The translations under genes were made by a program, and so were the position numbers. Below, one piece after another: positions 1 to 64,000 of a DNA stretch of 64,000 bases (positions are counted from its first letter, which is position 1; each line of letters begins with the position of its first letter). The stretch spans positions 1 to 64,000 of the forward strand of contig NZ_QVLR01000024.1 in NCBI RefSeq assembly GCF_014822185.1, written 5' to 3'. This DNA is from Azoarcus sp. Aa7. Lineage in GTDB: Bacteria > Pseudomonadota > Gammaproteobacteria > Burkholderiales > Rhodocyclaceae. The notes beneath the pieces were generated by a model. The model was not told the origin of the DNA, made no database searches, and was given only the letters and a program-made list of their open reading frames with translations.

Positions 1-170
1 CGAGCATCGAAACCGGGAACCGATCCGTTGGACTACACTGAAGGGTAGTCACTGCAATGACGCGTGGCTAAAGTCCCTGGGTAAAATTCAACGCGCACGG
101 CTGGGTAATTTTGGATGCGCGCCGACACTGCAGCAAACTTTGCCTTTCCATTTGTCTTACTCCTATTTGT

Positions 171-1235
171 ATGAGCGCTTCCGCACTCCATTTTTCCGAT
201 CGTTCGCAGGGCGAACAGGAGCAAAACGGGGTTCAAACGGGGGCTACTGATCGGCAACTGTTTGAATTTCTTGGAGACGTCGCCGGTGAGTGGAAAGAGG
301 GTGAGCGACTTGACGTCCTGTTGCTTCGAGCGCTCTGCTCCTTGTCCGCTGCTCGCCCGGAGCAATCTGGCGAGGGCTTTGACTCCAGGGAGATCGTCGA
401 AATTGTTGGTCTGCTTCGCGGCAAACCGTGGTCGAGCGGGGACGACAAGAATCAGATGTCGGACGACGTGCGCCGATCGTGGAACCGGCTCTTGGAGACT
501 TGGGCCGGGAAGGAGGAAGGGGTCATACAGCGGCTCACCGACGAGGGCATTTCGTCGATACCCTTGCTGCGAAAAACGGAGGGAGGTGGAACGGGCCGTA
601 CCTCACGGTACCGCGTCGAGTGGGTTCAGCGTGATCCAGTGACGTGCGAGCCCACCGTGGCAGCCGAGCGAGCAACGTTCGGTGACGCGGGGACGACCCT
701 CAGATACGTGTCTGAGGACATAGAAGACGCGATCGCCTTCGCGAAAATATTCGCGCGGGGCTACCACCTCACCGGCTTGCGGCGGTGGCTTTACATCGTG
801 CTGTTGGGCGGCCCGCTCTTGATTTCCTGGCTGGTCCTGGTCGATGTGCTGTTTGGTTTGTCGGTTACGGCCACGGTGGGGAGCAAGACTCCCCTTACCG
901 CAGTCCTGTCTGTTGCAACAGCTGCCGTTACGACGTGGCTGTGCGTCGGGCCATTATTGATGCTCGGGACGCACAATATCGTTGTCGCACCGTGGTGGAT
1001 GCAGTCGGTGGATGACGATCGCCTGCTCGAACGCCGCTATCCGCCGCGCTACGCCGACAAGACGATCAAGGCGATCCGCTATACGAGCTTGTGCCCGTTG
1101 TGCGGTGGAAAAGTTTCGGCGAAGGCTGGTGGGTTTGAATTCTGGGGCAGGTTGGTGGGGCGCTGCGAACACGCCCCGACCGAGCATGTATTTTCGTTCG
1201 ACCACGTCACCCGCAACGGACGGTCTCTGCGGTAA
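171..1235 (+). CDS. Unrecognised membrane protein with C-terminal zinc ribbon
   Basis: I do not recognise this protein (354 aa from the ATG at 171). Residues about 70-160 are soluble and have a winged-helix-like look. Two hydrophobic segments follow (about 206-230 and 242-266), then a cytoplasmic-looking tail with a zinc-ribbon-like motif: CPLC at about 308-311, then C and H residues near 332-334. An in-frame ATG at 111 would add 20 residues. Neither start has a good Shine-Dalgarno sequence, so the N-terminus is uncertain. The gene runs convergently toward the defence-type operon with 73 bp between the stop codons. A membrane-linked sensor or effector of the same island is possible, but that is inference. 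The 1-170 stretch upstream shows no supported gene. Confidence 0.6.
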   Translation: MSASALHFSDRSQGEQEQNGVQTGATDRQLFEFLGDVAGEWKEGERLDVLLLRALCSLSAARPEQSGEGFDSREIVEIVGLLRGKPWSSGDDKNQMSDDVRRSWNRLLETWAGKEEGVIQRLTDEGISSIPLLRKTEGGGTGRTSRYRVEWVQRDPVTCEPTVAAERATFGDAGTTLRYVSEDIEDAIAFAKIFARGYHLTGLRRWLYIVLLGGPLLISWLVLVDVLFGLSVTATVGSKTPLTAVLSVATAAVTTWLCVGPLLMLGTHNIVVAPWWMQSVDDDRLLERRYPPRYADKTIKAIRYTSLCPLCGGKVSAKAGGFEFWGRLVGRCEHAPTEHVFSFDHVTRNGRSLR

Positions 1236-1308
1236 GCATGGAGGGGCGGCGACAAGGGGCCCCCACCTGCGACGACTCGGACTACGGTGGCGGCCGGCGT
1301 CTCGCCAC

Positions 1309-4143
1309 TTACTCGAATTCGGCGGTTCGGAATTTCAGTACGCTGCAGTTCTCACGTACTGCCCGCTGAACGCCCTCATCAAAGCCAGCTTCGCTCTCCG
1401 CACGAATGTCGATCGAGATCCTGACCTTGACGCCCGGTTGCGACGTGAACTGCAGCAGGACTTCGTCGACGACATCCGAGAACTGCTTCTTGGCCAGCAC
1501 CGGGTCGAGTTCGGCGGTCGCAAAGAACTGTCGCGTGGAGACTGCCGCGTCTGGCGTGTGCGTTACCGTATAGCGCAGACCGCCGGAGTCGTTCATGCTT
1601 TCCGATGACTTCGCTCCAGGTTCCGGGGACGTGGAAGACGGTTGGGCAGCTCTTTCCCGTTCTGCTTCTTCCTCCGCCCGGAGTGCATCCGCGTAGGTTG
1701 CCGCAGCGGACGGTTCGACGAACAACAATGCAGCATCGAAGAACAGCGACGCCCTGCGGCCGAAGCTGAATCCGACGTACTTCTCCCCCTCGATGCCTTG
1801 GGCGAAGCCGAAGAAGTCGGTGCTCTCGGCTCCGGCCATCATCGTGTGCTGGAATACCGTGTCGTCCTTCAGTCGAGGCAGGTAGAGCTGCTGGCAAGTC
1901 TGCTGCCAAACCTGAAGTGCGCTGACGGCGTTTGTTTCACCCTTCCAGAACCACGTCTTGAGCATGGTCGCGAGATGGATCGGTGCCCAACTGCTGATCA
2001 GCAACTCGTTGTCGTGTAGGACGCGCTCGATTTCCTGGGACAGGTTCGGTGCGCCGGGATTGATCTGGAAATGCTCCCACTGTACTTCCGACAGGCCCTT
2101 GCCGGGGCGAGCCTCCTGCATCGGGGTTACGATCCACTTATAGGTCTCGCGGATCATGCGTCGAACGGTTTCGCCAGCGTCCTCCAGGCTCTTCTCCGCC
2201 TGTCGCGACTGGAACAGATCGAGGTTGAGCTTCAGGTCCTTGATGTCACGAACGATTGATTGCCACGCGAGCATCGACCGGACGTGGTCCCTCAATCGGC
2301 TGACGCTGTCGTAGTCTGGCGCGAGGAAGAGCAGGCGGTTCTTCTTGAATCGCGGCTGCTCCCCGCGGCTCTTCAGGATGTCGCTCGCGTAATCGGTGGC
2401 GAGATTGGGGCCGCCTCGGCTGAATCCGGCGTCGGGTGGCAGGACGACCAGTCGAAGCTGCCAGTCGTCCGGGATGTCGCCACTCGGTGCAAAGACGTGG
2501 ATGCCTCCGAACAGGCTCGACGCGAAGCTGCGCTGAATGCGCTCATGGATCGCGGGCAAGACGTCCTCGCGGTCCTTGAAGCGCCGTTTCCGGTCTTCCA
2601 TTTCCCGGCGTAGGTTGGGGCGGGTGTCGAACCAGAAGCGGTTGTTACCGCTGTTCAGGTAATGCAGTCTGTCACTCAGCCGACGCAGGGCGTCCTTGAA
2701 CAGGCCGATCTGCTGGCCGGGAAGTGCGACGCCGAGCAGCACACGTTCCTGCTCGATCCCGCGCACCATTTGATTCGCCGTGCTCGGAGCGCTGCCCAGG
2801 AACACCGTCCGTGCCGTACGGCGGCAAGCCTGTACACTGCCGAGACGGGTATCGACACTCTCGATGCTCGTCGTTTCCGCACGGTCGCCGTCAACGTCGC
2901 GTTCCAGCACCGGGTCCCAGCCTTGGGGCAGGTAGTAGATCACCTCGTTGCGCGTGTCGGCGTCATACAGCGGCAAGCTGCCGGGCATGATCAGCGGGTC
3001 GTTATTGCCGTCCTGCCACAACCGGTGGATGGCCTTCGCCATCAACTTCAGCACGCCCCGTGTGCGCTGGAAGTTGTCGAGCGACGACCAGTCTTCATAC
3101 AGGCGATCGAACACCTCAGGGTGGATGGGGTAAGCGTGGACCAGGCGTTCCAGATAGCGCCCTTCCTGCGTCTCGTGCGGCAGCTCCTGGCCGTTCGCAA
3201 CGTAGAAGTCCGCAAAGGCACGGCACACCGATTCCGCAGCCTTCGTGTCATCGATGCGGGCGAACAGGCGCCGCCGTACGATCTCGAATGCTTCCTCGGT
3301 GGCGACCGGCTTCCAGATCGCCTGCACGCGTGCGAAGTAATGTTCCAGCGTGCGCAGCGCCTTCACCCCGCGCTGGCTCACCGCCTCCTTTTCCGATTCG
3401 GGCAGCGAGGCGAGCAGCATCGCATTCGGCACTGCCTTCAATGCCTCGGTCAGTGCCTGGATGAAGGAGAGGTTCGAGTCGAAGCTCCCGCCGGAGAGCG
3501 CCTTGCCATCTTCGAACTGGGCGACGTAGCGTACCAGCTCGTCGACGAGAATCACGCAGGGGGCGTAGTGGGACAGCAACTCAGCGAGCACCTGCTTGCC
3601 GGGCGCGGTGCCGCTATCGTCCGCGTGACGGACCTGTTCGTAGGCCGCGGCGCCGCCGAGCTGCCATGCGAGTTCACCCCACAGCGTACGTACCGTCGTG
3701 CCGGCATAGTCGTAAGGTTTGCTCGCGAGATCGAGCAGACGGACTCCGTCGAGCACCACCAGCCGTGCGCGGGGCAGTTCCGTAACGCCGGCCCCGTCCA
3801 GAATCTGCGAGACGCCTTGCAGGTCGCTGGCGGACGTGCCGCCTTTCGCAAGGTGATACACCGCCATCATCGTGTGCGTCTTGCCGCCGCCGAATGCGGT
3901 CTGCAATTGGATGACCGGGTCGCCACCGCGATTCGTCAGCCGCTTCACGACGGAATCGAGCAGCAGGCGCATGCCTTCGGTGATGAAGGTGCGCTGGAAG
4001 AACAGCTTTGGGTCCTGGTACTCGGCAGTCGCCGTACCTTCATGGACCCGCGACAGGTCGGCGGCGAATTCCGCCTGCTGGAAGGTGCCTTTCAGCACGT
4101 CTTCGTGAGGAACGGCGATTTCACGCCACGGTTTCAGGCTCAT
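1309..4143 (-). CDS. DUF499-type AAA+ ATPase, last gene of defence-type operon
   Basis: This 944-aa protein matches the DUF499 family of large predicted AAA+ ATPases. A P-loop (AFGGGKTHT) lies at about 83-91 and a Walker B segment (CVILVDELV) with Asp at about 201. The C-terminal 100 residues carry a low-complexity linker rich in Ser, Glu and Ala, then a small domain. The ATG overlaps the TGA of the upstream DUF1016 gene (ATGA, 4140-4143), so translation is probably coupled. DUF499 proteins often neighbour DUF1156 methyltransferases and SNF2 helicases in defence islands, as here. I infer an ATP-driven motor or switch subunit of the same complex. Its substrate is unknown. Confidence 0.9.
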
Positions 4144-5210
4144 TGTTGTTCTCCCTCCGCATCGGGTACATGCGGCAATGCTCCGGTGCTCGCCCGCTCG
4201 CGGGCGCGTTCGATTGCGCGGTGCAGTTGATTCTGTAGCAGTGCCAGATCGGGAATGTGGGCGAGATATTCCGCCACACGGATGTTCGACGCACCCAGGT
4301 CCATCAGCTCGACCTGTTCCTTATCTGCCCCAGCGCACAAGATCAGGCCGATGGGCGCTTCCTCGCCAGCAGCCCGCTCATTCTTGTCCAGCCAGCGCAG
4401 GTACAGCTCCATCTGTCCCTTGTGCGCAGGCTGGAAGGTTTCCAGCTTCAGCTCGACGGCCACCAAGCGGCGCAGGTGACGGTGGTAGAACAGCAGGTCG
4501 AGATAGAAGTCGTCGGCGCCGACGGTTATTCGCTTCTGCCGTGCGGCGAAGGTGAAGCCGACGCCCATTTCCAGCAAAAAGCGCTCCATGTCGCGCAGGA
4601 TCGCCGTTTCCAGGTCGCGTTCGCTGTACCCCTCGGGCAATCCGAGAAAGTCGAGCATGTACGGGTCGCGGAACACCATGTCGGGGGTCATCTGCCCGCC
4701 CGCTCGCAGGTGGCTGATCTCGGCCTGGACGACCGCCTCCGGTTGCTTGGCCAGGGCCGTGCGCAGGTAAAGCTGGCTGGCGATGCGCTCGCGCAGGGTG
4801 CGTACGCTCCAGCGCTCGATACGGCATATCTCCGCGTAATACTCGCGCTCCAGGGCCTGCTTGAGCGGCAGAATTTCGACGAAATGGCTCCAGCTCAATT
4901 CTCGTGACAGCGTCGCGACAATCTTTTGATCGGGGAAGGCTTCCGCAAACTGCACCATGCGCCGCAGGCTCTTTTCGGCAAATCCGCGGCCGTAGTCGCG
5001 GACCAATTGTCGCGACACCGTCGCGACAATCTGGGTGCCATATTCGGCCCGACTGTCGTCCAACACTTCACGGCGAATGCGGTTCCCTACGCGCCAGTAC
5101 AACATCGTCAAGGCGCTGTTGGCGGTTTGTGCGACGTGATGGCGGGCTTGCTCGATAAGGTCGCGCAGTTCGGAGAGCAAGGATGGGTTGGCCTTGGCGA
5201 GCTTACCCAT
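4140..5210 (-). CDS. DUF1016 (YhcG-type) PD-(D/E)XK nuclease-domain protein
   Basis: This 356-aa protein has the two-part layout of the DUF1016/YhcG family. An N-terminal helical DNA-binding region (about 10-150) is followed by a PD-(D/E)XK nuclease domain (about 175-330). The likely catalytic residues are D238, E253 and K255, in YLDLLFYHR and AVELKLE, with a Gln at about 266. I chose ATG 5210, which overlaps the end of the previous gene by 8 bp; an upstream extension would run into that gene. The stop overlaps the DUF499 start by 4 bp. Family members occur singly and in defence islands. A DNA-cleaving effector of this operon is plausible but inferred. Confidence 0.88.
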
Positions 5211-5868
5211 GACCAGCCGCCTGCCACGCTTGCTGCAAGACTTCATGATCCGGGAGCAGTTCAAAGAACAACTGACTACCGTGCAGAGATCTGCTCAAGA
5301 TATCAACATCGCGTTGAATTTCGTTGTCCAGGCTCTCGTCCAGATAAGCAACGCCGCTGGCGAACTTACGATGCACACTCTGCCGCAAGCTGCGCAAACC
5401 ACTCGCCAGCGCCCGCATTGCCTCGATGTCCGCTGTTTCAAGCGGTATGTTCAGTGAGTGCTGTGCGATCAGCGAGCGGGTCAGGTCATTGTGGCTCAGA
5501 TATTTGTCCCGCAGGGTCTTCAGGTTGGAGCCATCCCAAAGTCTCCGGATGGCCATCTCGTCATCGCCGACTCCAGGCTCCAGAGCAACCAAGCGTTTCA
5601 AGCTGAGGTTGGGCCTGTCGCCTTCTTTCTTGCCGCTATTCTCCGGATCCATCAGCCGGGACAAGCGCATCAACATCGACTCCATCAGCGCCGTCTGCAA
5701 CAACCGAAAAACCAGAGGACTATCCTCCTTCAGCAGAGCCAAGCCTTTTCCATCCGGCTTGAGGAGCGCACGCTCGACGGTTTCCCATAGAACCTGAATG
5801 CCTGTGATCTCCTTCGTGAGGACGGCCCACAGGTTCGCCGCGGTCAGGTTAGTTTGCACTGTCGTCAT
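5203..5868 (-). CDS. HEPN-domain (AbiU2-like) protein
   Basis: This 221-aa, mostly alpha-helical protein has an R-x5-H motif (RDKYLSH, R120 and H126). That is the signature of HEPN ribonucleases, and the surrounding sequence resembles the AbiU2-like HEPN group. The ATG at 5868 lies 7 bp after the DUF1156 stop. The gene overlaps the next one by 8 bp, so it is embedded in the operon and not a separate cassette. HEPN proteins are often RNases or toxins that halt translation on infection. That role here is inferred from the motif and the neighbours. A degenerate structural HEPN is the alternative. Confidence 0.7.
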   Translation of the reverse strand: MTTVQTNLTAANLWAVLTKEITGIQVLWETVERALLKPDGKGLALLKEDSPLVFRLLQTALMESMLMRLSRLMDPENSGKKEGDRPNLSLKRLVALEPGVGDDEMAIRRLWDGSNLKTLRDKYLSHNDLTRSLIAQHSLNIPLETADIEAMRALASGLRSLRQSVHRKFASGVAYLDESLDNEIQRDVDILSRSLHGSQLFFELLPDHEVLQQAWQAAGHG

Positions 5869-5875
5869 GGCAGCC

Positions 5876-8755
5876 TCAAATATCCAGGCTACCCTGCGCA
5901 CCGACCACGCCCGTTTCGCCCGCCGCCTGTTCGATGCTCGACCAGCTCGCGATCAGCTCGTTGTACGCGCGGGCCTCTTCCGCCCAACCCTTGCGTTCGC
6001 ACAGCGTGTACAGGCGATAGGCGAGTGCCCGGAGCGGTTCGGATCGCGTCGGCATGCTGGCGAGCAAGGCTCCAGCGAAAGGCTCTCCGTCGTGATTTAG
6101 GGCGCGGATGAGCTGATGCAGCGCTTCCCAAATAGGGGTGCGCTCATCGGTTTCGGGAGTCCAGTCGGCAGAAAGCTCCGCCCAGCGCAGCAGGCGCAGA
6201 TTTCCCTTGGCACTTTCCACGACGCCGGCGTCGGCCAGTCCGGAAACGCTGGTGCCTTTCGCTCGGGCGAGCACGTCGGCCTCGCCGAACTTGCCTTCGG
6301 CCCAGCCTTGGGCCTCGAACCAGTGTAGGCAGAACTGTGTGTCGTGGTCGAAGTCGTCCTCGGTGAGGAAGCGGTTGATGAGCTGCAGCGCGGTGCGCAC
6401 GCTCATCGGCGTGCCGTCGGCTTCAAGAACCGCGGCGTATTGGCTGAAGATGGCCATGCCGGGGCCGATGATGGCCTGGCTGAGATCGACTGGCGCTACC
6501 GGACTATTGACCCCGCCGCGGGTCATGTCGAGGAGGGCCTCGGGCAGTAGGGCGTTGAGTTCACGCAGAAACTCGCGTCGGCTGACCGTTGTGGCGTCGG
6601 CTTCACGTTTGCGGCAGACGAGGACGATACTCGAAGCCAAGACATTGCTATTTTTTTTCAGCGCTACGGTTAACTCGGTGCGCATCGGCCAAGTACCTGT
6701 GATGGCAAAACCTGCGCGAATTACGGCTTCGAGGAAGGTTTCCCATCCGGTGCTGTGCGTACCTGCCTCGGCTTTGGTTTCCGTCTGTTTGAATGCGTAG
6801 TAGATAGTCACCGGGAAACCCGGGTGAGCTTGCTCTGCTAGGTTGTGGATCGCGCGGGTCATGCCGCCAAGGAAGAAGGCTTCCGCCTGCTCCTTGCCGC
6901 CGTGGCGATAGGGCGTAGCGACCAGCTCCTCAGCCTTGGGTACTGCGAGTGTGGCATAGAGACTTGGGAAGATCGGCTTCAGACTCTTCCTGAGCCAGAC
7001 ATAAAAAAAATCGGACAAATCAGCATAGCCGATGTTGTCGTAATAAGGAGGGTCAGTCGAAACTACCTTCCGTGCAGTAATTGTCTGGGACTGCGCGTCC
7101 CTTTGTACAACCTCACCTCGACCACATGCGGATAGTTTGTCCAAGGCCTCACATAAGGAAACGGCTGTGCCAAGAATGTCACCCCCCGCCCCGGCCAACG
7201 GATTTGTCTCGGCATAGTCCCATACCATCGGCAGGGCCTGTCGCCCGAACGTTCCTCGCAATCTATCCATAGGCGACTCCCAAAAGCAGAGCGAGGAGTT
7301 CCTGTCGGTCGCCTTACTAACCGCAAACGCCAGATACATACCTATGGCCTGCGCATAAGCCGTCGCGCCACTGCCACCGGCATCCAGCCCCACTTCATCG
7401 TCGGCAATCCCCGACGCCAGCACATGTTGACGGCATCGTTCAATCGCTTCCTGCACCAGATCGGAAAAGGTGGTCAGCGCCACCAGTTGGCGGGAGGTGA
7501 AGAGGTCGCCGTAGGCTTTCAGGCCGTACAGCGGCGGCGAGAACCAGCGTGGGTTCTCCGGCATTGCCACTTCCGGCTTCCACTCAGGTCGTGCCCGGCA
7601 CGCGATGGCCTCCTGTTCTTCGTTCGGCGTGAGATAGATGCGACCGAGGGTGCAAACAGCCACGATCGCCATCAGCCGCGAACCCATGCGCCCCGCATTC
7701 GCTTCAGTGTAGATGTGTTGCGATTCAATTGGCGTGTTCGACAGCAGGCACTGGAAATTCGCCCCCCGAGACAGCTTGGTGCCTCCCTTCGCACTGTCCG
7801 GTGGCGTCCCCGTTTTCACCGCGAATCGATAGGTGTGCCCGTCGATGACGGGATCGACATAGACTTCCTTGCCCGCTTTGCTCGACAGCACAAAGGTCGA
7901 GGCCAGCGGTACTTCGGCATGGCTGAAGGCCGGGTTGGGGCTCTTTACGGTACGAGCCCATAACCACGCGATCACCGTGAGCTGCTGGCCGAGCAGCGGC
8001 TTGAGGTCTGGCCGTTCGGCAACCATCTCCGCGGTGACTTCGATCTTCGGGTACAGGTGGCCGATCCGCTTCTCAGCCTCGGCACGCATCCAGGCGCCGT
8101 AGCGGCGAACATCTTCGGCAAGCCCTTTCGCGCCGGACCAGTCATCAGCATAGCTGCCGTCGTACTTCGTCCCCTCGGGCAAGGGACCGATCGGCTTGCG
8201 ACCCGCAAAGCGCGGCGGGATCTCGATCATTGCCTTGTTGATGGTCACCGCGACCGGGTTGAGGTCCGACGCGTAGCTTTCTAGGCCCAGGCGCTGCGCT
8301 TCCAGCGGAAGTGCGCCCCCGCCCGCAAACGGATCATGAAAGGCGGGGAGCTTGTCCGGGTTGAAAAGCTCGGCCGCCCGCGGGTGGTCCTTGTTCAGTT
8401 CGCAGGTCTCGCGCCAGCTGCGCACGATCTCGGCGCGGGCGCGGGCGATCACTTCCTCGTTGTTGGTGTTCTCCCACTTCACGAGGTCTTCGATGATCCT
8501 GAACAAGCGCTCGCGCTCGATCGCAGCCTTTTCCTTATTCACCCCGTACTTGAAGCCGCCGCCCTGTTGGTAACCGGGGTCGTTCACCATCTGCGCGAAG
8601 ATCACTGCTCGTGCAGCAGCTAGCGGCCGCCGTGCCCACCACAGGTGGAGGGTGCTGGGGTGGCCGTGACGGATGGACTTCTCGCGGGCCGAGGCAACGT
8701 TGATGGCGTCGAGGGGGAGGGCGACTTCGATGAGTTTCTTGGGGCTGCGGATCAC
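5876..8755 (-). CDS. DUF1156 adenine-type DNA methyltransferase
   Basis: This 959-aa protein matches the DUF1156 (COG1743) methyltransferase family. The N-terminus carries the family block around [19 protein letters not shown]. The SAM-binding motif DPFAGGG is at 141-147, and the amino-methyltransferase catalytic motif DPPY is at 568-571. Motif I therefore precedes motif IV with a very long insertion between them. The start is GTG at 8755; the encoded N-terminus fits the family even though I see no strong Shine-Dalgarno sequence. It lies 29 bp after the 115-aa gene and 7 bp before the HEPN gene. It probably methylates adenine in host DNA as the self-marking arm of the system (inference). Confidence 0.92.
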
Positions 8756-8784
8756 AGGTGGGTCTCGGAGGGATCAACTTGCGC

Positions 8785-9132
8785 TTACAGGGCGCAGTAC
8801 CAGTCGAGAAAGTCCGGCAGCGCCTCGGGCGGCAGTCGCCAGTACGAGGCCGGACTTCCCAACTGCAGGCGAGGGGCGTTCTTTCCGTTCAGGTTGGAGT
8901 TGCGCGGCGAGTGCGCATTGTAGTGCTCGCAGACGTCCTCGAAGCGGGCAGGAATGCCAACTGCGACGCATTCGGTCCAGAGGAAGACGCCTGTCTTGCG
9001 TTCGCGTTCGAGAGCCAGCTCGCGCCCGCTGGCGGTGCGAAAGCCGGCGATGTATCGGGTGGGCGCACAAATGCGTACAAGCTTCGACGCAAGAATCTTC
9101 TCGGCGATGGCGCCGGTGGTCGTGCCGGTCAT
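8785..9132 (-). CDS. Small unrecognised protein (115 aa) in defence-type operon
   Basis: I do not recognise this protein. It begins [14 protein letters not shown] at ATG 9132, overlapping the stop of the DUF262 gene as ATGA. It has no signal peptide or membrane segment, few cysteines, and a Trp- and Pro-rich C-terminus ending LDWYCAL. The tight coupling on its 5' side says it is a genuine operon member and not a shadow frame. It could be a small specificity, adaptor or inhibitor subunit, but nothing in the sequence decides this. Confidence 0.75.
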   Translation of the reverse strand: MTGTTTGAIAEKILASKLVRICAPTRYIAGFRTASGRELALERERKTGVFLWTECVAVGIPARFEDVCEHYNAHSPRNSNLNGKNAPRLQLGSPASYWRLPPEALPDFLDWYCAL

Positions 9133-10943
9133 GCCAGTGCCTCGTCTTCGTCGGTGATCTGCGACGGCACCGCGTCCGGGGATGTGAGCAGCGTGCGCAT
9201 GCGATCGGCGATGAGTTGGCGACGCGCGGTGATGAAGTCGATGAAGCAGAATTCGTCGTACAACGCCGGGTCTGCAGGCAGACGGTGTCGAGCGAAATCC
9301 GCGGGCGTTCGGCTCGCAACCCAGTCCTCGAAATCCATCTGGTAATACTCGCGAGCCTCCTCGGCCGACATGAGGGCGAAGTTCGCCAGCCGGCTCGCCC
9401 AGCTTTGCGTCGCCGGGATGTCTGCGGTTTCGACTCCGGCGGCCTGCAGTCGCTCGTCGAGCAGGCGGTGAGACGGCATGATCTGAACGAGCTGGAAGGA
9501 TTCGGTGCGCCAATCGACGCGGTCATACAGCAGGCTGAGAGCGGGCTGTCCGAGTCGGGTCTTGGCCTCCGTGGCGCAGAAGCGGGCAATCGTGTCGTCG
9601 TCGAAATCCATCACCCGGCCACGTTTGGTCATGCGTTCGGTCAGCACCCGGACAGGGAAAGCAGTCGACAACGCGAGCTGTTCGTTGAGGATGCGGCGAT
9701 ACAGCTCCATCGTCACGTTTGCTGCGCCGCCGAGAACGCCGTGGTAGAGCACTGCGATGATCCAGCGCCGAATGCGTTCTTCGTCGTCAGGCGTGACGCT
9801 CCATTCGCCGAGCGGCCTCCCGCGATTGAGCTTGAAGATGTAGCAGCCGACTAGCATGACGGCGTTGGTGCCGGTGAGGTGACCACCCGTTACGCGGATG
9901 CGGCTGAACAAGTCGGCGCTCATGCGTAGCGCGTGAGAACTCTCGGCCCAGCGCGATTCGATGATGGCGATGTTGCGCGGCGTGAAGTTGCGGAGTTGGA
10001 ACGCGAAGTCGAGATCGTTGAAGAAGAGGCCAGAGCGCAGGAGATAGTCGCGATCGAATGCCTTGTCCTGCTCTAGCACTTCGCGCAGGTGATAGGTGAG
10101 GGCTTCCGTCTCGTCGCGAGCATTGAGGCGTTCCCAGCGCAGCGTGACCATCGACATCAACAGGTCGCTCTTGCTCAGCTTGGTGCCGCCGTCATTGGCC
10201 CTGATGAAGATGTCGAGGACCTTGTCGTAGGACTGGTCCCGCTCCATGTAATAGGCGATGCAGTCTTCCTTCCAGACCGCGTGGTGCAGGCGGTTCAGGT
10301 TGTTCTTCAGGGTTGTACGCTGGTCCGTTTCCAGCAGGGGATAGAGCGTCAGTTCGCGCTCGATCGTGGCGGCAAGCTGCGCGTCGTTCGCAATGCCGAG
10401 AATGTCGCTGACCTTGAACCAGATCGCGGTCGAGCTGTTCTTCGGGCGGCGCTCGGTATCGACGAACTTGAAGCCGTAGTGGATGTCGCGGACGACGACT
10501 TCGTCCTCGTCACTGTCGCCCAAGCCGTGCGGGCTTTCGAGCAGGTTGAGGAAGAGCGCCTGCTCGACGAAGGCCGAACCTCGCCCTTTCTTGCCGTTTT
10601 TGACGCGATAGCTCCCGGTCAGTCCGATCAGCAGGGACGTGAGACGCTGCTGCCCGTCGAGAACCAGCGTGGCGGCTTGCGCGTCGTTCAGTTTGGCTCG
10701 GTCATTGTGGATATTGCCCTGCTGGAAATGCCGCACAAACTTGTAGATATCCCAATCATTGAAGTTTTCGGGCTGCAGCTCCCAGAACAGGAACGAGTTG
10801 ATCGGGTAGCCCCGCATCAACGAGTCGAATAGGCGAATGATCTGCTCTGTTTCCCACACGTAGGGGCGTTGTATGCCCGGGATCAGAACGTCGCGGTTGA
10901 TGCGGGAAAGAATCTGGGCAATCGTTGTCGAGTGGTAGTTCAT
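9129..10943 (-). CDS. DUF262 (GmrSD/ParB-like) protein
   Basis: This 604-aa protein has the N-terminal DUF262 fold: an [10 protein letters not shown] block near residue 20 and the diagnostic [10 protein letters not shown] motif further on. The fold is related to ParB/Srx NTPase domains and occurs in GmrSD-type restriction enzymes. The C-terminal third resembles the DUF1524 HNH region in outline, but the expected D-H-I-F-P block reads V-Q-I-M-P (about 9476-9490), so the catalytic His looks absent. ATG 10943 overlaps the helicase stop (ATGA). An upstream extension of the frame would lie wholly inside the helicase gene, so I rejected it. Confidence 0.87.
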
Positions 10944-13900
10944 AGATGCAGTTGCTGAATAACGGGAATGGAATTCGGGGGAACCGCGCGGGAGAGCAGT
11001 TCTTCGAGGTCGAGATTGACGCTGGTCACCGCCCAGTCGGGTTCTTGGGCAAACGGGCGGGCAATGTAGTAAGGCCCTTCGTGGTGCTCGCCATCGACGA
11101 TCACGACTGCGAGTACGAATTTTTCGCCCTGGTTGAACCCAGCAAATACCTCGTTCTTCGTGACCGTGATCGTGCTCTGACCCTTTGCTCGCCCTTTGAC
11201 CTCGATGTGTCGCGGTTGGGGCAAGCGACCATTGCTTGCGGGCGGCTGCGCAGTGACGTCCCAGCCGCACTTGTCGCGGGAAACGTCGATCACGTGGTGA
11301 CCAAGGGAACGTTCGGCGTCGATTACTGCATTCATGGCGACCCGTTCGATACGCGCCCGTGCCTGAGCATCGACGACCTGACTGCGGAGGTCTTGCCCTG
11401 TCCGACGCTGTGCGATGAGTCCGGCCGGGATAACCAGAGCGCCGCCCACCACCAGCGGGGTAGCGGAAATGACGTGACGGGCTGCTTCGAGTTCCTTCTT
11501 GCGAGTCTCGAGGCGGGCAGTCAGGTCGTCAATCGTGCGGCGTACGTTTTCCAGCGGCAGGCGGACGTCCTTTCCCGCCGCGATGTCCTCCTGCAGCTTG
11601 ATGTAGCGGTCTGACCAGTAATTGATTTCTTTGACGAGGCGTTCCTGGACGGCACGGAGCGTTAGGTCGACGTGCTTTTGGCGGCGGGTCTTGACCTCGG
11701 CATAGTGATCGGGGACGAGGTGCTGCGATGCGTGAGCAAGCGCAATCTGCTCCAGTCGATGAGCATTGCCGTCATCGAGCCATCTGCCATCGATGAGGTC
11801 CCGCACGAGCTCGAAATCGGCCGGGGCAATGGGCGTGAGGTCGAGGTGCGGAGCCCATCCAGCGTTGCTTGCCTGGCCCTGCGGGTCAATCTCGACGAAC
11901 TGCAGTCGGCGCGAGGCGACGCGAGCCTGATCCGCCCCTTCGCGGATGGCATGATCGAGAATGAAACACAGGTGAGGCTCTGTTCCAGAATCGCCAGGTG
12001 CGACCATAATGGCGCCCTGCTTGAGGGTATTGCGGTTCTGTTCCAGGACGATGTCGGTGAGGGCGTGCATCAGGGGGTGACCCGGATGAATGAGACTCGC
12101 CATCTGTGCGCCTGCACGGTCCTTGAGGCGGACTTTGTCCCGCTCGAAACACACGCGGTCGTATCGGGTCAGTACTGGTCCCTCGTAGCGGTAGTCGCGT
12201 CCCGAGATCACCCGGTCGCGCTCGCGCAGGATGGCCGGGACGTGGGGGATTTCCCATCGCCCGCTTTCGCATGGTCGCAGGTCGCCGCCCAACTGCTTGA
12301 ATGCTTCAGTGAAGAACGACCGAATGAAGTGCGGCTGAAGTTTGCGTGCTTCCGCGCGTTCCATCTGCTCACGGACGGCGAAGAGCCGCTCCGCGTTCAT
12401 GACTTCCTTGCAAAGTGCCTGACGCTCGATGATTTCACGAAGGTGCGCTGTGTTGAGCGCTCCTTCGACCTTGCGGTACAGCCGTTCACGCACCTCCGGG
12501 TCTTCCCCATACCGGATCGCCTCGATCAGCAGTTCCCTGAGGGACTTGTCCTCGAACACTTCCCCGAGGATGTCGAACACCCGCCCGCCAAGAGCTTCGC
12601 GCTCGACCTCTAGCTTCTCGAACAGCCGACGGAAGACGTCACCTTCGCGGGTCTCTGCCGCCACCATGTTCCAGAGATGGCATACCTCGCTTTGCCCGAT
12701 ACGGTGAATACGTCCGAATCGCTGCTCCAGGCGGTTCGGATTCCACGGCAGGTCGTAATTGACCATGAGGTTCGCGTTTTGAAGGTTTACACCTTCCCCG
12801 GCCGCGTCGGTTGCGATCAGCACGCGCACTACCGGGTCGTTGCGGAACTGCTCCTGTATCTTGCGTCGATCTTCACGGCGAACCCCGCCGTGAATCGCGC
12901 CGACAGCCTCGGTCGATCCGAGGACATTCTGTATACGGCGAACGAGATAGTTCAGCGTGTCACGGTGCTCGGTGAAGATGATGAGCTTGCGCTGCCGACC
13001 GTCGGCGTCATGCATTTCCGGAGTGTTCTGGAGAAGACGCGACAGCTCGTCCCACTTGCGATCCTGCTCTGAATGTACGACGCCCTTCGCCTGCTCTTCG
13101 AGCTCGCGCAGGATGAAGATTTCCGCTTCGAGTTCTTGAATGGTCTGGGCTGCAGTCGCCTGATCGACGACCGCTTCTTCAAAGTCCTCGAACGCCTCGC
13201 CCGACATCTCGTCAGCGGCGTCGTCGAGGTTGTCCGGAGTCTTCGTCTTCCAGTTGTCGAGGACCGACTGGCCGCGTTGCCCTAATTTAAGCTGGCGAAG
13301 CTCTTGATCGAGGCGGTGGTGCCGACGCTTGAGCGACTGGTAGATCGCCTCTGGGCTGGATGCAAGGCGACGTTGCAGGGCTGTCAGTGCGAACCCGACG
13401 GTCCCACGTCTGCCTCCGTCTTCCAGCCGTTCGGCACGATTCATTTCCTCTTTGACGTAGGTGGTGACCGCGGCATACAGGGCGGCCTCGATGTCGGAGA
13501 GGGTGTAATTGACGGTGTAGGCGCGACGCTCGGGAAACAGCGGTGACCCGTCGAACTTCAGCAGTTCTTCCTTGACCATGCGCCGCATCAGGTCCGAGAC
13601 ATCGACCTTGTGGGCACCATCGCGGAATTTGCCGTAAAACCGGTCCGAGTCCAGCAAGGACAGGAAGATCTGGAAGTCCTCCTCCTTGCCGTTGTGGGGT
13701 GTCGCCGTCATCAGGAGGAAGTGACGGCAGATCGATCCCAACAGTTTGCCCAGCTTGAACCGTTTCGTTTCGTTCAGCTTGCTGCCGAACCAGTTGGCGG
13801 AGAGCTTGTGGGCTTCGTCGACGACGATCAGGTCCCAGTGGGTCAGTCCGAGCTTGGTTTGCAGGTCATCGGCACGCGAGAGCTGGTCAAGGCGAGCGAC

Positions 13901-14506
13901 CATGAGGTCGTGATCGTCGAAGGGGTTGCCGCTGTGGGAGAGTTGTTCAAGTTCGCGCGAGAAGATCGAGAACGTCAGGCCAAACTTCTCGCGCATCTCG
14001 TCCTGCCACTGTTCGACCAGGCTTCCGGGCGCGACGATCAGTACCCGCTTCGCGTCCGCACGCATGAGCAGTTCGCGAATCAGCAGGCCCGCCATGATGG
14101 TCTTGCCCGCACCGGGATCGTCGGCGAGGACATACCGGAGGGGTTGCCGTGGCAGCATCGACTCATAGACCGCGGTGATCTGGTGAGGCAGGGGCTCCAC
14201 GTTGGACGTGTGCACTGCCATCATCGGATCGAAGAGGTGGGCGAGATTGATCCGGTACGCTTCGGCGGCGAGCTTGAATGCCTCGCCAGGCGCGTCGAAT
14301 GCCCAGGGGCGGCCGGCTTCAGCCAGGGACAGGTTCGCTTCATCCGAGCGGAACAGCATCCGCTCGCGCGACTCGCCGTTGGGGAGCCGGTAGTTGACGG
14401 TGATGGCGTCGGGGCCTACGGGCTCGACGAAGCGGATGGTAACGACGACGCCGGGTTCGATGCCGGTGATAACCGCCTGCTTCCTGATGTCCTCAAGCTT
14501 GACCAT
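10940..14506 (-). CDS. SNF2-type helicase with C-terminal DUF3883-like domain
   Basis: First gene of the operon, 1188 aa. A superfamily 2 SNF2-like motor occupies about 100-640: Walker A (DDPGAGKT) near 129-136, DEAH at 230-233, [10 protein letters not shown] as motif III, and a helicase C domain ending in the [10 protein letters not shown] motif. The middle is helical. Residues about 1060-1170 (RHIEVKGRA and ITVTKNE) match DUF3883, a PD-(D/E)XK-like domain found in restriction and defence proteins. A GAGG ribosome site lies just upstream of ATG 14506. It probably translocates on DNA and couples recognition to the methylase and nucleases (inference). Confidence 0.93.
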
Positions 14507-14967
14507 GATCCTCGGTGATGTGCAGAACAGTCATCGTGTTGGAATCGCCGAAATATCCAGGCCGCGTTCCCCGTCTCGTGGCGATTGACGTTGGTCTATG
14601 CCAAGCCTACCGACACGACATTATTTCAAATTGCGTCGAGTTCGTATGCCCATTTCGAGCAGTCGTTGCGCGGATGCCAGTATCCATCACGAAGTGGCTC
14701 ACCAGGTGAGCCTCAGTTCCTGAGTATAAGGAAAGCGCGGGGGAGGTCGCGTCCATGACACGTCAAAGGCCCTCGAATGCTTATGGTGTTTCTAAGGGGA
14801 ACAACCTTTGTGGGGCGCAACGTCCGGCTCGGTGGTTGCATCTCGATTGAAGTTGATAGGCACTTCGGTGACAACGGGGTGTCGGGACTGTCCAAGAACG
14901 CTTCCCGATACTGCTTGCTGGTGTCACCAATCGGTGATGCTCAACTGCATGCAGAATCGGAGGAGCA
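14507..14967 (+). promoter_or_regulatory. Divergent intergenic region between defence operon and regulators
   Basis: These 461 bp separate the helicase start from the first regulator and must hold the promoters of both. I see no convincing protein gene. Short motifs recur: TCGGTGATG at 14512-14520 and again at 14931-14939, GGTGACA at 14867-14873, and the palindrome TGGTGTCACCA at 14919-14929. They look like operator half-sites for the adjacent regulators. I could not assign -35/-10 boxes with confidence on either strand. Confidence 0.45.
14919..14929. promoter_or_regulatory. Perfect 11-bp palindrome, candidate operator
   Basis: TGGTGTCACCA is symmetric around its central base and lies 39 bp before the ATG of the first regulator. 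Related half-sites occur at 14867 (GGTGACA), 15403 (GGTGACC) and 15441 (TGTCACC), so both regulator genes have them upstream. Binding by the regulators is inferred. Confidence 0.35.
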
Positions 14968-15363
14968 ATGAGTAAGTCCATGATGAGGAAACCGACGGTT
15001 GCCGAATTCCTGACCCGCAAGATCGATGAGTCGAGCAAGACGCAGAAGGAAATCGCGACCGAAATCGGCTACGAGAACCCGAACATCATCACGATGTTCA
15101 AGAACGGTAGCACCAAGCTCCCGCTGAACACGGTTGGTCCAATGGCGTTGTCCCTCGGCGAAGATCCCAAGTACCTGCTGAGGCTAGTGATGTCCGAGTA
15201 TTTTCCGGCGACACTGGCCGCGGTTGAGGATTGTCTCGGTACAACCATACTGACCGCAAAGGAGCACGCGCTGATCGAGGCAATCAGACGGTCCTCGCAC
15301 CATACCGATCCGTCGATTCTGGTGTTCGAGGGGAAGGACATGGTGGGCTTCACCTTGGCGTGA
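14968..15363 (+). CDS. XRE-like helix-turn-helix regulator, copy 1
   Basis: This 131-aa protein begins at ATG 14968 with an AGGAG site 4 bp upstream. Residues about 10-65 form a lambda-repressor-like helix-turn-helix (TQKEIATEIGYENPNIITMFKNG as the core). The rest is a short helical domain ending ILVFEGKDMVGFTLA. It is a paralogue of the next gene, with the same length and the same ending pattern. It is transcribed away from the defence-type operon, so control of that operon is likely but unproven. The small size and absence of an enzymatic domain argue for a simple DNA-binding regulator. Confidence 0.8.
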   Translation: MSKSMMRKPTVAEFLTRKIDESSKTQKEIATEIGYENPNIITMFKNGSTKLPLNTVGPMALSLGEDPKYLLRLVMSEYFPATLAAVEDCLGTTILTAKEHALIEAIRRSSHHTDPSILVFEGKDMVGFTLA

Positions 15364-15485
15364 CAAGGGGCGTCGATGGTCGGGGGGGGGCTTGCCCGCG
15401 TTGGTGACCCTCCAACTTGCGCTACCGATACTGATCGACGTGTCACCGCGTTGGGGGCACGTCAATCTTTCGGGAGGTGTCGAAC

Positions 15486-15881
15486 ATGGGAACTGTCATA
15501 TCGCATCGGCTCACCGTCGCTGAGTTCGTGAAGCGCAAACTGGTGGCCACAGGCCGTTCGTTGGAGGACGTTGCAGTTGAGATGGGGGTCTCGGACGCCG
15601 AGATGTTGATGGGGGTAGTCGAGGGGCGGGAGCATCTGCCCGCGCAGCTTGTTTATCCCCTGGCTCGTTGCCTTGATGTCGATCCCGCGCATCTGATGAG
15701 GATATTCCTGCGTGATTACCTGCCTGATGTCGAGCAGGCGATTCACGACTGCGGCGGCAGGATGGTCGTCACCGAACGGGAGCGCTCCCTGCTCATCGCG
15801 TATCAGAAGTGCACTGCCGATGACGATCCGGAGGTTCTGATCTTTGAGGACAAACAGGTTGTCGCGTTGGCCTTGAAGTGA
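15486..15881 (+). CDS. XRE-like helix-turn-helix regulator, copy 2
   Basis: This protein is 131 aa from ATG 15486, which has a GGGAGG site 8 bp upstream; a GTG at 15477 is in frame but badly placed. Its helix-turn-helix region (about 10-60, SLEDVAVEMGVSDAEMLMGVVEG) and its ending VLIFEDKQVVALALK parallel the preceding gene. The two are therefore a tandem duplication that has diverged strongly in the recognition helix. They may bind different operators or form a heteromer. The 122-bp gap between them carries GGTGAC-type half-sites. Confidence 0.78.
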   Translation: MGTVISHRLTVAEFVKRKLVATGRSLEDVAVEMGVSDAEMLMGVVEGREHLPAQLVYPLARCLDVDPAHLMRIFLRDYLPDVEQAIHDCGGRMVVTERERSLLIAYQKCTADDDPEVLIFEDKQVVALALK

Positions 15882-16457
15882 GGGGGCGTCCGTTGATCGG
15901 TGGGCCTCCTGGTTTGATGCCGGTAGTGGTGCGCAGCGTGCGCACCGCCCGAGAAGACCTTTCTAGATAAAGCCGGGTCGGGAGAACTTCCCTAATTTCC
16001 CTGCCCCGAGCGGGCGCGTAACCGCGCCCGCTCCCTTCCCGTCATGTTCAGGGTGAGCGAAGCGAACCCCCCGGGGAGCCTGCACGCCGCGACCTTCTAC
16101 GAAGCTGTGGGTGTAAATGACAACGGTATTTGTTATGTCAATGTAGGGGGTGAGGATGAAAGAGACTTGGGTTGTTATCCGGGTTTCCTGTTCTTGATGG
16201 ATTCTATTTTTCCATTCTGTGTGATCTCTGATACTCGGTAGGTACTATGTGTTACCCAGTCGCGGTTCGAAGAAAAATGCCCAGAAGGCCAACGACGACG
16301 CGGGATTTGGCTTGCCGGCAGCTGAAATTCAAGTGATGCGCTGCTGGTGCTCATACAGTCAGGAGACGATCAGGATCTCGCGGTGACATGGTTGCGGGGC
16401 GCTCGGCATCTGCTGGTGATCTGCTCGATGCCCGGCGCAACCACGCACTGGAATGGT
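15882..16457. other. Intergenic stretch with two hairpins, no supported gene
   Basis: These 576 bp separate the second regulator from the convergent 369-aa gene. They hold two perfect hairpins: GGTGCGCA/TGCGCACC at 15928-15946, and an 11-bp stem GAGCGGGCGCG with a TAAC loop at 16008-16033. An open frame at 16044-16241 (65 codons) lacks a ribosome site and a recognisable motif, and I do not call it. The middle part is less GC-rich than its surroundings. Confidence 0.5.
16008..16033 (+). terminator. Strong hairpin, possible terminator of regulator genes
   Basis: An 11-bp perfect stem (GAGCGGGCGCG with its complement) closes a 4-nt TAAC loop 127 bp after the second regulator. It is followed by CCTTCCC and not by a T-run, so efficient intrinsic termination is doubtful. 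A second 8-bp hairpin lies at 15928-15946. Confidence 0.35.
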
Positions 16458-17567
16458 TCATGACGCGGATGCGCTGCGCGGCGAAGCCGAATGGATAAAC
16501 TTTCGGTCGAGCAGCCACCTTTGCCGTCTCGTCATCTGCTGCTTGCCGAGTTCCAGGTCGAACGCCTGTTCGGCGACTGCCATGGCGCGGTTTGGGTCGC
16601 CATCGGCCAGCAGCAGCGCATGGCATGTGTGCACCATGTCGGCGTCCGAGCATCGCTGACGGCACTGGGGTTCCTTGAGGGCTGCGCGAATCCTCCCACG
16701 CAGTTCTTCGATCAGCTTCCGGATGTCTTGCTGGCGTTGCCGAGCCGCACGCGTGCCAATCATCTTCAGCAAGAGCATCTCGTGTCGGGTCAGCCCCAAC
16801 AGCGTTGCCTTATTGTTGAGATCGCCCATCGTGGACACGAATGTTGCGGCTTCGTCGAAGTTGAACTGATCGCCGAAGACACGCGAGGCTTTGGGTCCCA
16901 AGGGTCTGAACCCGCTTTCATGAAGCCAATGCAGGTCGATGACTTGCAGATCGTTGCTGGCGGTCTCCTGCTCGTGGGTGAGCTTGGCGCCCCTCATGTT
17001 GAGGTTGATCCATTCGCGGAGGACTGGGGGCATGGCTTGTCGCTCATTGAGTGTGATGGCCAATGCGCAGGCTTGCGCCCGTGCCGCGAGATACCCGCGC
17101 GTGTGGGTTCCGGGGGTGAATGGCCTATCCAAACTGCCGATGAGTGCCAGGAGTGCGGCGGTGAGATCCTCGTTGCTCGTGTCTCTAGCGCAAACCCGTT
17201 CTCGCTGGAAGTCCTCGCTCCGGTGAGGAAATATATATGGAGCGGTCGGTGCGCGGCTGACCGTGCCCTCGGTTGGCTCAGTTGTGGCGGGGTCGCTCGC
17301 AGCAGATTCGGCATTAACGGCGGCGCCCGTCAACGTTACCACTGCGGTCTTTCGTGCCAGGGCTTCAAGATGTACTTGAGGGAGTGCGCCTGCAGTATGA
17401 GGCGCGGGTTTGGTTCGTTCGTCACAATCGTCACCCAAGGTGGCAAGTATCGCGTCGACGTCGATGTGGTCCTCCTCTAGGTCGTTCGGTTTCGATGAGT
17501 ATGCATTCGTGGGGCGAAGATATTCGCGGAGTTGCCCATCACGGCACCAATTAGCGGCCTTCATCAT
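16458..17567 (-). CDS. Unrecognised island protein (369 aa)
   Basis: I do not recognise this protein. Residues 1-110 are hydrophilic, with Ala, Thr and Pro richness suggesting a disordered N-terminus. Residues about 120-345 look helical, with long amphipathic segments, and the C-terminus is basic (MTRRQRWLLDRK). There is no membrane segment or nucleotide-binding motif. The start ATG at 17567 overlaps the stop of the AlpA-like gene (ATGA), so the two are co-translated. That arrangement is common in integrative elements, where the gene after an AlpA regulator can be a replication or mobilisation factor. No such function can be shown here. Confidence 0.65.
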   Translation of the reverse strand: MMKAANWCRDGQLREYLRPTNAYSSKPNDLEEDHIDVDAILATLGDDCDERTKPAPHTAGALPQVHLEALARKTAVVTLTGAAVNAESAASDPATTEPTEGTVSRAPTAPYIFPHRSEDFQRERVCARDTSNEDLTAALLALIGSLDRPFTPGTHTRGYLAARAQACALAITLNERQAMPPVLREWINLNMRGAKLTHEQETASNDLQVIDLHWLHESGFRPLGPKASRVFGDQFNFDEAATFVSTMGDLNNKATLLGLTRHEMLLLKMIGTRAARQRQQDIRKLIEELRGRIRAALKEPQCRQRCSDADMVHTCHALLLADGDPNRAMAVAEQAFDLELGKQQMTRRQRWLLDRKFIHSASPRSASAS

Positions 17568-17773
17568 GCTGCCTCCTGCTGGACCAGGTTGGCCTCGATG
17601 AACGCCTGGATATCAGACAGGCGGTACATGACGCGTCGGCCGATCTTGACGAAGGGGAGGGCGTAGCGGCCGTTGCTGGCCCAGCAGGCGAGCGTCTGGG
17701 GGCGAACGCCCAGTGCGGCTGCTGCTTCGTCACGGTTGAGGAGACGAGGCAGTTCGATGATTTTCGATGACAT
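17564..17773 (-). CDS. AlpA-like helix-turn-helix protein (excisionase/regulator)
   Basis: This 69-aa protein has a MerR/AlpA-type winged helix (LLNRDEAAAALGVRPQTLACW, then the wing PFVKIGRRVMYRLSDIQAFI). The family includes AlpA regulators and excisionases that act with site-specific integrases of integrated elements. It starts at ATG 17773 and overlaps the next gene by 4 bp. A perfect palindrome lies about 77 bp upstream and may be its operator. With the tRNA-Met about 1 kb away, it supports an integrative element at this end. Confidence 0.78.
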   Translation of the reverse strand: MSSKIIELPRLLNRDEAAAALGVRPQTLACWASNGRYALPFVKIGRRVMYRLSDIQAFIEANLVQQEAA

Positions 17774-17849
17774 ATCTGGAACTCCGGGTAGATGCCGCCG
17801 GCTTGACGGCTGCTCGGAGTTTCCTGATATCCACAGTCGGCATCGTTCC

Positions 17850-17864
17850 GACTAAGACTTAGTC
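17850..17864. promoter_or_regulatory. Perfect 15-bp palindrome upstream of AlpA-like gene
   Basis: GACTAAGACTTAGTC is symmetric about its centre, and a further partial copy (GACTTAA) starts at 17871. It sits between the AlpA-like start and the stop of the 245-aa gene. It is A/T-richer than its surroundings, and no T-run follows on either strand, so an operator is more likely than a terminator. Confidence 0.4.
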
Positions 17865-17873
17865 AGTGCTGAC

Positions 17874-18611
17874 TTAATCTTTGTCGGTAGAGTAGTTCTT
17901 CGCCTCTCGCACCGCGCTACGGATGCACTGTTCGACGGCGCGGTGTGAGAACCCGGTTGTTTCCTCGGGTGGCATGCCGATGGTGTCGCGGAGGGCATGG
18001 ATGTGATCCGCTAAACCTGCGCTGTTGAACTCCCCGCCACGAGTGAGTCGGGTAATTTCCTCGCTGGCGACGTTTCTCGCCAGTTCCTGGATCACAAAGC
18101 CCAGGATCGCAAGTCGCTTCTCTTCGTGATGCTTGCCCGTGCCCTCATATGCTGCTGCAGTCTCGGGTTGTTCGGTCGGTGTCGTCGCATCGGGAGCGTC
18201 CGCTGCATCAGAATGAGACTGCGATGAAACGAAACGCACGAGTCGTGAACTCGGAGTGATCAGTCCCCGTTCTTGTGCCCATCGAACTACGTCATGGGCG
18301 CGAATCATCGGCGCGTCTTTTTTGCTCTCGGCAATCGCTCTCGTGAGCAGAATCAAGTCGTCGCTGGCGGATGGGTCGTGAGGGTTGAAGTCGTCGATCG
18401 ATCGTTGGTCGATCGTGTGCGAGAGAGTGATGCCGACCTTCGCAAGCCCATCCGAGATTTTTCCCGGTTTACAGCCGCGAATGAGGCAGGCCGCTTCAAA
18501 GGGTGTCCAGAGGTCGAGTCGGCTGTAGCCGTCCAGGAAGTCGTCGCTCTCGGTAAGATAGAACTCGATCCGGTCTGGCCATTGGGCTTCGTTGGGGGCA
18601 ATTGACGTCAT
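17874..18611 (-). CDS. Unrecognised island protein (245 aa)
   Basis: I do not recognise this protein. It is acidic and begins MTSIAPNEAQWPDRIEFYL at ATG 18611; a GTG at 18617 is also possible. An N-terminal region (1-115) includes LWTPFEAACLIRGCKPG, resembling proteins annotated only as hypothetical in integrative elements. A Ser/Ala/Thr-rich linker (about 120-160) leads to a helical C-terminal part. It is the gene closest to the tRNA-Met, where an integrase would be expected, but it has no tyrosine-recombinase motif. It is probably cargo or an accessory protein of the element. Confidence 0.6.
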   Translation of the reverse strand: MTSIAPNEAQWPDRIEFYLTESDDFLDGYSRLDLWTPFEAACLIRGCKPGKISDGLAKVGITLSHTIDQRSIDDFNPHDPSASDDLILLTRAIAESKKDAPMIRAHDVVRWAQERGLITPSSRLVRFVSSQSHSDAADAPDATTPTEQPETAAAYEGTGKHHEEKRLAILGFVIQELARNVASEEITRLTRGGEFNSAGLADHIHALRDTIGMPPEETTGFSHRAVEQCIRSAVREAKNYSTDKD

Positions 18612-18649
18612 CTGCACCGTGTCCCACGTGACGCGTTTAGTGAGGCGGC

Positions 18650-18668
18650 GCTACCCCAGTGCTACCCC
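18650..18668. repeat. Tandem GCTACCCC direct repeat near tRNA 3' end
   Basis: GCTACCCC occurs at 18650-18657 and 18661-18668, an 11-bp period, about 50 bp from the tRNA 3' end. Short direct repeats in this position can be integrase arm-binding sites. That reading is inference. Confidence 0.35.
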
Positions 18669-18678
18669 GATCGGAAAT

Positions 18679-18707
18679 GAAAAAGGGCTGCATTGCTGCA
18701 ACCCTTT
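18679..18707 (-). terminator. Rho-independent terminator of tRNA-Met
   Basis: On the minus strand an 11-bp stem (AAAGGGTTGCA with TGCAGCCCTTT, one G-U pair) and a GCAA loop are followed by a T-run. It lies 9 bp beyond the tRNA 3' end and fits termination of the tRNA transcript. Confidence 0.8.
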
Positions 18708-18715
18708 GAAAATAC

Positions 18716-18792
18716 TGGTGGTGATGGGCGGAATCGAACCGCCGACCTATGGGTTATGAATCCATCGCTCTAACCGTCTGAGCTACATCACC
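18716..18792 (-). tRNA. tRNA-Met (CAT anticodon), CCA encoded
   Basis: The minus strand folds into a 77-nt cloverleaf. The acceptor stem is GGTGATG paired with CATCACC, the discriminator is A, and the genome encodes the CCA end. The D-arm contains AGCTCAGACGGTTAGAGC, the anticodon loop is TTCATAA, and the T-loop is GGTTCGATTCC. The CAT anticodon fits elongator Met; an Ile2 tRNA with modified CAT cannot be excluded by eye. The first acceptor pair is G-C, unlike the mismatched initiator. Its 3' end faces the accessory region, the usual polarity for an integration site. Confidence 0.9.
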
Positions 18793-18847
18793 GCTCGAGC
18801 CTGCTAATATAGCGTTTTGGGAAACCGCGCGTCAACACCGAGTAACG

Positions 18848-20185
18848 ATGAAGAAGCTTTACATTCGCACCTTCGGGTGCCAGATGAACGAGTACGACTC
18901 CGACAAGATGGCGGACGTGCTCGGCGCGACCGAGGAACTGGTCAAGACCGACAATCCGGAAGAGGCCGACGTGATCCTCTTCAACACCTGTTCGGTGCGC
19001 GAGAAGGCGCAGGAGCGGGTGTTCCACGACCTTGGGCGGGTGAAGCACCTGAAGCAGGCGAATCCGAACCTCATCATCGGCGTCGGCGGCTGCGTCGCGA
19101 GCCAGGAGGGTGAGGCGATCGTCGCGCGCGCGCCCTACGTCGACATCGTGTTCGGCCCGCAGACCCTGCACCGCCTGCCGCAGCTCATCGCCGAGCGGCG
19201 CTACAGCGGCAAGTCGCAGGTCGATATCTCCTTCCCGGAGATCGAAAAGTTCGACAACCTGCCGCCCGCGCGCGTCGAGGGGGCGAGCGCCTTCGTGTCG
19301 ATCATGGAGGGCTGTTCGAAGTACTGCACGTACTGCGTCGTGCCCTATACCCGTGGCGAAGAGGTGTCGCGGCCGCTCGAAGACATCCTGACGGAAGTCG
19401 CAGGTCTTGCCGGCCAGGGCGTGAAGGAGGTGACGCTGCTGGGTCAGAACGTCAATGCGTGGCGCGGGCCGATCACGAGGAAGGGCAGTGAGATGGGCGA
19501 CTTCGCCTTCCTGCTCGAATGCGTCGCCGAGATCCCCGGCATCGAGCGCATGCGCTACACGACTTCGCACCCGCGCGAGATGACGCAGCGCGTGTTCGAT
19601 GCCTACGCCAACATCCCGAAACTCGTGAGCCATCTGCACCTGCCCGTGCAGTCGGGCTCGGACCGCATCCTCGCGGCGATGAAGCGTGGTTACTCGGTGC
19701 TGGAGTTCAAGTCGGTGGTGCGCAAGCTGCGCGCCGCCCGCCCTGATCTTTCCCTGTCGTCGGACTTCATCGTCGGCTTCCCCGGCGAGACCGAGGAGGA
19801 CTTCGAGAAGACGATGAAGCTGATCGAGGAGATCGGTTTCGACGCCTCGTTCAGTTTTGTTTTCAGCCCGCGCCCCGGCACGCCGGCGGCGGAGCTGGAA
19901 GACCCGGTGCCGCAGGAGACCAAGCTGCGCTGGCTCGCGCGTCTGCAGAAGCGCATCGACGAACAGGCGCAGGCGATCAGCCAGGCAATGGTCGGCCGCG
20001 TCGAGCGCGTGCTCGTCGAAGGGCGTTCGCGCAAGGACGAGAGCGAGCTCGCCGGGCGCACCGACAACAACCGTGTCGTGAACTTCGCCGGCAGTCCGCG
20101 CCTGATCGGGCAGTTCGTCGACCTGACGATCACCGCCGCCCTGCCGCACAGCCTGCGCGGCGAAATCGTGACGAGAGAGATCTGA
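18848..20185 (+). CDS. miaB: tRNA-2-methylthio-N6-dimethylallyladenosine synthase MiaB
   Basis: This 445-aa methylthiotransferase adds a methylthio group to isopentenyl-adenosine 37 of tRNAs. The N-terminal domain has the second cluster cysteines (C11, C48, C82). The radical-SAM CxxxCxxC is C156-C160-C163 (GCSKYCTYC), and a TRAM domain ends the protein. Length and motifs are standard for the family. It abuts phoH with no gap and heads the conserved miaB-phoH-ybeY-corC-lnt run. Confidence 0.98.
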
Positions 20186-21169
20186 ATGGGCCGACCTACC
20201 GAAGTGGTGCTGGAGCCGCTGGACAACCAGCGGCTCGCCAACCTGTGCGGCGTGCTCGACGAGAACCTGCGCCAGATCGAGACCGCCTACGACGTGACGA
20301 TCGCCCGTCGCGGCGAGCGCTTCACGCTGCAGGGCGGGGCCGCGCAGGCGGCGCTCGCGGCCAAGGCGCTGCGCGAATTCTACGAGCAGGCGAACGAGCA
20401 CTTGAGCGTCGATGACGTCCAGTTGGGGCTGATCGAGATCGCCAACCGTCGCCGTTCCGACCAGGCGGCCCCCGCGCTGATGACGCGCAAGACCGAGCTG
20501 CACGGTCGCACGCCGCGCCAGGTCGAGTACCTGCGCCACATCCAGGCGCACGACATCACCTTCGGCATCGGCCCGGCGGGTACCGGCAAGACCTATCTCG
20601 CGGTCGCCAGCGCGGTCGATGCCTTCGAACGCCAGCTGGTCGAGCGCATCATCCTGACGCGTCCGGCGGTGGAGGCGGGCGAACGGCTCGGCTTCCTGCC
20701 GGGCGATCTTGCGCAGAAGGTCGACCCGTACCTGCGCCCGCTCTACGACGCCCTCTACGACCTGATGGGCTTCGATCGCGTCGCCAAACTCTTCGAGCGC
20801 GGCAGCATCGAGATCGCGCCGCTCGCCTTCATGCGCGGGCGCACGCTCAACCACGCCTTCATCATCCTCGACGAGGCGCAGAACACGACGCCCGAGCAGA
20901 TGAAGATGTTCCTGACCCGCATCGGCATCGGCGCGAAGGCCGTCGTCACCGGCGACCTCACGCAGGTGGACCTGCCGCGCGGCCATCGCAGCGGCCTGCT
21001 GGAGGCGCGCGAGGTGCTCGCCGCCGTGCGCGGCATCGCCTTCACCGAGTTCCAGAAGGAAGACGTCGTGCGCCACCCGCTGGTCGCGCGCATCGTCGAA
21101 GCCTATGACAACCAGGCGACGCGCGCGGCGATGCAGGCCGTGCTCGCGAAGAAGGACCAGGCCTCGTGA
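20186..21169 (+). CDS. phoH: PhoH-family ATPase
   Basis: This 327-aa protein has the PhoH NTPase domain with Walker A GPAGTGKT near 130 and Walker [10 protein letters not shown]. It is an RNA-associated ATPase, commonly linked to YbeY and RNA metabolism. Its ATG follows the miaB stop directly, and its TGA overlaps the GTG of ybeY. This order is conserved in proteobacteria and implies co-transcription. Confidence 0.95.
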
Positions 21170-21663
21170 TCGACTCCCCCCCGCAGCTCGCGCTGACCAT
21201 CCAGAAAGCCATCGGCAAGGCCAACCGCGACAACGCGCCATCCTCCGGCGACGTGCGCCGCTGGGCGCAGGCCGCACTGCAGGGCGGCGATGCCGAAGTC
21301 ACGGTGCGCCTCGTCGGCGCGATCGAAGGCCGCGAGCTCAACCGCGACTTCCGCGGCAGGGACTACGCGACCAACGTCCTGACCTTCGTCTATGGTGAAG
21401 GCGAGGGCATGCCCGGCGATGACGCCGGCGACGCGCCGCTCGCGGGCGATCTCGTGCTGTGCGTGCCGGTCGTCGTGCGCGAGGCCGCCGAACAGGGCAA
21501 GCCGCTGGCCGCCCATTTCGCGCACCTCATCGTGCATGGCATGCTGCACCTGCAGGGCTACGACCACGAGGACGGCGACGAGGCCGAGGAAATGGAGGCG
21601 CTGGAAACACGGATTCTCGCCGAACTGGGCTATCCTGATCCTTACGCCGAACGATCCGCCTGA
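21166..21663 (+). CDS. ybeY: Endoribonuclease/rRNA maturation factor YbeY
   Basis: This 165-aa zinc-dependent protein acts in 16S rRNA 3' maturation and ribosome quality control. The metal ligands are the three histidines of [11 protein letters not shown] (H124, H128, H134). The GTG start at 21166 overlaps the phoH stop by 4 bp. The length is normal and the next gene begins 12 bp later. Confidence 0.96.
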
Positions 21664-21675
21664 ACCGCCCGACAT

Positions 21676-22509
21676 ATGGACCCCGCATCACCCCGACCTA
21701 GTCTGCTCGAACGCCTCTCCGCGCTGCTGTCGCGCGAACCCGAGGATCGCGAGGAACTCCTGGCCCTGCTGCACGCGGCCTTCGAGCGCAACCTGCTCGA
21801 TGCCGATGCGCTGGCGATCATCGAGGGCGCGCTGCAGATGTCCGAACTGCAGGTCGGCGACGTCATGATCCCGCGTGCGCAGATGGACATCATCCGCCTC
21901 GACGACCCGGTCGACGGCATTGCCGCGCACGTCGTCGATACCGGCCATTCGCGCTTCCCGGTCGGCAACAGCAAGGACGACATCGTCGGCATCTTCCTCG
22001 CCAAGGACCTGCTGCGCTACTACGCGGGCCGCGACTTCGACATGTCCTCGCTGCTGCGTCCGGCCGTATTCGTGCCTGAGTCGAAGCGCCTCAACGTGCT
22101 GCTGCGCGACTTCCGCGTCAGCCGCAACCACATGGCCATCGTCGTCGACGAGTACGGCAGCGTCGCCGGCCTCGTCACGATCGAGGACGTGCTCGAGCAG
22201 ATCGTGGGCGACATCGAGGACGAGTTCGACCGGCTCGAACCCAGCGACAACATCCAGCTCGACGCGGACGGTCGCTACCGCGTTCGCGCGACCACCGAAA
22301 TCGGCGAATTCAATGCCGCCTTCGGCGCCGACTTCAGCGACGCTGAGGTCGACACGGTGGGCGGCCTGCTCATCTGCCAGCTCGGCCGCCTGCCGCGGCG
22401 CGGCGAAGTGGTGATGCTCGGCAAGCTGCGCGTCACCGCGCTGCGCGTCGACGGCCGGCGCGTGCATACCCTGCTGGTGCAGCCCGTCGCCGGAACGGCC
22501 GAAGCGTGA
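21676..22509 (+). CDS. corC: CorC/HlyC-type CBS-domain protein
   Basis: This 277-aa cytoplasmic protein has a CBS-domain pair (about 65-185, including VGDVMIPRAQMDII and IVVDEYGSVAGLVTIEDVLE) and a C-terminal CorC_HlyC transporter-associated domain. The family is implicated in magnesium and cobalt export. It is followed directly by lnt (GTG overlaps TGA), as in many gamma- and betaproteobacteria. Confidence 0.94.
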   Translation: MDPASPRPSLLERLSALLSREPEDREELLALLHAAFERNLLDADALAIIEGALQMSELQVGDVMIPRAQMDIIRLDDPVDGIAAHVVDTGHSRFPVGNSKDDIVGIFLAKDLLRYYAGRDFDMSSLLRPAVFVPESKRLNVLLRDFRVSRNHMAIVVDEYGSVAGLVTIEDVLEQIVGDIEDEFDRLEPSDNIQLDADGRYRVRATTEIGEFNAAFGADFSDAEVDTVGGLLICQLGRLPRRGEVVMLGKLRVTALRVDGRRVHTLLVQPVAGTAEA

Positions 22510-24038
22510 CCGACCGCGTGCGGGACTCGGGCGCCGCACCGGCGCGCGGGCGGTTGGGCGGCCTGCTGGCGGCGCTGCTCGCCGGCGGCGCATCGGTCTT
22601 CGCCTTCTCGCCCTTCGGGATCTTTCCGCTGGCGGTGCTGAGTCTCGCCGTGCTGGCGGGCCTTGCTGCCCGCGAGTCCCGCGCCCGCGGCGGATTCGCG
22701 CTCGGTTTCGCATGGGGCTTGGGCGCTTTCCTGGCCGGCGTGTCCTGGCTCTATGTCGCGCTGAACCGCTACGGCGGCATGCCGATGCCGCTCGCCGCGT
22801 TCGCGATCCTGCTCTTCTGCGCCTATCTCGCGCTCTTCCCGGCCGCGGTGGGGGCGCTGTTCGTGCGCTTCGGCCGGGGCGCCGCATGGCGCCGCGCGCT
22901 TCTCTTCGCCGGCCTGTGGATCAGCGCCGAAGCGCTGCGCGGCTGGCTGTTCACCGGCTTCCCTTGGCTCGCGCTCGGCTACTCGCAGACTCCGCCCAGC
23001 CCGCTCGCCGGATACCTGTCCGTGTTGGGCGTGTATGGCGTCGGCGGTTTCGTCGCCTTTGTTGCGGCGCTGGTCGCCCTCACGCCGTGGCGCAGTGCGC
23101 GCCCGGCCGCGGTGACGCTCGGCGCGATCCTCGTCCTGTTCGGCCTCGGTTACGGCCTCGGTCGCGTCGCCTGGACCGCACCCACCGGCAAGCCGATCGA
23201 AGTCGCGCTGATCCAGACCAATATCGAGCAGGGACTGAAGTGGCGGCCCGAATTGCTGTCGGACTGGCTGGACGGCAACGCACGCCTCGTGCGCGAACAT
23301 CCCGCGGATCTCGTCGTGCTGCCCGAGACGACGCTGCCGCTGCTTGCCGACCGGCTGCCCGACGGCTACCTCGAAGAGCTCGCCGCGCCGGTCGCGACGC
23401 GCGGCGGCGACCTGGTGTTCGGCGTGTTCCTGCGCGACGCCCGCGGCGCGATCTACAACGCCGCGCTGAGCCTCGGCGCCTCGCCCTCGCAGACCTATGC
23501 GAAGCAGCACCTCGTGCCCTTCGGCGAATACTCGCCGCCGCTCTTCGGCTGGTTCTACGAGCTGGTCGACATTCCGATGTCCGACCAGACGCGCGGCGCG
23601 CCCGACCAGCCGCCGCTGCGTCTCGGCGACCAGCGGGTCGCGATCAACATCTGCTACGAGGACCTCTTCGGCCGCGAGTTGATCCGCAGCCTGCCCGAGG
23701 CGACGCTGATGCTGAATCTGTCGAACCTCGCGTGGTACGGCGACTCCTTCGCCCAGCCCCAGCACCTGCAGATCGCCCGCGTGCGCGCGATGGAAACCGG
23801 GCGCCCGATGCTGCGCTCCACCAACACCGGCATGACGGCGCTGGTGCAGCCCGACGGCCGCGTCGCCGAAGTGCTGCCCCCCTTCACGCAGGGTGCGCTG
23901 AGCCTGTCGGTACAGGGCTACGAAGGGCTCACCCCCTATGCGCGCTGGGGCGATTTCGCCGCGCTGCTGCTCGCCGTGCTGGCGCTCGTTGTTGCGGGGC
24001 CCACGAGTCGGAAGGCGGGTGTCGGACGCGGGATCTGA
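22506..24038 (+). CDS. lnt: Apolipoprotein N-acyltransferase Lnt
   Basis: This 510-aa inner-membrane enzyme N-acylates the N-terminal Cys of lipoproteins. Six to seven hydrophobic segments occupy the first 200 residues. A nitrilase-like domain follows, with the Glu-Lys-Cys triad in VVLPETTLPL, YAKQHLVPFGEYSP and INICYEDLFG, and a final membrane segment closes the protein. The GTG start at 22506 overlaps corC by 4 bp. The 141 bp to glyQ probably contain the glyQS promoter, but I could not fix its boxes. Confidence 0.97.
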   Translation: MTDRVRDSGAAPARGRLGGLLAALLAGGASVFAFSPFGIFPLAVLSLAVLAGLAARESRARGGFALGFAWGLGAFLAGVSWLYVALNRYGGMPMPLAAFAILLFCAYLALFPAAVGALFVRFGRGAAWRRALLFAGLWISAEALRGWLFTGFPWLALGYSQTPPSPLAGYLSVLGVYGVGGFVAFVAALVALTPWRSARPAAVTLGAILVLFGLGYGLGRVAWTAPTGKPIEVALIQTNIEQGLKWRPELLSDWLDGNARLVREHPADLVVLPETTLPLLADRLPDGYLEELAAPVATRGGDLVFGVFLRDARGAIYNAALSLGASPSQTYAKQHLVPFGEYSPPLFGWFYELVDIPMSDQTRGAPDQPPLRLGDQRVAINICYEDLFGRELIRSLPEATLMLNLSNLAWYGDSFAQPQHLQIARVRAMETGRPMLRSTNTGMTALVQPDGRVAEVLPPFTQGALSLSVQGYEGLTPYARWGDFAALLLAVLALVVAGPTSRKAGVGRGI

Positions 24039-24179
24039 CACGGGTGTGCGTGGCGTTTCGCCCGTGAGACGAGCAATTTCCGGCGGGGAACTTCGCCCTG
24101 TCGCCGGAATGCCATTAAAATCCACCCTTTGCGTCCGCTGCGCGGCGCCCTTGTCGTCGCCTACTGCTGTCGAGAGACC

Positions 24180-25099
<920 letters not shown>

Positions 25100-25103
<4 letters not shown>

Positions 25104-27187
25104 TGACCGCCTCCCTGCTCGTCGAACTGCTCACCGAAGAACTGCCGCCCAAGGCGCTGCCGCGCCTGGGCGAAACCTTCGCCGCGAAGATCTTCGACGG
25201 CCTCAAGGCGCGCGACCTCGTCGCCGAAGACCGCGGCTTCCGCTGGTTCGCCGCGCCGCGCCGCCTCGCGATCACCGTGCCGCAAGTGCGCGCCGCCGCC
25301 CCCGCGCGCGAAGTTACCGAGAAGATCATGCCGGTGCAGGTCGCGCTCGACGCCGAAGGCCGTCCGACCCCGGCGCTGCTGAAGAAGCTCGAAGCCAAGG
25401 GCATCCCGGCCGAAGCCGTCGCGAGCTTCGAGCGCCGCATGGACGGCAAGGCCGAAGCGCTGTTCTACACCCGTAACGAAGACGGCGCCGCGCTCGACGC
25501 GGTGCTCGCCGAGATCGTCCAGGAGGCCGTCAAGGCGCTGCCCATCCCCAAACTGATGCGCTGGGGCGCGGGCGATGCGCAGTTCGTGCGGCCTGTGCAC
25601 AAGCTCTCGATGCTGCACGGCGAGCGCGTCGTTCCGGGTCGCGTGCTCGACCTCGACTCCGACCGTTTCACCCGTGGTCACCGCTTCATGAGTCGCGGCG
25701 AGATCGCGCTCGCGACCGCCGACGCCTACGAGCCGACGCTGCTCGCCGAAGGCAAGGTGATGCCCGACTTCGCCGAGCGCCGCGCCGAGATCGAGCGCCA
25801 GCTCCTCGCGACCGCTGCGCGCGAAGGCGCCAGCCTGGGCGAGTACGCCGACCTCCTCGACGAGGTCGCCGCGCTGGTCGAGCATCCGACCGTGTATGTC
25901 GGCGAATTCGAAGCCGAATTCCTCGCTGTGCCGCAGGAATGCCTGATCCTGACGATGCGCGCGAACCAGAAGTACTTCCCGCTGTTCGACCCGGCGGGCA
26001 AGCTGCGCAACCGCTTCCTGATCGTGTCGAACATGCGCCTCGAGGATGCCTCCAACATCATCAAGGGCAACCAGCGGGTCGTGCGCCCGCGCCTGTCGGA
26101 CGCGCGTTTCTTCTTCGAGCAGGACCGCAAGCACACGCTCGACAGCCGCCTGCCGCGCCTCGCGCCGGTCGTCTATCACAACAAGCTCGGCAGCCAGCTC
26201 GAACGCGTCGAGCGCCTCGAGCGCCTCGCGAGCGTCATCGCCGGCAAGCTGCGCGGCGACGCCAAGGCGGCCGCACGGGCGGCGCGCCTCGCCAAGGCCG
26301 ACCTCGTCACCGACATGGTCGGTGAGTTCCCCGAGCTGCAGGGCATTATGGGGCGCTACTACGCGCTCAACGACAACGAAGGCGAAGTCATCGCCGACGC
26401 GATCCAGTCCCACTACCAGCCGCGCTTCGCGGGCGACGCGCTGCCCACGGGCAACGTCGCTTGCGCGGTCGCGCTGGCGGACAAGCTCGACGCGCTGGTC
26501 GGCTTCTTCGGCATCGGCCAGCTGCCGACCGGCGACAAGGATCCTTTCGGCCTGCGTCGCGCCGCGCTGGGCGTGCTGCGCATCCTCATCGAAACGCCGC
26601 TGCCGCTCGACCTTGCCGAACTGGTTTCCGATGCCGCCGCCGGTTTCAAGCCCGGCCTGCTGACCGCCGCCGGCTTCGAGGCCCAACTCCTCGATTTCAT
26701 GTTCGAGCGCCTGAAGAACCTGCTGCGCGACGCCGGCCACTCGGTGGACGTCGTCGACGCCGTGCTCGCGCTGCGCCCGACGCGCATGGACCTCGTCCCC
26801 GCCAAGCTCGACGCCGTGCGCGCCTTCCGCGCGCTGCCCGAAGCCGAGGCGCTCGCCGCGGCGAACAAGCGCATCGTCAACATCCTCAAGAAGGTCGAAG
26901 GCGAGCTGCCCGAGCCGGACGTCGCGCTGCTGCAGGAAGAGGCCGAGAAGGCGCTGTTCCACCGCGTCGTCGACGTCGCGCCGCTGGTGCGCTCGCACAT
27001 GGGCAACGAGGACTACACCGACGCACTGTGCGTGCTCGCGGGCCTGCGCGCGGCGGTCGACACCTTCTTCGACGAGGTCATGGTGATGGCCGAGGAACCG
27101 ATGACGCGCCAGAACCGCCTGGCGCTGCTGCGTCAGCTCGCGAGCCTGATGAATCAGGTCGCCGACCTGTCGCGCCTGTCCGCCTGA
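25100..27187 (+). CDS. glyS: Glycyl-tRNA synthetase beta subunit
   Basis: This 695-aa beta subunit supplies tRNA recognition to GlyRS. It begins [24 protein letters not shown], the typical N-terminus, and ends with a DALR-like anticodon-binding region. ATG 25100 overlaps the glyQ stop; ATG 25103 is equally possible. The length is normal. gmhB follows after 12 bp. Confidence 0.98.
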
Positions 27188-27199
27188 CCGGAGCTGTCC

Positions 27200-27739
27200 A
27201 TGCCGCAGAAGCTCATCATCCTGGACCGCGACGGCGTCATCAACTACGACTCCGACCAGTTCATCAAGTCGCCCGAGGAATGGAAGCCGATCCCCGGCTC
27301 CCTCGAGGCGATCGCGCGTCTCAACCAGTGGGGTTGGCGGGTCGTCGTCGCGTCGAACCAGTCGGGCGTCGGGCGTGGGCTCTTCGGCATGGACACCCTC
27401 AACGCGATCAACGAGAAGATGGTGAAGAGCCTCGCCCAGGCCGGCGGCCGGCTCGACGCGATCTTCTTCTGCCCGCATCCGGCCGACTCCACCTGCGACT
27501 GCCGCAAGCCCAAGCCCGGGCTGTTCCTGCAGATCGCCGAGCGCTTCAACGTCAACCTCGACCGCGTGCCCGTGGTCGGCGACAGCCTGCGTGATCTGCA
27601 GGCCGGCGTCGCGGTCGGGTGCAAGCCCTACCTGGTCCTCACCGGCAAGGGCATGAAGACGCGCGACGATCCCGCGCTGCCCGAAGGCACGCTCATCTAC
27701 TCCGATCTCGCGGCCGTGGTCGCCGATCTCACCGCCTGA
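27200..27739 (+). CDS. gmhB: D-glycero-beta-D-manno-heptose-1,7-bisphosphate 7-phosphatase
   Basis: This 179-aa HAD-superfamily phosphatase acts in ADP-heptose synthesis for lipopolysaccharide inner core. The nucleophile motif is LDRDGVIN. The zinc-binding loop CPHPADSTCDCRKP is the GmhB signature, and VVGDSLRDLQAG is the last HAD motif. The gene sits 12 bp after glyS and 8 bp before plsC. Confidence 0.96.
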   Translation: MPQKLIILDRDGVINYDSDQFIKSPEEWKPIPGSLEAIARLNQWGWRVVVASNQSGVGRGLFGMDTLNAINEKMVKSLAQAGGRLDAIFFCPHPADSTCDCRKPKPGLFLQIAERFNVNLDRVPVVGDSLRDLQAGVAVGCKPYLVLTGKGMKTRDDPALPEGTLIYSDLAAVVADLTA

Positions 27740-27747
27740 AGGATATC

Positions 27748-28518
27748 GTGGTCGTCCTGCGCTCCCTGCTGTTCGCCGTCGTCCTGGCGATTTTCACCCC
27801 GCCGTTCGCACTCTTCGGCATCCTTGCCTATCCCCTCTCGCCGCGCACGCGTCACCGCATCGTCACGGCCTGGGCGCCGCTGATGATGTGGTTCATCCCG
27901 CGCATCCTGGGCATCCGCTACAAGGTCATCGGCCGCGAGAACATCCCCACCGTGCCCTCCGTGATCCTCTCCAAGCACCAGTCGGCGTGGGAGACGATGG
28001 CCCTGCAGGTGATTTTCCCGCCGCTGTGCTTCGTGCTGAAACGAGAACTCCTCAAGGTGCCGTTCTTCGGTTGGGGCCTTGCGGCTATTCCCGGCATCGC
28101 GATCGACCGTGCTGCCGGCAAGGACGCGCTCGCCCAAGTCGTCGAGCAGGGGCGGGCCCGGCTGTCGGAAGGCTACTGGGTCGCGGTGTTCCCCGAGGGC
28201 ACCCGCACCGCTCCCGGCGCCAAGCGTCGCTACAAGGCGGGCGGGGCCGCGCTCGCGCAGCAGGCAGGGGTCCCCGCCGTGCCCGTGGCACATAATGCCG
28301 GGGAATTCTGGGGACGCGACGCCTTCCTCAAGTATCCGGGCGAGATCACCGTCAGCATCGGCCCGGTGATCGATCCGACGGGGCTGGATGCCGCCGAGGT
28401 CAATCGCCGCTCTGCGGCATGGATCGAAGGCGAGATGCGCCGCCTGTTCCCGCACCACTACCGGAGCGGGCCCGACGCGGCCGCTGCAGTTCCGGGCGAG
28501 GTCGAAGAGGCGGAGTGA
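27748..28518 (+). CDS. plsC: 1-acyl-sn-glycerol-3-phosphate acyltransferase (PlsC family)
   Basis: This 256-aa inner-membrane acyltransferase probably makes phosphatidic acid from lysophosphatidic acid. The GTG start at 27748 has an AAGGA site 4 bp upstream. A hydrophobic N-terminus (about 3-30) is followed by the acyltransferase blocks. The usual HX4D block reads HQSAWE (H77, E82), with Glu in place of Asp, and FPEGTRT is intact. I think the same variant occurs in related betaproteobacterial enzymes. The C-terminal tail is Ala/Glu-rich. Confidence 0.9.
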   Translation: MVVLRSLLFAVVLAIFTPPFALFGILAYPLSPRTRHRIVTAWAPLMMWFIPRILGIRYKVIGRENIPTVPSVILSKHQSAWETMALQVIFPPLCFVLKRELLKVPFFGWGLAAIPGIAIDRAAGKDALAQVVEQGRARLSEGYWVAVFPEGTRTAPGAKRRYKAGGAALAQQAGVPAVPVAHNAGEFWGRDAFLKYPGEITVSIGPVIDPTGLDAAEVNRRSAAWIEGEMRRLFPHHYRSGPDAAAAVPGEVEEAE

Positions 28519-28594
28519 ACCGGGCGGCTTCGGTCGTCCCGCAAGCCGCCCCTGGGGCGCGGAGCGTGGAATGGAAGGGGCGGAAGGGATGCAG

Positions 28595-30280
28595 ATGATG
28601 GATCGTCGTGGCAGGCTTTCGTCGCAGCGGGCGAAGCCGCAGGCGCGCGAAACCGCCGGACATTTCCGCCTGATGCGCTATTTTACGCTCGCGAGCCTCG
28701 TCGCGTTCGTGACCGTCGCCGTCGTGCTGTATTTCCTGCAACGCAGCGAGATCACGTTTTTCGCCCAGGTCCAGCGCGAACAGGGGGATTTCTTCGCCCG
28801 TGCCCAGACGAATCTGGCCGCGAAGCAGGACCAGGCGGCGCGCGCGAGCCTGATCTCCCTGCACGAAGCCAGCCATGTCACGCTCACGCGCGTGGCCGGC
28901 AACGTGCTGTGGGACTCCCACATTGCACCGTTTGCCGTGCGTGCGCAGGCCATTTCCGCGGCACCCTGCCGCAGCCTGCCCCCGCCTGCGGCGGGCGGCC
29001 CCGATCCGCGGCGCGCATGCTTTGCGGAGCTGGGCCGGACGATCATGGCGTTGCCGGGCTTCGCCGAGCTCGACGCCAAGGCCTACGAGACGATGCGGGC
29101 GAGCAGCGTGTTCAAGATCAAGGTCTTCGACCTGCGCGGCATCACGATCTATTCGTCGGAGCATGCGCAGATCGGCGAGGACAAGGCGGACAACCAGGGC
29201 TGGAAGAACGCGGCGGCCGGCGTGCCCGCCAGCGAGATGACCCATCGCGAACGCTTCAGCGCCTTCGAGGGCGTGGTCGAGAACCGCGACCTGATTTCGA
29301 GCTACATTCCCGTGCGCGAGCGCGGCAGCGACCGTGTCGTGGGCGTGTTCGAGATCTATTCCGACGTTACGTCCTTTCTCGAGCGCATCCAGTCGGTTTC
29401 GGCTGAACTCGGCGGGCTGGCGCACGCGAACCAGGAGGAGCTGGAGCGTACCCTGGTCGAGAACGAGGACAAGGTGAGCGCCAGCTCGGACGTCTTCCTT
29501 CTGATCGTGGGGGGCACGTTCGTCGTGCTCTATGGCGCCCTGTGGGCAATCGTGCGCATCGGCCAGCGCATCATCGACGCGCAGGCGGCGGCGCAGGAGC
29601 GCGCGGCGGAGCGCGAAGAGCGCTGGCATCACGAGAAGATGGCGGCTCTTGCGACGATGGCCGCAAACGTCTCTCACGAGGTCGGCAATCCGCTCGCAAC
29701 GATCTCGATGCTCGCGCAGGAGATCCAGCTGAACAAGCAGCGCAACGGGTGCGACACCTGCCAGCCGGCGCTGATTCTCGAACAGACCCGCCGCATCTCC
29801 GGTATGACGCGGCAGATCTCGGAGTTCGCGGCGGCGCGGCGCGAATCGCGCGAACTCGTCGATATCAACGTGATGGTCAAGTCGATCCTCGATTTCCTCG
29901 GCTTCGACCGGCGTTTCCGGTCGATCCGTCTCGAATTCAGGGGCGCCGCCGATCTGCCCGCGGTTTCGGTGATCCCCGACTACCTCAACGAAGTGCTGAT
30001 GAACCTGCTGCAGGCCTGCACGGAATGTCCCGCCGGTCCGGGCGGGAAGGGTGGCGCCATCGTCGTGGAGACGATGGCCGGCGAGGCGGAGCTGCTGATC
30101 CGCATCACCAGCGAATGCAAGGCCTATCCCGGCGTCTGCAAGGAGCACGCCCGTTTCGAGGACAGCCGTTTCGACGTCGTGAGACGGCGCATCCGCAGCC
30201 TGGGCGGCCGTGTCACGCGCGAGCGCACGTACTACGAGATCGCCCTGCCGGCTGAAGCGCCGGACGCTCCCGTTTCCTGA
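28595..30280 (+). CDS. Sensor histidine kinase with degenerate, Cys-rich ATPase domain
   Basis: This protein is about 561 aa. Membrane segments near 29-52 and 300-320 flank a periplasmic sensor domain with two Cys. A coiled-coil linker and a HisKA box (NVSHEVGNPLATI, H361) follow. The ATP-binding domain is unusual: the N-box reads NLLQACTEC and the DxGxG G1 box cannot be found. Six Cys lie in GCDTC, CTEC and ECKAYPGVC. ATGs at 28571, 28589, 28595 and 28598 are in frame; GGAAGGG at 28582-28588 favours 28595 or 28598. No response regulator is adjacent. It may need a partner kinase, or act as a redox or metal sensor (inference). Confidence 0.85.
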   Translation: MMDRRGRLSSQRAKPQARETAGHFRLMRYFTLASLVAFVTVAVVLYFLQRSEITFFAQVQREQGDFFARAQTNLAAKQDQAARASLISLHEASHVTLTRVAGNVLWDSHIAPFAVRAQAISAAPCRSLPPPAAGGPDPRRACFAELGRTIMALPGFAELDAKAYETMRASSVFKIKVFDLRGITIYSSEHAQIGEDKADNQGWKNAAAGVPASEMTHRERFSAFEGVVENRDLISSYIPVRERGSDRVVGVFEIYSDVTSFLERIQSVSAELGGLAHANQEELERTLVENEDKVSASSDVFLLIVGGTFVVLYGALWAIVRIGQRIIDAQAAAQERAAEREERWHHEKMAALATMAANVSHEVGNPLATISMLAQEIQLNKQRNGCDTCQPALILEQTRRISGMTRQISEFAAARRESRELVDINVMVKSILDFLGFDRRFRSIRLEFRGAADLPAVSVIPDYLNEVLMNLLQACTECPAGPGGKGGAIVVETMAGEAELLIRITSECKAYPGVCKEHARFEDSRFDVVRRRIRSLGGRVTRERTYYEIALPAEAPDAPVS

Positions 30281-30407
30281 CTCGCCTCCAGACCCTCCTG
30301 CGGCACCGCAATCGGTTTCGCGGGAGATGCCCTAAAATTCCGCTTTCCGTCTTTGAATCCGGTAGCCCGGCGACCTTCCGCCGGGTCTGCCCCCTGAAGG
30401 AACCCTT

Positions 30408-31619
30408 ATGTCGTCCGCTCCCGGCATAGAAGAAGCCCGCACCTACATGCACCGGTTGCTCAACGCGATGCACCAGATGGACGGGTCCGACCTGTTCATC
30501 TCGGTGGATTTCCCGCCGACCGTGAAGGCGCACGGCACGATGAAGGCGCTCAGCCAACAGCGGCTGACGCCCGACATCACGCGTTCGCTCGCGCTGAGCC
30601 TGATGAACGACCGCCAGCGCGGAGAGTTCGAGGCCGAAATGGAGTGCAATTTCGCGATCTCCATCCCCGGAATGTGCCGTTTCCGTGTGAACGTCTTCGT
30701 CCAGCAGCAGCACGTCGGCATGGTCATTCGCACCATCGCATCGGAGATTCCCTCGCTCGCCAAGCTCGGCCTGCCGGAAGTGCTCAAGGAAATCATCCTG
30801 ACCAAGCGCGGCCTCGTGCTGGTTGTGGGCGGCACGGGTTCGGGCAAGTCGACGACGCTCGCGGCAATGATCGATCATCGCAACAGCTCCGGGCCGGGGC
30901 ACATCATCACCGTCGAGGATCCGGTCGAATACGTCCATCGCAACAAGCAGTGTCTCGTCACGCACCGCGAGGTCGGCGTCGATACGCATTCGTGGGAGCA
31001 TGCGCTGAAGAACACGCTGCGCCAGGCGCCCGACGTGATCCTGATCGGCGAGATCCGCGACCGCGAGACGATGGAACACGCGATCGCCTTCGCCGAGACC
31101 GGCCACCTGTGCCTGGGTACGCTGCATGCGAACAACGCGAACCAGACGATCGACCGGATCGTGAACTTCTTCCCCGAGGAACGGCGCAACCAGCTGCTCA
31201 TGGATCTGTCGTCGAACCTGCGCGCGATCGTTTCGCAGCGCCTGATCCGCACCGAGGACGGCAAGGGGCGCAAGGCGGCGATCGAGATCCTGCTCAACAC
31301 GCCAACGATCGCGGAAATGATCTTCAAGGGACAGTTCCAGTCCATCAAGGAGATCATGGCGAAGTCGCGCGAACTCGGCATGTGCACCTTCGACCAGGCG
31401 TTGTTCGCCCTCTACGACGCCGGCTTCGTCAGCTACGAGGAGGCCATCCGCAACGCCGACTCGACCAACGAGCTGCGCCTGCAGATCAAGCTGAAGGCCG
31501 AGCGCGGCCAGCCGAAGACCTCTGCGGCCGCGGAGCTGAGCCTGTCGATCGAGGAGGAGAAGGGCGAGGAAGAGGAGGTCGAGGGCGCCGCGGGTCCGGG
31601 GGCCAAGGTGGGCGGCTGA
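30408..31619 (+). CDS. pilU: Type IV pilus retraction ATPase PilU
   Basis: This 403-aa PilT/PilU-family hexameric ATPase powers pilus retraction at the inner-membrane face. Walker A is GGTGSGKSTT (141-150). The Asp box (HIITVEDPVEYVH), Walker B (DVILIGEIRD) and His box (GHLCLGTLHANNANQTIDRI) are intact. The opening segment (MHQMDGSDLFISVDFPPTVKAHG cut to its key residues GSDLF and PP) and the acidic C-terminal tail fit PilU better than PilT. No pilT is adjacent, although the two are often paired. Confidence 0.93.
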   Translation: MSSAPGIEEARTYMHRLLNAMHQMDGSDLFISVDFPPTVKAHGTMKALSQQRLTPDITRSLALSLMNDRQRGEFEAEMECNFAISIPGMCRFRVNVFVQQQHVGMVIRTIASEIPSLAKLGLPEVLKEIILTKRGLVLVVGGTGSGKSTTLAAMIDHRNSSGPGHIITVEDPVEYVHRNKQCLVTHREVGVDTHSWEHALKNTLRQAPDVILIGEIRDRETMEHAIAFAETGHLCLGTLHANNANQTIDRIVNFFPEERRNQLLMDLSSNLRAIVSQRLIRTEDGKGRKAAIEILLNTPTIAEMIFKGQFQSIKEIMAKSRELGMCTFDQALFALYDAGFVSYEEAIRNADSTNELRLQIKLKAERGQPKTSAAAELSLSIEEEKGEEEEVEGAAGPGAKVGG

Positions 31620-31678
31620 GTGGCGAAATCGTTGCCGCACGGAACCCGATCGCGCCGGCAGCTTGGTCCATAAAGCAA

Positions 31679-31711
31679 AAAGCCCCGCAGATCGCTCTGC
31701 GGGGCTTTTTG
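31679..31711. terminator. Bidirectional terminator between pilU and phasin gene
   Basis: A perfect 11-bp stem (AGCCCCGCAGA with its complement) and a TCGC loop are flanked by A-run and T-run, so it can act on both strands. It lies between the converging pilU and phasin genes. Confidence 0.9.
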
Positions 31712-31760
31712 TCGCCGCGCCGTCCCGGAGGGATGGCGCGTCTATCCGGTCAGGCGGCGA

Positions 31761-32321
31761 TCAGGCAGCCTTCTTCGACGCGGTCTTGGCGGTGGCGCTC
31801 ACAGCCTTGACGGTAGCGTTGGTCGCGGCAGCGACGTTCGCTTCGGCGATCTCGGCGACCTGCTTGGCAGCCTTGCTGACGCTGTCGTAGGCGCTGTTGG
31901 CGGCGGCGATGGCCGACTTGACGGCGGCAACGGCGACGTCCGAACCGGCCGGAGCCGACTTGGCAGCCTTGTCGAGGGCAGCGGCCAGGCTCTTGTTCAG
32001 CTCGGCGATCTGGACTTCGACCAGCTTCGAGACTTCTTCCTGACCCTGCGAAGCGATTTCATAGACGCTGCGGTTGTAGGCCACGGCCTTCTCGACCAGC
32101 GGCTGAACCAGCGCGGCCTGCAGACCCAGGAATTCCTGAGCGTCCTTCGCGCCGAGCAGGGCCTTGGAGTTGGCCAGGCCGTCTTCGAGGATCGAACGGG
32201 CGGTGTTCAGGTTCAGGGCGGCGAAACGCTCGGCGCTGGCGAAGGCGTTGTTGGCCAGGGTCAGCAGGGTTTCGACGTTGGCTTTGTTGGTGGCGGCGAA
32301 CTGCTCGGGAGTTGCAAACAT
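31761..32321 (-). CDS. phaP: Phasin, polyhydroxyalkanoate granule surface protein
   Basis: This 186-aa, Ala- and Lys-rich, fully helical protein matches the phasin_2 family: FATPEQFAATNKANVETLLTLAN at the N-terminus, cut here to the diagnostic EQ and N..N..T residues, and an Ala/Lys-rich C-terminal tail. Phasins coat PHA granules. I chose ATG 32321 because AGGAG at 32328-32332 is 6 nt away, whereas for ATG 32327 the spacing would be zero. Three palindromes upstream suggest repression by a PhaR-type regulator. Confidence 0.94.
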   Translation of the reverse strand: MFATPEQFAATNKANVETLLTLANNAFASAERFAALNLNTARSILEDGLANSKALLGAKDAQEFLGLQAALVQPLVEKAVAYNRSVYEIASQGQEEVSKLVEVQIAELNKSLAAALDKAAKSAPAGSDVAVAAVKSAIAAANSAYDSVSKAAKQVAEIAEANVAAATNATVKAVSATAKTASKKAA

Positions 32322-32657
32322 TTTCATCTCCTGATGAAGGTTACGTTTGGATTCGGTTTGCGTCGCAACGGCCGGAGTGCTTGGTGCGTCGCAGCATGAG
32401 TTCGATTATAGGTCCGCGCAACTGCGTGTCAAGCTATTTTGTGCGGCGCACAAAAAAATTATTACAAATCGTGCGGATGCCCCGGGCTGTTCTATGTGGC
32501 TGTTTTTACTTTGTTTCATTATGAAACAAATGCCGGGCGGCAAACTTCGGCTTTGTGCCATTGGCATCAATGCCGCTACGCAGCATGCGCCGCGAAGATT
32601 ACATGAAAATTACGGAGGGAGGGGCGCCGCCGCAGGATTGCGGCGGCGCAAAAAGCA
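32322..32657. other. Intergenic region upstream of phasin gene
   Basis: This 336-bp stretch separates the phasin start from the end of the enoyl-CoA hydratase gene. It contains the phasin ribosome site, three TGCGNCGCA palindromes, an A/T-rich segment (32451-32530) and a hairpin with an 11-bp stem (32624-32649) just beyond the hydratase stop. No protein gene is supported. Confidence 0.6.
32358..32455. promoter_or_regulatory. Three TGCGNCGCA palindromes, candidate PhaR operators
   Basis: TGCGTCGCA occurs at 32359-32367 and 32385-32393, and TGCGGCGCA at 32442-32450. The first extends to TTGCGTCGCAA and the last to TTTTGTGC-N3-GCACAAAA (32437-32455). All lie within 135 bp upstream of the phasin start. 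PhaR-type repressors control phasin genes in betaproteobacteria; assigning these sites to PhaR is inference. Confidence 0.5.
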
Positions 32658-33434
32658 TCAGCGATGCTTGAAGACGGGCTTGCGCTTCTCGACGAAGGCG
32701 GCCATGCCTTCCTTCTGGTCTTCCAGGCCGAAGGCCGAATGGAAGGTGCGGCGTTCGAACAGCAGGCCTTCGCTGAGGCTGCTTTCGAACGCGCGGTTGA
32801 CCGATTCCTTGATCATCATGACGACCGGCAGCGAGAAGCCGGCGATGACCGTGGCGGCCTCGATCGCCTCATCGACGAGGCGGTCGGCCGGAACAATGCG
32901 GGCAACCAGGCCGGCACGTTCGGCCTCGGCGGCGTCCATCATGCGGGAGGTGAGGCACATGTCCATCGCCTTCGCCTTGCCGATCGCGCGCGGCAGGCGC
33001 TGGGTGCCGCCGGCGCCGGGCAGGACGCCCAGCTTGACCTCGGGCTGGCCGAATTTCGCGGTGTCGGCGGCGAAGATCATGTCGCACATCATCGCCAGTT
33101 CGCATCCGCCGCCCAGCGCGAAGCCGCCGACCGCCGCGATGATCGGCTTGCGGCAGCTCTTCAGGCGTTCCCAGTTGCGCGTGATGTAGTCGCCCTTGTA
33201 GGCGTCCATGTGCGAGTAGTTCGCCATCGCGCCGATGTCCGCGCCTGCGGCGAACGCCTTTTCCGAGCCGGTGATGACGATCGCGCCGATGTCCTCGTCC
33301 TTCTCGAAGCCGTCGAGCGCGTAGCCGACTTCATCGATCAGCTGGTCGTTGAGGGCGTTCATGGCCTTCGGACGATTGAGCGTGATCAGTCCGACCCGTC
33401 CGCGCGTTTCGACGATGATGTTGCTGTACTCCAT
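32658..33434 (-). CDS. Enoyl-CoA hydratase/crotonase-family protein
   Basis: This 258-aa protein is a standard short-chain enoyl-CoA hydratase. The oxyanion-hole region is KAFAAGADI and ALGGGCELA. Both catalytic glutamates are present (E112 in GGCELA and E132 in GQPEVKLG). It probably hydrates trans-2-enoyl-CoA in fatty acid or aromatic degradation. Being next to a phasin gene, it could also feed PHA precursors, but it is not an R-specific PhaJ. The substrate cannot be read from sequence. The lptA gene lies 29 bp upstream in the same direction. Confidence 0.92.
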
Positions 33435-33463
33435 GCAGTCTCCTCCGTAGCAGGGTGAAGCGG

Positions 33464-34012
33464 TCAGTTGGTCTTCTCGGTGCCGGAATTCTTGGGCTGG
33501 ATCACCGCGCGCACGCGCCCGTCGCCGGCAGCGCGCGTCTCGGTCTTGCCGGGCTGGTTGGTGACCAGATAGTTCTCGCTCAGCGAGTCGTACTCGATGT
33601 AGTGGCCGCGCACTTCGTCGGCGCCGGACTTCACATGGGCCTGGTTGAACAGGCGGGCCCGTTCGGCGCGGCTGTCGTATTCAATGCGCTCGGCCTCGCC
33701 TTCGACGTACTCGCTGCTGCCTTCGCGCTTCTGGCGGAAGGTCGCGAGCCGCTTCTCGCTGCCGGTCGCGACGCCGGACTGGAAGCCGTCGGGCCCCTGG
33801 GTCACGACCAGCTTTGCGCCCTTGATCACGAGGGTGCCCTGGGTCAGGACGACATCGCCTTCGAAGACGTGGACCTTGTTGCGGTCGTCGACGGTGACGC
33901 GGTTGGCCTCGATGTTGACGGGCTGGTCGCGGTCGGCGCGTTCGGCGAGCGCGGGTTGCGACAACAGGCCGAGAGCGAGCGCGAGCGCGGCGGGAAGGGA
34001 AGTGCGCATCAT
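33464..34012 (-). CDS. lptA: LPS transport periplasmic protein LptA
   Basis: This 182-aa protein has a signal peptide (about 1-23, ending QPALA) and a beta-jellyroll OstA-like domain ([28 protein letters not shown], cut to key residues N, V, G and TQG). It bridges the periplasm for lipopolysaccharide export. Its ATG overlaps the lptC stop by 4 bp. The usual next gene lptB is absent; an enoyl-CoA hydratase follows instead. Confidence 0.93.
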
Positions 34013-34590
34013 GGTGAGTTCCGGTTGGTGCGCGGGATATGCACGCGCGCGTTGCCGATGAGTTCCAGGGTGCCGAAGAGGTTGTCGGACTTCATCCCGT
34101 TCGCGTGCGCCGTGCTGGCGCCCTGGGTGATTGCGACCGGGTCGGACGTCGCGGCACGTTCCTCGTCGGGCCAGATCGTGAGCGACGCGGACGCGAGAGT
34201 CATTTCGGGGCTGCCTTCGGCCGCATCGCGCAGCGCGCGCACGTCGCCGGCCAGGCGCACTTCGTCGCCCTGGCGGAGCACTTCGCCCTGTTCCGAGCTG
34301 AGGTGCAGTCGGCGCCCGTCGACCTCGTAGCGCAGGCGGGGGCGCTCGAGCGCCGTGGCATCCGTTCGCGGGTGGTGCGTGATCTTGTCAGCCAGCAGTT
34401 CGTAGTGCTGGCGACCGTCATGGTCGAAGGCGATCAGGCGTGTGCGCTCTGCGACGAAATCCGGCTCCTGGCGCGTCTGCGCCGGCGGGCGGGCCTCGTC
34501 GTCGGTGGTGACCCGCTCCAGCCAGAGCGACGCGCCGGCAACGATGATCAGGCCGGCGAGGGGATAGAGTTGCTGGATGGACGGTTTCAC
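34009..34590 (-). CDS. lptC: LPS export protein LptC
   Basis: This 193-aa protein has one N-terminal membrane anchor (about 8-25) and a periplasmic jellyroll domain of the LptC family. It takes lipopolysaccharide from LptB2FG and passes it to LptA. It overlaps lptA by 4 bp and lies 55 bp after kdsD. The kdsC gene usually found between kdsD and lptC is missing. Confidence 0.9.
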   Translation of the reverse strand: MKPSIQQLYPLAGLIIVAGASLWLERVTTDDEARPPAQTRQEPDFVAERTRLIAFDHDGRQHYELLADKITHHPRTDATALERPRLRYEVDGRRLHLSSEQGEVLRQGDEVRLAGDVRALRDAAEGSPEMTLASASLTIWPDEERAATSDPVAITQGASTAHANGMKSDNLFGTLELIGNARVHIPRTNRNSP

Positions 34591-34645
34591 GGCCGGGCGT
34601 CAGACGGTGCAGGTCGTGCGCACGCAGGCGGGCAGGGGGCGCGCA

Positions 34646-35641
34646 TCAGATCACCTTCGCCAGCATCAGGTCATGGGTCGTCAACGCCCCGGCGAGAGTG
34701 CCGTGACGATCCACCACCAGGAGTTGATTGATGCGTTGCCGTTCCATCACCTCCGCGGCAGCCGCCGCGAGCGCGTCCGGGTCGATGCTGCGCGGGTTGC
34801 GCGTCATCACCTCGGCGATCGTGGCGCTGCGCGCGTCGCAGCCGCGTTCCAGCGCCCGGCGCAGGTCGCCGTCGGTGAAGATGCCGATCGGGCGGCCATC
34901 GGCGCCGACCACCGCGGTCATGCCCATGCCGCCGCGCGACATCTCGATCAGTGCAGCCATCATCGAGGCGTCTTCGGATACCTGCGGCACGCCCTCGCTC
35001 GGGCGCATCACGTCGCCGACGTGCGTCAGCAGGCGGCGGCCCAGGCTGCCGCCCGGATGCGAGCGCGCGAAATCGTCCGCGCCGAAGCCGCGCGCGTCGA
35101 GCAGCGCCACCGCAAGGGCGTCGCCGAGCGCGAGCGCGGCGGTCGTGCTCGCCGTCGGGGCGAGGTTCAGCGGGCAGGCCTCCTCGGCCACGGCGGCATC
35201 CAGATGCACGTCGGCCTCGCGCGCGAGCGGCGATTCCGGCTTGCCGGTGATCGAGATGAGCTTGGCGCCCTGGCGCTTGACCAGCGGCACGATGGTGAGC
35301 ACTTCCTCGCTCGCGCCCGAATTCGACAACGCGATCACGATGTCTTCGGGCGTGATCATCCCGAGGTCGCCGTGGGCGGCTTCCGCCGCATGCACGAAAT
35401 AGGCCGGGGTGCCGGTGCTGGCCAGGGTGGCCGCGAGCTTGCGTCCGATGTGGCCCGACTTGCCGATGCCGGTGACGATGACGCGCCCGCTGCGCTGCAG
35501 GATCAGGTCCACCGCCTGTTCGAATTCTGTGCCGAGACGGTCCGCAAGGGCGACGACGGCATCGGCCTCGATGCGCAGCACGCGCCGCGCGAGGGAGATG
35601 GCGCCGGCTTCGCGCGCGGATCTGGGCTGGGCTGGGTTCAT
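34646..35641 (-). CDS. kdsD: Arabinose-5-phosphate isomerase KdsD
   Basis: This 331-aa protein has an N-terminal sugar isomerase (SIS) domain (about 45-180, with GRVIVTGIGKSGHIGRKLAA as the phosphosugar loop) and two C-terminal CBS domains (about 210-325). It makes D-arabinose 5-phosphate for Kdo synthesis. It begins MNPAQPRSAREAG at ATG 35641 and is divergent from the cation antiporter gene across 142 bp. Confidence 0.95.
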   Translation of the reverse strand: MNPAQPRSAREAGAISLARRVLRIEADAVVALADRLGTEFEQAVDLILQRSGRVIVTGIGKSGHIGRKLAATLASTGTPAYFVHAAEAAHGDLGMITPEDIVIALSNSGASEEVLTIVPLVKRQGAKLISITGKPESPLAREADVHLDAAVAEEACPLNLAPTASTTAALALGDALAVALLDARGFGADDFARSHPGGSLGRRLLTHVGDVMRPSEGVPQVSEDASMMAALIEMSRGGMGMTAVVGADGRPIGIFTDGDLRRALERGCDARSATIAEVMTRNPRSIDPDALAAAAAEVMERQRINQLLVVDRHGTLAGALTTHDLMLAKVI

Positions 35642-35783
35642 GACGTTCGGAGCGGTTACACTTTTCTTTTATAGATGGCGCTGCGCGACATGAGTCGTCG
35701 ATAATCGGACGACGCTGCAGCGCACCAAGACGGACGAGTATACCCGAACCGTCCGCCGAACCCGATGCACAACGCGGAGCCCC

Positions 35784-37754
35784 ATGCCCAATACCCTGGA
35801 GTTGGTTCTCCTCCTGCTGGCCGCGGCGGTCGTCACGGTTGCGATCTTTCGCAGCCTCAACCTGCCGCCCGTGCTCGGTTACCTGCTCGTCGGCGCGGCG
35901 GTGGGGCCGCACGCGCTGAAGCTGGTGCCGGCCTCGGACGGTGCGAGCCATCTCGCCGAGTTCGGCGTCGTGTTCCTGATGTTCTCGATCGGACTCGAAT
36001 TTTCGCTGCCGCGCCTGCTGGCGATGAAACGGACGGTGTTCGGGCTCGGTTCTGCCCAGGTGCTCGGATGTATCGCGCTGGTGATGTCGGTGGGGTACCT
36101 CTTCGGTCTCGGCTGGGGGGCGGGTCTCGCCCTGGGCAGCACGCTGGCGATGTCGTCGACCGCGATCCTGTCCAAGCTTCTTTCCGACCGGATGGAACTC
36201 GACAGCAAGCATGGACGCGAGACCATGGGTGTGCTGCTGTTCCAGGACATCGCCGTCGTGCCCCTGCTGATCCTGATCCCGGCGCTGTCGCAGCCGGCCG
36301 AGGCGCTGGCGGAAACGCTGGGGATCGCGGCGCTGAAGGCCGTCGTTCTGCTGGTCCTGGTGCTCGGTTTCGGTCAGCGGCTGATGCGCGTCTGGTTCAC
36401 CATCGTCGCACGGCGCCGCTCGGGCGAACTTTTCATGCTCAATGTGCTGCTGATCACGCTGGGGCTGGCGTGGCTCTCGCAACTGGTCGGCCTGTCGCTG
36501 GCTCTTGGCGCTTTTCTCGCCGGCATGCTGATTTCCGAGACCGAGTTCCGCTACCAGGTCGAGGAGGACATCAAGCCTTTCCGCGACGTGTTGCTGGGGC
36601 TGTTCTTTGTCACGGTCGGGATGTTCCTCGACGTCCATGTGATCGCGAGCCACCTGTTCGCGGTGCTGGGCATGGTCGCGGCGCTGCTGGTCGTGAAGTG
36701 CGCGATCGTGTTCGCCGCCTCGCGCGCCTTCGGCTCCTCCGCCGGGACGGCGCTGCGTACCGGCTTGTGGTTGTGCGCGGGCGGCGAGTTCGGCTTCGTG
36801 CTGGTGTCGCAGATCGACGGCCTCGGCCTGATGCCGCCCGCGCTGCTGCAGACCACGGTCGCCGCGTTGGTCGTGTCGATGCTGCTTGCGCCGCTGGTGG
36901 TGCAGGCGAGCGACCGGATCGTGCTGCGCTTCGTGGCGTCCGAATGGCTGCTGCGCTCGATGGAGCTGACCCGCGTCGCGGCGCAGTCGATGAACACCAG
37001 CAAGCACATCATCATCTGCGGCTACGGGCGCAGCGGGCAGTACATGGCGCGCTTCCTCGAGCAGGAGGATGTCAGCTACGTCGCGCTGGATCTCGACCCC
37101 GAGCGCGTGCGCGAGGCTGCGGCGGCCGGCGACACGGTGGTCTACGGCGACGCGTCGCGCCACGAGACGCTGATGGCTGCCGGCATCATGCGCGCGAGCG
37201 CGCTGGTGATCTCCTTCGGCGAGGTCGAGGCGGCGCTGCGCGTGCTGCATCGCGCGCTCGCGCTGCGGCCGGACCTGCCCGTCGTCACGCGGGCCGCCGA
37301 CGAGAAGGACATGGACCGCCTGTCGCAGGGCGGCGCCGCCGAAGTCGTGCCGGAGGCGTTCGAGGGCAGCATCATGCTCGCGTCGCACGCCCTCGCGCTC
37401 ATCGGCGTGCCGCTCAATCGCGTCGTGCGGCGCATCCGCGACGTGCGCAACCAGCGCTACGCGCTCATGCGCGGCTTCTTCCATGGCACTTCCGACGCGG
37501 CCGATGGTCCGGAGTCGCGCCAGGTGCGGCTGCACCCGGTGACGCTGCCGGCTGGCGCGCACGCGGTCGGTCGCACCCTGGGGGCGATGGCGCTCGACGA
37601 GTTCGGCGTGACCGTGTCGGCCGTGCGCCGACGCAACATCCGCGGCCTCGCGCCGAGTGCGGAAACGCTGATGCAGGCGGGCGATGTCGTCGTCCTGATG
37701 GGCGTGCCCGCCGACCTCGAGCAGGCCGAAGGGCGGCTGCTGCGGGGGAGGTGA
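35784..37754 (+). CDS. CPA2 monovalent cation:proton antiporter (KefB/RosB-like)
   Basis: This 656-aa protein has about 12 membrane segments of the Na/H-exchanger fold (1-390), a TrkA-N Rossmann domain binding NAD or glutathione-type ligands (ICGYGRSGQYMARFLE near 413-428) and a TrkA-C domain (about 570-655). It probably exchanges potassium or another cation for protons. The conserved MFSIGLEFSLPRL and STLAMSSTA stretches support CPA2. Specificity (Kef or Ybal-like) cannot be told. Confidence 0.93.
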   Translation: MPNTLELVLLLLAAAVVTVAIFRSLNLPPVLGYLLVGAAVGPHALKLVPASDGASHLAEFGVVFLMFSIGLEFSLPRLLAMKRTVFGLGSAQVLGCIALVMSVGYLFGLGWGAGLALGSTLAMSSTAILSKLLSDRMELDSKHGRETMGVLLFQDIAVVPLLILIPALSQPAEALAETLGIAALKAVVLLVLVLGFGQRLMRVWFTIVARRRSGELFMLNVLLITLGLAWLSQLVGLSLALGAFLAGMLISETEFRYQVEEDIKPFRDVLLGLFFVTVGMFLDVHVIASHLFAVLGMVAALLVVKCAIVFAASRAFGSSAGTALRTGLWLCAGGEFGFVLVSQIDGLGLMPPALLQTTVAALVVSMLLAPLVVQASDRIVLRFVASEWLLRSMELTRVAAQSMNTSKHIIICGYGRSGQYMARFLEQEDVSYVALDLDPERVREAAAAGDTVVYGDASRHETLMAAGIMRASALVISFGEVEAALRVLHRALALRPDLPVVTRAADEKDMDRLSQGGAAEVVPEAFEGSIMLASHALALIGVPLNRVVRRIRDVRNQRYALMRGFFHGTSDAADGPESRQVRLHPVTLPAGAHAVGRTLGAMALDEFGVTVSAVRRRNIRGLAPSAETLMQAGDVVVLMGVPADLEQAEGRLLRGR

Positions 37755-37914
37755 GTCGTTGCTTCCGCGATGCCGGTGTTCGCCCTCCTCGATGTGTCGT
37801 GGAGCGCAACAGTGTGTTCGTGTATTCGTTCCGCATCGGGACGGTGCTGATCGCTGCCGCTCTTGCGCTGTCTGCTAGACTAACGGGTTTTGAAGATCCC
37901 CGAGGGGCGTCGAC

Positions 37915-38733
37915 TTGGTTTCCGAAACCGACAATCTGCTGGTGAGCCTGAAGGATGTCCGCTTCGCCTATGGCGAGCGCGAGATCCTGCGCGGCGTCAA
38001 CCTGAAGGTGCCGCGGGGCAAGGTCGTTGCGATCATGGGCGGCAGCGGTTGCGGCAAGACCACGCTGTTGCGCCTGATCGGCGGGCAGCTGCGTGCGACG
38101 GCCGGTACCGTCGAAGTCGCCGGCCGCAATGTCTCGTCCCTGAATACCGCCGAGCTCTACGAGATGCGCCGGCGCATGGGCATGCTGTTCCAGTTCGGGG
38201 CGTTATTCACCGACATGTCGGTGTTCGACAACGTCGCTTTCCCCTTGCGCGAACACACCGATCTGCCGTTCGGCCTGATCCGCGACATGGTGCTGATGAA
38301 ACTCAACGCGGTCGGGCTGCGCGGCGCGGCGGACCTCATGCCCGCCGAGCTGTCGGGCGGCATGGCGCGCCGCGTCGCGCTGGCGCGGGCGATCGCGCTC
38401 GATCCGATGCTGATCATGTACGACGAGCCCTTCGCCGGCCTCGACCCGATCTCGCTCGGCGTCATCGGCCAGCTGATCCGCAAGCTCAACGACGCGCTCG
38501 GTGCGACGACGATCATGGTGACTCACGACATCATGGAGTCGCTGCAGATCGTCGATTACATCTATTTCGTCTCCGAAGGCGGCATCGTCGCGGAAGGCAC
38601 GCCCGACGAGCTGCGCGCCTCCAAGGATCCCTGGGTGTACCAGTTCATCCACGCCGAGCCCGACGGCCCCGTGCCTTTCCACTACCCGGCCGAAGCGCTG
38701 GACGAGAGCCTCATCGGCGGGAGTGCCGCATGA
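37915..38733 (+). CDS. mlaF: Phospholipid ABC transporter ATPase MlaF
   Basis: This 272-aa ABC ATPase belongs to the Mla system that keeps outer-membrane lipid asymmetry. Walker A is GGSGCGKTTL, the signature is LSGGMARR, and Walker B is LIMYDEPFAGLD. I place the start at TTG 37915, with GAGGGG 7 bp upstream; a downstream GTG at 37942 would cut into the fold. Its stop overlaps the mlaE start by 4 bp. Confidence 0.94.
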   Translation: MVSETDNLLVSLKDVRFAYGEREILRGVNLKVPRGKVVAIMGGSGCGKTTLLRLIGGQLRATAGTVEVAGRNVSSLNTAELYEMRRRMGMLFQFGALFTDMSVFDNVAFPLREHTDLPFGLIRDMVLMKLNAVGLRGAADLMPAELSGGMARRVALARAIALDPMLIMYDEPFAGLDPISLGVIGQLIRKLNDALGATTIMVTHDIMESLQIVDYIYFVSEGGIVAEGTPDELRASKDPWVYQFIHAEPDGPVPFHYPAEALDESLIGGSAA

Positions 38734-39524
38734 ACGGCCTCCTGAATTTCATCCGCCGCCTCGGCGCGACGGCGGTCGAAGGCGTGTGGCGCATCGGTTT
38801 CGCTGCGCGCTTCTTCGTGCTGCTGCTGCGCCATTCGGGGCAATCGCTGACGCGCATCCACCTGACGGTGCGCGAGATCTACTTCAGCGGCGTGCTCTCG
38901 CTGCTGATCATCATGGTATCGGGCCTGTTTGTCGGCATGGTGCTGGGCCTGCAGGGCTACGAGACACTGCAGCGCTACGGCTCGGGCGACGCGCTCGGCG
39001 TGCTCGTGTCGCTGTCGCTGACGCGCGAGCTCGGTCCGGTCGTCGCCGGTCTCCTCTTCGCCAGCCGCGCCGGCCTCGCCGTGACGGCCGAGATCGGCCT
39101 GATGAAGACCACCGAGCAACTCGACGCGATGGACATGATGGCAGTCAACCCCATCGCCCGCGTCGTCGCGCCGCGTTTCTGGGGCGGCGTGATCTCGATG
39201 CCGCTGCTGGCGGCGCTATTCTCCGCGATGGGCGTTTTGGGCGGCTGGCTGATCGGCGTCGTGTTCATCGGCGTCGATAACGGCGCGTTCTGGTCGCAGA
39301 TGCAGGCGGCCGTGGACTTCCGTTTCGACATCATGAACGGCGTGATCAAGAGCTTCGTCTTCGGCGCCACGGTCGCGCTGATCGCCGTGTTCGAGGGCTA
39401 CGACTGCACGCCGACCGCCGAGGGGCTGTCGCGTGCGATCACCCGCACCGTCGTGACCTCCGCGCTGGCGATCCTGGCGCTCGATTTCGTGCTTACATCT
39501 CTTATGTTCCGAGGGCAGTCATGA
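38730..39524 (+). CDS. mlaE: Phospholipid ABC transporter permease MlaE
   Basis: This 264-aa permease has five to six membrane segments and the MlaE/Ttg2B family core (LTRELGPVVAGLLFASRAG and EQLDAMDMMAVNP). It pairs with MlaF in the inner membrane. ATG 38730 and the mlaD start both show 4-bp overlaps with their neighbours, so the mlaFED genes are translationally coupled. Confidence 0.96.
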   Translation: MNGLLNFIRRLGATAVEGVWRIGFAARFFVLLLRHSGQSLTRIHLTVREIYFSGVLSLLIIMVSGLFVGMVLGLQGYETLQRYGSGDALGVLVSLSLTRELGPVVAGLLFASRAGLAVTAEIGLMKTTEQLDAMDMMAVNPIARVVAPRFWGGVISMPLLAALFSAMGVLGGWLIGVVFIGVDNGAFWSQMQAAVDFRFDIMNGVIKSFVFGATVALIAVFEGYDCTPTAEGLSRAITRTVVTSALAILALDFVLTSLMFRGQS

Positions 39525-39994
39525 GGCGTACAACGCTCGACCTGTGGGTCGGTTTCTTCGTCATCATCGGCATGGCCGCGCTGATATTCCTCGCGTTCAA
39601 GGTCGGCAACCTGGGCGCGTCGAACGGCGGGGAAACCTACGTCGTGAACGGGCAGTTCGACAACATCGGCGGCCTGAAGGTGAGGGCGCCGGTCAAGAGC
39701 GCTGGCGTGGTCGTGGGGCGGGTCAAGGAGATCCGCTTCGATCCCAAGACCTATCGCGCCGTCGTCTCCCTGTCGCTCGACGCGAGTTACCAGTTCCCGC
39801 GCGACACGATCGCGACCATCCTGACCTCCGGCCTGCTCGGCGAGCAGTACGTCGGGCTCGAGCCGGGTGGCGACGAGGCGATGCTGCAGACGGGCGACGC
39901 GCTGCAGATCACGCAGTCGGCCGTCGTCCTGGAGAAGCTCATCGGCCAGTTCATGTTCGACAAGGCCGCCGAAGGGTCGGCGCCGGCGAACTGA
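39521..39994 (+). CDS. mlaD: MCE-domain lipid-binding protein MlaD
   Basis: This 157-aa protein has one N-terminal membrane anchor (about 8-28) and a single MCE domain (about 38-118, GQFDNIGGLKVRAPVKSAGV with LGEQYVGLEPGG). Hexamers bind phospholipid on the periplasmic side of MlaFE. The length is normal for the short MlaD form. Confidence 0.96.
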   Translation: MRRTTLDLWVGFFVIIGMAALIFLAFKVGNLGASNGGETYVVNGQFDNIGGLKVRAPVKSAGVVVGRVKEIRFDPKTYRAVVSLSLDASYQFPRDTIATILTSGLLGEQYVGLEPGGDEAMLQTGDALQITQSAVVLEKLIGQFMFDKAAEGSAPAN

Positions 39995-40022
39995 TCCGGT
40001 TGCGCGCGATCTGAATCTCAAA

Positions 40023-40799
40023 ATGAAAAAAACTACGTCCCCCAAAATCGTCAAGGCACTCGCCATCGCGTCCGCCTGCTTCGCGCTGGCCGGTTGCACG
40101 GCGCGCGTCGCCAATCCGGACGATCCGCTCGAAAGCTACAACCGCGCAATGTTCACCTTCAACGAGAAGGTGGATCAGGCCGCGATCCAGCCCGTTGCCA
40201 AGGCCTACGACAAGGTCACGCCGCTGCCGCTGCGTACCGGCGTCGGCAACTTCTTCGGCAACGTCGGTGACGTGTGGATCGGCGGCAACAACCTGTTGCA
40301 GGGCAAATTCGCGGATGGCCTGAACGACCTGCTACGCTTCGCGATCAACTCGACGGTCGGCATCCTCGGCTTCTTCGACGTCGCCAGCGAGCTTGAACTG
40401 CCCAAGCACGACGAGGATTTCGGTCAGACCCTGGGCTGGTGGGGCGTGGGCGAAGGGGCGTATTTCGTCGTGCCGTTCTTCGGTCCGCGCACCGTCCGCG
40501 ACGCGGCGGTCCTGCCGATCGACCTGTACGGCGACAACGTGTGGGGCATCAAGGACGTCCCGACACGCAACAGCCTCACGGCGCTGCGTCTCGTGCATGC
40601 GCGCGCCAACCTGCTCGGCATCGACAAGACGCTGGAGGAGGGCACGCTGGACAAGTATGCCTACGCGCGCGACTTCTATCTGCAGCAGCGCCGCTACCGC
40701 GTGTTCGACGGCAATCCGCCGCTCGAGGAGATCGATTTCAACGGTGCCCGGCGGCAACGGGATGACGCCGATCTGGTTGCGGAAACCGGCGCGCAATAA
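40023..40799 (+). CDS. mlaA: Outer-membrane lipoprotein MlaA (VacJ)
   Basis: This 258-aa lipoprotein has a signal peptide with lipobox LAGC (Cys about 20). The MlaA core follows: DPLESYNRAMFTFNEKVDQA, cut to the diagnostic DPLE.YNR and F.FN, and DFGQTLGWWGVGEGAYFVVPFFGP, of which FGQTLG and PFFGP are conserved. It removes misplaced phospholipid from the outer leaflet. It begins at ATG 40023, 28 bp after mlaD. Confidence 0.95.
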   Translation: MKKTTSPKIVKALAIASACFALAGCTARVANPDDPLESYNRAMFTFNEKVDQAAIQPVAKAYDKVTPLPLRTGVGNFFGNVGDVWIGGNNLLQGKFADGLNDLLRFAINSTVGILGFFDVASELELPKHDEDFGQTLGWWGVGEGAYFVVPFFGPRTVRDAAVLPIDLYGDNVWGIKDVPTRNSLTALRLVHARANLLGIDKTLEEGTLDKYAYARDFYLQQRRYRVFDGNPPLEEIDFNGARRQRDDADLVAETGAQ

Positions 40800-40856
40800 T
40801 TTTCTGACGGACAACAGAGACACCCGCATGGTCGCCGGTGTCCCCGAGGAGTGATG

Positions 40857-41477
40857 ATGAAGAACTTCCTGCTTTCCCTGTGCCTGATGTTCTCGGTGCT
40901 GCCGGCGTTCGCCGCTGACGCGCTCAAGGGGCCCGATGCGCTCGTGCGCGAAGTCAGCGACGACGTCCTGACCATCGTGCGCAAGGACAAGGCGATCCAG
41001 TCCGGCGACACGCGCCGCGTGATCGGCCTGGTCGAGGAAAAGGTCCTGCCGCACTTCAACTTCCGGCGCATGACCATGCTGGCGGTCGGCAAGGACTGGC
41101 GCCAGGCCAACCCCGAACAGCAGGGCAAGCTCGTCGAAGCCTTCCGCACCCTGCTCGTGCGCACCTACTCCAACGCACTGACGCAGTACCGCGATCAGAC
41201 CATCGGCTACAAGCCCGCCAAGTTCGCCGAGGCCGATACCTCGGTGCGCGTGCAGACCGAAGTCCGTCAGGCCGGTGCGCAGGCGATCAACATCGACTAC
41301 ACGCTTGAAAAAACGCCCGAGGGTTGGAAAGTCTTCGACGTGGTCGTCGCCGGCGTCAGCCTCGTGACCAACTATCGCGGCACCTTCGCGCAGGAAATTC
41401 GCGCCGGCGGCGTGGATGGATTGATCCGCTCGCTCGAGCAGAAGAACCGCGACCTCACGGCGCCGGCACATTCATGA
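40857..41477 (+). CDS. mlaC: Periplasmic phospholipid shuttle MlaC
   Basis: This 206-aa protein has a signal peptide (about 1-20, ending AFAAD) and a Tol_Tol_Ttg2 domain (LPHFNFRRMTMLAVGKDWR and GVSLVTNYRGTFAQEI). It carries phospholipid between MlaA and MlaFEDB. ATG 40857 is favoured by GAGGAG at 40846-40851; ATG 40854 is the alternative. Its stop overlaps the mlaB start. Confidence 0.95.
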   Translation: MKNFLLSLCLMFSVLPAFAADALKGPDALVREVSDDVLTIVRKDKAIQSGDTRRVIGLVEEKVLPHFNFRRMTMLAVGKDWRQANPEQQGKLVEAFRTLLVRTYSNALTQYRDQTIGYKPAKFAEADTSVRVQTEVRQAGAQAINIDYTLEKTPEGWKVFDVVVAGVSLVTNYRGTFAQEIRAGGVDGLIRSLEQKNRDLTAPAHS

Positions 41478-41758
41478 ACGCTGACGCGGGCAAAGCCCTC
41501 GCCATCGAAGGCGAGCTGACGATGGCGACTGCCGCGCAATGGATCGAGCGCGGCCGCGCACTGGCGCGCGCCGAGGATCTCGTCGTCGACCTGTCCGGCG
41601 TCACCGCGGCGGACTCGTCGGCCCTTGCGCTGCTGTTCGACTGGATGCGCGTCGCCCGCGCAAGCGGGCACCGGGTTGGCCAGACCGGCATGCCGGCCGG
41701 GATGCGCAGCCTCGCGACGCTCTACGGTGTCGACGAGCTGTTGCCCGCCGAAGCCTGA
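41474..41758 (+). CDS. mlaB: STAS-domain protein MlaB
   Basis: This 94-aa STAS-domain protein has the core VDLSGVTAADSSALALLFDW. It binds MlaF and supports transporter assembly. ATG 41474 overlaps the mlaC stop by 4 bp. The next ATPase gene starts 13 bp later. Confidence 0.9.
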   Translation: MNADAGKALAIEGELTMATAAQWIERGRALARAEDLVVDLSGVTAADSSALALLFDWMRVARASGHRVGQTGMPAGMRSLATLYGVDELLPAEA

Positions 41759-41771
41759 GCCGCCGCAGTCG

Positions 41772-42668
41772 ATGACTTCTCCCGCAATACGGATCGTTTC
41801 CGCGACCAAGCGTTATGGTTCCCTCCAGGCGCTCGCCGGGGTCGACCTCGAAGTCGCGCAGGGCGAATTCTTCGGCCTGCTCGGACCGAACGGCGCGGGC
41901 AAGACGACGCTCATCTCGGCGCTCTCGGGCCTCGCGCGCCCGGATGGCGGAGTCTTCGAGATCATGGGCTACAACGTCGTCTCGGACTATCGCAATGCCC
42001 GGCGCAATCTCGGTGTCGTGCCGCAGGAGCTGGTGTTCGATCCATTCTTCTCGGTGCGCGAGCTGCTGCGCATCCAGTCCGGCTACTTCGGCATCCGCAA
42101 CAACGACGACTGGATCGACGAGATCCTCGAGAACCTCGATCTGACCGCCAAGGCCGGCGCCAACATGCGCATGCTTTCGGGGGGCATGAAGCGGCGCGTG
42201 CTCGTCGCGCAGGCGCTCGTACATCGTCCCCCGGTGATCGTGCTCGACGAGCCGACCGCCGGCGTCGACGTCGAGCTGCGCCAGGGCTTGTGGCAGTTTA
42301 TCCGCAAGCTCAATCGAGACGGGCACACCATCGTGTTGACGACGCACTACCTCGAAGAGGCCGAGGCGCTGTGCGGGCGCATCGCGATGCTCAAATCCGG
42401 CAAGGTCGTCGCGCTGGACACCACCGAGAACCTGTTGCGTCGCTTCGCCAGCCATTCGCTCGCGGTGCGCCTCGATCGCCCCGAACTGGCGGCTGCCTCG
42501 GGCGGCGTGCTCGCTGCCAACGGCTGGGCGGAGTTTCCCCTCGATCGTTACGACGATCTGGAGCCCCTGCTCGCGCGCTTGCGCGAGTCGGGTGCGAAGA
42601 TCCTCGAACTGCGCGTGGGCGAGGCCGATCTCGAGCGCGTGTTCGTGGAGGTGATGAGCCGTGCATGA
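41772..42668 (+). CDS. ABC-2 type exporter ATPase (YadG-like)
   Basis: This 298-aa ABC ATPase has Walker A GPNGAGKTTL (about 39-48), signature LSGGMKRR, Walker B VIVLDEPTAGVD and switch His (TTHYLEEAE). A C-terminal accessory region of about 70 residues is typical of DrrA/YadG-type exporters. It lies between mlaB and ibaG, a position I recall from other betaproteobacteria. The substrate is unknown. It overlaps its permease gene by 8 bp. Confidence 0.92.
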   Translation: MTSPAIRIVSATKRYGSLQALAGVDLEVAQGEFFGLLGPNGAGKTTLISALSGLARPDGGVFEIMGYNVVSDYRNARRNLGVVPQELVFDPFFSVRELLRIQSGYFGIRNNDDWIDEILENLDLTAKAGANMRMLSGGMKRRVLVAQALVHRPPVIVLDEPTAGVDVELRQGLWQFIRKLNRDGHTIVLTTHYLEEAEALCGRIAMLKSGKVVALDTTENLLRRFASHSLAVRLDRPELAAASGGVLAANGWAEFPLDRYDDLEPLLARLRESGAKILELRVGEADLERVFVEVMSRA

Positions 42669-43428
42669 GCGCCTGATCGGTTTTCGCACCCTGCTGCAAA
42701 AGGAAGTGCTGCGTTTCTGGAAGGTGAGCTTCCAGACCGTCGGCGCCCCCGTCCTCAATGCGCTGCTGTACCTGCTGATCTTCTCGCACGTGCTCGACCG
42801 GCATGTCACGGTGTACGGCGAGATCGCCTACACAGCCTTCCTCGTGCCGGGTCTCGTGATGATGTCGCTGCTGCAGAACGCCTTTGCGAACAGCTCCTCG
42901 TCGCTGATCCAGAGCAAGATCACCGGCAACATCATCTTCGTGCTGCTGCCGCCGCTGTCCTATCGCGAGTTCTATGCCGCCTACGTGATCGCGTCGCTAC
43001 TGCGCGGGCTGTTCGTCGGCGCCGGAGTGCTGCTCGTGTCCTTGCCCTTCGTCGAGCTGCCGTTGGCGGCCCCGGGCTGGATCTTCGCGTTCGGCCTCAT
43101 GGGCGGCGCGATCCTCGGTTCCCTGGGCGTCATCGCAGGCATCTGGGCCGACAAGTTCGACCAGCTCGCGGGTTTCCAGAATTTCCTGATCATGCCGCTG
43201 ACGATGCTGTCCGGCGTGTTCTACTCGATCCACTCGCTGCCGGAGTTCTGGCAGAAGGTCTCGCACATCAATCCGTTCTTCTTCATGATCGACGGCTTCC
43301 GCTACGGATTCTTCGGTCAGTCCGACGTCTCGCCGTGGCTGAGCCTTGCGGTCGTGAGTCTTTGTTTCGTGTTCCTCGCAGTGCTGACCCTGGCGATGCT
43401 CGCCCGGGGCTACAAGCTGCGGGCTTGA
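42661..43428 (+). CDS. ABC-2 type exporter permease (YadH-like)
   Basis: This 255-aa permease has six membrane segments and the ABC-2 family core (PLTMLSGVFYSIHSLPEFWQ, with the conserved P-ML-G-FY). It starts at GTG 42661, 8 bp inside the ATPase gene, and partners that ATPase. The lipid-related neighbours (Mla, murA) hint at an envelope substrate, but this is only context. Confidence 0.91.
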   Translation: MHERLIGFRTLLQKEVLRFWKVSFQTVGAPVLNALLYLLIFSHVLDRHVTVYGEIAYTAFLVPGLVMMSLLQNAFANSSSSLIQSKITGNIIFVLLPPLSYREFYAAYVIASLLRGLFVGAGVLLVSLPFVELPLAAPGWIFAFGLMGGAILGSLGVIAGIWADKFDQLAGFQNFLIMPLTMLSGVFYSIHSLPEFWQKVSHINPFFFMIDGFRYGFFGQSDVSPWLSLAVVSLCFVFLAVLTLAMLARGYKLRA

Positions 43429-43434
43429 GGGTAG

Positions 43435-44970
<1,536 letters not shown>

Positions 44971-44980
44971 GGCATGGCGC

Positions 44981-45003
44981 CCCGGCGCGGAGGCCGCGCC
45001 GGG
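44981..45003 (+). terminator. Hairpin between murA and hisG
   Basis: A perfect 10-bp stem (CCCGGCGCGG and complement, AGG loop) lies just after murA. A T-run (TTTTTT) begins about 10 bp later. TACAAT at 45005-45010 could instead be the -10 box of a hisG promoter. Both roles are compatible. Confidence 0.5.
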
Positions 45004-45040
45004 TTACAATAATTTTTTGATTCTTCCCGAGGCACCCTTC

Positions 45041-45682
45041 GTGTCCAGCATCACCCTCGCCCTGTCCAAGGGCCGCATCTTCGAGGAAACGCTGCCGCTG
45101 CTCGCAGCCGCCGGCATCACCCCGACCGACAATCCCGAGACCTCGCGCAAACTCATCATCGGCACGAACCGTCTCGACGTGCGCCTCGTGATCGTGCGCG
45201 CGACCGACACGCCGACCTATGTCCAGTACGGGGCGGCCGATCTCGGCATCGCGGGCAAGGACGTGCTCCTCGAGCATGGCGGGGCGGGGCTGTACCAGCC
45301 GCTGGACCTCAATATCGCGAAGTGCCGCCTGTGCGTCGCGACGCAGAAGGGTTTCGATTACGCCGCCGCGACGCGTCCCGGCGGGCGCATCCGCGTCGCG
45401 ACCAAGTACATCAACAGCGCGAAGGCGCACTTCGCCGCGAAGGGCGTGCATGTCGACCTGATCAAGCTGTACGGCTCGATGGAGCTCGCGCCGCTGGTCG
45501 GTCTTGCCGACGCGATCGTGGACCTCGTCTCGAGCGGCAATACGCTGCGCGCCAACAATCTCGAGGAGGTCGAAGAGATCATGTCGATCAGCTCGCGCCT
45601 GGTCGTGAATCAGGCCTCGCTGAAGCTCAAGCGCGAACTCATCCAGCCCGTGCTGGATGCTTTTGCCGGAGCCGTGAAATGA
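45041..45682 (+). CDS. hisG: ATP phosphoribosyltransferase HisG, short form
   Basis: This 213-aa enzyme catalyses the first step of histidine synthesis. The length shows the short-form HisG, which lacks the C-terminal regulatory domain and works with the HisRS-like subunit HisZ. No hisZ is in the window. GTG 45041 has GAGG 8 bp upstream and gives the family start [15 protein letters not shown]. Its stop overlaps hisD by 4 bp. Confidence 0.97.
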
Positions 45683-46992
45683 GCGATCCGAACCGCAGGA
45701 TCCGCCGCCTCGACGCGCGCGATCCCGAGTTCCTGTCCACGCTGGACGCGCTGCTCGCCTTCGAAGGCAGTGCCGACGCGCGCATCGACGCGGCCGTCAC
45801 CGAGATCCTGAGTGCCGTGCGCACCGCCGGTGATGCGGCGGTGATCGAATACACGCGCCGCTTCGACCGCCTCGACGTGAAGTCGATGGCCGGGCTGGAG
45901 CTGCCGAAGTCCGAACTGAGGGCCGCGCTCGACAGCCTCACCGTCGAGCAGCGCGAAGCCTTGCGCATCGCCGCCGACCGCGTGCGCATCTACCACGAAC
46001 GTCAGCGTGCCGAATCTTGGGACTACGTCGAAGCCGACGGCACTCGCCTCGGCCAGAAGGTTACGCCGCTCGACCGCGTCGGCCTGTACGTGCCGGGCGG
46101 GCGCGCGTCCTACCCGAGCTCGGTGCTGATGAACGCCGTTCCGGCCAAGGTTGCCGGCGTCGGCGAGTTGATCATGGTCGTGCCGACGCCGAACGGCGAG
46201 AAGAACCCGCTGGTGCTCGCCGCCGCCGCCATCACCGGCGTCGATCGCGTATTCACGATCGGCGGCGCGCAGGCCGTCGCGGCGCTCGCGTACGGCACGC
46301 AGACCCTGCCGCAGGTGGACAAGATCGTCGGTCCCGGCAACGCCTATGTCGCCGAGGCCAAGCGCCGCGTGTTCGGCACGGTCGGCATCGACATGGTCGC
46401 CGGGCCGTCCGAAGTGCTGATCATCTCCGACGGCAGCGGCCACTCCGACTGGGTCGCGATGGACCTCTTCGCGCAGGCCGAGCACGACGAGCTCGCGCAG
46501 TCCATCCTGCTATGCACCGATGCCGCGTTCATCGATGCGGTGGAGGCCTCGATCGAGCGCCTGCTGCCGACGATGCCGCGCCACGAGACCATCGCCGCCT
46601 CGCTCGCGAACCGTGGCGCGCTGATCCACGTCGACAGCCTGGAGCAGGCCTGCACGATCGCGAACCGCATCGCGCCGGAACACCTGGAGCTGTCGCTCGA
46701 CGAGCCCGAGCCGTGGATAGCCCGCATCCGTCACGCCGGCGCGATCTTCGTCGGTCATTGGTCGGTCGAGGCGCTGGGCGACTACTGTGCCGGCCCCAAC
46801 CACGTGTTGCCGACGATGCGCAGCGCGCGCTTCTCGTCGCCGCTGGGCGTGTACGATTTCCAGAAGCGCACCAGCATCATCCATATCTCGGAAGCGGGAG
46901 CGCAGACGCTGGGACGCGTCGCCTCGACGCTCGCCCACGGCGAGGGGCTGCAGGCGCACGCGCGCTCGGCGGAGATGCGCCTGCACAAGTGA
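45679..46992 (+). CDS. hisD: Histidinol dehydrogenase HisD
   Basis: This 437-aa enzyme makes the last two oxidations to histidine. The family blocks are [22 protein letters not shown] (cut to PGG.A.YPS..LM..VPA), [20 protein letters not shown] and the zinc region [12 protein letters not shown] 45679 overlaps hisG. After hisD the cluster is interrupted by an oppositely oriented hisC. Confidence 0.98.
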
Positions 46993-47027
46993 GCCACGCC
47001 GCACCGCTCGTGCGCGAAGCGAATCAC

Positions 47028-47056
47028 GGAAGGGCGTCCCGGCGGGACGCCCTTCC
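47028..47056. terminator. Hairpin between converging hisD and hisC
   Basis: A perfect 13-bp stem (GGAAGGGCGTCCC and complement) with a GGC loop sits 36 bp after hisD and 6 bp after hisC. There is no long T-run, but the strength and position fit a shared terminator. Confidence 0.65.
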
Positions 47057-47061
47057 TGCGT

Positions 47062-48132
47062 TTACGCGAGGATTTCGCGCAGCGCCCCGACCAGGGCACC
47101 GCATTGCTCGTCGGTGCCCACGGTGATGCGCAGGAATTGGTCGATGCGCGGCTGGCGGAAGTGGCGCACGATGATCGCGCGCTTGCGCAGTTCTGCGGCG
47201 AGTTCGCCCGCGTCGCGCGTCGGGTGTGTCGCAAACACGAAGTTCGCCGCCGACGGCAGCACTTCGAATCCGAGCGAGGACAGGTCGGAAACGAGCTGGC
47301 CGCGCGTGCGGATCACCGCCTGGCGCGTGCGCTCGAAATACGCCTCGTCCTCGATCGCCGCGACGGCGCCGACGATCGCCAGCCGGTCGAGCGGGTAGGA
47401 GTTGAAGCTGTCCTTCACCCGTACGAGCGCCTCGATCAGGTTCGGGTGGCCGATCGCGAAGCCCACACGCAGCCCCGCGAGCGAGCGCGACTTGGACAAG
47501 GTCTGCACGACCAGCAGGTTCGGGTAGCTGGCTGTGAGCGCAATTGCCGACTCGCCGCCGAAGTCCACATAGGCCTCGTCGATGACGACCACGCATTGCG
47601 GATTGCCGGCGACGATGCGCTCGATCTCGGCGAGCGGCAGCAGGCGTCCGGTCGGCGCGTTCGGGTTCGGGAAGATGATGCCGCCCGCGGCCTGGTCGCC
47701 GGCGGGCAGGTAGTCGTCGGGGCGGATCGCGAGGTTTTCGTCGAGCGGCACCGTCTGGAATCCGATCCCGTACAGCCCGCAATACACCGGATAAAAGCTG
47801 TACGAGATGTCCGGGAAGCGCAGCGGCCGGTCGTGCTTCAGCAGCGCGAGGAAAGCGTGTGCGAGCACCTCGTCGGAACCGTTGCCGACAAACACTTCCT
47901 GCGGCGTGATGCCGTGGCGCGCGGCGATGGCGGCGCGTAGCCGTTCCGAGGTCGGGTCGGGATACAGGCGCAGCGCATCGGACGCCTCGGCGCGGATCGC
48001 CTCGATCGCCTTCGGCGAGGGGCCGTAAGGATGCTCGTTGGTGTTGAGCTTGACCAGGTTGGCGATCTTGGGCTGTTCGCCCGGGACATAGGGGGTCAGG
48101 CCGTTAACGACGGCGCTCCAGTATTGGCTCAT
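47062..48132 (-). CDS. hisC: Histidinol-phosphate aminotransferase HisC, reversed in the his cluster
   Basis: This 356-aa PLP enzyme converts imidazole-acetol phosphate to histidinol phosphate. Conserved parts are [34 protein letters not shown] and the PLP lysine in [15 protein letters not shown]. It begins [12 protein letters not shown] at ATG 48132; upstream in-frame residues are low complexity and not family-like. It lies on the minus strand between hisD and hisB, so it needs its own promoter in the 150 bp shared with hisB. Confidence 0.96.
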
Positions 48133-48282
48133 CGGCGGATCGGATGCAGGATTGTCGGAGGGGCCCCGCGCAGGCCTTGCGGCCGCAGCGGCCGGCATTG
48201 CGGCGGGACAGTCAGGCGATGGTATCATGCCCGAGAGTGACGCCCGCCCGCGTCCGAACCCCTCATTTCGAAGCAGATCCTC

Positions 48283-48870
48283 ATGCGGCAAGCCGAAGTA
48301 ACTCGCGACACCCTGGAAACCCGGATCACCGTCCGCATCGACCTGGACGGCAGCGGCAAGGCCAGTCTCGCCACGGGCGTGCCCTTCTTCGATCACATGC
48401 TCGACCAGATCGCCCGCCACGGTGCGATCGATCTCGACATCAAGGCCGACGGCGACGTCCACATCGACGACCACCACACCGTCGAGGACGTCGGCATCAC
48501 GCTGGGGCAGGCCTTCGCGAAGGCGCTCGGCGACAAGAAAGGGATCTTCCGTTACGGCCACGCCTATGTGCCGCTCGACGAGGCGCTGTCGCGCGTCGTC
48601 GTGGACTTCTCCGGCCGACCGGGGCTGCATTACTTCGTGAATTACACGCGTGCGCGCATCGGCAATTTCGATGTGGATCTCGCGCGCGAATTCTTCCAGG
48701 GCTTCGTCAATCATGCCGGGGTGACCGTGCATATCGACAACCTGCGCGGCGACAATGCCCATCACCAGTGCGAGACCATCTTCAAGGCCTTCGGTCGCGC
48801 GTTGCGCATGGCCGCCCAGCGCGACGAGCGCGCGGCCGGCGTGATCCCCTCGACCAAGGGCGCCCTCTGA
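48283..48870 (+). CDS. hisB: Imidazoleglycerol-phosphate dehydratase HisB
   Basis: This 195-aa monofunctional dehydratase lacks the phosphatase domain of the enterobacterial fusion. Manganese-binding motifs are [13 protein letters not shown] and [10 protein letters not shown] in the first half and [12 protein letters not shown] in the second. It begins at ATG 48283 and is divergent from hisC across 150 bp, which must hold promoters for both. Confidence 0.97.
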
Positions 48871-48924
48871 GTTCACGCCAAACTCCCCGCCCAACCTTCT
48901 GATTTTCCTGCGAGCGATTCCGCG

Positions 48925-49563
48925 ATGAGCGACGTAGCCATCATCGACTACGGCATGGGTAACCTGCGTTCGGTTGCCAAGGCGGTCGAACACGTAGCCC
49001 CCGGCAAGACCGTGGTCGTGACCTCCGATCCCGAGGTGGTCGCGGCGGCCGGCCGGGTGGTGTTTCCGGGCCAGGGCGCGATGCCCGACTGCATGCGCGA
49101 ACTGGATCTGCGCGGACTGCGCGCATCGGTACTGGAGGCCGCCGCGTCCAAGCCCTTCCTCGGCATCTGCATCGGCGAGCAGATGCTTTTCGGCCACAGC
49201 GAGGAGGGCGACGTGCCGGGCCTCGGCATCCTCTCCGGCAATGTCGTGCGCTTTCCCGACGCGAACATGGTCGCGGCCGACGGCGCCCGCCTCAAGGTGC
49301 CGCACATGGGCTGGAACCGCGTGCGCCAGCGCATCGCGCACCCGTTGTGGGAAGGCATTCCCGACGGCGAGCGCTTCTATTTCGTGCACAGCTATTTCGT
49401 CCGGCCGGACGAGCTTTCGCTGGTTGCGGCCGAGACCGATTACGGTTTGATGTTTACCAGTGCAGTCGCGCGGGATAACATCTTCGCGGTTCAGTTCCAT
49501 CCCGAAAAGAGTGCGCAGGCAGGCCTGCGGATGCTTGCGAATTTCATGTCCTGGGCCCCCTGA
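48925..49563 (+). CDS. hisH: Imidazole glycerol phosphate synthase glutaminase subunit HisH
   Basis: This 212-aa class I glutamine amidotransferase supplies ammonia to HisF. The nucleophile is C82 in LGICIGEQ, and the His-Glu pair is in VQFHPEKS. The start is ATG 48925, and hisA follows after 63 bp. Confidence 0.97.
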
Positions 49564-49626
49564 CGAGCGCCGTCCGGACCCCGTCTGTAGCTTCCCTTTC
49601 ACTCCTCTGATGCAACTCATCCCCGT

Positions 49627-50376
49627 ATGCTGCTGATTCCCGCTATCGATCTGAAGGACGGCCATTGCGTGCGCCTCAAGCAGGGCGAAATGGACGATGC
49701 CACGGTGTTTTCCCAGGACCCGGCCGCGATGGCGCGGCACTGGATCAACCTCGGCGCACGCCGCCTGCACCTTGTCGACCTCAACGGCGCTTTCGCCGGC
49801 AAGCCCAAGAACGGGGCCGCGATCCGCGCGATCGCCGATGAGGTCGGCGACGACATTCCCGTGCAACTCGGCGGGGGCATCCGCGATCTCGACACGATCG
49901 AGCACTACCTCGACAACGGCATCTCCTACGTCATCATCGGGACTGCCGCGGTGAAGAATCCGGGCTTCCTGCACGACGCGTGCGGCGCGTTCCCGGGCCA
50001 CATCATCGTCGGTCTCGACGCCAAGGACGGCAAGGTCGCCGTCGACGGCTGGTCGAAGATGACCGGGCACGACGTCGTCGATCTCGCGAAGAAGTACGAG
50101 GACTACGGCGTCGAGGCCGTGATCTACACCGACATCGGCCGCGACGGCATGCTCTCCGGCGTGAACATCGAAGCCACCGTGCGCCTCGCGCAGGCCCTGC
50201 GCATCCCGGTCATCGCCAGCGGCGGCATCGCCACGCTGGCCGATATCGACGCACTGTGCGCGGTCGAGGCCGAAGGCATCACCGGCGCGATCACCGGGCG
50301 CGCGATCTACGAAGGCACGCTGGACTTCGCCGTCGCGCAGGCGCGCGCGGACGAACTCAGCGGCGAAACGGCCTGA
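49627..50376 (+). CDS. hisA: Phosphoribosylformimino-AICAR-P isomerase HisA
   Basis: This 249-aa beta/alpha barrel isomerase has the duplicated half-barrel phosphate sites (VQLGGGIRD and [11 protein letters not shown]) and starts [16 protein letters not shown]. The TGA overlaps the hisF ATG by one base. Confidence 0.98.
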
Positions 50377-51134
50377 TGCTCGCCAAGCGCATCATCCCCT
50401 GTCTGGACGTGAATGCCGGGCGTGTGGTCAAGGGCGTCAATTTTCTCGAATTGCGCGACGCCGGCGATCCGGTCGAGATCGCGCGCCGCTACGACGAGCA
50501 GGGGGCCGACGAGATCACCTTCCTCGACATCACTGCGAGCTCCGACGCGCGCGACACCATCATCCATGTCGTCGAGCAGGTCGCCGAGCAGGTGTTCATC
50601 CCGCTGACGGTCGGCGGCGGAGTGCGCACGGTCGAGGACGTGCGGCGCCTTCTCAACGCCGGCGCCGACAAGGTCAGCATCAACACGGCCGCGGTGAATA
50701 ACCCGCAGGTCGTCGCCGACGCCGCGGGCAAGGTCGGCAGCCAGTGCATCGTCGTCGCGATCGACGCCAAGCAGACGGCCCCCGGCAAGTGGGAGGTGTT
50801 CACGCACGGCGGGCGCAACAACACCGGACTCGACGCGATCGAGTGGGCGAAGAAGGTCGCCGCCCTTGGTGCCGGCGAGATCCTGCTCACGAGCATGGAC
50901 CGCGACGGCACCAAGATCGGCTTCGATCTTGCGCTCACGCGCGCGGTGTCGGATGCCGTCCCGATCCCGGTGATCGCCAGCGGCGGTGTCGGCACGCTCG
51001 AGCATCTGGTCGAAGGGGTGTCCGAAGGCCGTGCCGACGCCGTGCTCGCGGCGAGCATCTTCCATTTCGGCCAGCATACGGTGCGCGAGGCCAAGGAGCT
51101 GATGCGCAGCCGCGGCATCGAGGTACGACTGTGA
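50376..51134 (+). CDS. hisF: Imidazole glycerol phosphate synthase cyclase subunit HisF
   Basis: This 252-aa barrel enzyme closes the imidazole ring with ammonia from HisH. The catalytic Asp is in [18 protein letters not shown] and the second in [13 protein letters not shown] 50376 overlaps hisA (TGATG), and its TGA overlaps the GTG of hisI. Confidence 0.98.
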
Positions 51135-51532
51135 GCAACGCCAATTCAGCCCGCTGGCTCAACGAGATCCGCTGGGACGACCAGGGTCTCGTGCCGGTGA
51201 TCGCGCAGGAGGCCTCGACCGGCGACGTGCTGATGTTCGCCTGGATGAACCGCGACGCCCTGCAGCGCACCGCCGAGACCGGCGAGGCGATCTACTGGTC
51301 GCGCTCGCGCCGCAAGCTGTGGCACAAGGGCGAGGAGTCCGGCCACGTTCAGAAAGTGCATGAGATCCGCATCGACTGTGATAATGACGTCGTGTTGCTG
51401 AAGGTCGAGCAGATTGGCGGCATCGCCTGCCATACCGGACGTCACAGCTGCTTTTTCCAGCGTTATCTGAGCGCGGGTTCGTGGGAGGCCGTTGACCCCG
51501 TGCTGAAGGATCCCAAGGACATCTACAAATGA
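51131..51532 (+). CDS. hisI: Phosphoribosyl-AMP cyclohydrolase HisI
   Basis: This 133-aa monofunctional cyclohydrolase has zinc and magnesium ligands in [12 protein letters not shown] and [15 protein letters not shown] 51131 overlaps hisF. The next gene hisE overlaps it by 4 bp, so the two activities are separate genes here. Confidence 0.97.
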
Positions 51533-51855
51533 TCGACATCGAAGTGCTGCACCGCGTCGCCGCGACCCTCGCGGAGCGCAAGAAGGCCGACCCCGATTCC
51601 TCCTACGTGTCCAGCCTGTACGCCAAGGGCACCGACGCGATCTGCAAGAAGGTCGCCGAGGAAGCTGCCGAGACCATCATGGCGGCCAAGGACAAGGACA
51701 TGCTGCACATCGTCTGGGAGGTCACCGACCTGTGGTTCCATTCGATGGTGCTGCTGTCGCATTTCGGCCTGTCGGTCGACGACGTCCTGGCCGAGTTCCG
51801 GCGCCGCGAGGGCGTCTCGGGCATCGACGAGAAGAAGGCCCGCACGACGGCCTGA
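51529..51855 (+). CDS. hisE: Phosphoribosyl-ATP pyrophosphohydrolase HisE
   Basis: This 108-aa MazG-like pyrophosphohydrolase has the metal-binding helix motif [14 protein letters not shown]. It performs the second step of the pathway. It ends 7 bp before the HIT-family gene. Confidence 0.96.
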
Positions 51856-51862
51856 CCTGAAT

Positions 51863-52210
51863 ATGAGCGACTGCATTTTCTGCCGGATCGCGGCCGGCGA
51901 GATCCCCGCGAAGAAACTGTACGAGGACGAGCACGTGCTCGCGTTCCACGACATCAACCCGGTCGCGCCGGTGCACTTCCTCGTGATCCCGAAGCTGCAC
52001 GTTCCGTCGATGGCGGAACTCGGGCCCGAGCACGTCGAGGTGATGGGGCGGGTGATGACCACGGCGGCGCGGCTCGCGCGCGAGAACGGGTGCGGCGAAG
52101 GCTTCCGCACCATCATCAATACCGGAAGGGTGGGGCGGCAGGAAGTGTATCATCTGCACGTTCACGTCCTGGGTGGACCGGACGTGCTTCCGGCCATGTT
52201 GAAGCGTTAA
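51863..52210 (+). CDS. hinT: HIT-family purine nucleotide hydrolase
   Basis: This 115-aa HinT-like protein has the histidine triad HLHVHVLGG (H97, H99, H101) and the N-terminal [19 protein letters not shown] block. It hydrolyses adenosine phosphoramidates in other bacteria. The place between hisE and tatA is common in betaproteobacteria. Confidence 0.93.
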
Positions 52211-52220
52211 GGAGAGCAGT

Positions 52221-52445
52221 ATGGGTTCATTCAGCATCTGGCACTGGCTGATCGTCCTGGTGATCGTCGTCCTCGTGTTCGGTACCAAGAAACTGCGCAA
52301 CATCGGCCAGGATCTCGGCGGCGCGGTGAAGGGCTTCAAGGACGGCATGAAGGAGTCGGAGAAGTCCGACGACGTGCAGCAGAAGATCGGCGGCGAGACC
52401 ATCGACGCCCAGGCGCGGGAAAAGTCCGACAAGCTGCATTCCTGA
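52221..52445 (+). CDS. tatA: Sec-independent translocase subunit TatA
   Basis: This 74-aa protein has a single N-terminal membrane helix (about 5-20) and an amphipathic helix ([20 protein letters not shown]), then a charged tail. TatA polymers form the twin-arginine channel. GGAGAG lies 5 bp before the ATG. A terminator-like hairpin separates it from tatB. Confidence 0.95.
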
Positions 52446-52469
52446 GCCTGTCCGGGCGATGTCGGCGGC

Positions 52470-52503
52470 AAGGGGCGCGGCGTCAGTGCGCCCCTTCGTT
52501 TTG
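52470..52503 (+). terminator. Terminator-like hairpin between tatA and tatB
   Basis: A 9-bp perfect stem (AAGGGGCGC and GCGCCCCTT) with a 9-nt loop is followed by CGTTTTG. It lies 24 bp after tatA. It may partly stop transcription and give more tatA than tatBC message. Confidence 0.55.
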
Positions 52504-52549
52504 ATGCCGTCACCGTACGCATGACCCGGCCGGCAAAGGCTTCTACATC

Positions 52550-53050
52550 ATGTTCGATCTAGGTTTTTCTGAACTCATCGTCATCGCGGTGGTGACCCTC
52601 ATCGTCGTCGGGCCGGAGCGCCTGCCGAAGGTCGCGCGGACCGCGGGCCACCTCCTGGGGCGACTGCAGCGCTACGTCAGCGACGTCAAGTCGGACATCC
52701 AGCGCGAGATGCAGCTCGAGGAACTCAAGAAGTTGCAGCAGCAGGTCGAGCAGCAGGCGCGCGATCTCGAAACCTCGATGCGCGGGCAGGTCCAGAGCGT
52801 GGAGGCGGATCTCGCGCAGACCGCTGCGGAGGCGAAGAGCGGGCTGGATGGCCTGTCTGCGCCGGAGGCTGCGGTGAGCGCAGTTCCCGTGACGGAGGCC
52901 GTGCCGGCCGTGGCTGGATCGATCCCGGCGGAAGTCGCGAACCTTCCGGACGCGCAGCTCGGCGAGCCCGTCGTCGATAACCGTCAGCTCGAACTCGGGC
53001 TCGCGCCGGCGGCCGCGCCGCTCGCGAACACGACCACGGACAAAGCATGA
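52550..53050 (+). CDS. tatB: Sec-independent translocase subunit TatB
   Basis: This 166-aa protein has an N-terminal membrane helix (FDLGFSELIVIAVVTLIVVGPERLPKVARTAG, key residues F.ELI and GPERLP). A long amphipathic helix follows, then an Ala/Val/Pro-rich tail. TatB forms the receptor complex with TatC. It overlaps tatC by 4 bp. Confidence 0.95.
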   Translation: MFDLGFSELIVIAVVTLIVVGPERLPKVARTAGHLLGRLQRYVSDVKSDIQREMQLEELKKLQQQVEQQARDLETSMRGQVQSVEADLAQTAAEAKSGLDGLSAPEAAVSAVPVTEAVPAVAGSIPAEVANLPDAQLGEPVVDNRQLELGLAPAAAPLANTTTDKA

Positions 53051-53808
53051 GCGCTGTGCAGGAAACCTTCATTTCGCATCTCGTCGAGCTGCGCGACCGC
53101 CTGTTGCGCGCGATGCTGGCCGTACTCGTCGTGTTCCTGTGCCTGATGCCCTGGGCGGGCGACGTCTACGACCTGCTGGCATTGCCGATGATGAAGACCC
53201 TCCCCGAGGGGACTCACATGATCGCGACCGGCGTGATCACGCCTTTCTTCGTGCCGGTGAAGGTGACGATGATGGCGGCCTTCGTGATCGCGCTCCCGGT
53301 CGTCCTCTATCAGGCCTGGGCCTTCGTCGCGCCCGGCCTGTACGCGCACGAAAGGCGGCTGGGCCTGCCGCTCGTGCTCGGCAGCACGATCCTGTTCGTG
53401 CTCGGGATGGCGTTCTGCTACTTCTTCGTGTTCGGGACGGTGTTCAAGTTCATCGCCGAGTTTGCACCGAAGAGCATCACGCCGGCGCCTGACATCGAGC
53501 AGTACCTATCCTTCGTGATGACGATGTTCATCGCCTTCGGTCTGACCTTCGAGGTGCCGGTGGCGGTGATCCTGCTTGCCAAGACGGGCGTGGTCAGCGT
53601 GGCGAAACTGGCCGCGGCACGCCCCTATGTGATCGTCGGGGCCTTCGTCGTCGCCGCGGTCATCACGCCCCCGGACGTGGTGTCGCAGTTGCTGCTGGCG
53701 ATACCGATGTGCCTGCTGTACGAGGTGGGCGTGATCATCGCGCGGCTTCTCGTCAAGGACCGGCCCGACGGCGGCGACGAGGCGCTCGAGCGCATCGAGA
53801 GCAACTAA
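53047..53808 (+). CDS. tatC: Sec-independent translocase subunit TatC
   Basis: This 253-aa protein has six membrane helices and the conserved N-terminal FISHLVELRDRLLRA and loop FVAPGLYAHERR. It recognises twin-arginine signal peptides. The start overlaps tatB. Its end is only 18 bp from the end of the convergent protease gene. Confidence 0.97.
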   Translation: MSAVQETFISHLVELRDRLLRAMLAVLVVFLCLMPWAGDVYDLLALPMMKTLPEGTHMIATGVITPFFVPVKVTMMAAFVIALPVVLYQAWAFVAPGLYAHERRLGLPLVLGSTILFVLGMAFCYFFVFGTVFKFIAEFAPKSITPAPDIEQYLSFVMTMFIAFGLTFEVPVAVILLAKTGVVSVAKLAAARPYVIVGAFVVAAVITPPDVVSQLLLAIPMCLLYEVGVIIARLLVKDRPDGGDEALERIESN

Positions 53809-53826
53809 GCCCTCGGCGGGCTGCGA

Positions 53827-54990
<1,164 letters not shown>

Positions 54991-55063
54991 AATGTTGCTC
55001 GAATTGGGCGAGCGCTCGGTGTTGCGCTCGCCATGAGGCCCGGAAAACAGGAGTGGAGACCGC

Positions 55064-55810
55064 ATGCAACTCGCCGAACTGCAAGCCCATCTGGATGAAC
55101 TGCTGGAAGTCCCACGGTTTCGGGATTATTCCCCAAACGGCCTGCAAGTGGAAGGACGGGCCGAGGTGCATCGCGTGCTGTGCGGCGTCACCGCAAGCCA
55201 GGCGCTGCTCGACCGTGCCGTGGAGGAGAGGGTCGATGCCGTCATCGTGCATCACGGCTGGTTCTGGCGCGGCGAGGACGGACGCATCACGGGTATCCGC
55301 AAGCGTCGCATCGCGAGCCTCCTGCGTCATGACATCAGCTTGCTCGCGTACCATCTGCCGCTCGATGCCCATCCGCAGCTGGGCAACAACGCCCAGCTTG
55401 CGGCGCTCGCGGGCTGGGTCGGCGAAGGGCGCTTCGGCGAACAGGATATCGCGTGGATAGGCCGGCCCGAACAGCCGGGGGCCGCCGCTCAGCTTGCACG
55501 CTCCCTGGCTGCGCGGCTCGGGCGCGAGCCGCTGCTGGTGGGTGACGGCGGTCGGCCGGTGAGCCGCGTCGCGTGGTGTACGGGAGGCGCGCAGGGCTAT
55601 TTCGAACAGGCGATCGCGGCGGGCGCGGATCTCTACGTGTCGGGGGAGATTTCCGAGCAGACGGTGCATCTCGCGCGCGAATCGGGCGTGCCCTACCTCG
55701 CCGCGGGGCATCATGCGACCGAGCGCTACGGCATCCACGCGCTGGCGCAATATCTGGAACAGACCTTCGGCATCGAGGCGCGCTTCGTCGATCTCGATAA
55801 TCCGGTGTGA
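55064..55810 (+). CDS. Nif3-family dinuclear-metal protein
   Basis: This 248-aa Nif3/YbgI-type protein has metal-binding histidines in VIVHHGWFW and YLAAGHHATERYG, and a C-terminal Glu in that block. It is linked to GTP cyclohydrolase-like or repair roles, but the reaction is not settled in the family. It is divergent from the HtrA protease gene with 73 bp between the starts. The next gene downstream, facing it, is the FimV-like gene. Confidence 0.93.
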   Translation: MQLAELQAHLDELLEVPRFRDYSPNGLQVEGRAEVHRVLCGVTASQALLDRAVEERVDAVIVHHGWFWRGEDGRITGIRKRRIASLLRHDISLLAYHLPLDAHPQLGNNAQLAALAGWVGEGRFGEQDIAWIGRPEQPGAAAQLARSLAARLGREPLLVGDGGRPVSRVAWCTGGAQGYFEQAIAAGADLYVSGEISEQTVHLARESGVPYLAAGHHATERYGIHALAQYLEQTFGIEARFVDLDNPV

Positions 55811-55861
55811 GCGGCTGACGCCGCGGGGCGTGGCGGGCGGGGGGCGGAGCCCTCTGCTCGC

Positions 55862-57733
55862 TCAGACGAGCTGAGGGGGTGTCTCGCGAGACGTGTCGCC
55901 GTCCGAGGGCTGCGGCGGGGCGGCCTCGGGCCGGTAGGGGCCCAACTGGTCATCGAGAACCGCTTCGAGCAGCAGGATCTCGTCGATGACGCTGAGCGGG
56001 AAGCCCTCACGCGTTCCGTCGCGATTGTCGCGCAGCAGATGTTCGAGGTAGGCCTGGCATTCGCGCGCGCCCCACATCTGCTGGACGTTTTTCGTCACGT
56101 GTGCCATCTGCTCCATCGAGTTGGTCGCCGCGCGTGCTTCGTCGAAGCTCTCCCAAGTGACGGCCTTGACGTTGAAGGTCTTGTTGAGCTGTTTTGCGAG
56201 GGCGTCGAATTCCTCGCGCAGGTCGGCAGTCCGGTACACCTCCATGAGCTTGAGCCAGGGCGTGACGGCCTTCTTCGGATTCGAGGCGATGAACTCGGCG
56301 AGCGTGTCGGCTGCGCCGCGGATGCGGCCGAACCCCATCATGATCTCGGCGAGCTCGATTGCCGATTCGTGCTCCTCTGCGGATTCCTCGACCGCGACGT
56401 GAGAGATCGGCGCAATGGGGTCGATCGGTGCTATCGGGGCGAGCGATATCGGGTGCGCGAAAATGTCTTCCTCCGTCTCCCATCCGAGCGGCGAATGCTC
56501 GGGGGGGCGTCCGGATGCCGACGTATCCGCCACTTCGGGTGGCAGCTCGGGAGCGGCTGGGTTGGCGCTCGCCGCTCGGCTGGCGGCGGCGACCGGACTG
56601 CCGGCGGCGGGGCGCGCCACCGGCTCGGTCCGCGGGGCCGGTGGGCGGACGGCCGGCTTCTTCCTGTCCGGCGTGGGCTTGGGCGTCGGTTCCGCGTCGT
56701 CCGCGGCGGGCGCGTTTGCGCGCCGCTTGCGGAGCCACGCAAGGGCGGCGGCGAGCGCGAGGGAGACGAATCCGACCGTCAGCGTGCCTTGTTTCCAGGC
56801 CTCGGCGACGCTGTGGTCGGGCGCCAGCGGCTGCGCCTGCGGTGCCGGCGGTTCCGCGTCGGCAGGCTCGGCGACGGGTGCGACGTCGGATGTCGGCGAG
56901 GGCGTGCGGATGTGCTCGGCCATCATGCGCGACTGCACGGCTTCGAGTTGCCGGATGCGTTCGTTCAGTTCGAGCTGGGCAACGATGGTCCGGTCGATCG
57001 CCATGATCACGGACTGCTCGCGGCGCAACTCGTCGCGCTGGGCCTCGGTCGTCGCGTCGATGCGTGCGAGGCTGCCGAGCTGCGTGCTCAGGCGCAGGCC
57101 GGCGCCGGGAATTTCCGATTCGCCGCCGCCCAGTTCGAGCCGGTCGCGTCCGCCGGCGGACGGTGCCGTGGCACGGCCTGGCGCCGCGGCGGAGGTCGCT
57201 GCCGGCGTATCGGCGGCGGGGGGCGCGCGACGGTAGTAACGGGGGCGGCGCGGCGCTTCCTGCGGGGGGGTATCGGCAACCGTGCTGCCGATTTGCTCCG
57301 GGGCCTGCGTGCCCGCGGATTCGGCGACCGCGGCGTTGTCGGGGAAGGCCAGCAGTACCGTGTACTCGCGGCGCAGGCGGCTGTCGCAGAGGTCCTCGAT
57401 GGCGAAGCGCAGCGCGGGATCGAAACTCGGCAGGCGGTGCGAGAGCACGAGCCGTGCCTTCGGTCCGCGTCCGGCGAGATCGAGGCGCGCGTTGCGTACC
57501 CGCGGCAGGCCGTCGGATGATGTCGGCAGGGCCGCAAGGCGCAGGCACTCACCGAATTGCGCCGGGTCGCCCTGGAGGATGGGGATCTCGATCTTGAGGG
57601 GTTCGCCGATCTTCGACAGGGGTACGGGTTCGCCGAGAACGAAGGCGCCGGACGGCGTCGGCGCGAACGCCAGCAGCGCCGCCAGAAGCAGGGGCGCGGA
57701 ATCCCTCGGGTGCAGGTGCTGCTGTTTTGTCAT
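55862..57733 (-). CDS. FimV-like membrane protein without LysM
   Basis: This 623-aa protein has a signal peptide (about 12-30) and an N-terminal domain resembling FimV (LGEPVPLSKIGEPLKIEIPI). A long Pro/Ala-rich region with a coiled coil (about 225-275), a membrane segment (about 325-345), another disordered stretch and a C-terminal TPR/FimV-C-like domain follow (about 470-590, WLKLMEVYRTADLREEF). I see no LysM motif. A short repeat, API-API-DPIAPI, lies near residue 435. FimV proteins act in polar pilus assembly and peptidoglycan binding; that role here is inferred. Confidence 0.8.
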   Translation of the reverse strand: MTKQQHLHPRDSAPLLLAALLAFAPTPSGAFVLGEPVPLSKIGEPLKIEIPILQGDPAQFGECLRLAALPTSSDGLPRVRNARLDLAGRGPKARLVLSHRLPSFDPALRFAIEDLCDSRLRREYTVLLAFPDNAAVAESAGTQAPEQIGSTVADTPPQEAPRRPRYYRRAPPAADTPAATSAAAPGRATAPSAGGRDRLELGGGESEIPGAGLRLSTQLGSLARIDATTEAQRDELRREQSVIMAIDRTIVAQLELNERIRQLEAVQSRMMAEHIRTPSPTSDVAPVAEPADAEPPAPQAQPLAPDHSVAEAWKQGTLTVGFVSLALAAALAWLRKRRANAPAADDAEPTPKPTPDRKKPAVRPPAPRTEPVARPAAGSPVAAASRAASANPAAPELPPEVADTSASGRPPEHSPLGWETEEDIFAHPISLAPIAPIDPIAPISHVAVEESAEEHESAIELAEIMMGFGRIRGAADTLAEFIASNPKKAVTPWLKLMEVYRTADLREEFDALAKQLNKTFNVKAVTWESFDEARAATNSMEQMAHVTKNVQQMWGARECQAYLEHLLRDNRDGTREGFPLSVIDEILLLEAVLDDQLGPYRPEAAPPQPSDGDTSRETPPQLV

Positions 57734-57992
57734 CGTCCGTTCTTGTGCTGGCGAGAACCCGGGCGTAAAGCCATATCTTGTATCAAATCTTTGCGGAGCA
57801 TTGTAACGAATTTGCATTCCCGCTGCCCGCAGAAAACAGGAGATTCTAGCGCGAGCTTATGACATTCGGTAATCGTTGAGCGCTGGCGGGTGGAAGACGT
57901 CGCGGTGCTGCCCGAAATGGGCGCGTCTGTGCGCGCGGACAGCGTTCCGATTCGCGGTAACATGCGGTTTTCCATACGTTGCCGTACGTCCG

Positions 57993-58547
57993 ATGCCCCT
58001 CTCTCCTCCCAAGTGCGCACGCAGTCCGGCGCATCTGCGCCAGATCACGGTCGAGGGCTTTCGCCGCGACGATGGCCTGCTGGAGCTCGAGGCCTGCCTG
58101 CGCGACACGAAGGCAGCCGACTATCCGCTCGCGTCCGGCGTGCGCCGTGCGGGCGACCCCGTGCATGAGATGCGCGTGCGGATCACGATAGACGAGGCGT
58201 TCAACATCGTCGATGCCGAGGCGTGTTCCGACCGTGTCCCCTACGCGGGCGAATGCGACACGATCGGGCCCGCCTACGGGCGGCTCGTGGGGCTGAACCT
58301 GATCCGCGGCTTTCGCCGCAACGTCGGGGAGATGTTCGCCGACGTGCGCGGATGCTCGCACGTGACGGAGCTGTTGATGAGCCTGCCGACGGCGGCGGTG
58401 CAGACCTTCGCGACCTTCCGGCGCGACAACGAGGACAGCGTCGAGAAGCCCTTCCAGCTCGACAAGTGCCACGCGCTGGAGAGCTCGCGCGAGACGGTGC
58501 GCCGCTATTACCCGAAGTGGTACCGCAAGCGCGCGACCGACGAGTAG
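57993..58547 (+). CDS. DUF2889 family protein
   Basis: This 184-aa protein matches DUF2889, a cytoplasmic family of unknown function. ATG 57993 ([11 protein letters not shown]) fits the domain start; the frame runs further upstream without a ribosome site. Conserved-looking parts are [20 protein letters not shown] and GCSHVTELL, and it is rich in Arg and Cys. No partner gene is adjacent. Confidence 0.85.
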
Positions 58548-58591
58548 GTGCGGCCCCCTGCGGGGCCGGCAGGTTCGCGCGGGACTGGCGA

Positions 58592-58619
58592 TTCTGCACT
58601 GCGCAATTGCGGGTATAAT
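58592..58619 (+). promoter_or_regulatory. Candidate sigma-70 promoter of sucC
   Basis: TATAAT at 58614-58619 is a consensus -10 box. A weak -35 (TTCTGC at 58592) lies 16 bp upstream. It is about 190 bp before sucC, in the 262-bp gap after the DUF2889 gene. Confidence 0.4.
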
Positions 58620-58809
58620 CCTGCGATCTTGCGACCTTCAGGCCCGTTCCGGGTCCGGGTCAATAGGTCGGGCCGGGCGACATGCGACCGGTCGGCAGCG
58701 GTATGCGTCGGTCGAGGGAGACGGCGTATGTCGTGGAGCGATGCTCCGAAGCGTCCCATCAACCTGTTCGCGGCGTCCAGGGCGTCGCGGCTTCGATCGA
58801 AGGGCAACC

Positions 58810-59970
<1,161 letters not shown>

Positions 59971-59981
59971 GGAGAGTCTGA

Positions 59982-60875
59982 ATGTCCATCCTGATCAACA
60001 AAGACACCAAGGTCATCACCCAGGGCATCACGGGCAAGACCGGTCAGTTCCACACCGAGAAGTGCCAGGAATACGCGAACGGCAAGAACTGCTTCGTTGC
60101 CGGCGTGAATCCGAAGAAGGCGGGCGAGAAGATCTTCGATATCCCCATCTACGCTTCGGTGAAGGAAGCCGCCGCTGAAACCGGCGCGACCGTGTCCGTG
60201 ATCTACGTGCCGCCGGCGGGTGCCGCCGATGCGATCTGGGAGGCCTGCGAGGCCAATCTGGATCTGGCGATCTGCATCACCGAAGGCATCCCGGTCCGCG
60301 ACATGCTGATCGTGCGCAACAAGATGAAAGAGAAGGTTGCCAAGGGCGGCAAGGAAACGCTGCTGCTGGGACCGAACTGCCCGGGCCTGATCACGCCGGA
60401 CGAGATCAAGATCGGCATCATGCCGGGTCACATCCACCGCAAGGGCCGCATCGGCGTCGTGTCGCGTTCGGGCACGCTGACCTATGAAGCCGTGGCGCAG
60501 TTGACCGAAATCGGTCTGGGTCAGTCGTCGGCGGTCGGTATCGGTGGCGATCCGATCAACGGCCTGAAGCACATCGACGTGATGCGCATGTTCAACGACG
60601 ATCCGGACACCGACGCGGTGATCATGATCGGCGAGATCGGCGGTCCGGACGAGGCGGAAGCCGCGCAGTGGTGCAAGGCCAACATGAAGAAGCCGATCGT
60701 CGGTTTCATCGCCGGTGTGACCGCGCCGGCCGGCAAGCGCATGGGCCACGCCGGTGCGCTGATCTCCGGTGGCGCCGACACCGCTGACGCCAAGCTCGCC
60801 ATCATGGAAGAGTGCGGCTTCACGGTGACGCGCAACCCGTCGGAGATGGCCAAGCTGCTGAAGGCGATGCTGTAA
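59982..60875 (+). CDS. sucD: Succinyl-CoA synthetase alpha subunit
   Basis: This 297-aa subunit binds CoA and carries the phosphorylated histidine in GHAGALISGG. The Rossmann-like N-terminus has GITGKTGQFHTEK. It pairs with SucC. A strong terminator follows 25 bp later. Confidence 0.98.
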   Translation: MSILINKDTKVITQGITGKTGQFHTEKCQEYANGKNCFVAGVNPKKAGEKIFDIPIYASVKEAAAETGATVSVIYVPPAGAADAIWEACEANLDLAICITEGIPVRDMLIVRNKMKEKVAKGGKETLLLGPNCPGLITPDEIKIGIMPGHIHRKGRIGVVSRSGTLTYEAVAQLTEIGLGQSSAVGIGGDPINGLKHIDVMRMFNDDPDTDAVIMIGEIGGPDEAEAAQWCKANMKKPIVGFIAGVTAPAGKRMGHAGALISGGADTADAKLAIMEECGFTVTRNPSEMAKLLKAML

Positions 60876-60900
60876 GCACCACGTTTTCCGCTGCACAGAA

Positions 60901-60930
60901 AAGCGCCGGCTGGTCCGGCGCTTTTTTTTT
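60901..60930 (+). terminator. Rho-independent terminator of sucCD
   Basis: A 9-bp stem (AAGCGCCGG and CCGGCGCTT) with a CTGGT loop is followed by an uninterrupted T-run. It cleanly separates sucCD from the nif region. Confidence 0.95.
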
Positions 60931-61078
60931 GTCCGCGATGGGAAGCGACGGGCGGGGTGTCGGGTTCCCGCCAATTGTCGCGTTTGTCGCAGCGCCGGTG
61001 CTGAGGGCGGCGGTCGCGCGAATGCGCGATCCCTTGCGCGCAGCGAGTTCCGGGCGCAGGCAGCGTTTGCGTTGCAGG

Positions 61079-61094
61079 TGGCACCGTCCTTGCG
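61079..61094 (+). promoter_or_regulatory. Sigma-54 promoter of nifV-nifW
   Basis: TGGCACCGTCCTTGC matches the -24/-12 consensus, with GG and GC exactly 10 bp apart. It is 37 bp before the nifV start. This fits NifA-dependent expression with RpoN. I found no perfect TGT-N10-ACA NifA site upstream, only TGT-N10-CCA at 60958-60973. Confidence 0.8.
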
Positions 61095-61130
61095 AGTCGC
61101 AGTGCATTGTGGCTCCGAGGAGGATGCATC

Positions 61131-62267
61131 ATGGTGACGATCAATGACACGACGCTGCGCGACGGCGAACAGACGGCCGGCGTAGCCTTTACGGCGGACG
61201 AGAAGCTCGCGATTGCGCAGGCGCTGGTGGGTGCCGGCGTGCGTGAGATGGAGATCGGCGTGCCCGCGATGGGCGAGGCGGAGCGCGAGGTGATCCGTGC
61301 GATCGTCGCGCTGAAGCTGCCTGCGCGGCTGATGGTGTGGTGCCGGATGTGCGCGGCCGATCTCGACGCGGCGGCCGACTGCGGGGCCGACGTCATCCAT
61401 CTCGCGCTGCCGGTGTCGGACCAGCAGATCGAGCGCAAGCTGGGGCGGGATCGCGAGTGGGCTTTGGCACAGCTGCGCGATACCTTGCGCGCGGCCCGCG
61501 AGCGCGGGCTGGTGGTGTCCGTCGGGGGCGAGGATGCGTCGCGCGCCGATCCGGACTTCCTGTGCCGCGTGCTGGAGACTGCGCAGGCAGCGGGCGCGGT
61601 GCGCTTCCGCTATGCGGACACGCTCGGCGTGCTCGATCCGTTTTCGACCCACGCGGCGATTGCACGCCTGCGGGCGGCAAGCGACCTGGACATCGAGATG
61701 CACGCGCACGACGACCTCGGGCTGGCCACCGCGAACACGCTGGCGGCCGTGAAGGCCGGTGCGACGCACATCAGCACGACGGTGAACGGTCTGGGCGAGC
61801 GTGCCGGCAATGCGCCGCTGGAAGAAGCTGTGATGGCGCTGCGCCACCTGCACGGCATCGAGTCGGGTGTCGATTCGCGGCAGTTGCCGGTGATCTCGGA
61901 ACTGGTCGCGGAGGCGTCGGGACGTCCGGTGGCGGCGAACAAGCCGATTGTCGGCGGCTGGGTGTTCACGCACGAGGCGGGCATCCACGTCGATGGGTTG
62001 GTGAAGGATGCGAGCAATTACCAGAGCTTCGATCCGGCCGAAGTCGGGCGCAGCCATCGCCTGGTGCTGGGCAAGCATTCGGGCGCGGCGTCGATCGTGA
62101 ATGCGTGCCGCGAACTGGGGCTGGAGGTGGATTCGGTGACCGCACGCCTCGTGCTCGAGCGGGTGCGCGAGCATGCGATGCGGGCCAAGAGCAGTCCCGA
62201 CTTGCGCGATCTGATGCGCTTCCACCGCGAATGTCGTGCGCTGCTGACCGAAGGAGTGATGCCGTGA
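61131..62267 (+). CDS. nifV: Homocitrate synthase NifV
   Basis: This 378-aa enzyme condenses acetyl-CoA and 2-oxoglutarate to homocitrate, the organic ligand of FeMo-co. The HMGL-like signature TLRDGEQTAGVAF is near the N-terminus, and metal-ligand HAHDDLGLATANT follows. ATG 61131 has GAGGAGG 7 bp upstream; ATG 61124 overlaps that site. Linkage to nifW, rnf and a sigma-54 promoter separates it from leuA and lysine-type homologues. Confidence 0.96.
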   Translation: MVTINDTTLRDGEQTAGVAFTADEKLAIAQALVGAGVREMEIGVPAMGEAEREVIRAIVALKLPARLMVWCRMCAADLDAAADCGADVIHLALPVSDQQIERKLGRDREWALAQLRDTLRAARERGLVVSVGGEDASRADPDFLCRVLETAQAAGAVRFRYADTLGVLDPFSTHAAIARLRAASDLDIEMHAHDDLGLATANTLAAVKAGATHISTTVNGLGERAGNAPLEEAVMALRHLHGIESGVDSRQLPVISELVAEASGRPVAANKPIVGGWVFTHEAGIHVDGLVKDASNYQSFDPAEVGRSHRLVLGKHSGAASIVNACRELGLEVDSVTARLVLERVREHAMRAKSSPDLRDLMRFHRECRALLTEGVMP

Positions 62268-62590
62268 ATACCCTTGTCGAAGACCTGAAGCACCTCGAAA
62301 GCGCAGAGGATTTCCTCAATTACTTCGCGATCCCCTACGATGCCGTGGTCGTGCAGGTGAGCCGCCTGCACATCCTGAAGCGCTTCCAGCAGTATCTCGC
62401 GCGCGAGGGCGGGGTCGAGAGTCTGCCTGCCGCGTCTGCGTTCGCTTCCTGTCGCACGCTGCTGGCGCGGGCGCACAACGACTTCGTCGCGTCGAACGGC
62501 ATCGAGCAGAAGGTGTTCAAGGTGTTCCAGACCGCGCAGGGCGAGCACCGCGTTGCGATCGAGGGGCTGCGGCGCAAGGCCGGGTTCTGA
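62264..62590 (+). CDS. nifW: Nitrogenase-stabilising protein NifW
   Basis: This 108-aa protein matches the NifW family (AEDFLNYFAIPYD and LHILKRFQQYL). NifW helps MoFe-protein maturation and oxygen protection. GTG 62264 overlaps the nifV stop, so the two are coupled. Confidence 0.93.
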   Translation: MNTLVEDLKHLESAEDFLNYFAIPYDAVVVQVSRLHILKRFQQYLAREGGVESLPAASAFASCRTLLARAHNDFVASNGIEQKVFKVFQTAQGEHRVAIEGLRRKAGF

Positions 62591-62595
62591 GGCTA

Positions 62596-62690
62596 CTCCC
62601 TCCCCTTCAAGGGGAGGGTTGGGGTGGGGATGGGTTAAGCTGACGTGGCCGAAACCCATCCCCCTCCTAACCTCCCCCTTGAAGGGGGAG
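62596..62690. repeat. REP-like long inverted repeat after nifW
   Basis: Two arms of about 40 bp (62596-62636 and 62653-62690) are imperfect inverted copies separated by 16 bp. Each arm also contains its own palindrome: CCCCTTCAAGGGG in one, CCCCCTTGAAGGGGG in the other. It lies between the nifW and rnfH ends and may be a dispersed element or a transcription barrier. Confidence 0.75.
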
Positions 62691-62856
62691 GAATATGTTG
62701 CCCAAGCAGACTTCATCCGGTTTATTGCCGGGTCAGCATCAAACCGTCGCTTGGATGCAATCTCCAGCCATCACCGTTCGCACTTGTCGGCCGGCGGTGA
62801 CCCAGCTTCGACAGAGCCGGCGTGAAGTGCCGGCGCGATAGCCTCCGGACGCAGCC

Positions 62857-63135
62857 TCAGTCCTCCTCGCCTTCCGCGAGGTCGCGGCGCGGGACGGTCT
62901 GCGGGTCGCAGGTGATGGGGCGGTAGATTTCGACGCGGTCGCCGGCGCGCAGCGGGGCGTCGAGCTTCACGAGCTTGCTGAACACGCCGATTTTCTGCGT
63001 GGCGAGGTCGATGTGCGGGAACTGCCGCAGGATGCCGGACCTTTCGAGGGCGTCGCGGACGGTGGCTTCTTCCGGGACGTCGATCGTGACCCAGGCCTGC
63101 CGGCCCGGCTCGGAGTAGGCTACGCCGACTTGCAT
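62857..63135 (-). CDS. rnfH: RnfH, ubiquitin-like rnf-cluster protein
   Basis: This 92-aa protein has the beta-grasp fold of RnfH (MQVGVAYSEPGRQAWVTIDV cut to its start, and RAGDRVEIYRPITCDP). Its exact role in the Rnf complex is not known. ATG 63135 has AGGAG about 8 bp upstream, and the gene follows rnfE after 29 bp. Confidence 0.9.
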   Translation of the reverse strand: MQVGVAYSEPGRQAWVTIDVPEEATVRDALERSGILRQFPHIDLATQKIGVFSKLVKLDAPLRAGDRVEIYRPITCDPQTVPRRDLAEGEED

Positions 63136-63164
63136 GAGGGGCTCTCCTTCTCTGGTCGTTCCGC

Positions 63165-63848
63165 TCACGCCGACGCGGGGCCGGGCACGGAGCAGTGGGA
63201 TTCGGTGGCGCGCGCGGTCTGCCGACGCTTCAGCTCCCACGCGCGTTTGCCCGCGAGGAGGAAGCCGAGCACGGCGAAGCCGCCGGGCGGCAGGATCATC
63301 AGCAGGGCGCCTTCCCAGGCGGAGATCTTCATCTCGAGGAAGGCGAAGTGGCTGCCGAGGAGCGCGCTGGCCTGTGCGAACACGGTGGCGCTGCCGAGAA
63401 TCTCGCGGATCAGGCCGATGACGGTGAGCGCGAAGGTGAAGCCGAGGCCCATCGCGAGGCCGTCGATCGCCGCCGCGGCGACGGTGTTGCGCACCGCGAA
63501 GGCTTCCGCGCGGCCGAGGATCGCGCAGTTCACGACGATCAGCGCGATGAAGAGGCCGAGCACCTTGTAGAGCTCGTGCAGCCAGGCGTTGAGCGCGAGG
63601 TCGATGATCGTGACGAGGGTCGCGATGAGGACGACGAACACGGGGATGCGCACCTGCACGCTGACCGCGTGGCGGATCGAGGCGACGAGGATGTTGGAGG
63701 CGATCAGCACCGCGGTGGTCGCGAGGCCCATGCCGAGGCCGTTGGTGCCGGAGGTCGTGACGGCCATCGCCGGGCACATCGCAAGGAGTTGGGCGAAGAC
63801 GACGTTGTTGTCCCACAGGCCGTCGCGCATCAGTTTGGCGGCATTCAT
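63165..63848 (-). CDS. rnfE: Rnf electron-transport complex subunit RnfE
   Basis: This 227-aa membrane subunit has about six hydrophobic segments and the RnfE/NqrD core ([25 protein letters not shown], key residues GLW.NN.....LG/A.CP.LAVT). Rnf couples ion flow to ferredoxin or flavodoxin reduction, often for nitrogenase. ATG 63848 overlaps the rnfG stop by 4 bp. Confidence 0.95.
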
Positions 63849-64000
63849 GGTTGCGCTCCGAGGATTTCGTTGCGATGGGCGGCGAAGTAGTCGAGGCCAC
63901 CCTTGACGGCCTTGACCACCGCGCGCGGGGTGATGGTGGCGCCGGCGAAGCTGTCGTAGACGCCGCCGTCCTTCTTCACGGCCCACTTTTCGGGGGCGGG
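63845..64000 (-). CDS. rnfG: RnfG, 3' end only (runs off the window)
   Basis: Only the last 51 codons are visible. They include the flavin-attachment region [10 protein letters not shown], where the Thr of GAT is expected to carry covalent FMN, and they end EILGAQP. The stop overlaps the rnfE start (ATGA). The rest of the gene, and probably rnfD and others, lies beyond base 64000. Confidence 0.9.

Follow-up and report, generated by a model that had tools for sequence, protein, structure and literature searches.

The question raised by this locus is whether seven tightly packed genes in the window (the whole stretch of 64,000 nucleotides analysed here) form a defence system of a new kind or a known system carrying additional genes. 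Judged by its sequence, the three-gene core is the catalogued Hma system, alias Type-1 BREX-related, and we consider it very probable that the locus is a restriction-like defence operon of this type in which the hmaA-hmaB and hmaB-hmaC junctions are exchange slots for extra defence genes. The combination of seven genes is new; the core, and the embedding of extra genes within it, are of a known kind.

A catalogued three-gene core

All seven reading frames are open and lie on the minus strand in the order hmaA to hmaC, starting with ATG apart from the GTG of the fourth gene, hmaB, and successive junctions consist of overlaps of 4 and 4 bp, gaps of 29 and 7 bp, and overlaps of 8 and 4 bp. The seven co-directional genes and six junctions given in the preliminary description are real and their lengths exact, and its domain calls hold by Pfam (SNF2/Helicase_C with NOV_C, GmrSD_N, DUF1156, HEPN_AbiU2, DUF1016_N with YhcG_C, and DUF499). 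A promoter scan returned one sigma-70-like site where shuffled sequences averaged 2.9, and terminator-like sites numbered 10 against 13.4 in shuffles; the case for a single transcript therefore comes from the gene overlaps, which suggest that the seven genes are co-transcribed.

HmaA (10940..14506, 1188 aa) is a SNF2-family helicase with a C-terminal NOV_C (DUF3883) PD-(D/E)XK-like domain (Pfam Helicase_C, SNF2-rel_dom and NOV_C), and matches the PADLOC HmaA model PDLC00659 with 2051.5 bits over residues 1-1177. HmaB (5876..8755, 959 aa), a DNA methylase with the Pfam domain DUF1156 and the motifs DPFAGGG and DPPYYDN, and HmaC (1309..4143, 944 aa), an AAA+ ATPase recognised by Pfam only as DUF499 and carrying a Walker A motif at residue 83, match their PADLOC models over nearly their full length (PDLC00660, 1749.8 bits, and PDLC00662, 1524.5 bits, respectively). 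In alignments that take in the window itself and at least three duplicate loci (L131, L120 and L128), the D, E and K of NOV_C together with DDPG.GKT and DEAH are conserved in 69/69 HmaA sequences, DPPY in 92/92 HmaB sequences and the Walker A GGGKT in 80/80 HmaC sequences.

The presence of all three genes in one operon, each matching its PADLOC model, places the locus among the helicase-methylase-ATPase (Hma) systems (PMC8565338), and bears out the earlier proposal of a coupled defence-type operon built on such a set. By predicted domains and motifs the locus also belongs to 'Type-1 BR', the DUF499-centred BREX-related systems (PMC12839542), with its DUF499 ATPase, DUF1156 methylase and SNF2 helicase with a C-terminal PD-(D/E)XK restriction endonuclease domain. 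It differs from the PADLOC Hma system by four further genes in two junctions, and from the HEPN-fused subset of Type-1 BR in that HmaC has no HEPN domain at its N-terminus, the HEPN protein of the window being encoded by a separate AbiU2-type gene. HmaB was labelled an m5C methylase in one study (PMC8565338), whereas methylases of its type are amino-methylases according to the other (PMC12839542); the DPPY motif agrees with the latter. A role of HmaA in phage defence has been reported, and a model resembling restriction-modification proposed (PMC12839542). In a tree built without the three duplicate loci, HmaA and HmaC of the window sit on long branches, and they may therefore differ from the Hma proteins that have been tested.

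Two other classes can be set apart. No model of the BREX marker PglZ appears among the matches listed for the seven proteins in PADLOC (up to 25 each for HmaA and DUF1016), Pfam and NCBIfam (up to 25 for HmaA), and those matches do not assign the operon to BREX. DISARM is defined by DrmB (DUF1998) and a DrmA/DrmD helicase; Pfam finds no DUF1998 in the seven genes, and HmaA scores 394 bits against DrmD, under the NCBIfam cut-off of 610, so that the locus does not belong to DISARM either.

Exchange at the two junctions

Extra genes in the two junctions were counted in 80 related loci. Of the 68 loci where the hmaA-hmaB (A-B) slot could be assessed, 54 carry an insert there, as do 46 of 71 in the hmaB-hmaC (B-C) slot. 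Both slots are filled in 34 of the 62 loci in which each could be judged and, with the three duplicates left out, inserts amount to 3.9 kb or more, as they do in the window, in 14/62. Ten inserts that we profiled belong mostly to known defence families (PtuA, PtuB, HEC-09 NYN, HEC-02A, PDC-M61A, PDC-M61B, a Schlafen-like AlbA_2 protein, HEC-08, HEC-06 and Ppl); the Septu, HEC-09 NYN, HEC-02, HEC-06 and HEC-08 genes among them occupy the same two slots but represent families other than those of the window, with the DUF262 domain of HEC-06 in common. Genes embedded in Hma loci have already been described as HEC, 'Hma embedded candidates', the GmrSD-like HEC-05 and HEC-06 among them, as have auxiliary HNH/GmrSD, PD-(D/E)XK and HEPN nuclease genes near or within Type-1 BR loci (PMC12839542). 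The claim of a larger variant of an undescribed kind is consequently not sustained.

Exchange is seen directly in L013 and L130, whose hmaA and hmaC genes are 95.4% and 94.8% identical and whose hmaB genes share two stretches at 87-90%, yet which have no blastn match in either slot at E 1e-10; near-identical cores with unmatched slots identify the slots as exchange sites. The slots also vary independently, since a congener of the window, L117, keeps the B-C pair but has a different 92-aa gene, and neither DUF262 nor the window's orphan, in its A-B slot. Close same-slot counterparts among the 80 loci number zero for the DUF262 gene, one for the orphan and zero for the HEPN gene, so a functional tie of these three to the Hma core is at best tentative. 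HmaB was present in 26 of 297 genomes of the family, from 14 of which 15 stretches were compared. The core was already catalogued as Hma, and the ordered seven-gene set did not turn up again in the 80 loci or the 15 family-genome stretches, many of these loci ending at contig ends. The locus illustrates clearly how a defence operon can serve as a docking frame, with a conserved, restriction-like three-gene core and two refillable slots.

The four inserted genes

The first gene of the A-B slot (9129..10943, 604 aa) encodes a DUF262/GmrSD_N protein of the BrxU/HEC-05 family, scoring 540 bits against the PADLOC HEC-05 model PDLC04151 and homologous end to end to BrxU (7p9k, E 3.6e-74). It keeps the QR, DGQQR and FIRAN motifs, as expected of GmrSD/BrxU proteins (QR, DGQQR, FxxxN), but its HNH stretch reads LVQIMP against VDHIYP in BrxU, replacing DH by VQ, and the second Asn of the site is also missing, as is any GmrSD_C match in Pfam. 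The catalytic His and Asn of the HNH (DUF1524) site, which distinguish BrxU and the GmrSD-like auxiliary genes of Type-1 BR from this protein, are therefore absent, and the site is not expected to cut DNA. Accordingly, the earlier statement that motifs were intact stands for the core catalytic letters, which are kept in relatives, and fails for the HNH site usual in this DUF262 family; the idea of several killing arms is weakened by the loss. Only one other of the 17 DUF262 proteins compared has lost the HNH site while keeping the NTPase motifs, and it too lies in an Hma locus; the comparison omits L112 (the window copy), L084 and L090 (partial) and L120 (a duplicate of L006), and L151, which gave only an 18-residue fragment, could not be evaluated. 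At seven HEC-05 loci of a phylum sample (L146-L152) no HmaB or HmaC match was found in the stretches compared, of which L149 offered 3.2 kb on one side only; L146 has a partial helicase match of 29%.

The second gene of the A-B slot (8785..9132, 115 aa) is an orphan with no match in PADLOC, Pfam and NCBIfam profile searches, and only chance-level matches were obtained for it against PDB sequences and for four members of its family against Pfam (E 0.057) or PHROGs (E 0.32). It is nonetheless a real gene: a homologue directly before hmaB in L045 is 43% identical over 109 aa (E 9e-17). The family recurs before hmaB in Rhodanobacter, and one member adjoins a Type I restriction cluster. Its partner varies, being DUF262 in the window and HEC-09 NYN in L045 and L160. 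A candidate relative in L158 (E 4.9e-4) was rejected, since an unrelated reading frame of 378 aa encloses the match. Structure prediction with AlphaFold gave models of too low quality for use, both for the orphan (pLDDT 41.1) and for the DUF262 protein (pLDDT 48.5). Having turned up in Hma loci and alongside a Type I restriction cluster, the orphan family represents a testable new small defence-associated gene.

The B-C slot begins with a HEPN_AbiU2 protein (5203..5868, 221 aa; Pfam PF18734, 38.8 bits against a cut-off of 26.8). The HEPN signature is R-x(4-6)-H, which the protein carries as RDKYLSH, a motif conserved in its one close homologue, 62% identical and in the same slot of L117. The second gene (4140..5210, 356 aa) encodes a DUF1016_N and YhcG PD-(D/E)XK nuclease (Pfam PF17761 and PF06250; PADLOC PDC-S02), with counterparts 75-80% identical in the same slot of L012, L013, L014, L018, L029 and L117, L014 being left out of the motif alignment by a length rule. 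The HEPN-DUF1016 pair recurs in one congener, L117, while DUF1016 occupies the B-C slot without a HEPN of the window type in 5/71 loci, and stands alone there in L012 and L029.

Proposed working and competing readings

We infer how the proteins share the work, and that the locus acts against phages, along the following lines. HmaB would mark host DNA as an amino-methylase that probably modifies adenine; the ORC-like ATPase HmaC would assemble on DNA or scan it; and HmaA, in which a PD-(D/E)XK tail follows the helicase, would destroy unmarked DNA. The slot genes would be separately acquired add-ons supplied from the same transcript as the core: the DUF262 protein, with its NTP-binding sensor part retained and its own HNH site lost, a HEPN RNase that would likely provide an abortive arm, the small orphan and the DUF1016 PD-(D/E)XK nuclease. 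It is possible, though rather doubtful, that these genes are instead passengers in a tolerated insertion site, tied to Hma by shared expression alone; the high turnover of unrelated cassettes fits such an origin, as does the absence of HmaB and HmaC matches from the stretches compared at all seven HEC-05 loci (L146-L152). However, the junctions stay tight, both HNH-less DUF262 proteins (2/2) are in Hma loci, the orphan occupies the position before hmaB elsewhere as well, and embedding in the operon would suggest selection for joint supply.

We regard a fixed seven-component machine, in which DUF262 and the orphan would sense and HEPN and DUF1016 would act under licence from HmaC, as very unlikely. 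Tight coupling with four overlaps, the recurrence of HEPN with DUF1016 in one congener and the HNH loss, which would fit reliance on a partner nuclease, speak for it, but the set occurs in 0/80 loci (many cut by contig ends) and in none of the 15 family-genome stretches, on which grounds we rejected it; L117 lacks DUF262 and the window orphan, DUF1016 occurs without this HEPN in five loci, the orphan is found without DUF262, and slots swap against nearly identical cores. HEPN with DUF1016, or DUF262 with the orphan, as toxin-antitoxin-like addiction modules stabilising the operon are most improbable: HEPN adjoins DUF1016 in both loci that have it, but DUF1016 is sole occupant of the slot in two loci, the orphan's partners differ, and none of the four slot genes has a Pfam match to an MNT-type antitoxin or to a DNA-binding domain. 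Neither pair is obligate, because DUF1016 and the orphan are found apart from those partners.

It is conceivable but unlikely that the DUF262 protein of some Hma loci is a former self-contained, modification-dependent, BrxU-like nuclease that now serves as a sensor only, still reading modification and NTP but deprived of its HNH cutter, its signal being passed, perhaps via the orphan, to the HmaA PD-(D/E)XK tail, DUF1016 or HEPN. If so, restriction of unmodified and modified DNA would be united in one complex, and a protein signalling to partner nucleases in this way would be a Type IV restriction enzyme pared down to its sensing role and dependent on others for cleavage.

As to mobility, insertion at tRNA-Met is not supported, since the genome holds no second copy of the tRNA-Met 3′ end with up to two mismatches allowed. 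Scans of viral contigs with the orphan, HEPN, DUF262 and HmaB confirmed no relative, and none came from scans of plasmids with the orphan and HEPN or of phages with the orphan. HmaB relatives occur in 64 plasmid records and DUF262 relatives in 371, five of which were compared.

The seven-gene operon and its setting

The operon consists of seven minus-strand genes inside the first 14.5 kb of the window, in the order hmaA, DUF262 (HEC-05/BrxU family), a 115-aa orphan, hmaB, HEPN_AbiU2, DUF1016 and hmaC. The preliminary description gave these seven genes and read their parts correctly, and its junction sizes (from hmaA to hmaC, overlaps of 4 and 4 bp, gaps of 29 and 7 bp, and overlaps of 8 and 4 bp) proved exact on recomputation; no internal stop interrupts any of the seven frames. 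Its further claim of a new, larger system was not borne out, as the locus combines a known core and known slots with a new filling. The core is Hma (helicase-methylase-ATPase): the PADLOC models for HmaA, HmaB and HmaC cover the proteins almost completely, scoring 2051.5, 1749.8 and 1524.5 bits, and the Pfam domains are SNF2/Helicase_C with NOV_C, DUF1156 and DUF499, respectively. In the literature, a COG1743-DUF499-SWI2/SNF2 operon is described (PMC7641849), Hma is named as a candidate system, for which 1,638 instances in 26 phyla are counted (PMC8565338), and the same systems are called Type-1 BR, with earlier notices in 2013 and 2020 and a cited experiment on the role of HmaA in phage defence (PMC12839542). 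HmaB relatives occur in 26 of the 297 genomes of the window's family, and the relatives fetched retain the core motifs of all three proteins. The HmaC and HmaA of the window each sit on a long branch of their respective trees.

A step in GC content from 0.605 (1-18700) to 0.667 (18800-64000), with a tRNA-Met gene (18716-18792) located at it, makes it probable that the operon is part of a foreign island. The left end of this island is out of view because the window begins at the first base of the contig, and a search of the genome for a second copy of the tRNA-Met end found none. A small HTH_17 gene (17564-17773) lies near the tRNA. Divergent from hmaA, two adjoining small proteins of 131 and 134 aa (14968-15881, plus strand) resemble each other on visual comparison; HTH_19 matches the first weakly, under the cut-off, and the pair may regulate hmaA.

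Two slots with exchangeable contents

Slot occupancy was assessed in the best 80 of 186 loci from a pattern-based HmaB scan of a species-genome collection, counting a slot as filled when its junction exceeded 160 bp, with mechanical ORF calls. On this basis the hmaA-hmaB (A-B) junction was filled in 54 of 68 assessable loci and the hmaB-hmaC (B-C) junction in 46 of 71; where both could be assessed (n=62), both were filled in 34, A-B alone in 14, B-C alone in 4 and neither in 10. The 3.9 kb of inserted DNA in the window was equalled or exceeded in 14 of these 62 loci, and at least two forward ORFs of 80 aa were present in each slot in 8; this count was mechanical, and some of the small ORFs in it may be spurious. 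Matches among ten representative inserts included PtuA and PtuB (Septu), HEC-09 (NYN), HEC-02A, PDC-M61A, PDC-M61B, a Schlafen-like AlbA_2 protein, HEC-08 (DUF3644), HEC-06 (GmrSD) and Ppl, HEC denoting Hma embedded candidates; Septu embedded in Hma is mentioned in PMC12255303.

Exchange is seen between two fetched loci, L013 and L130. Their hmaA genes share 95.4% identity and their hmaC genes 94.8%, and two stretches of hmaB reach 90.4% and 86.6%, yet neither slot matched (blastn, E 1e-10). At the same threshold, ∼550 bp inside hmaB just before the DPPY motif (L013:11145-11695) had no match in L130; this is likely a swapped target-recognition part, a label drawn from PMC12839542. In a quick HmaC tree, with 10 of 28 inner branches open, the loci whose slot holds DUF1016 are dispersed.

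All seven genes would be expressed from one transcript; an operon scan returned fewer promoter- and terminator-like sites than shuffled sequences and thus adds nothing. Type-1 BR systems are modelled as restriction-like, with RM-like action of the core (PMC12839542). Most likely HmaB would methylate, HmaC would scan and HmaA would destroy, with the four slot genes as putative add-on defences, among which the DUF262 protein would no longer be able to cut through its own HNH site.

Genes in the slots of the window

Over its full length the DUF262 protein can be aligned with BrxU (7p9k, E 3.6e-74), but it carries LVQIMP at the position of VDHIYP in BrxU, and retains the first Asn of the site with the second gone. 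Within a small, uneven sample of 17 evaluable sequences including the window's own, DH and the Asn pair are retained in 15; the DH pair and second Asn are lost in the window and in L044, a Planctomycetales locus with its DUF262 gene directly after hmaC. Both proteins keep the three DUF262 NTPase motifs intact. Four DUF262 proteins from the B-C slots of other Hma loci (L004, L006, L017 and L130; 26-28% identical) retain the HNH site, so embedding in Hma is not as such tied to its loss. The site is also retained in the nearest relative after L044, on an Azospirillum plasmid (L132, 40%), where no Hma genes were found within 9 kb.

The orphan was found nowhere but in the window among the 369 class genomes and 249 family genomes searched. 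In Rhodanobacter thiooxydans (L045) a 43% homologue lies between HEC-09 NYN and hmaB, and a C-terminal piece occupies the same place in another genome (L160) of the family of R. thiooxydans. In that family 4 of 147 genomes scored as matches, including one (L158) that proved false. Another homologue immediately follows a Type I restriction gene in an hsdM/hsdS/hsdR cluster (L159, 9530-9877, minus strand), and one was detected by profile only, at a locus (L155) whose 14 kb of fetched sequence contains nothing that matches Hma.

Among the literature matches listed, no title or abstract opening pointed to a paper on the orphan, on an HEPN_AbiU2 and DUF1016 pair in Hma, or on an HNH-less HEC-05; an earlier listing of any of the three, in the supplementary tables of PMC12839542 or in the Payne preprint, is possible.

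DUF1016 genes 75-80% identical to that of the window occupy the B-C slot in 5 of 71 loci among the best 80 of 186 (L012, L013, L014, L018 and L029), all without the HEPN gene, for which these 80 loci held no counterpart. HEPN matches occur in 4 of the 297 family genomes: the window's own, a close one (62%) in a congener (L117) and two weak ones. The congener has a DUF1016 counterpart in the same identity range together with HEPN in its B-C slot, and its hmaB (L117:9951-11171) is split by an insertion element that carries a DDE_3 transposase on the opposite strand. The A-B slot of L117 holds a different 92-aa orphan (12508-12786, minus strand), without Pfam or PADLOC match, which overlaps its two neighbours by 7 and 4 bp. 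The same genome carries a second Hma locus (L118), in which hmaB matched as one piece.
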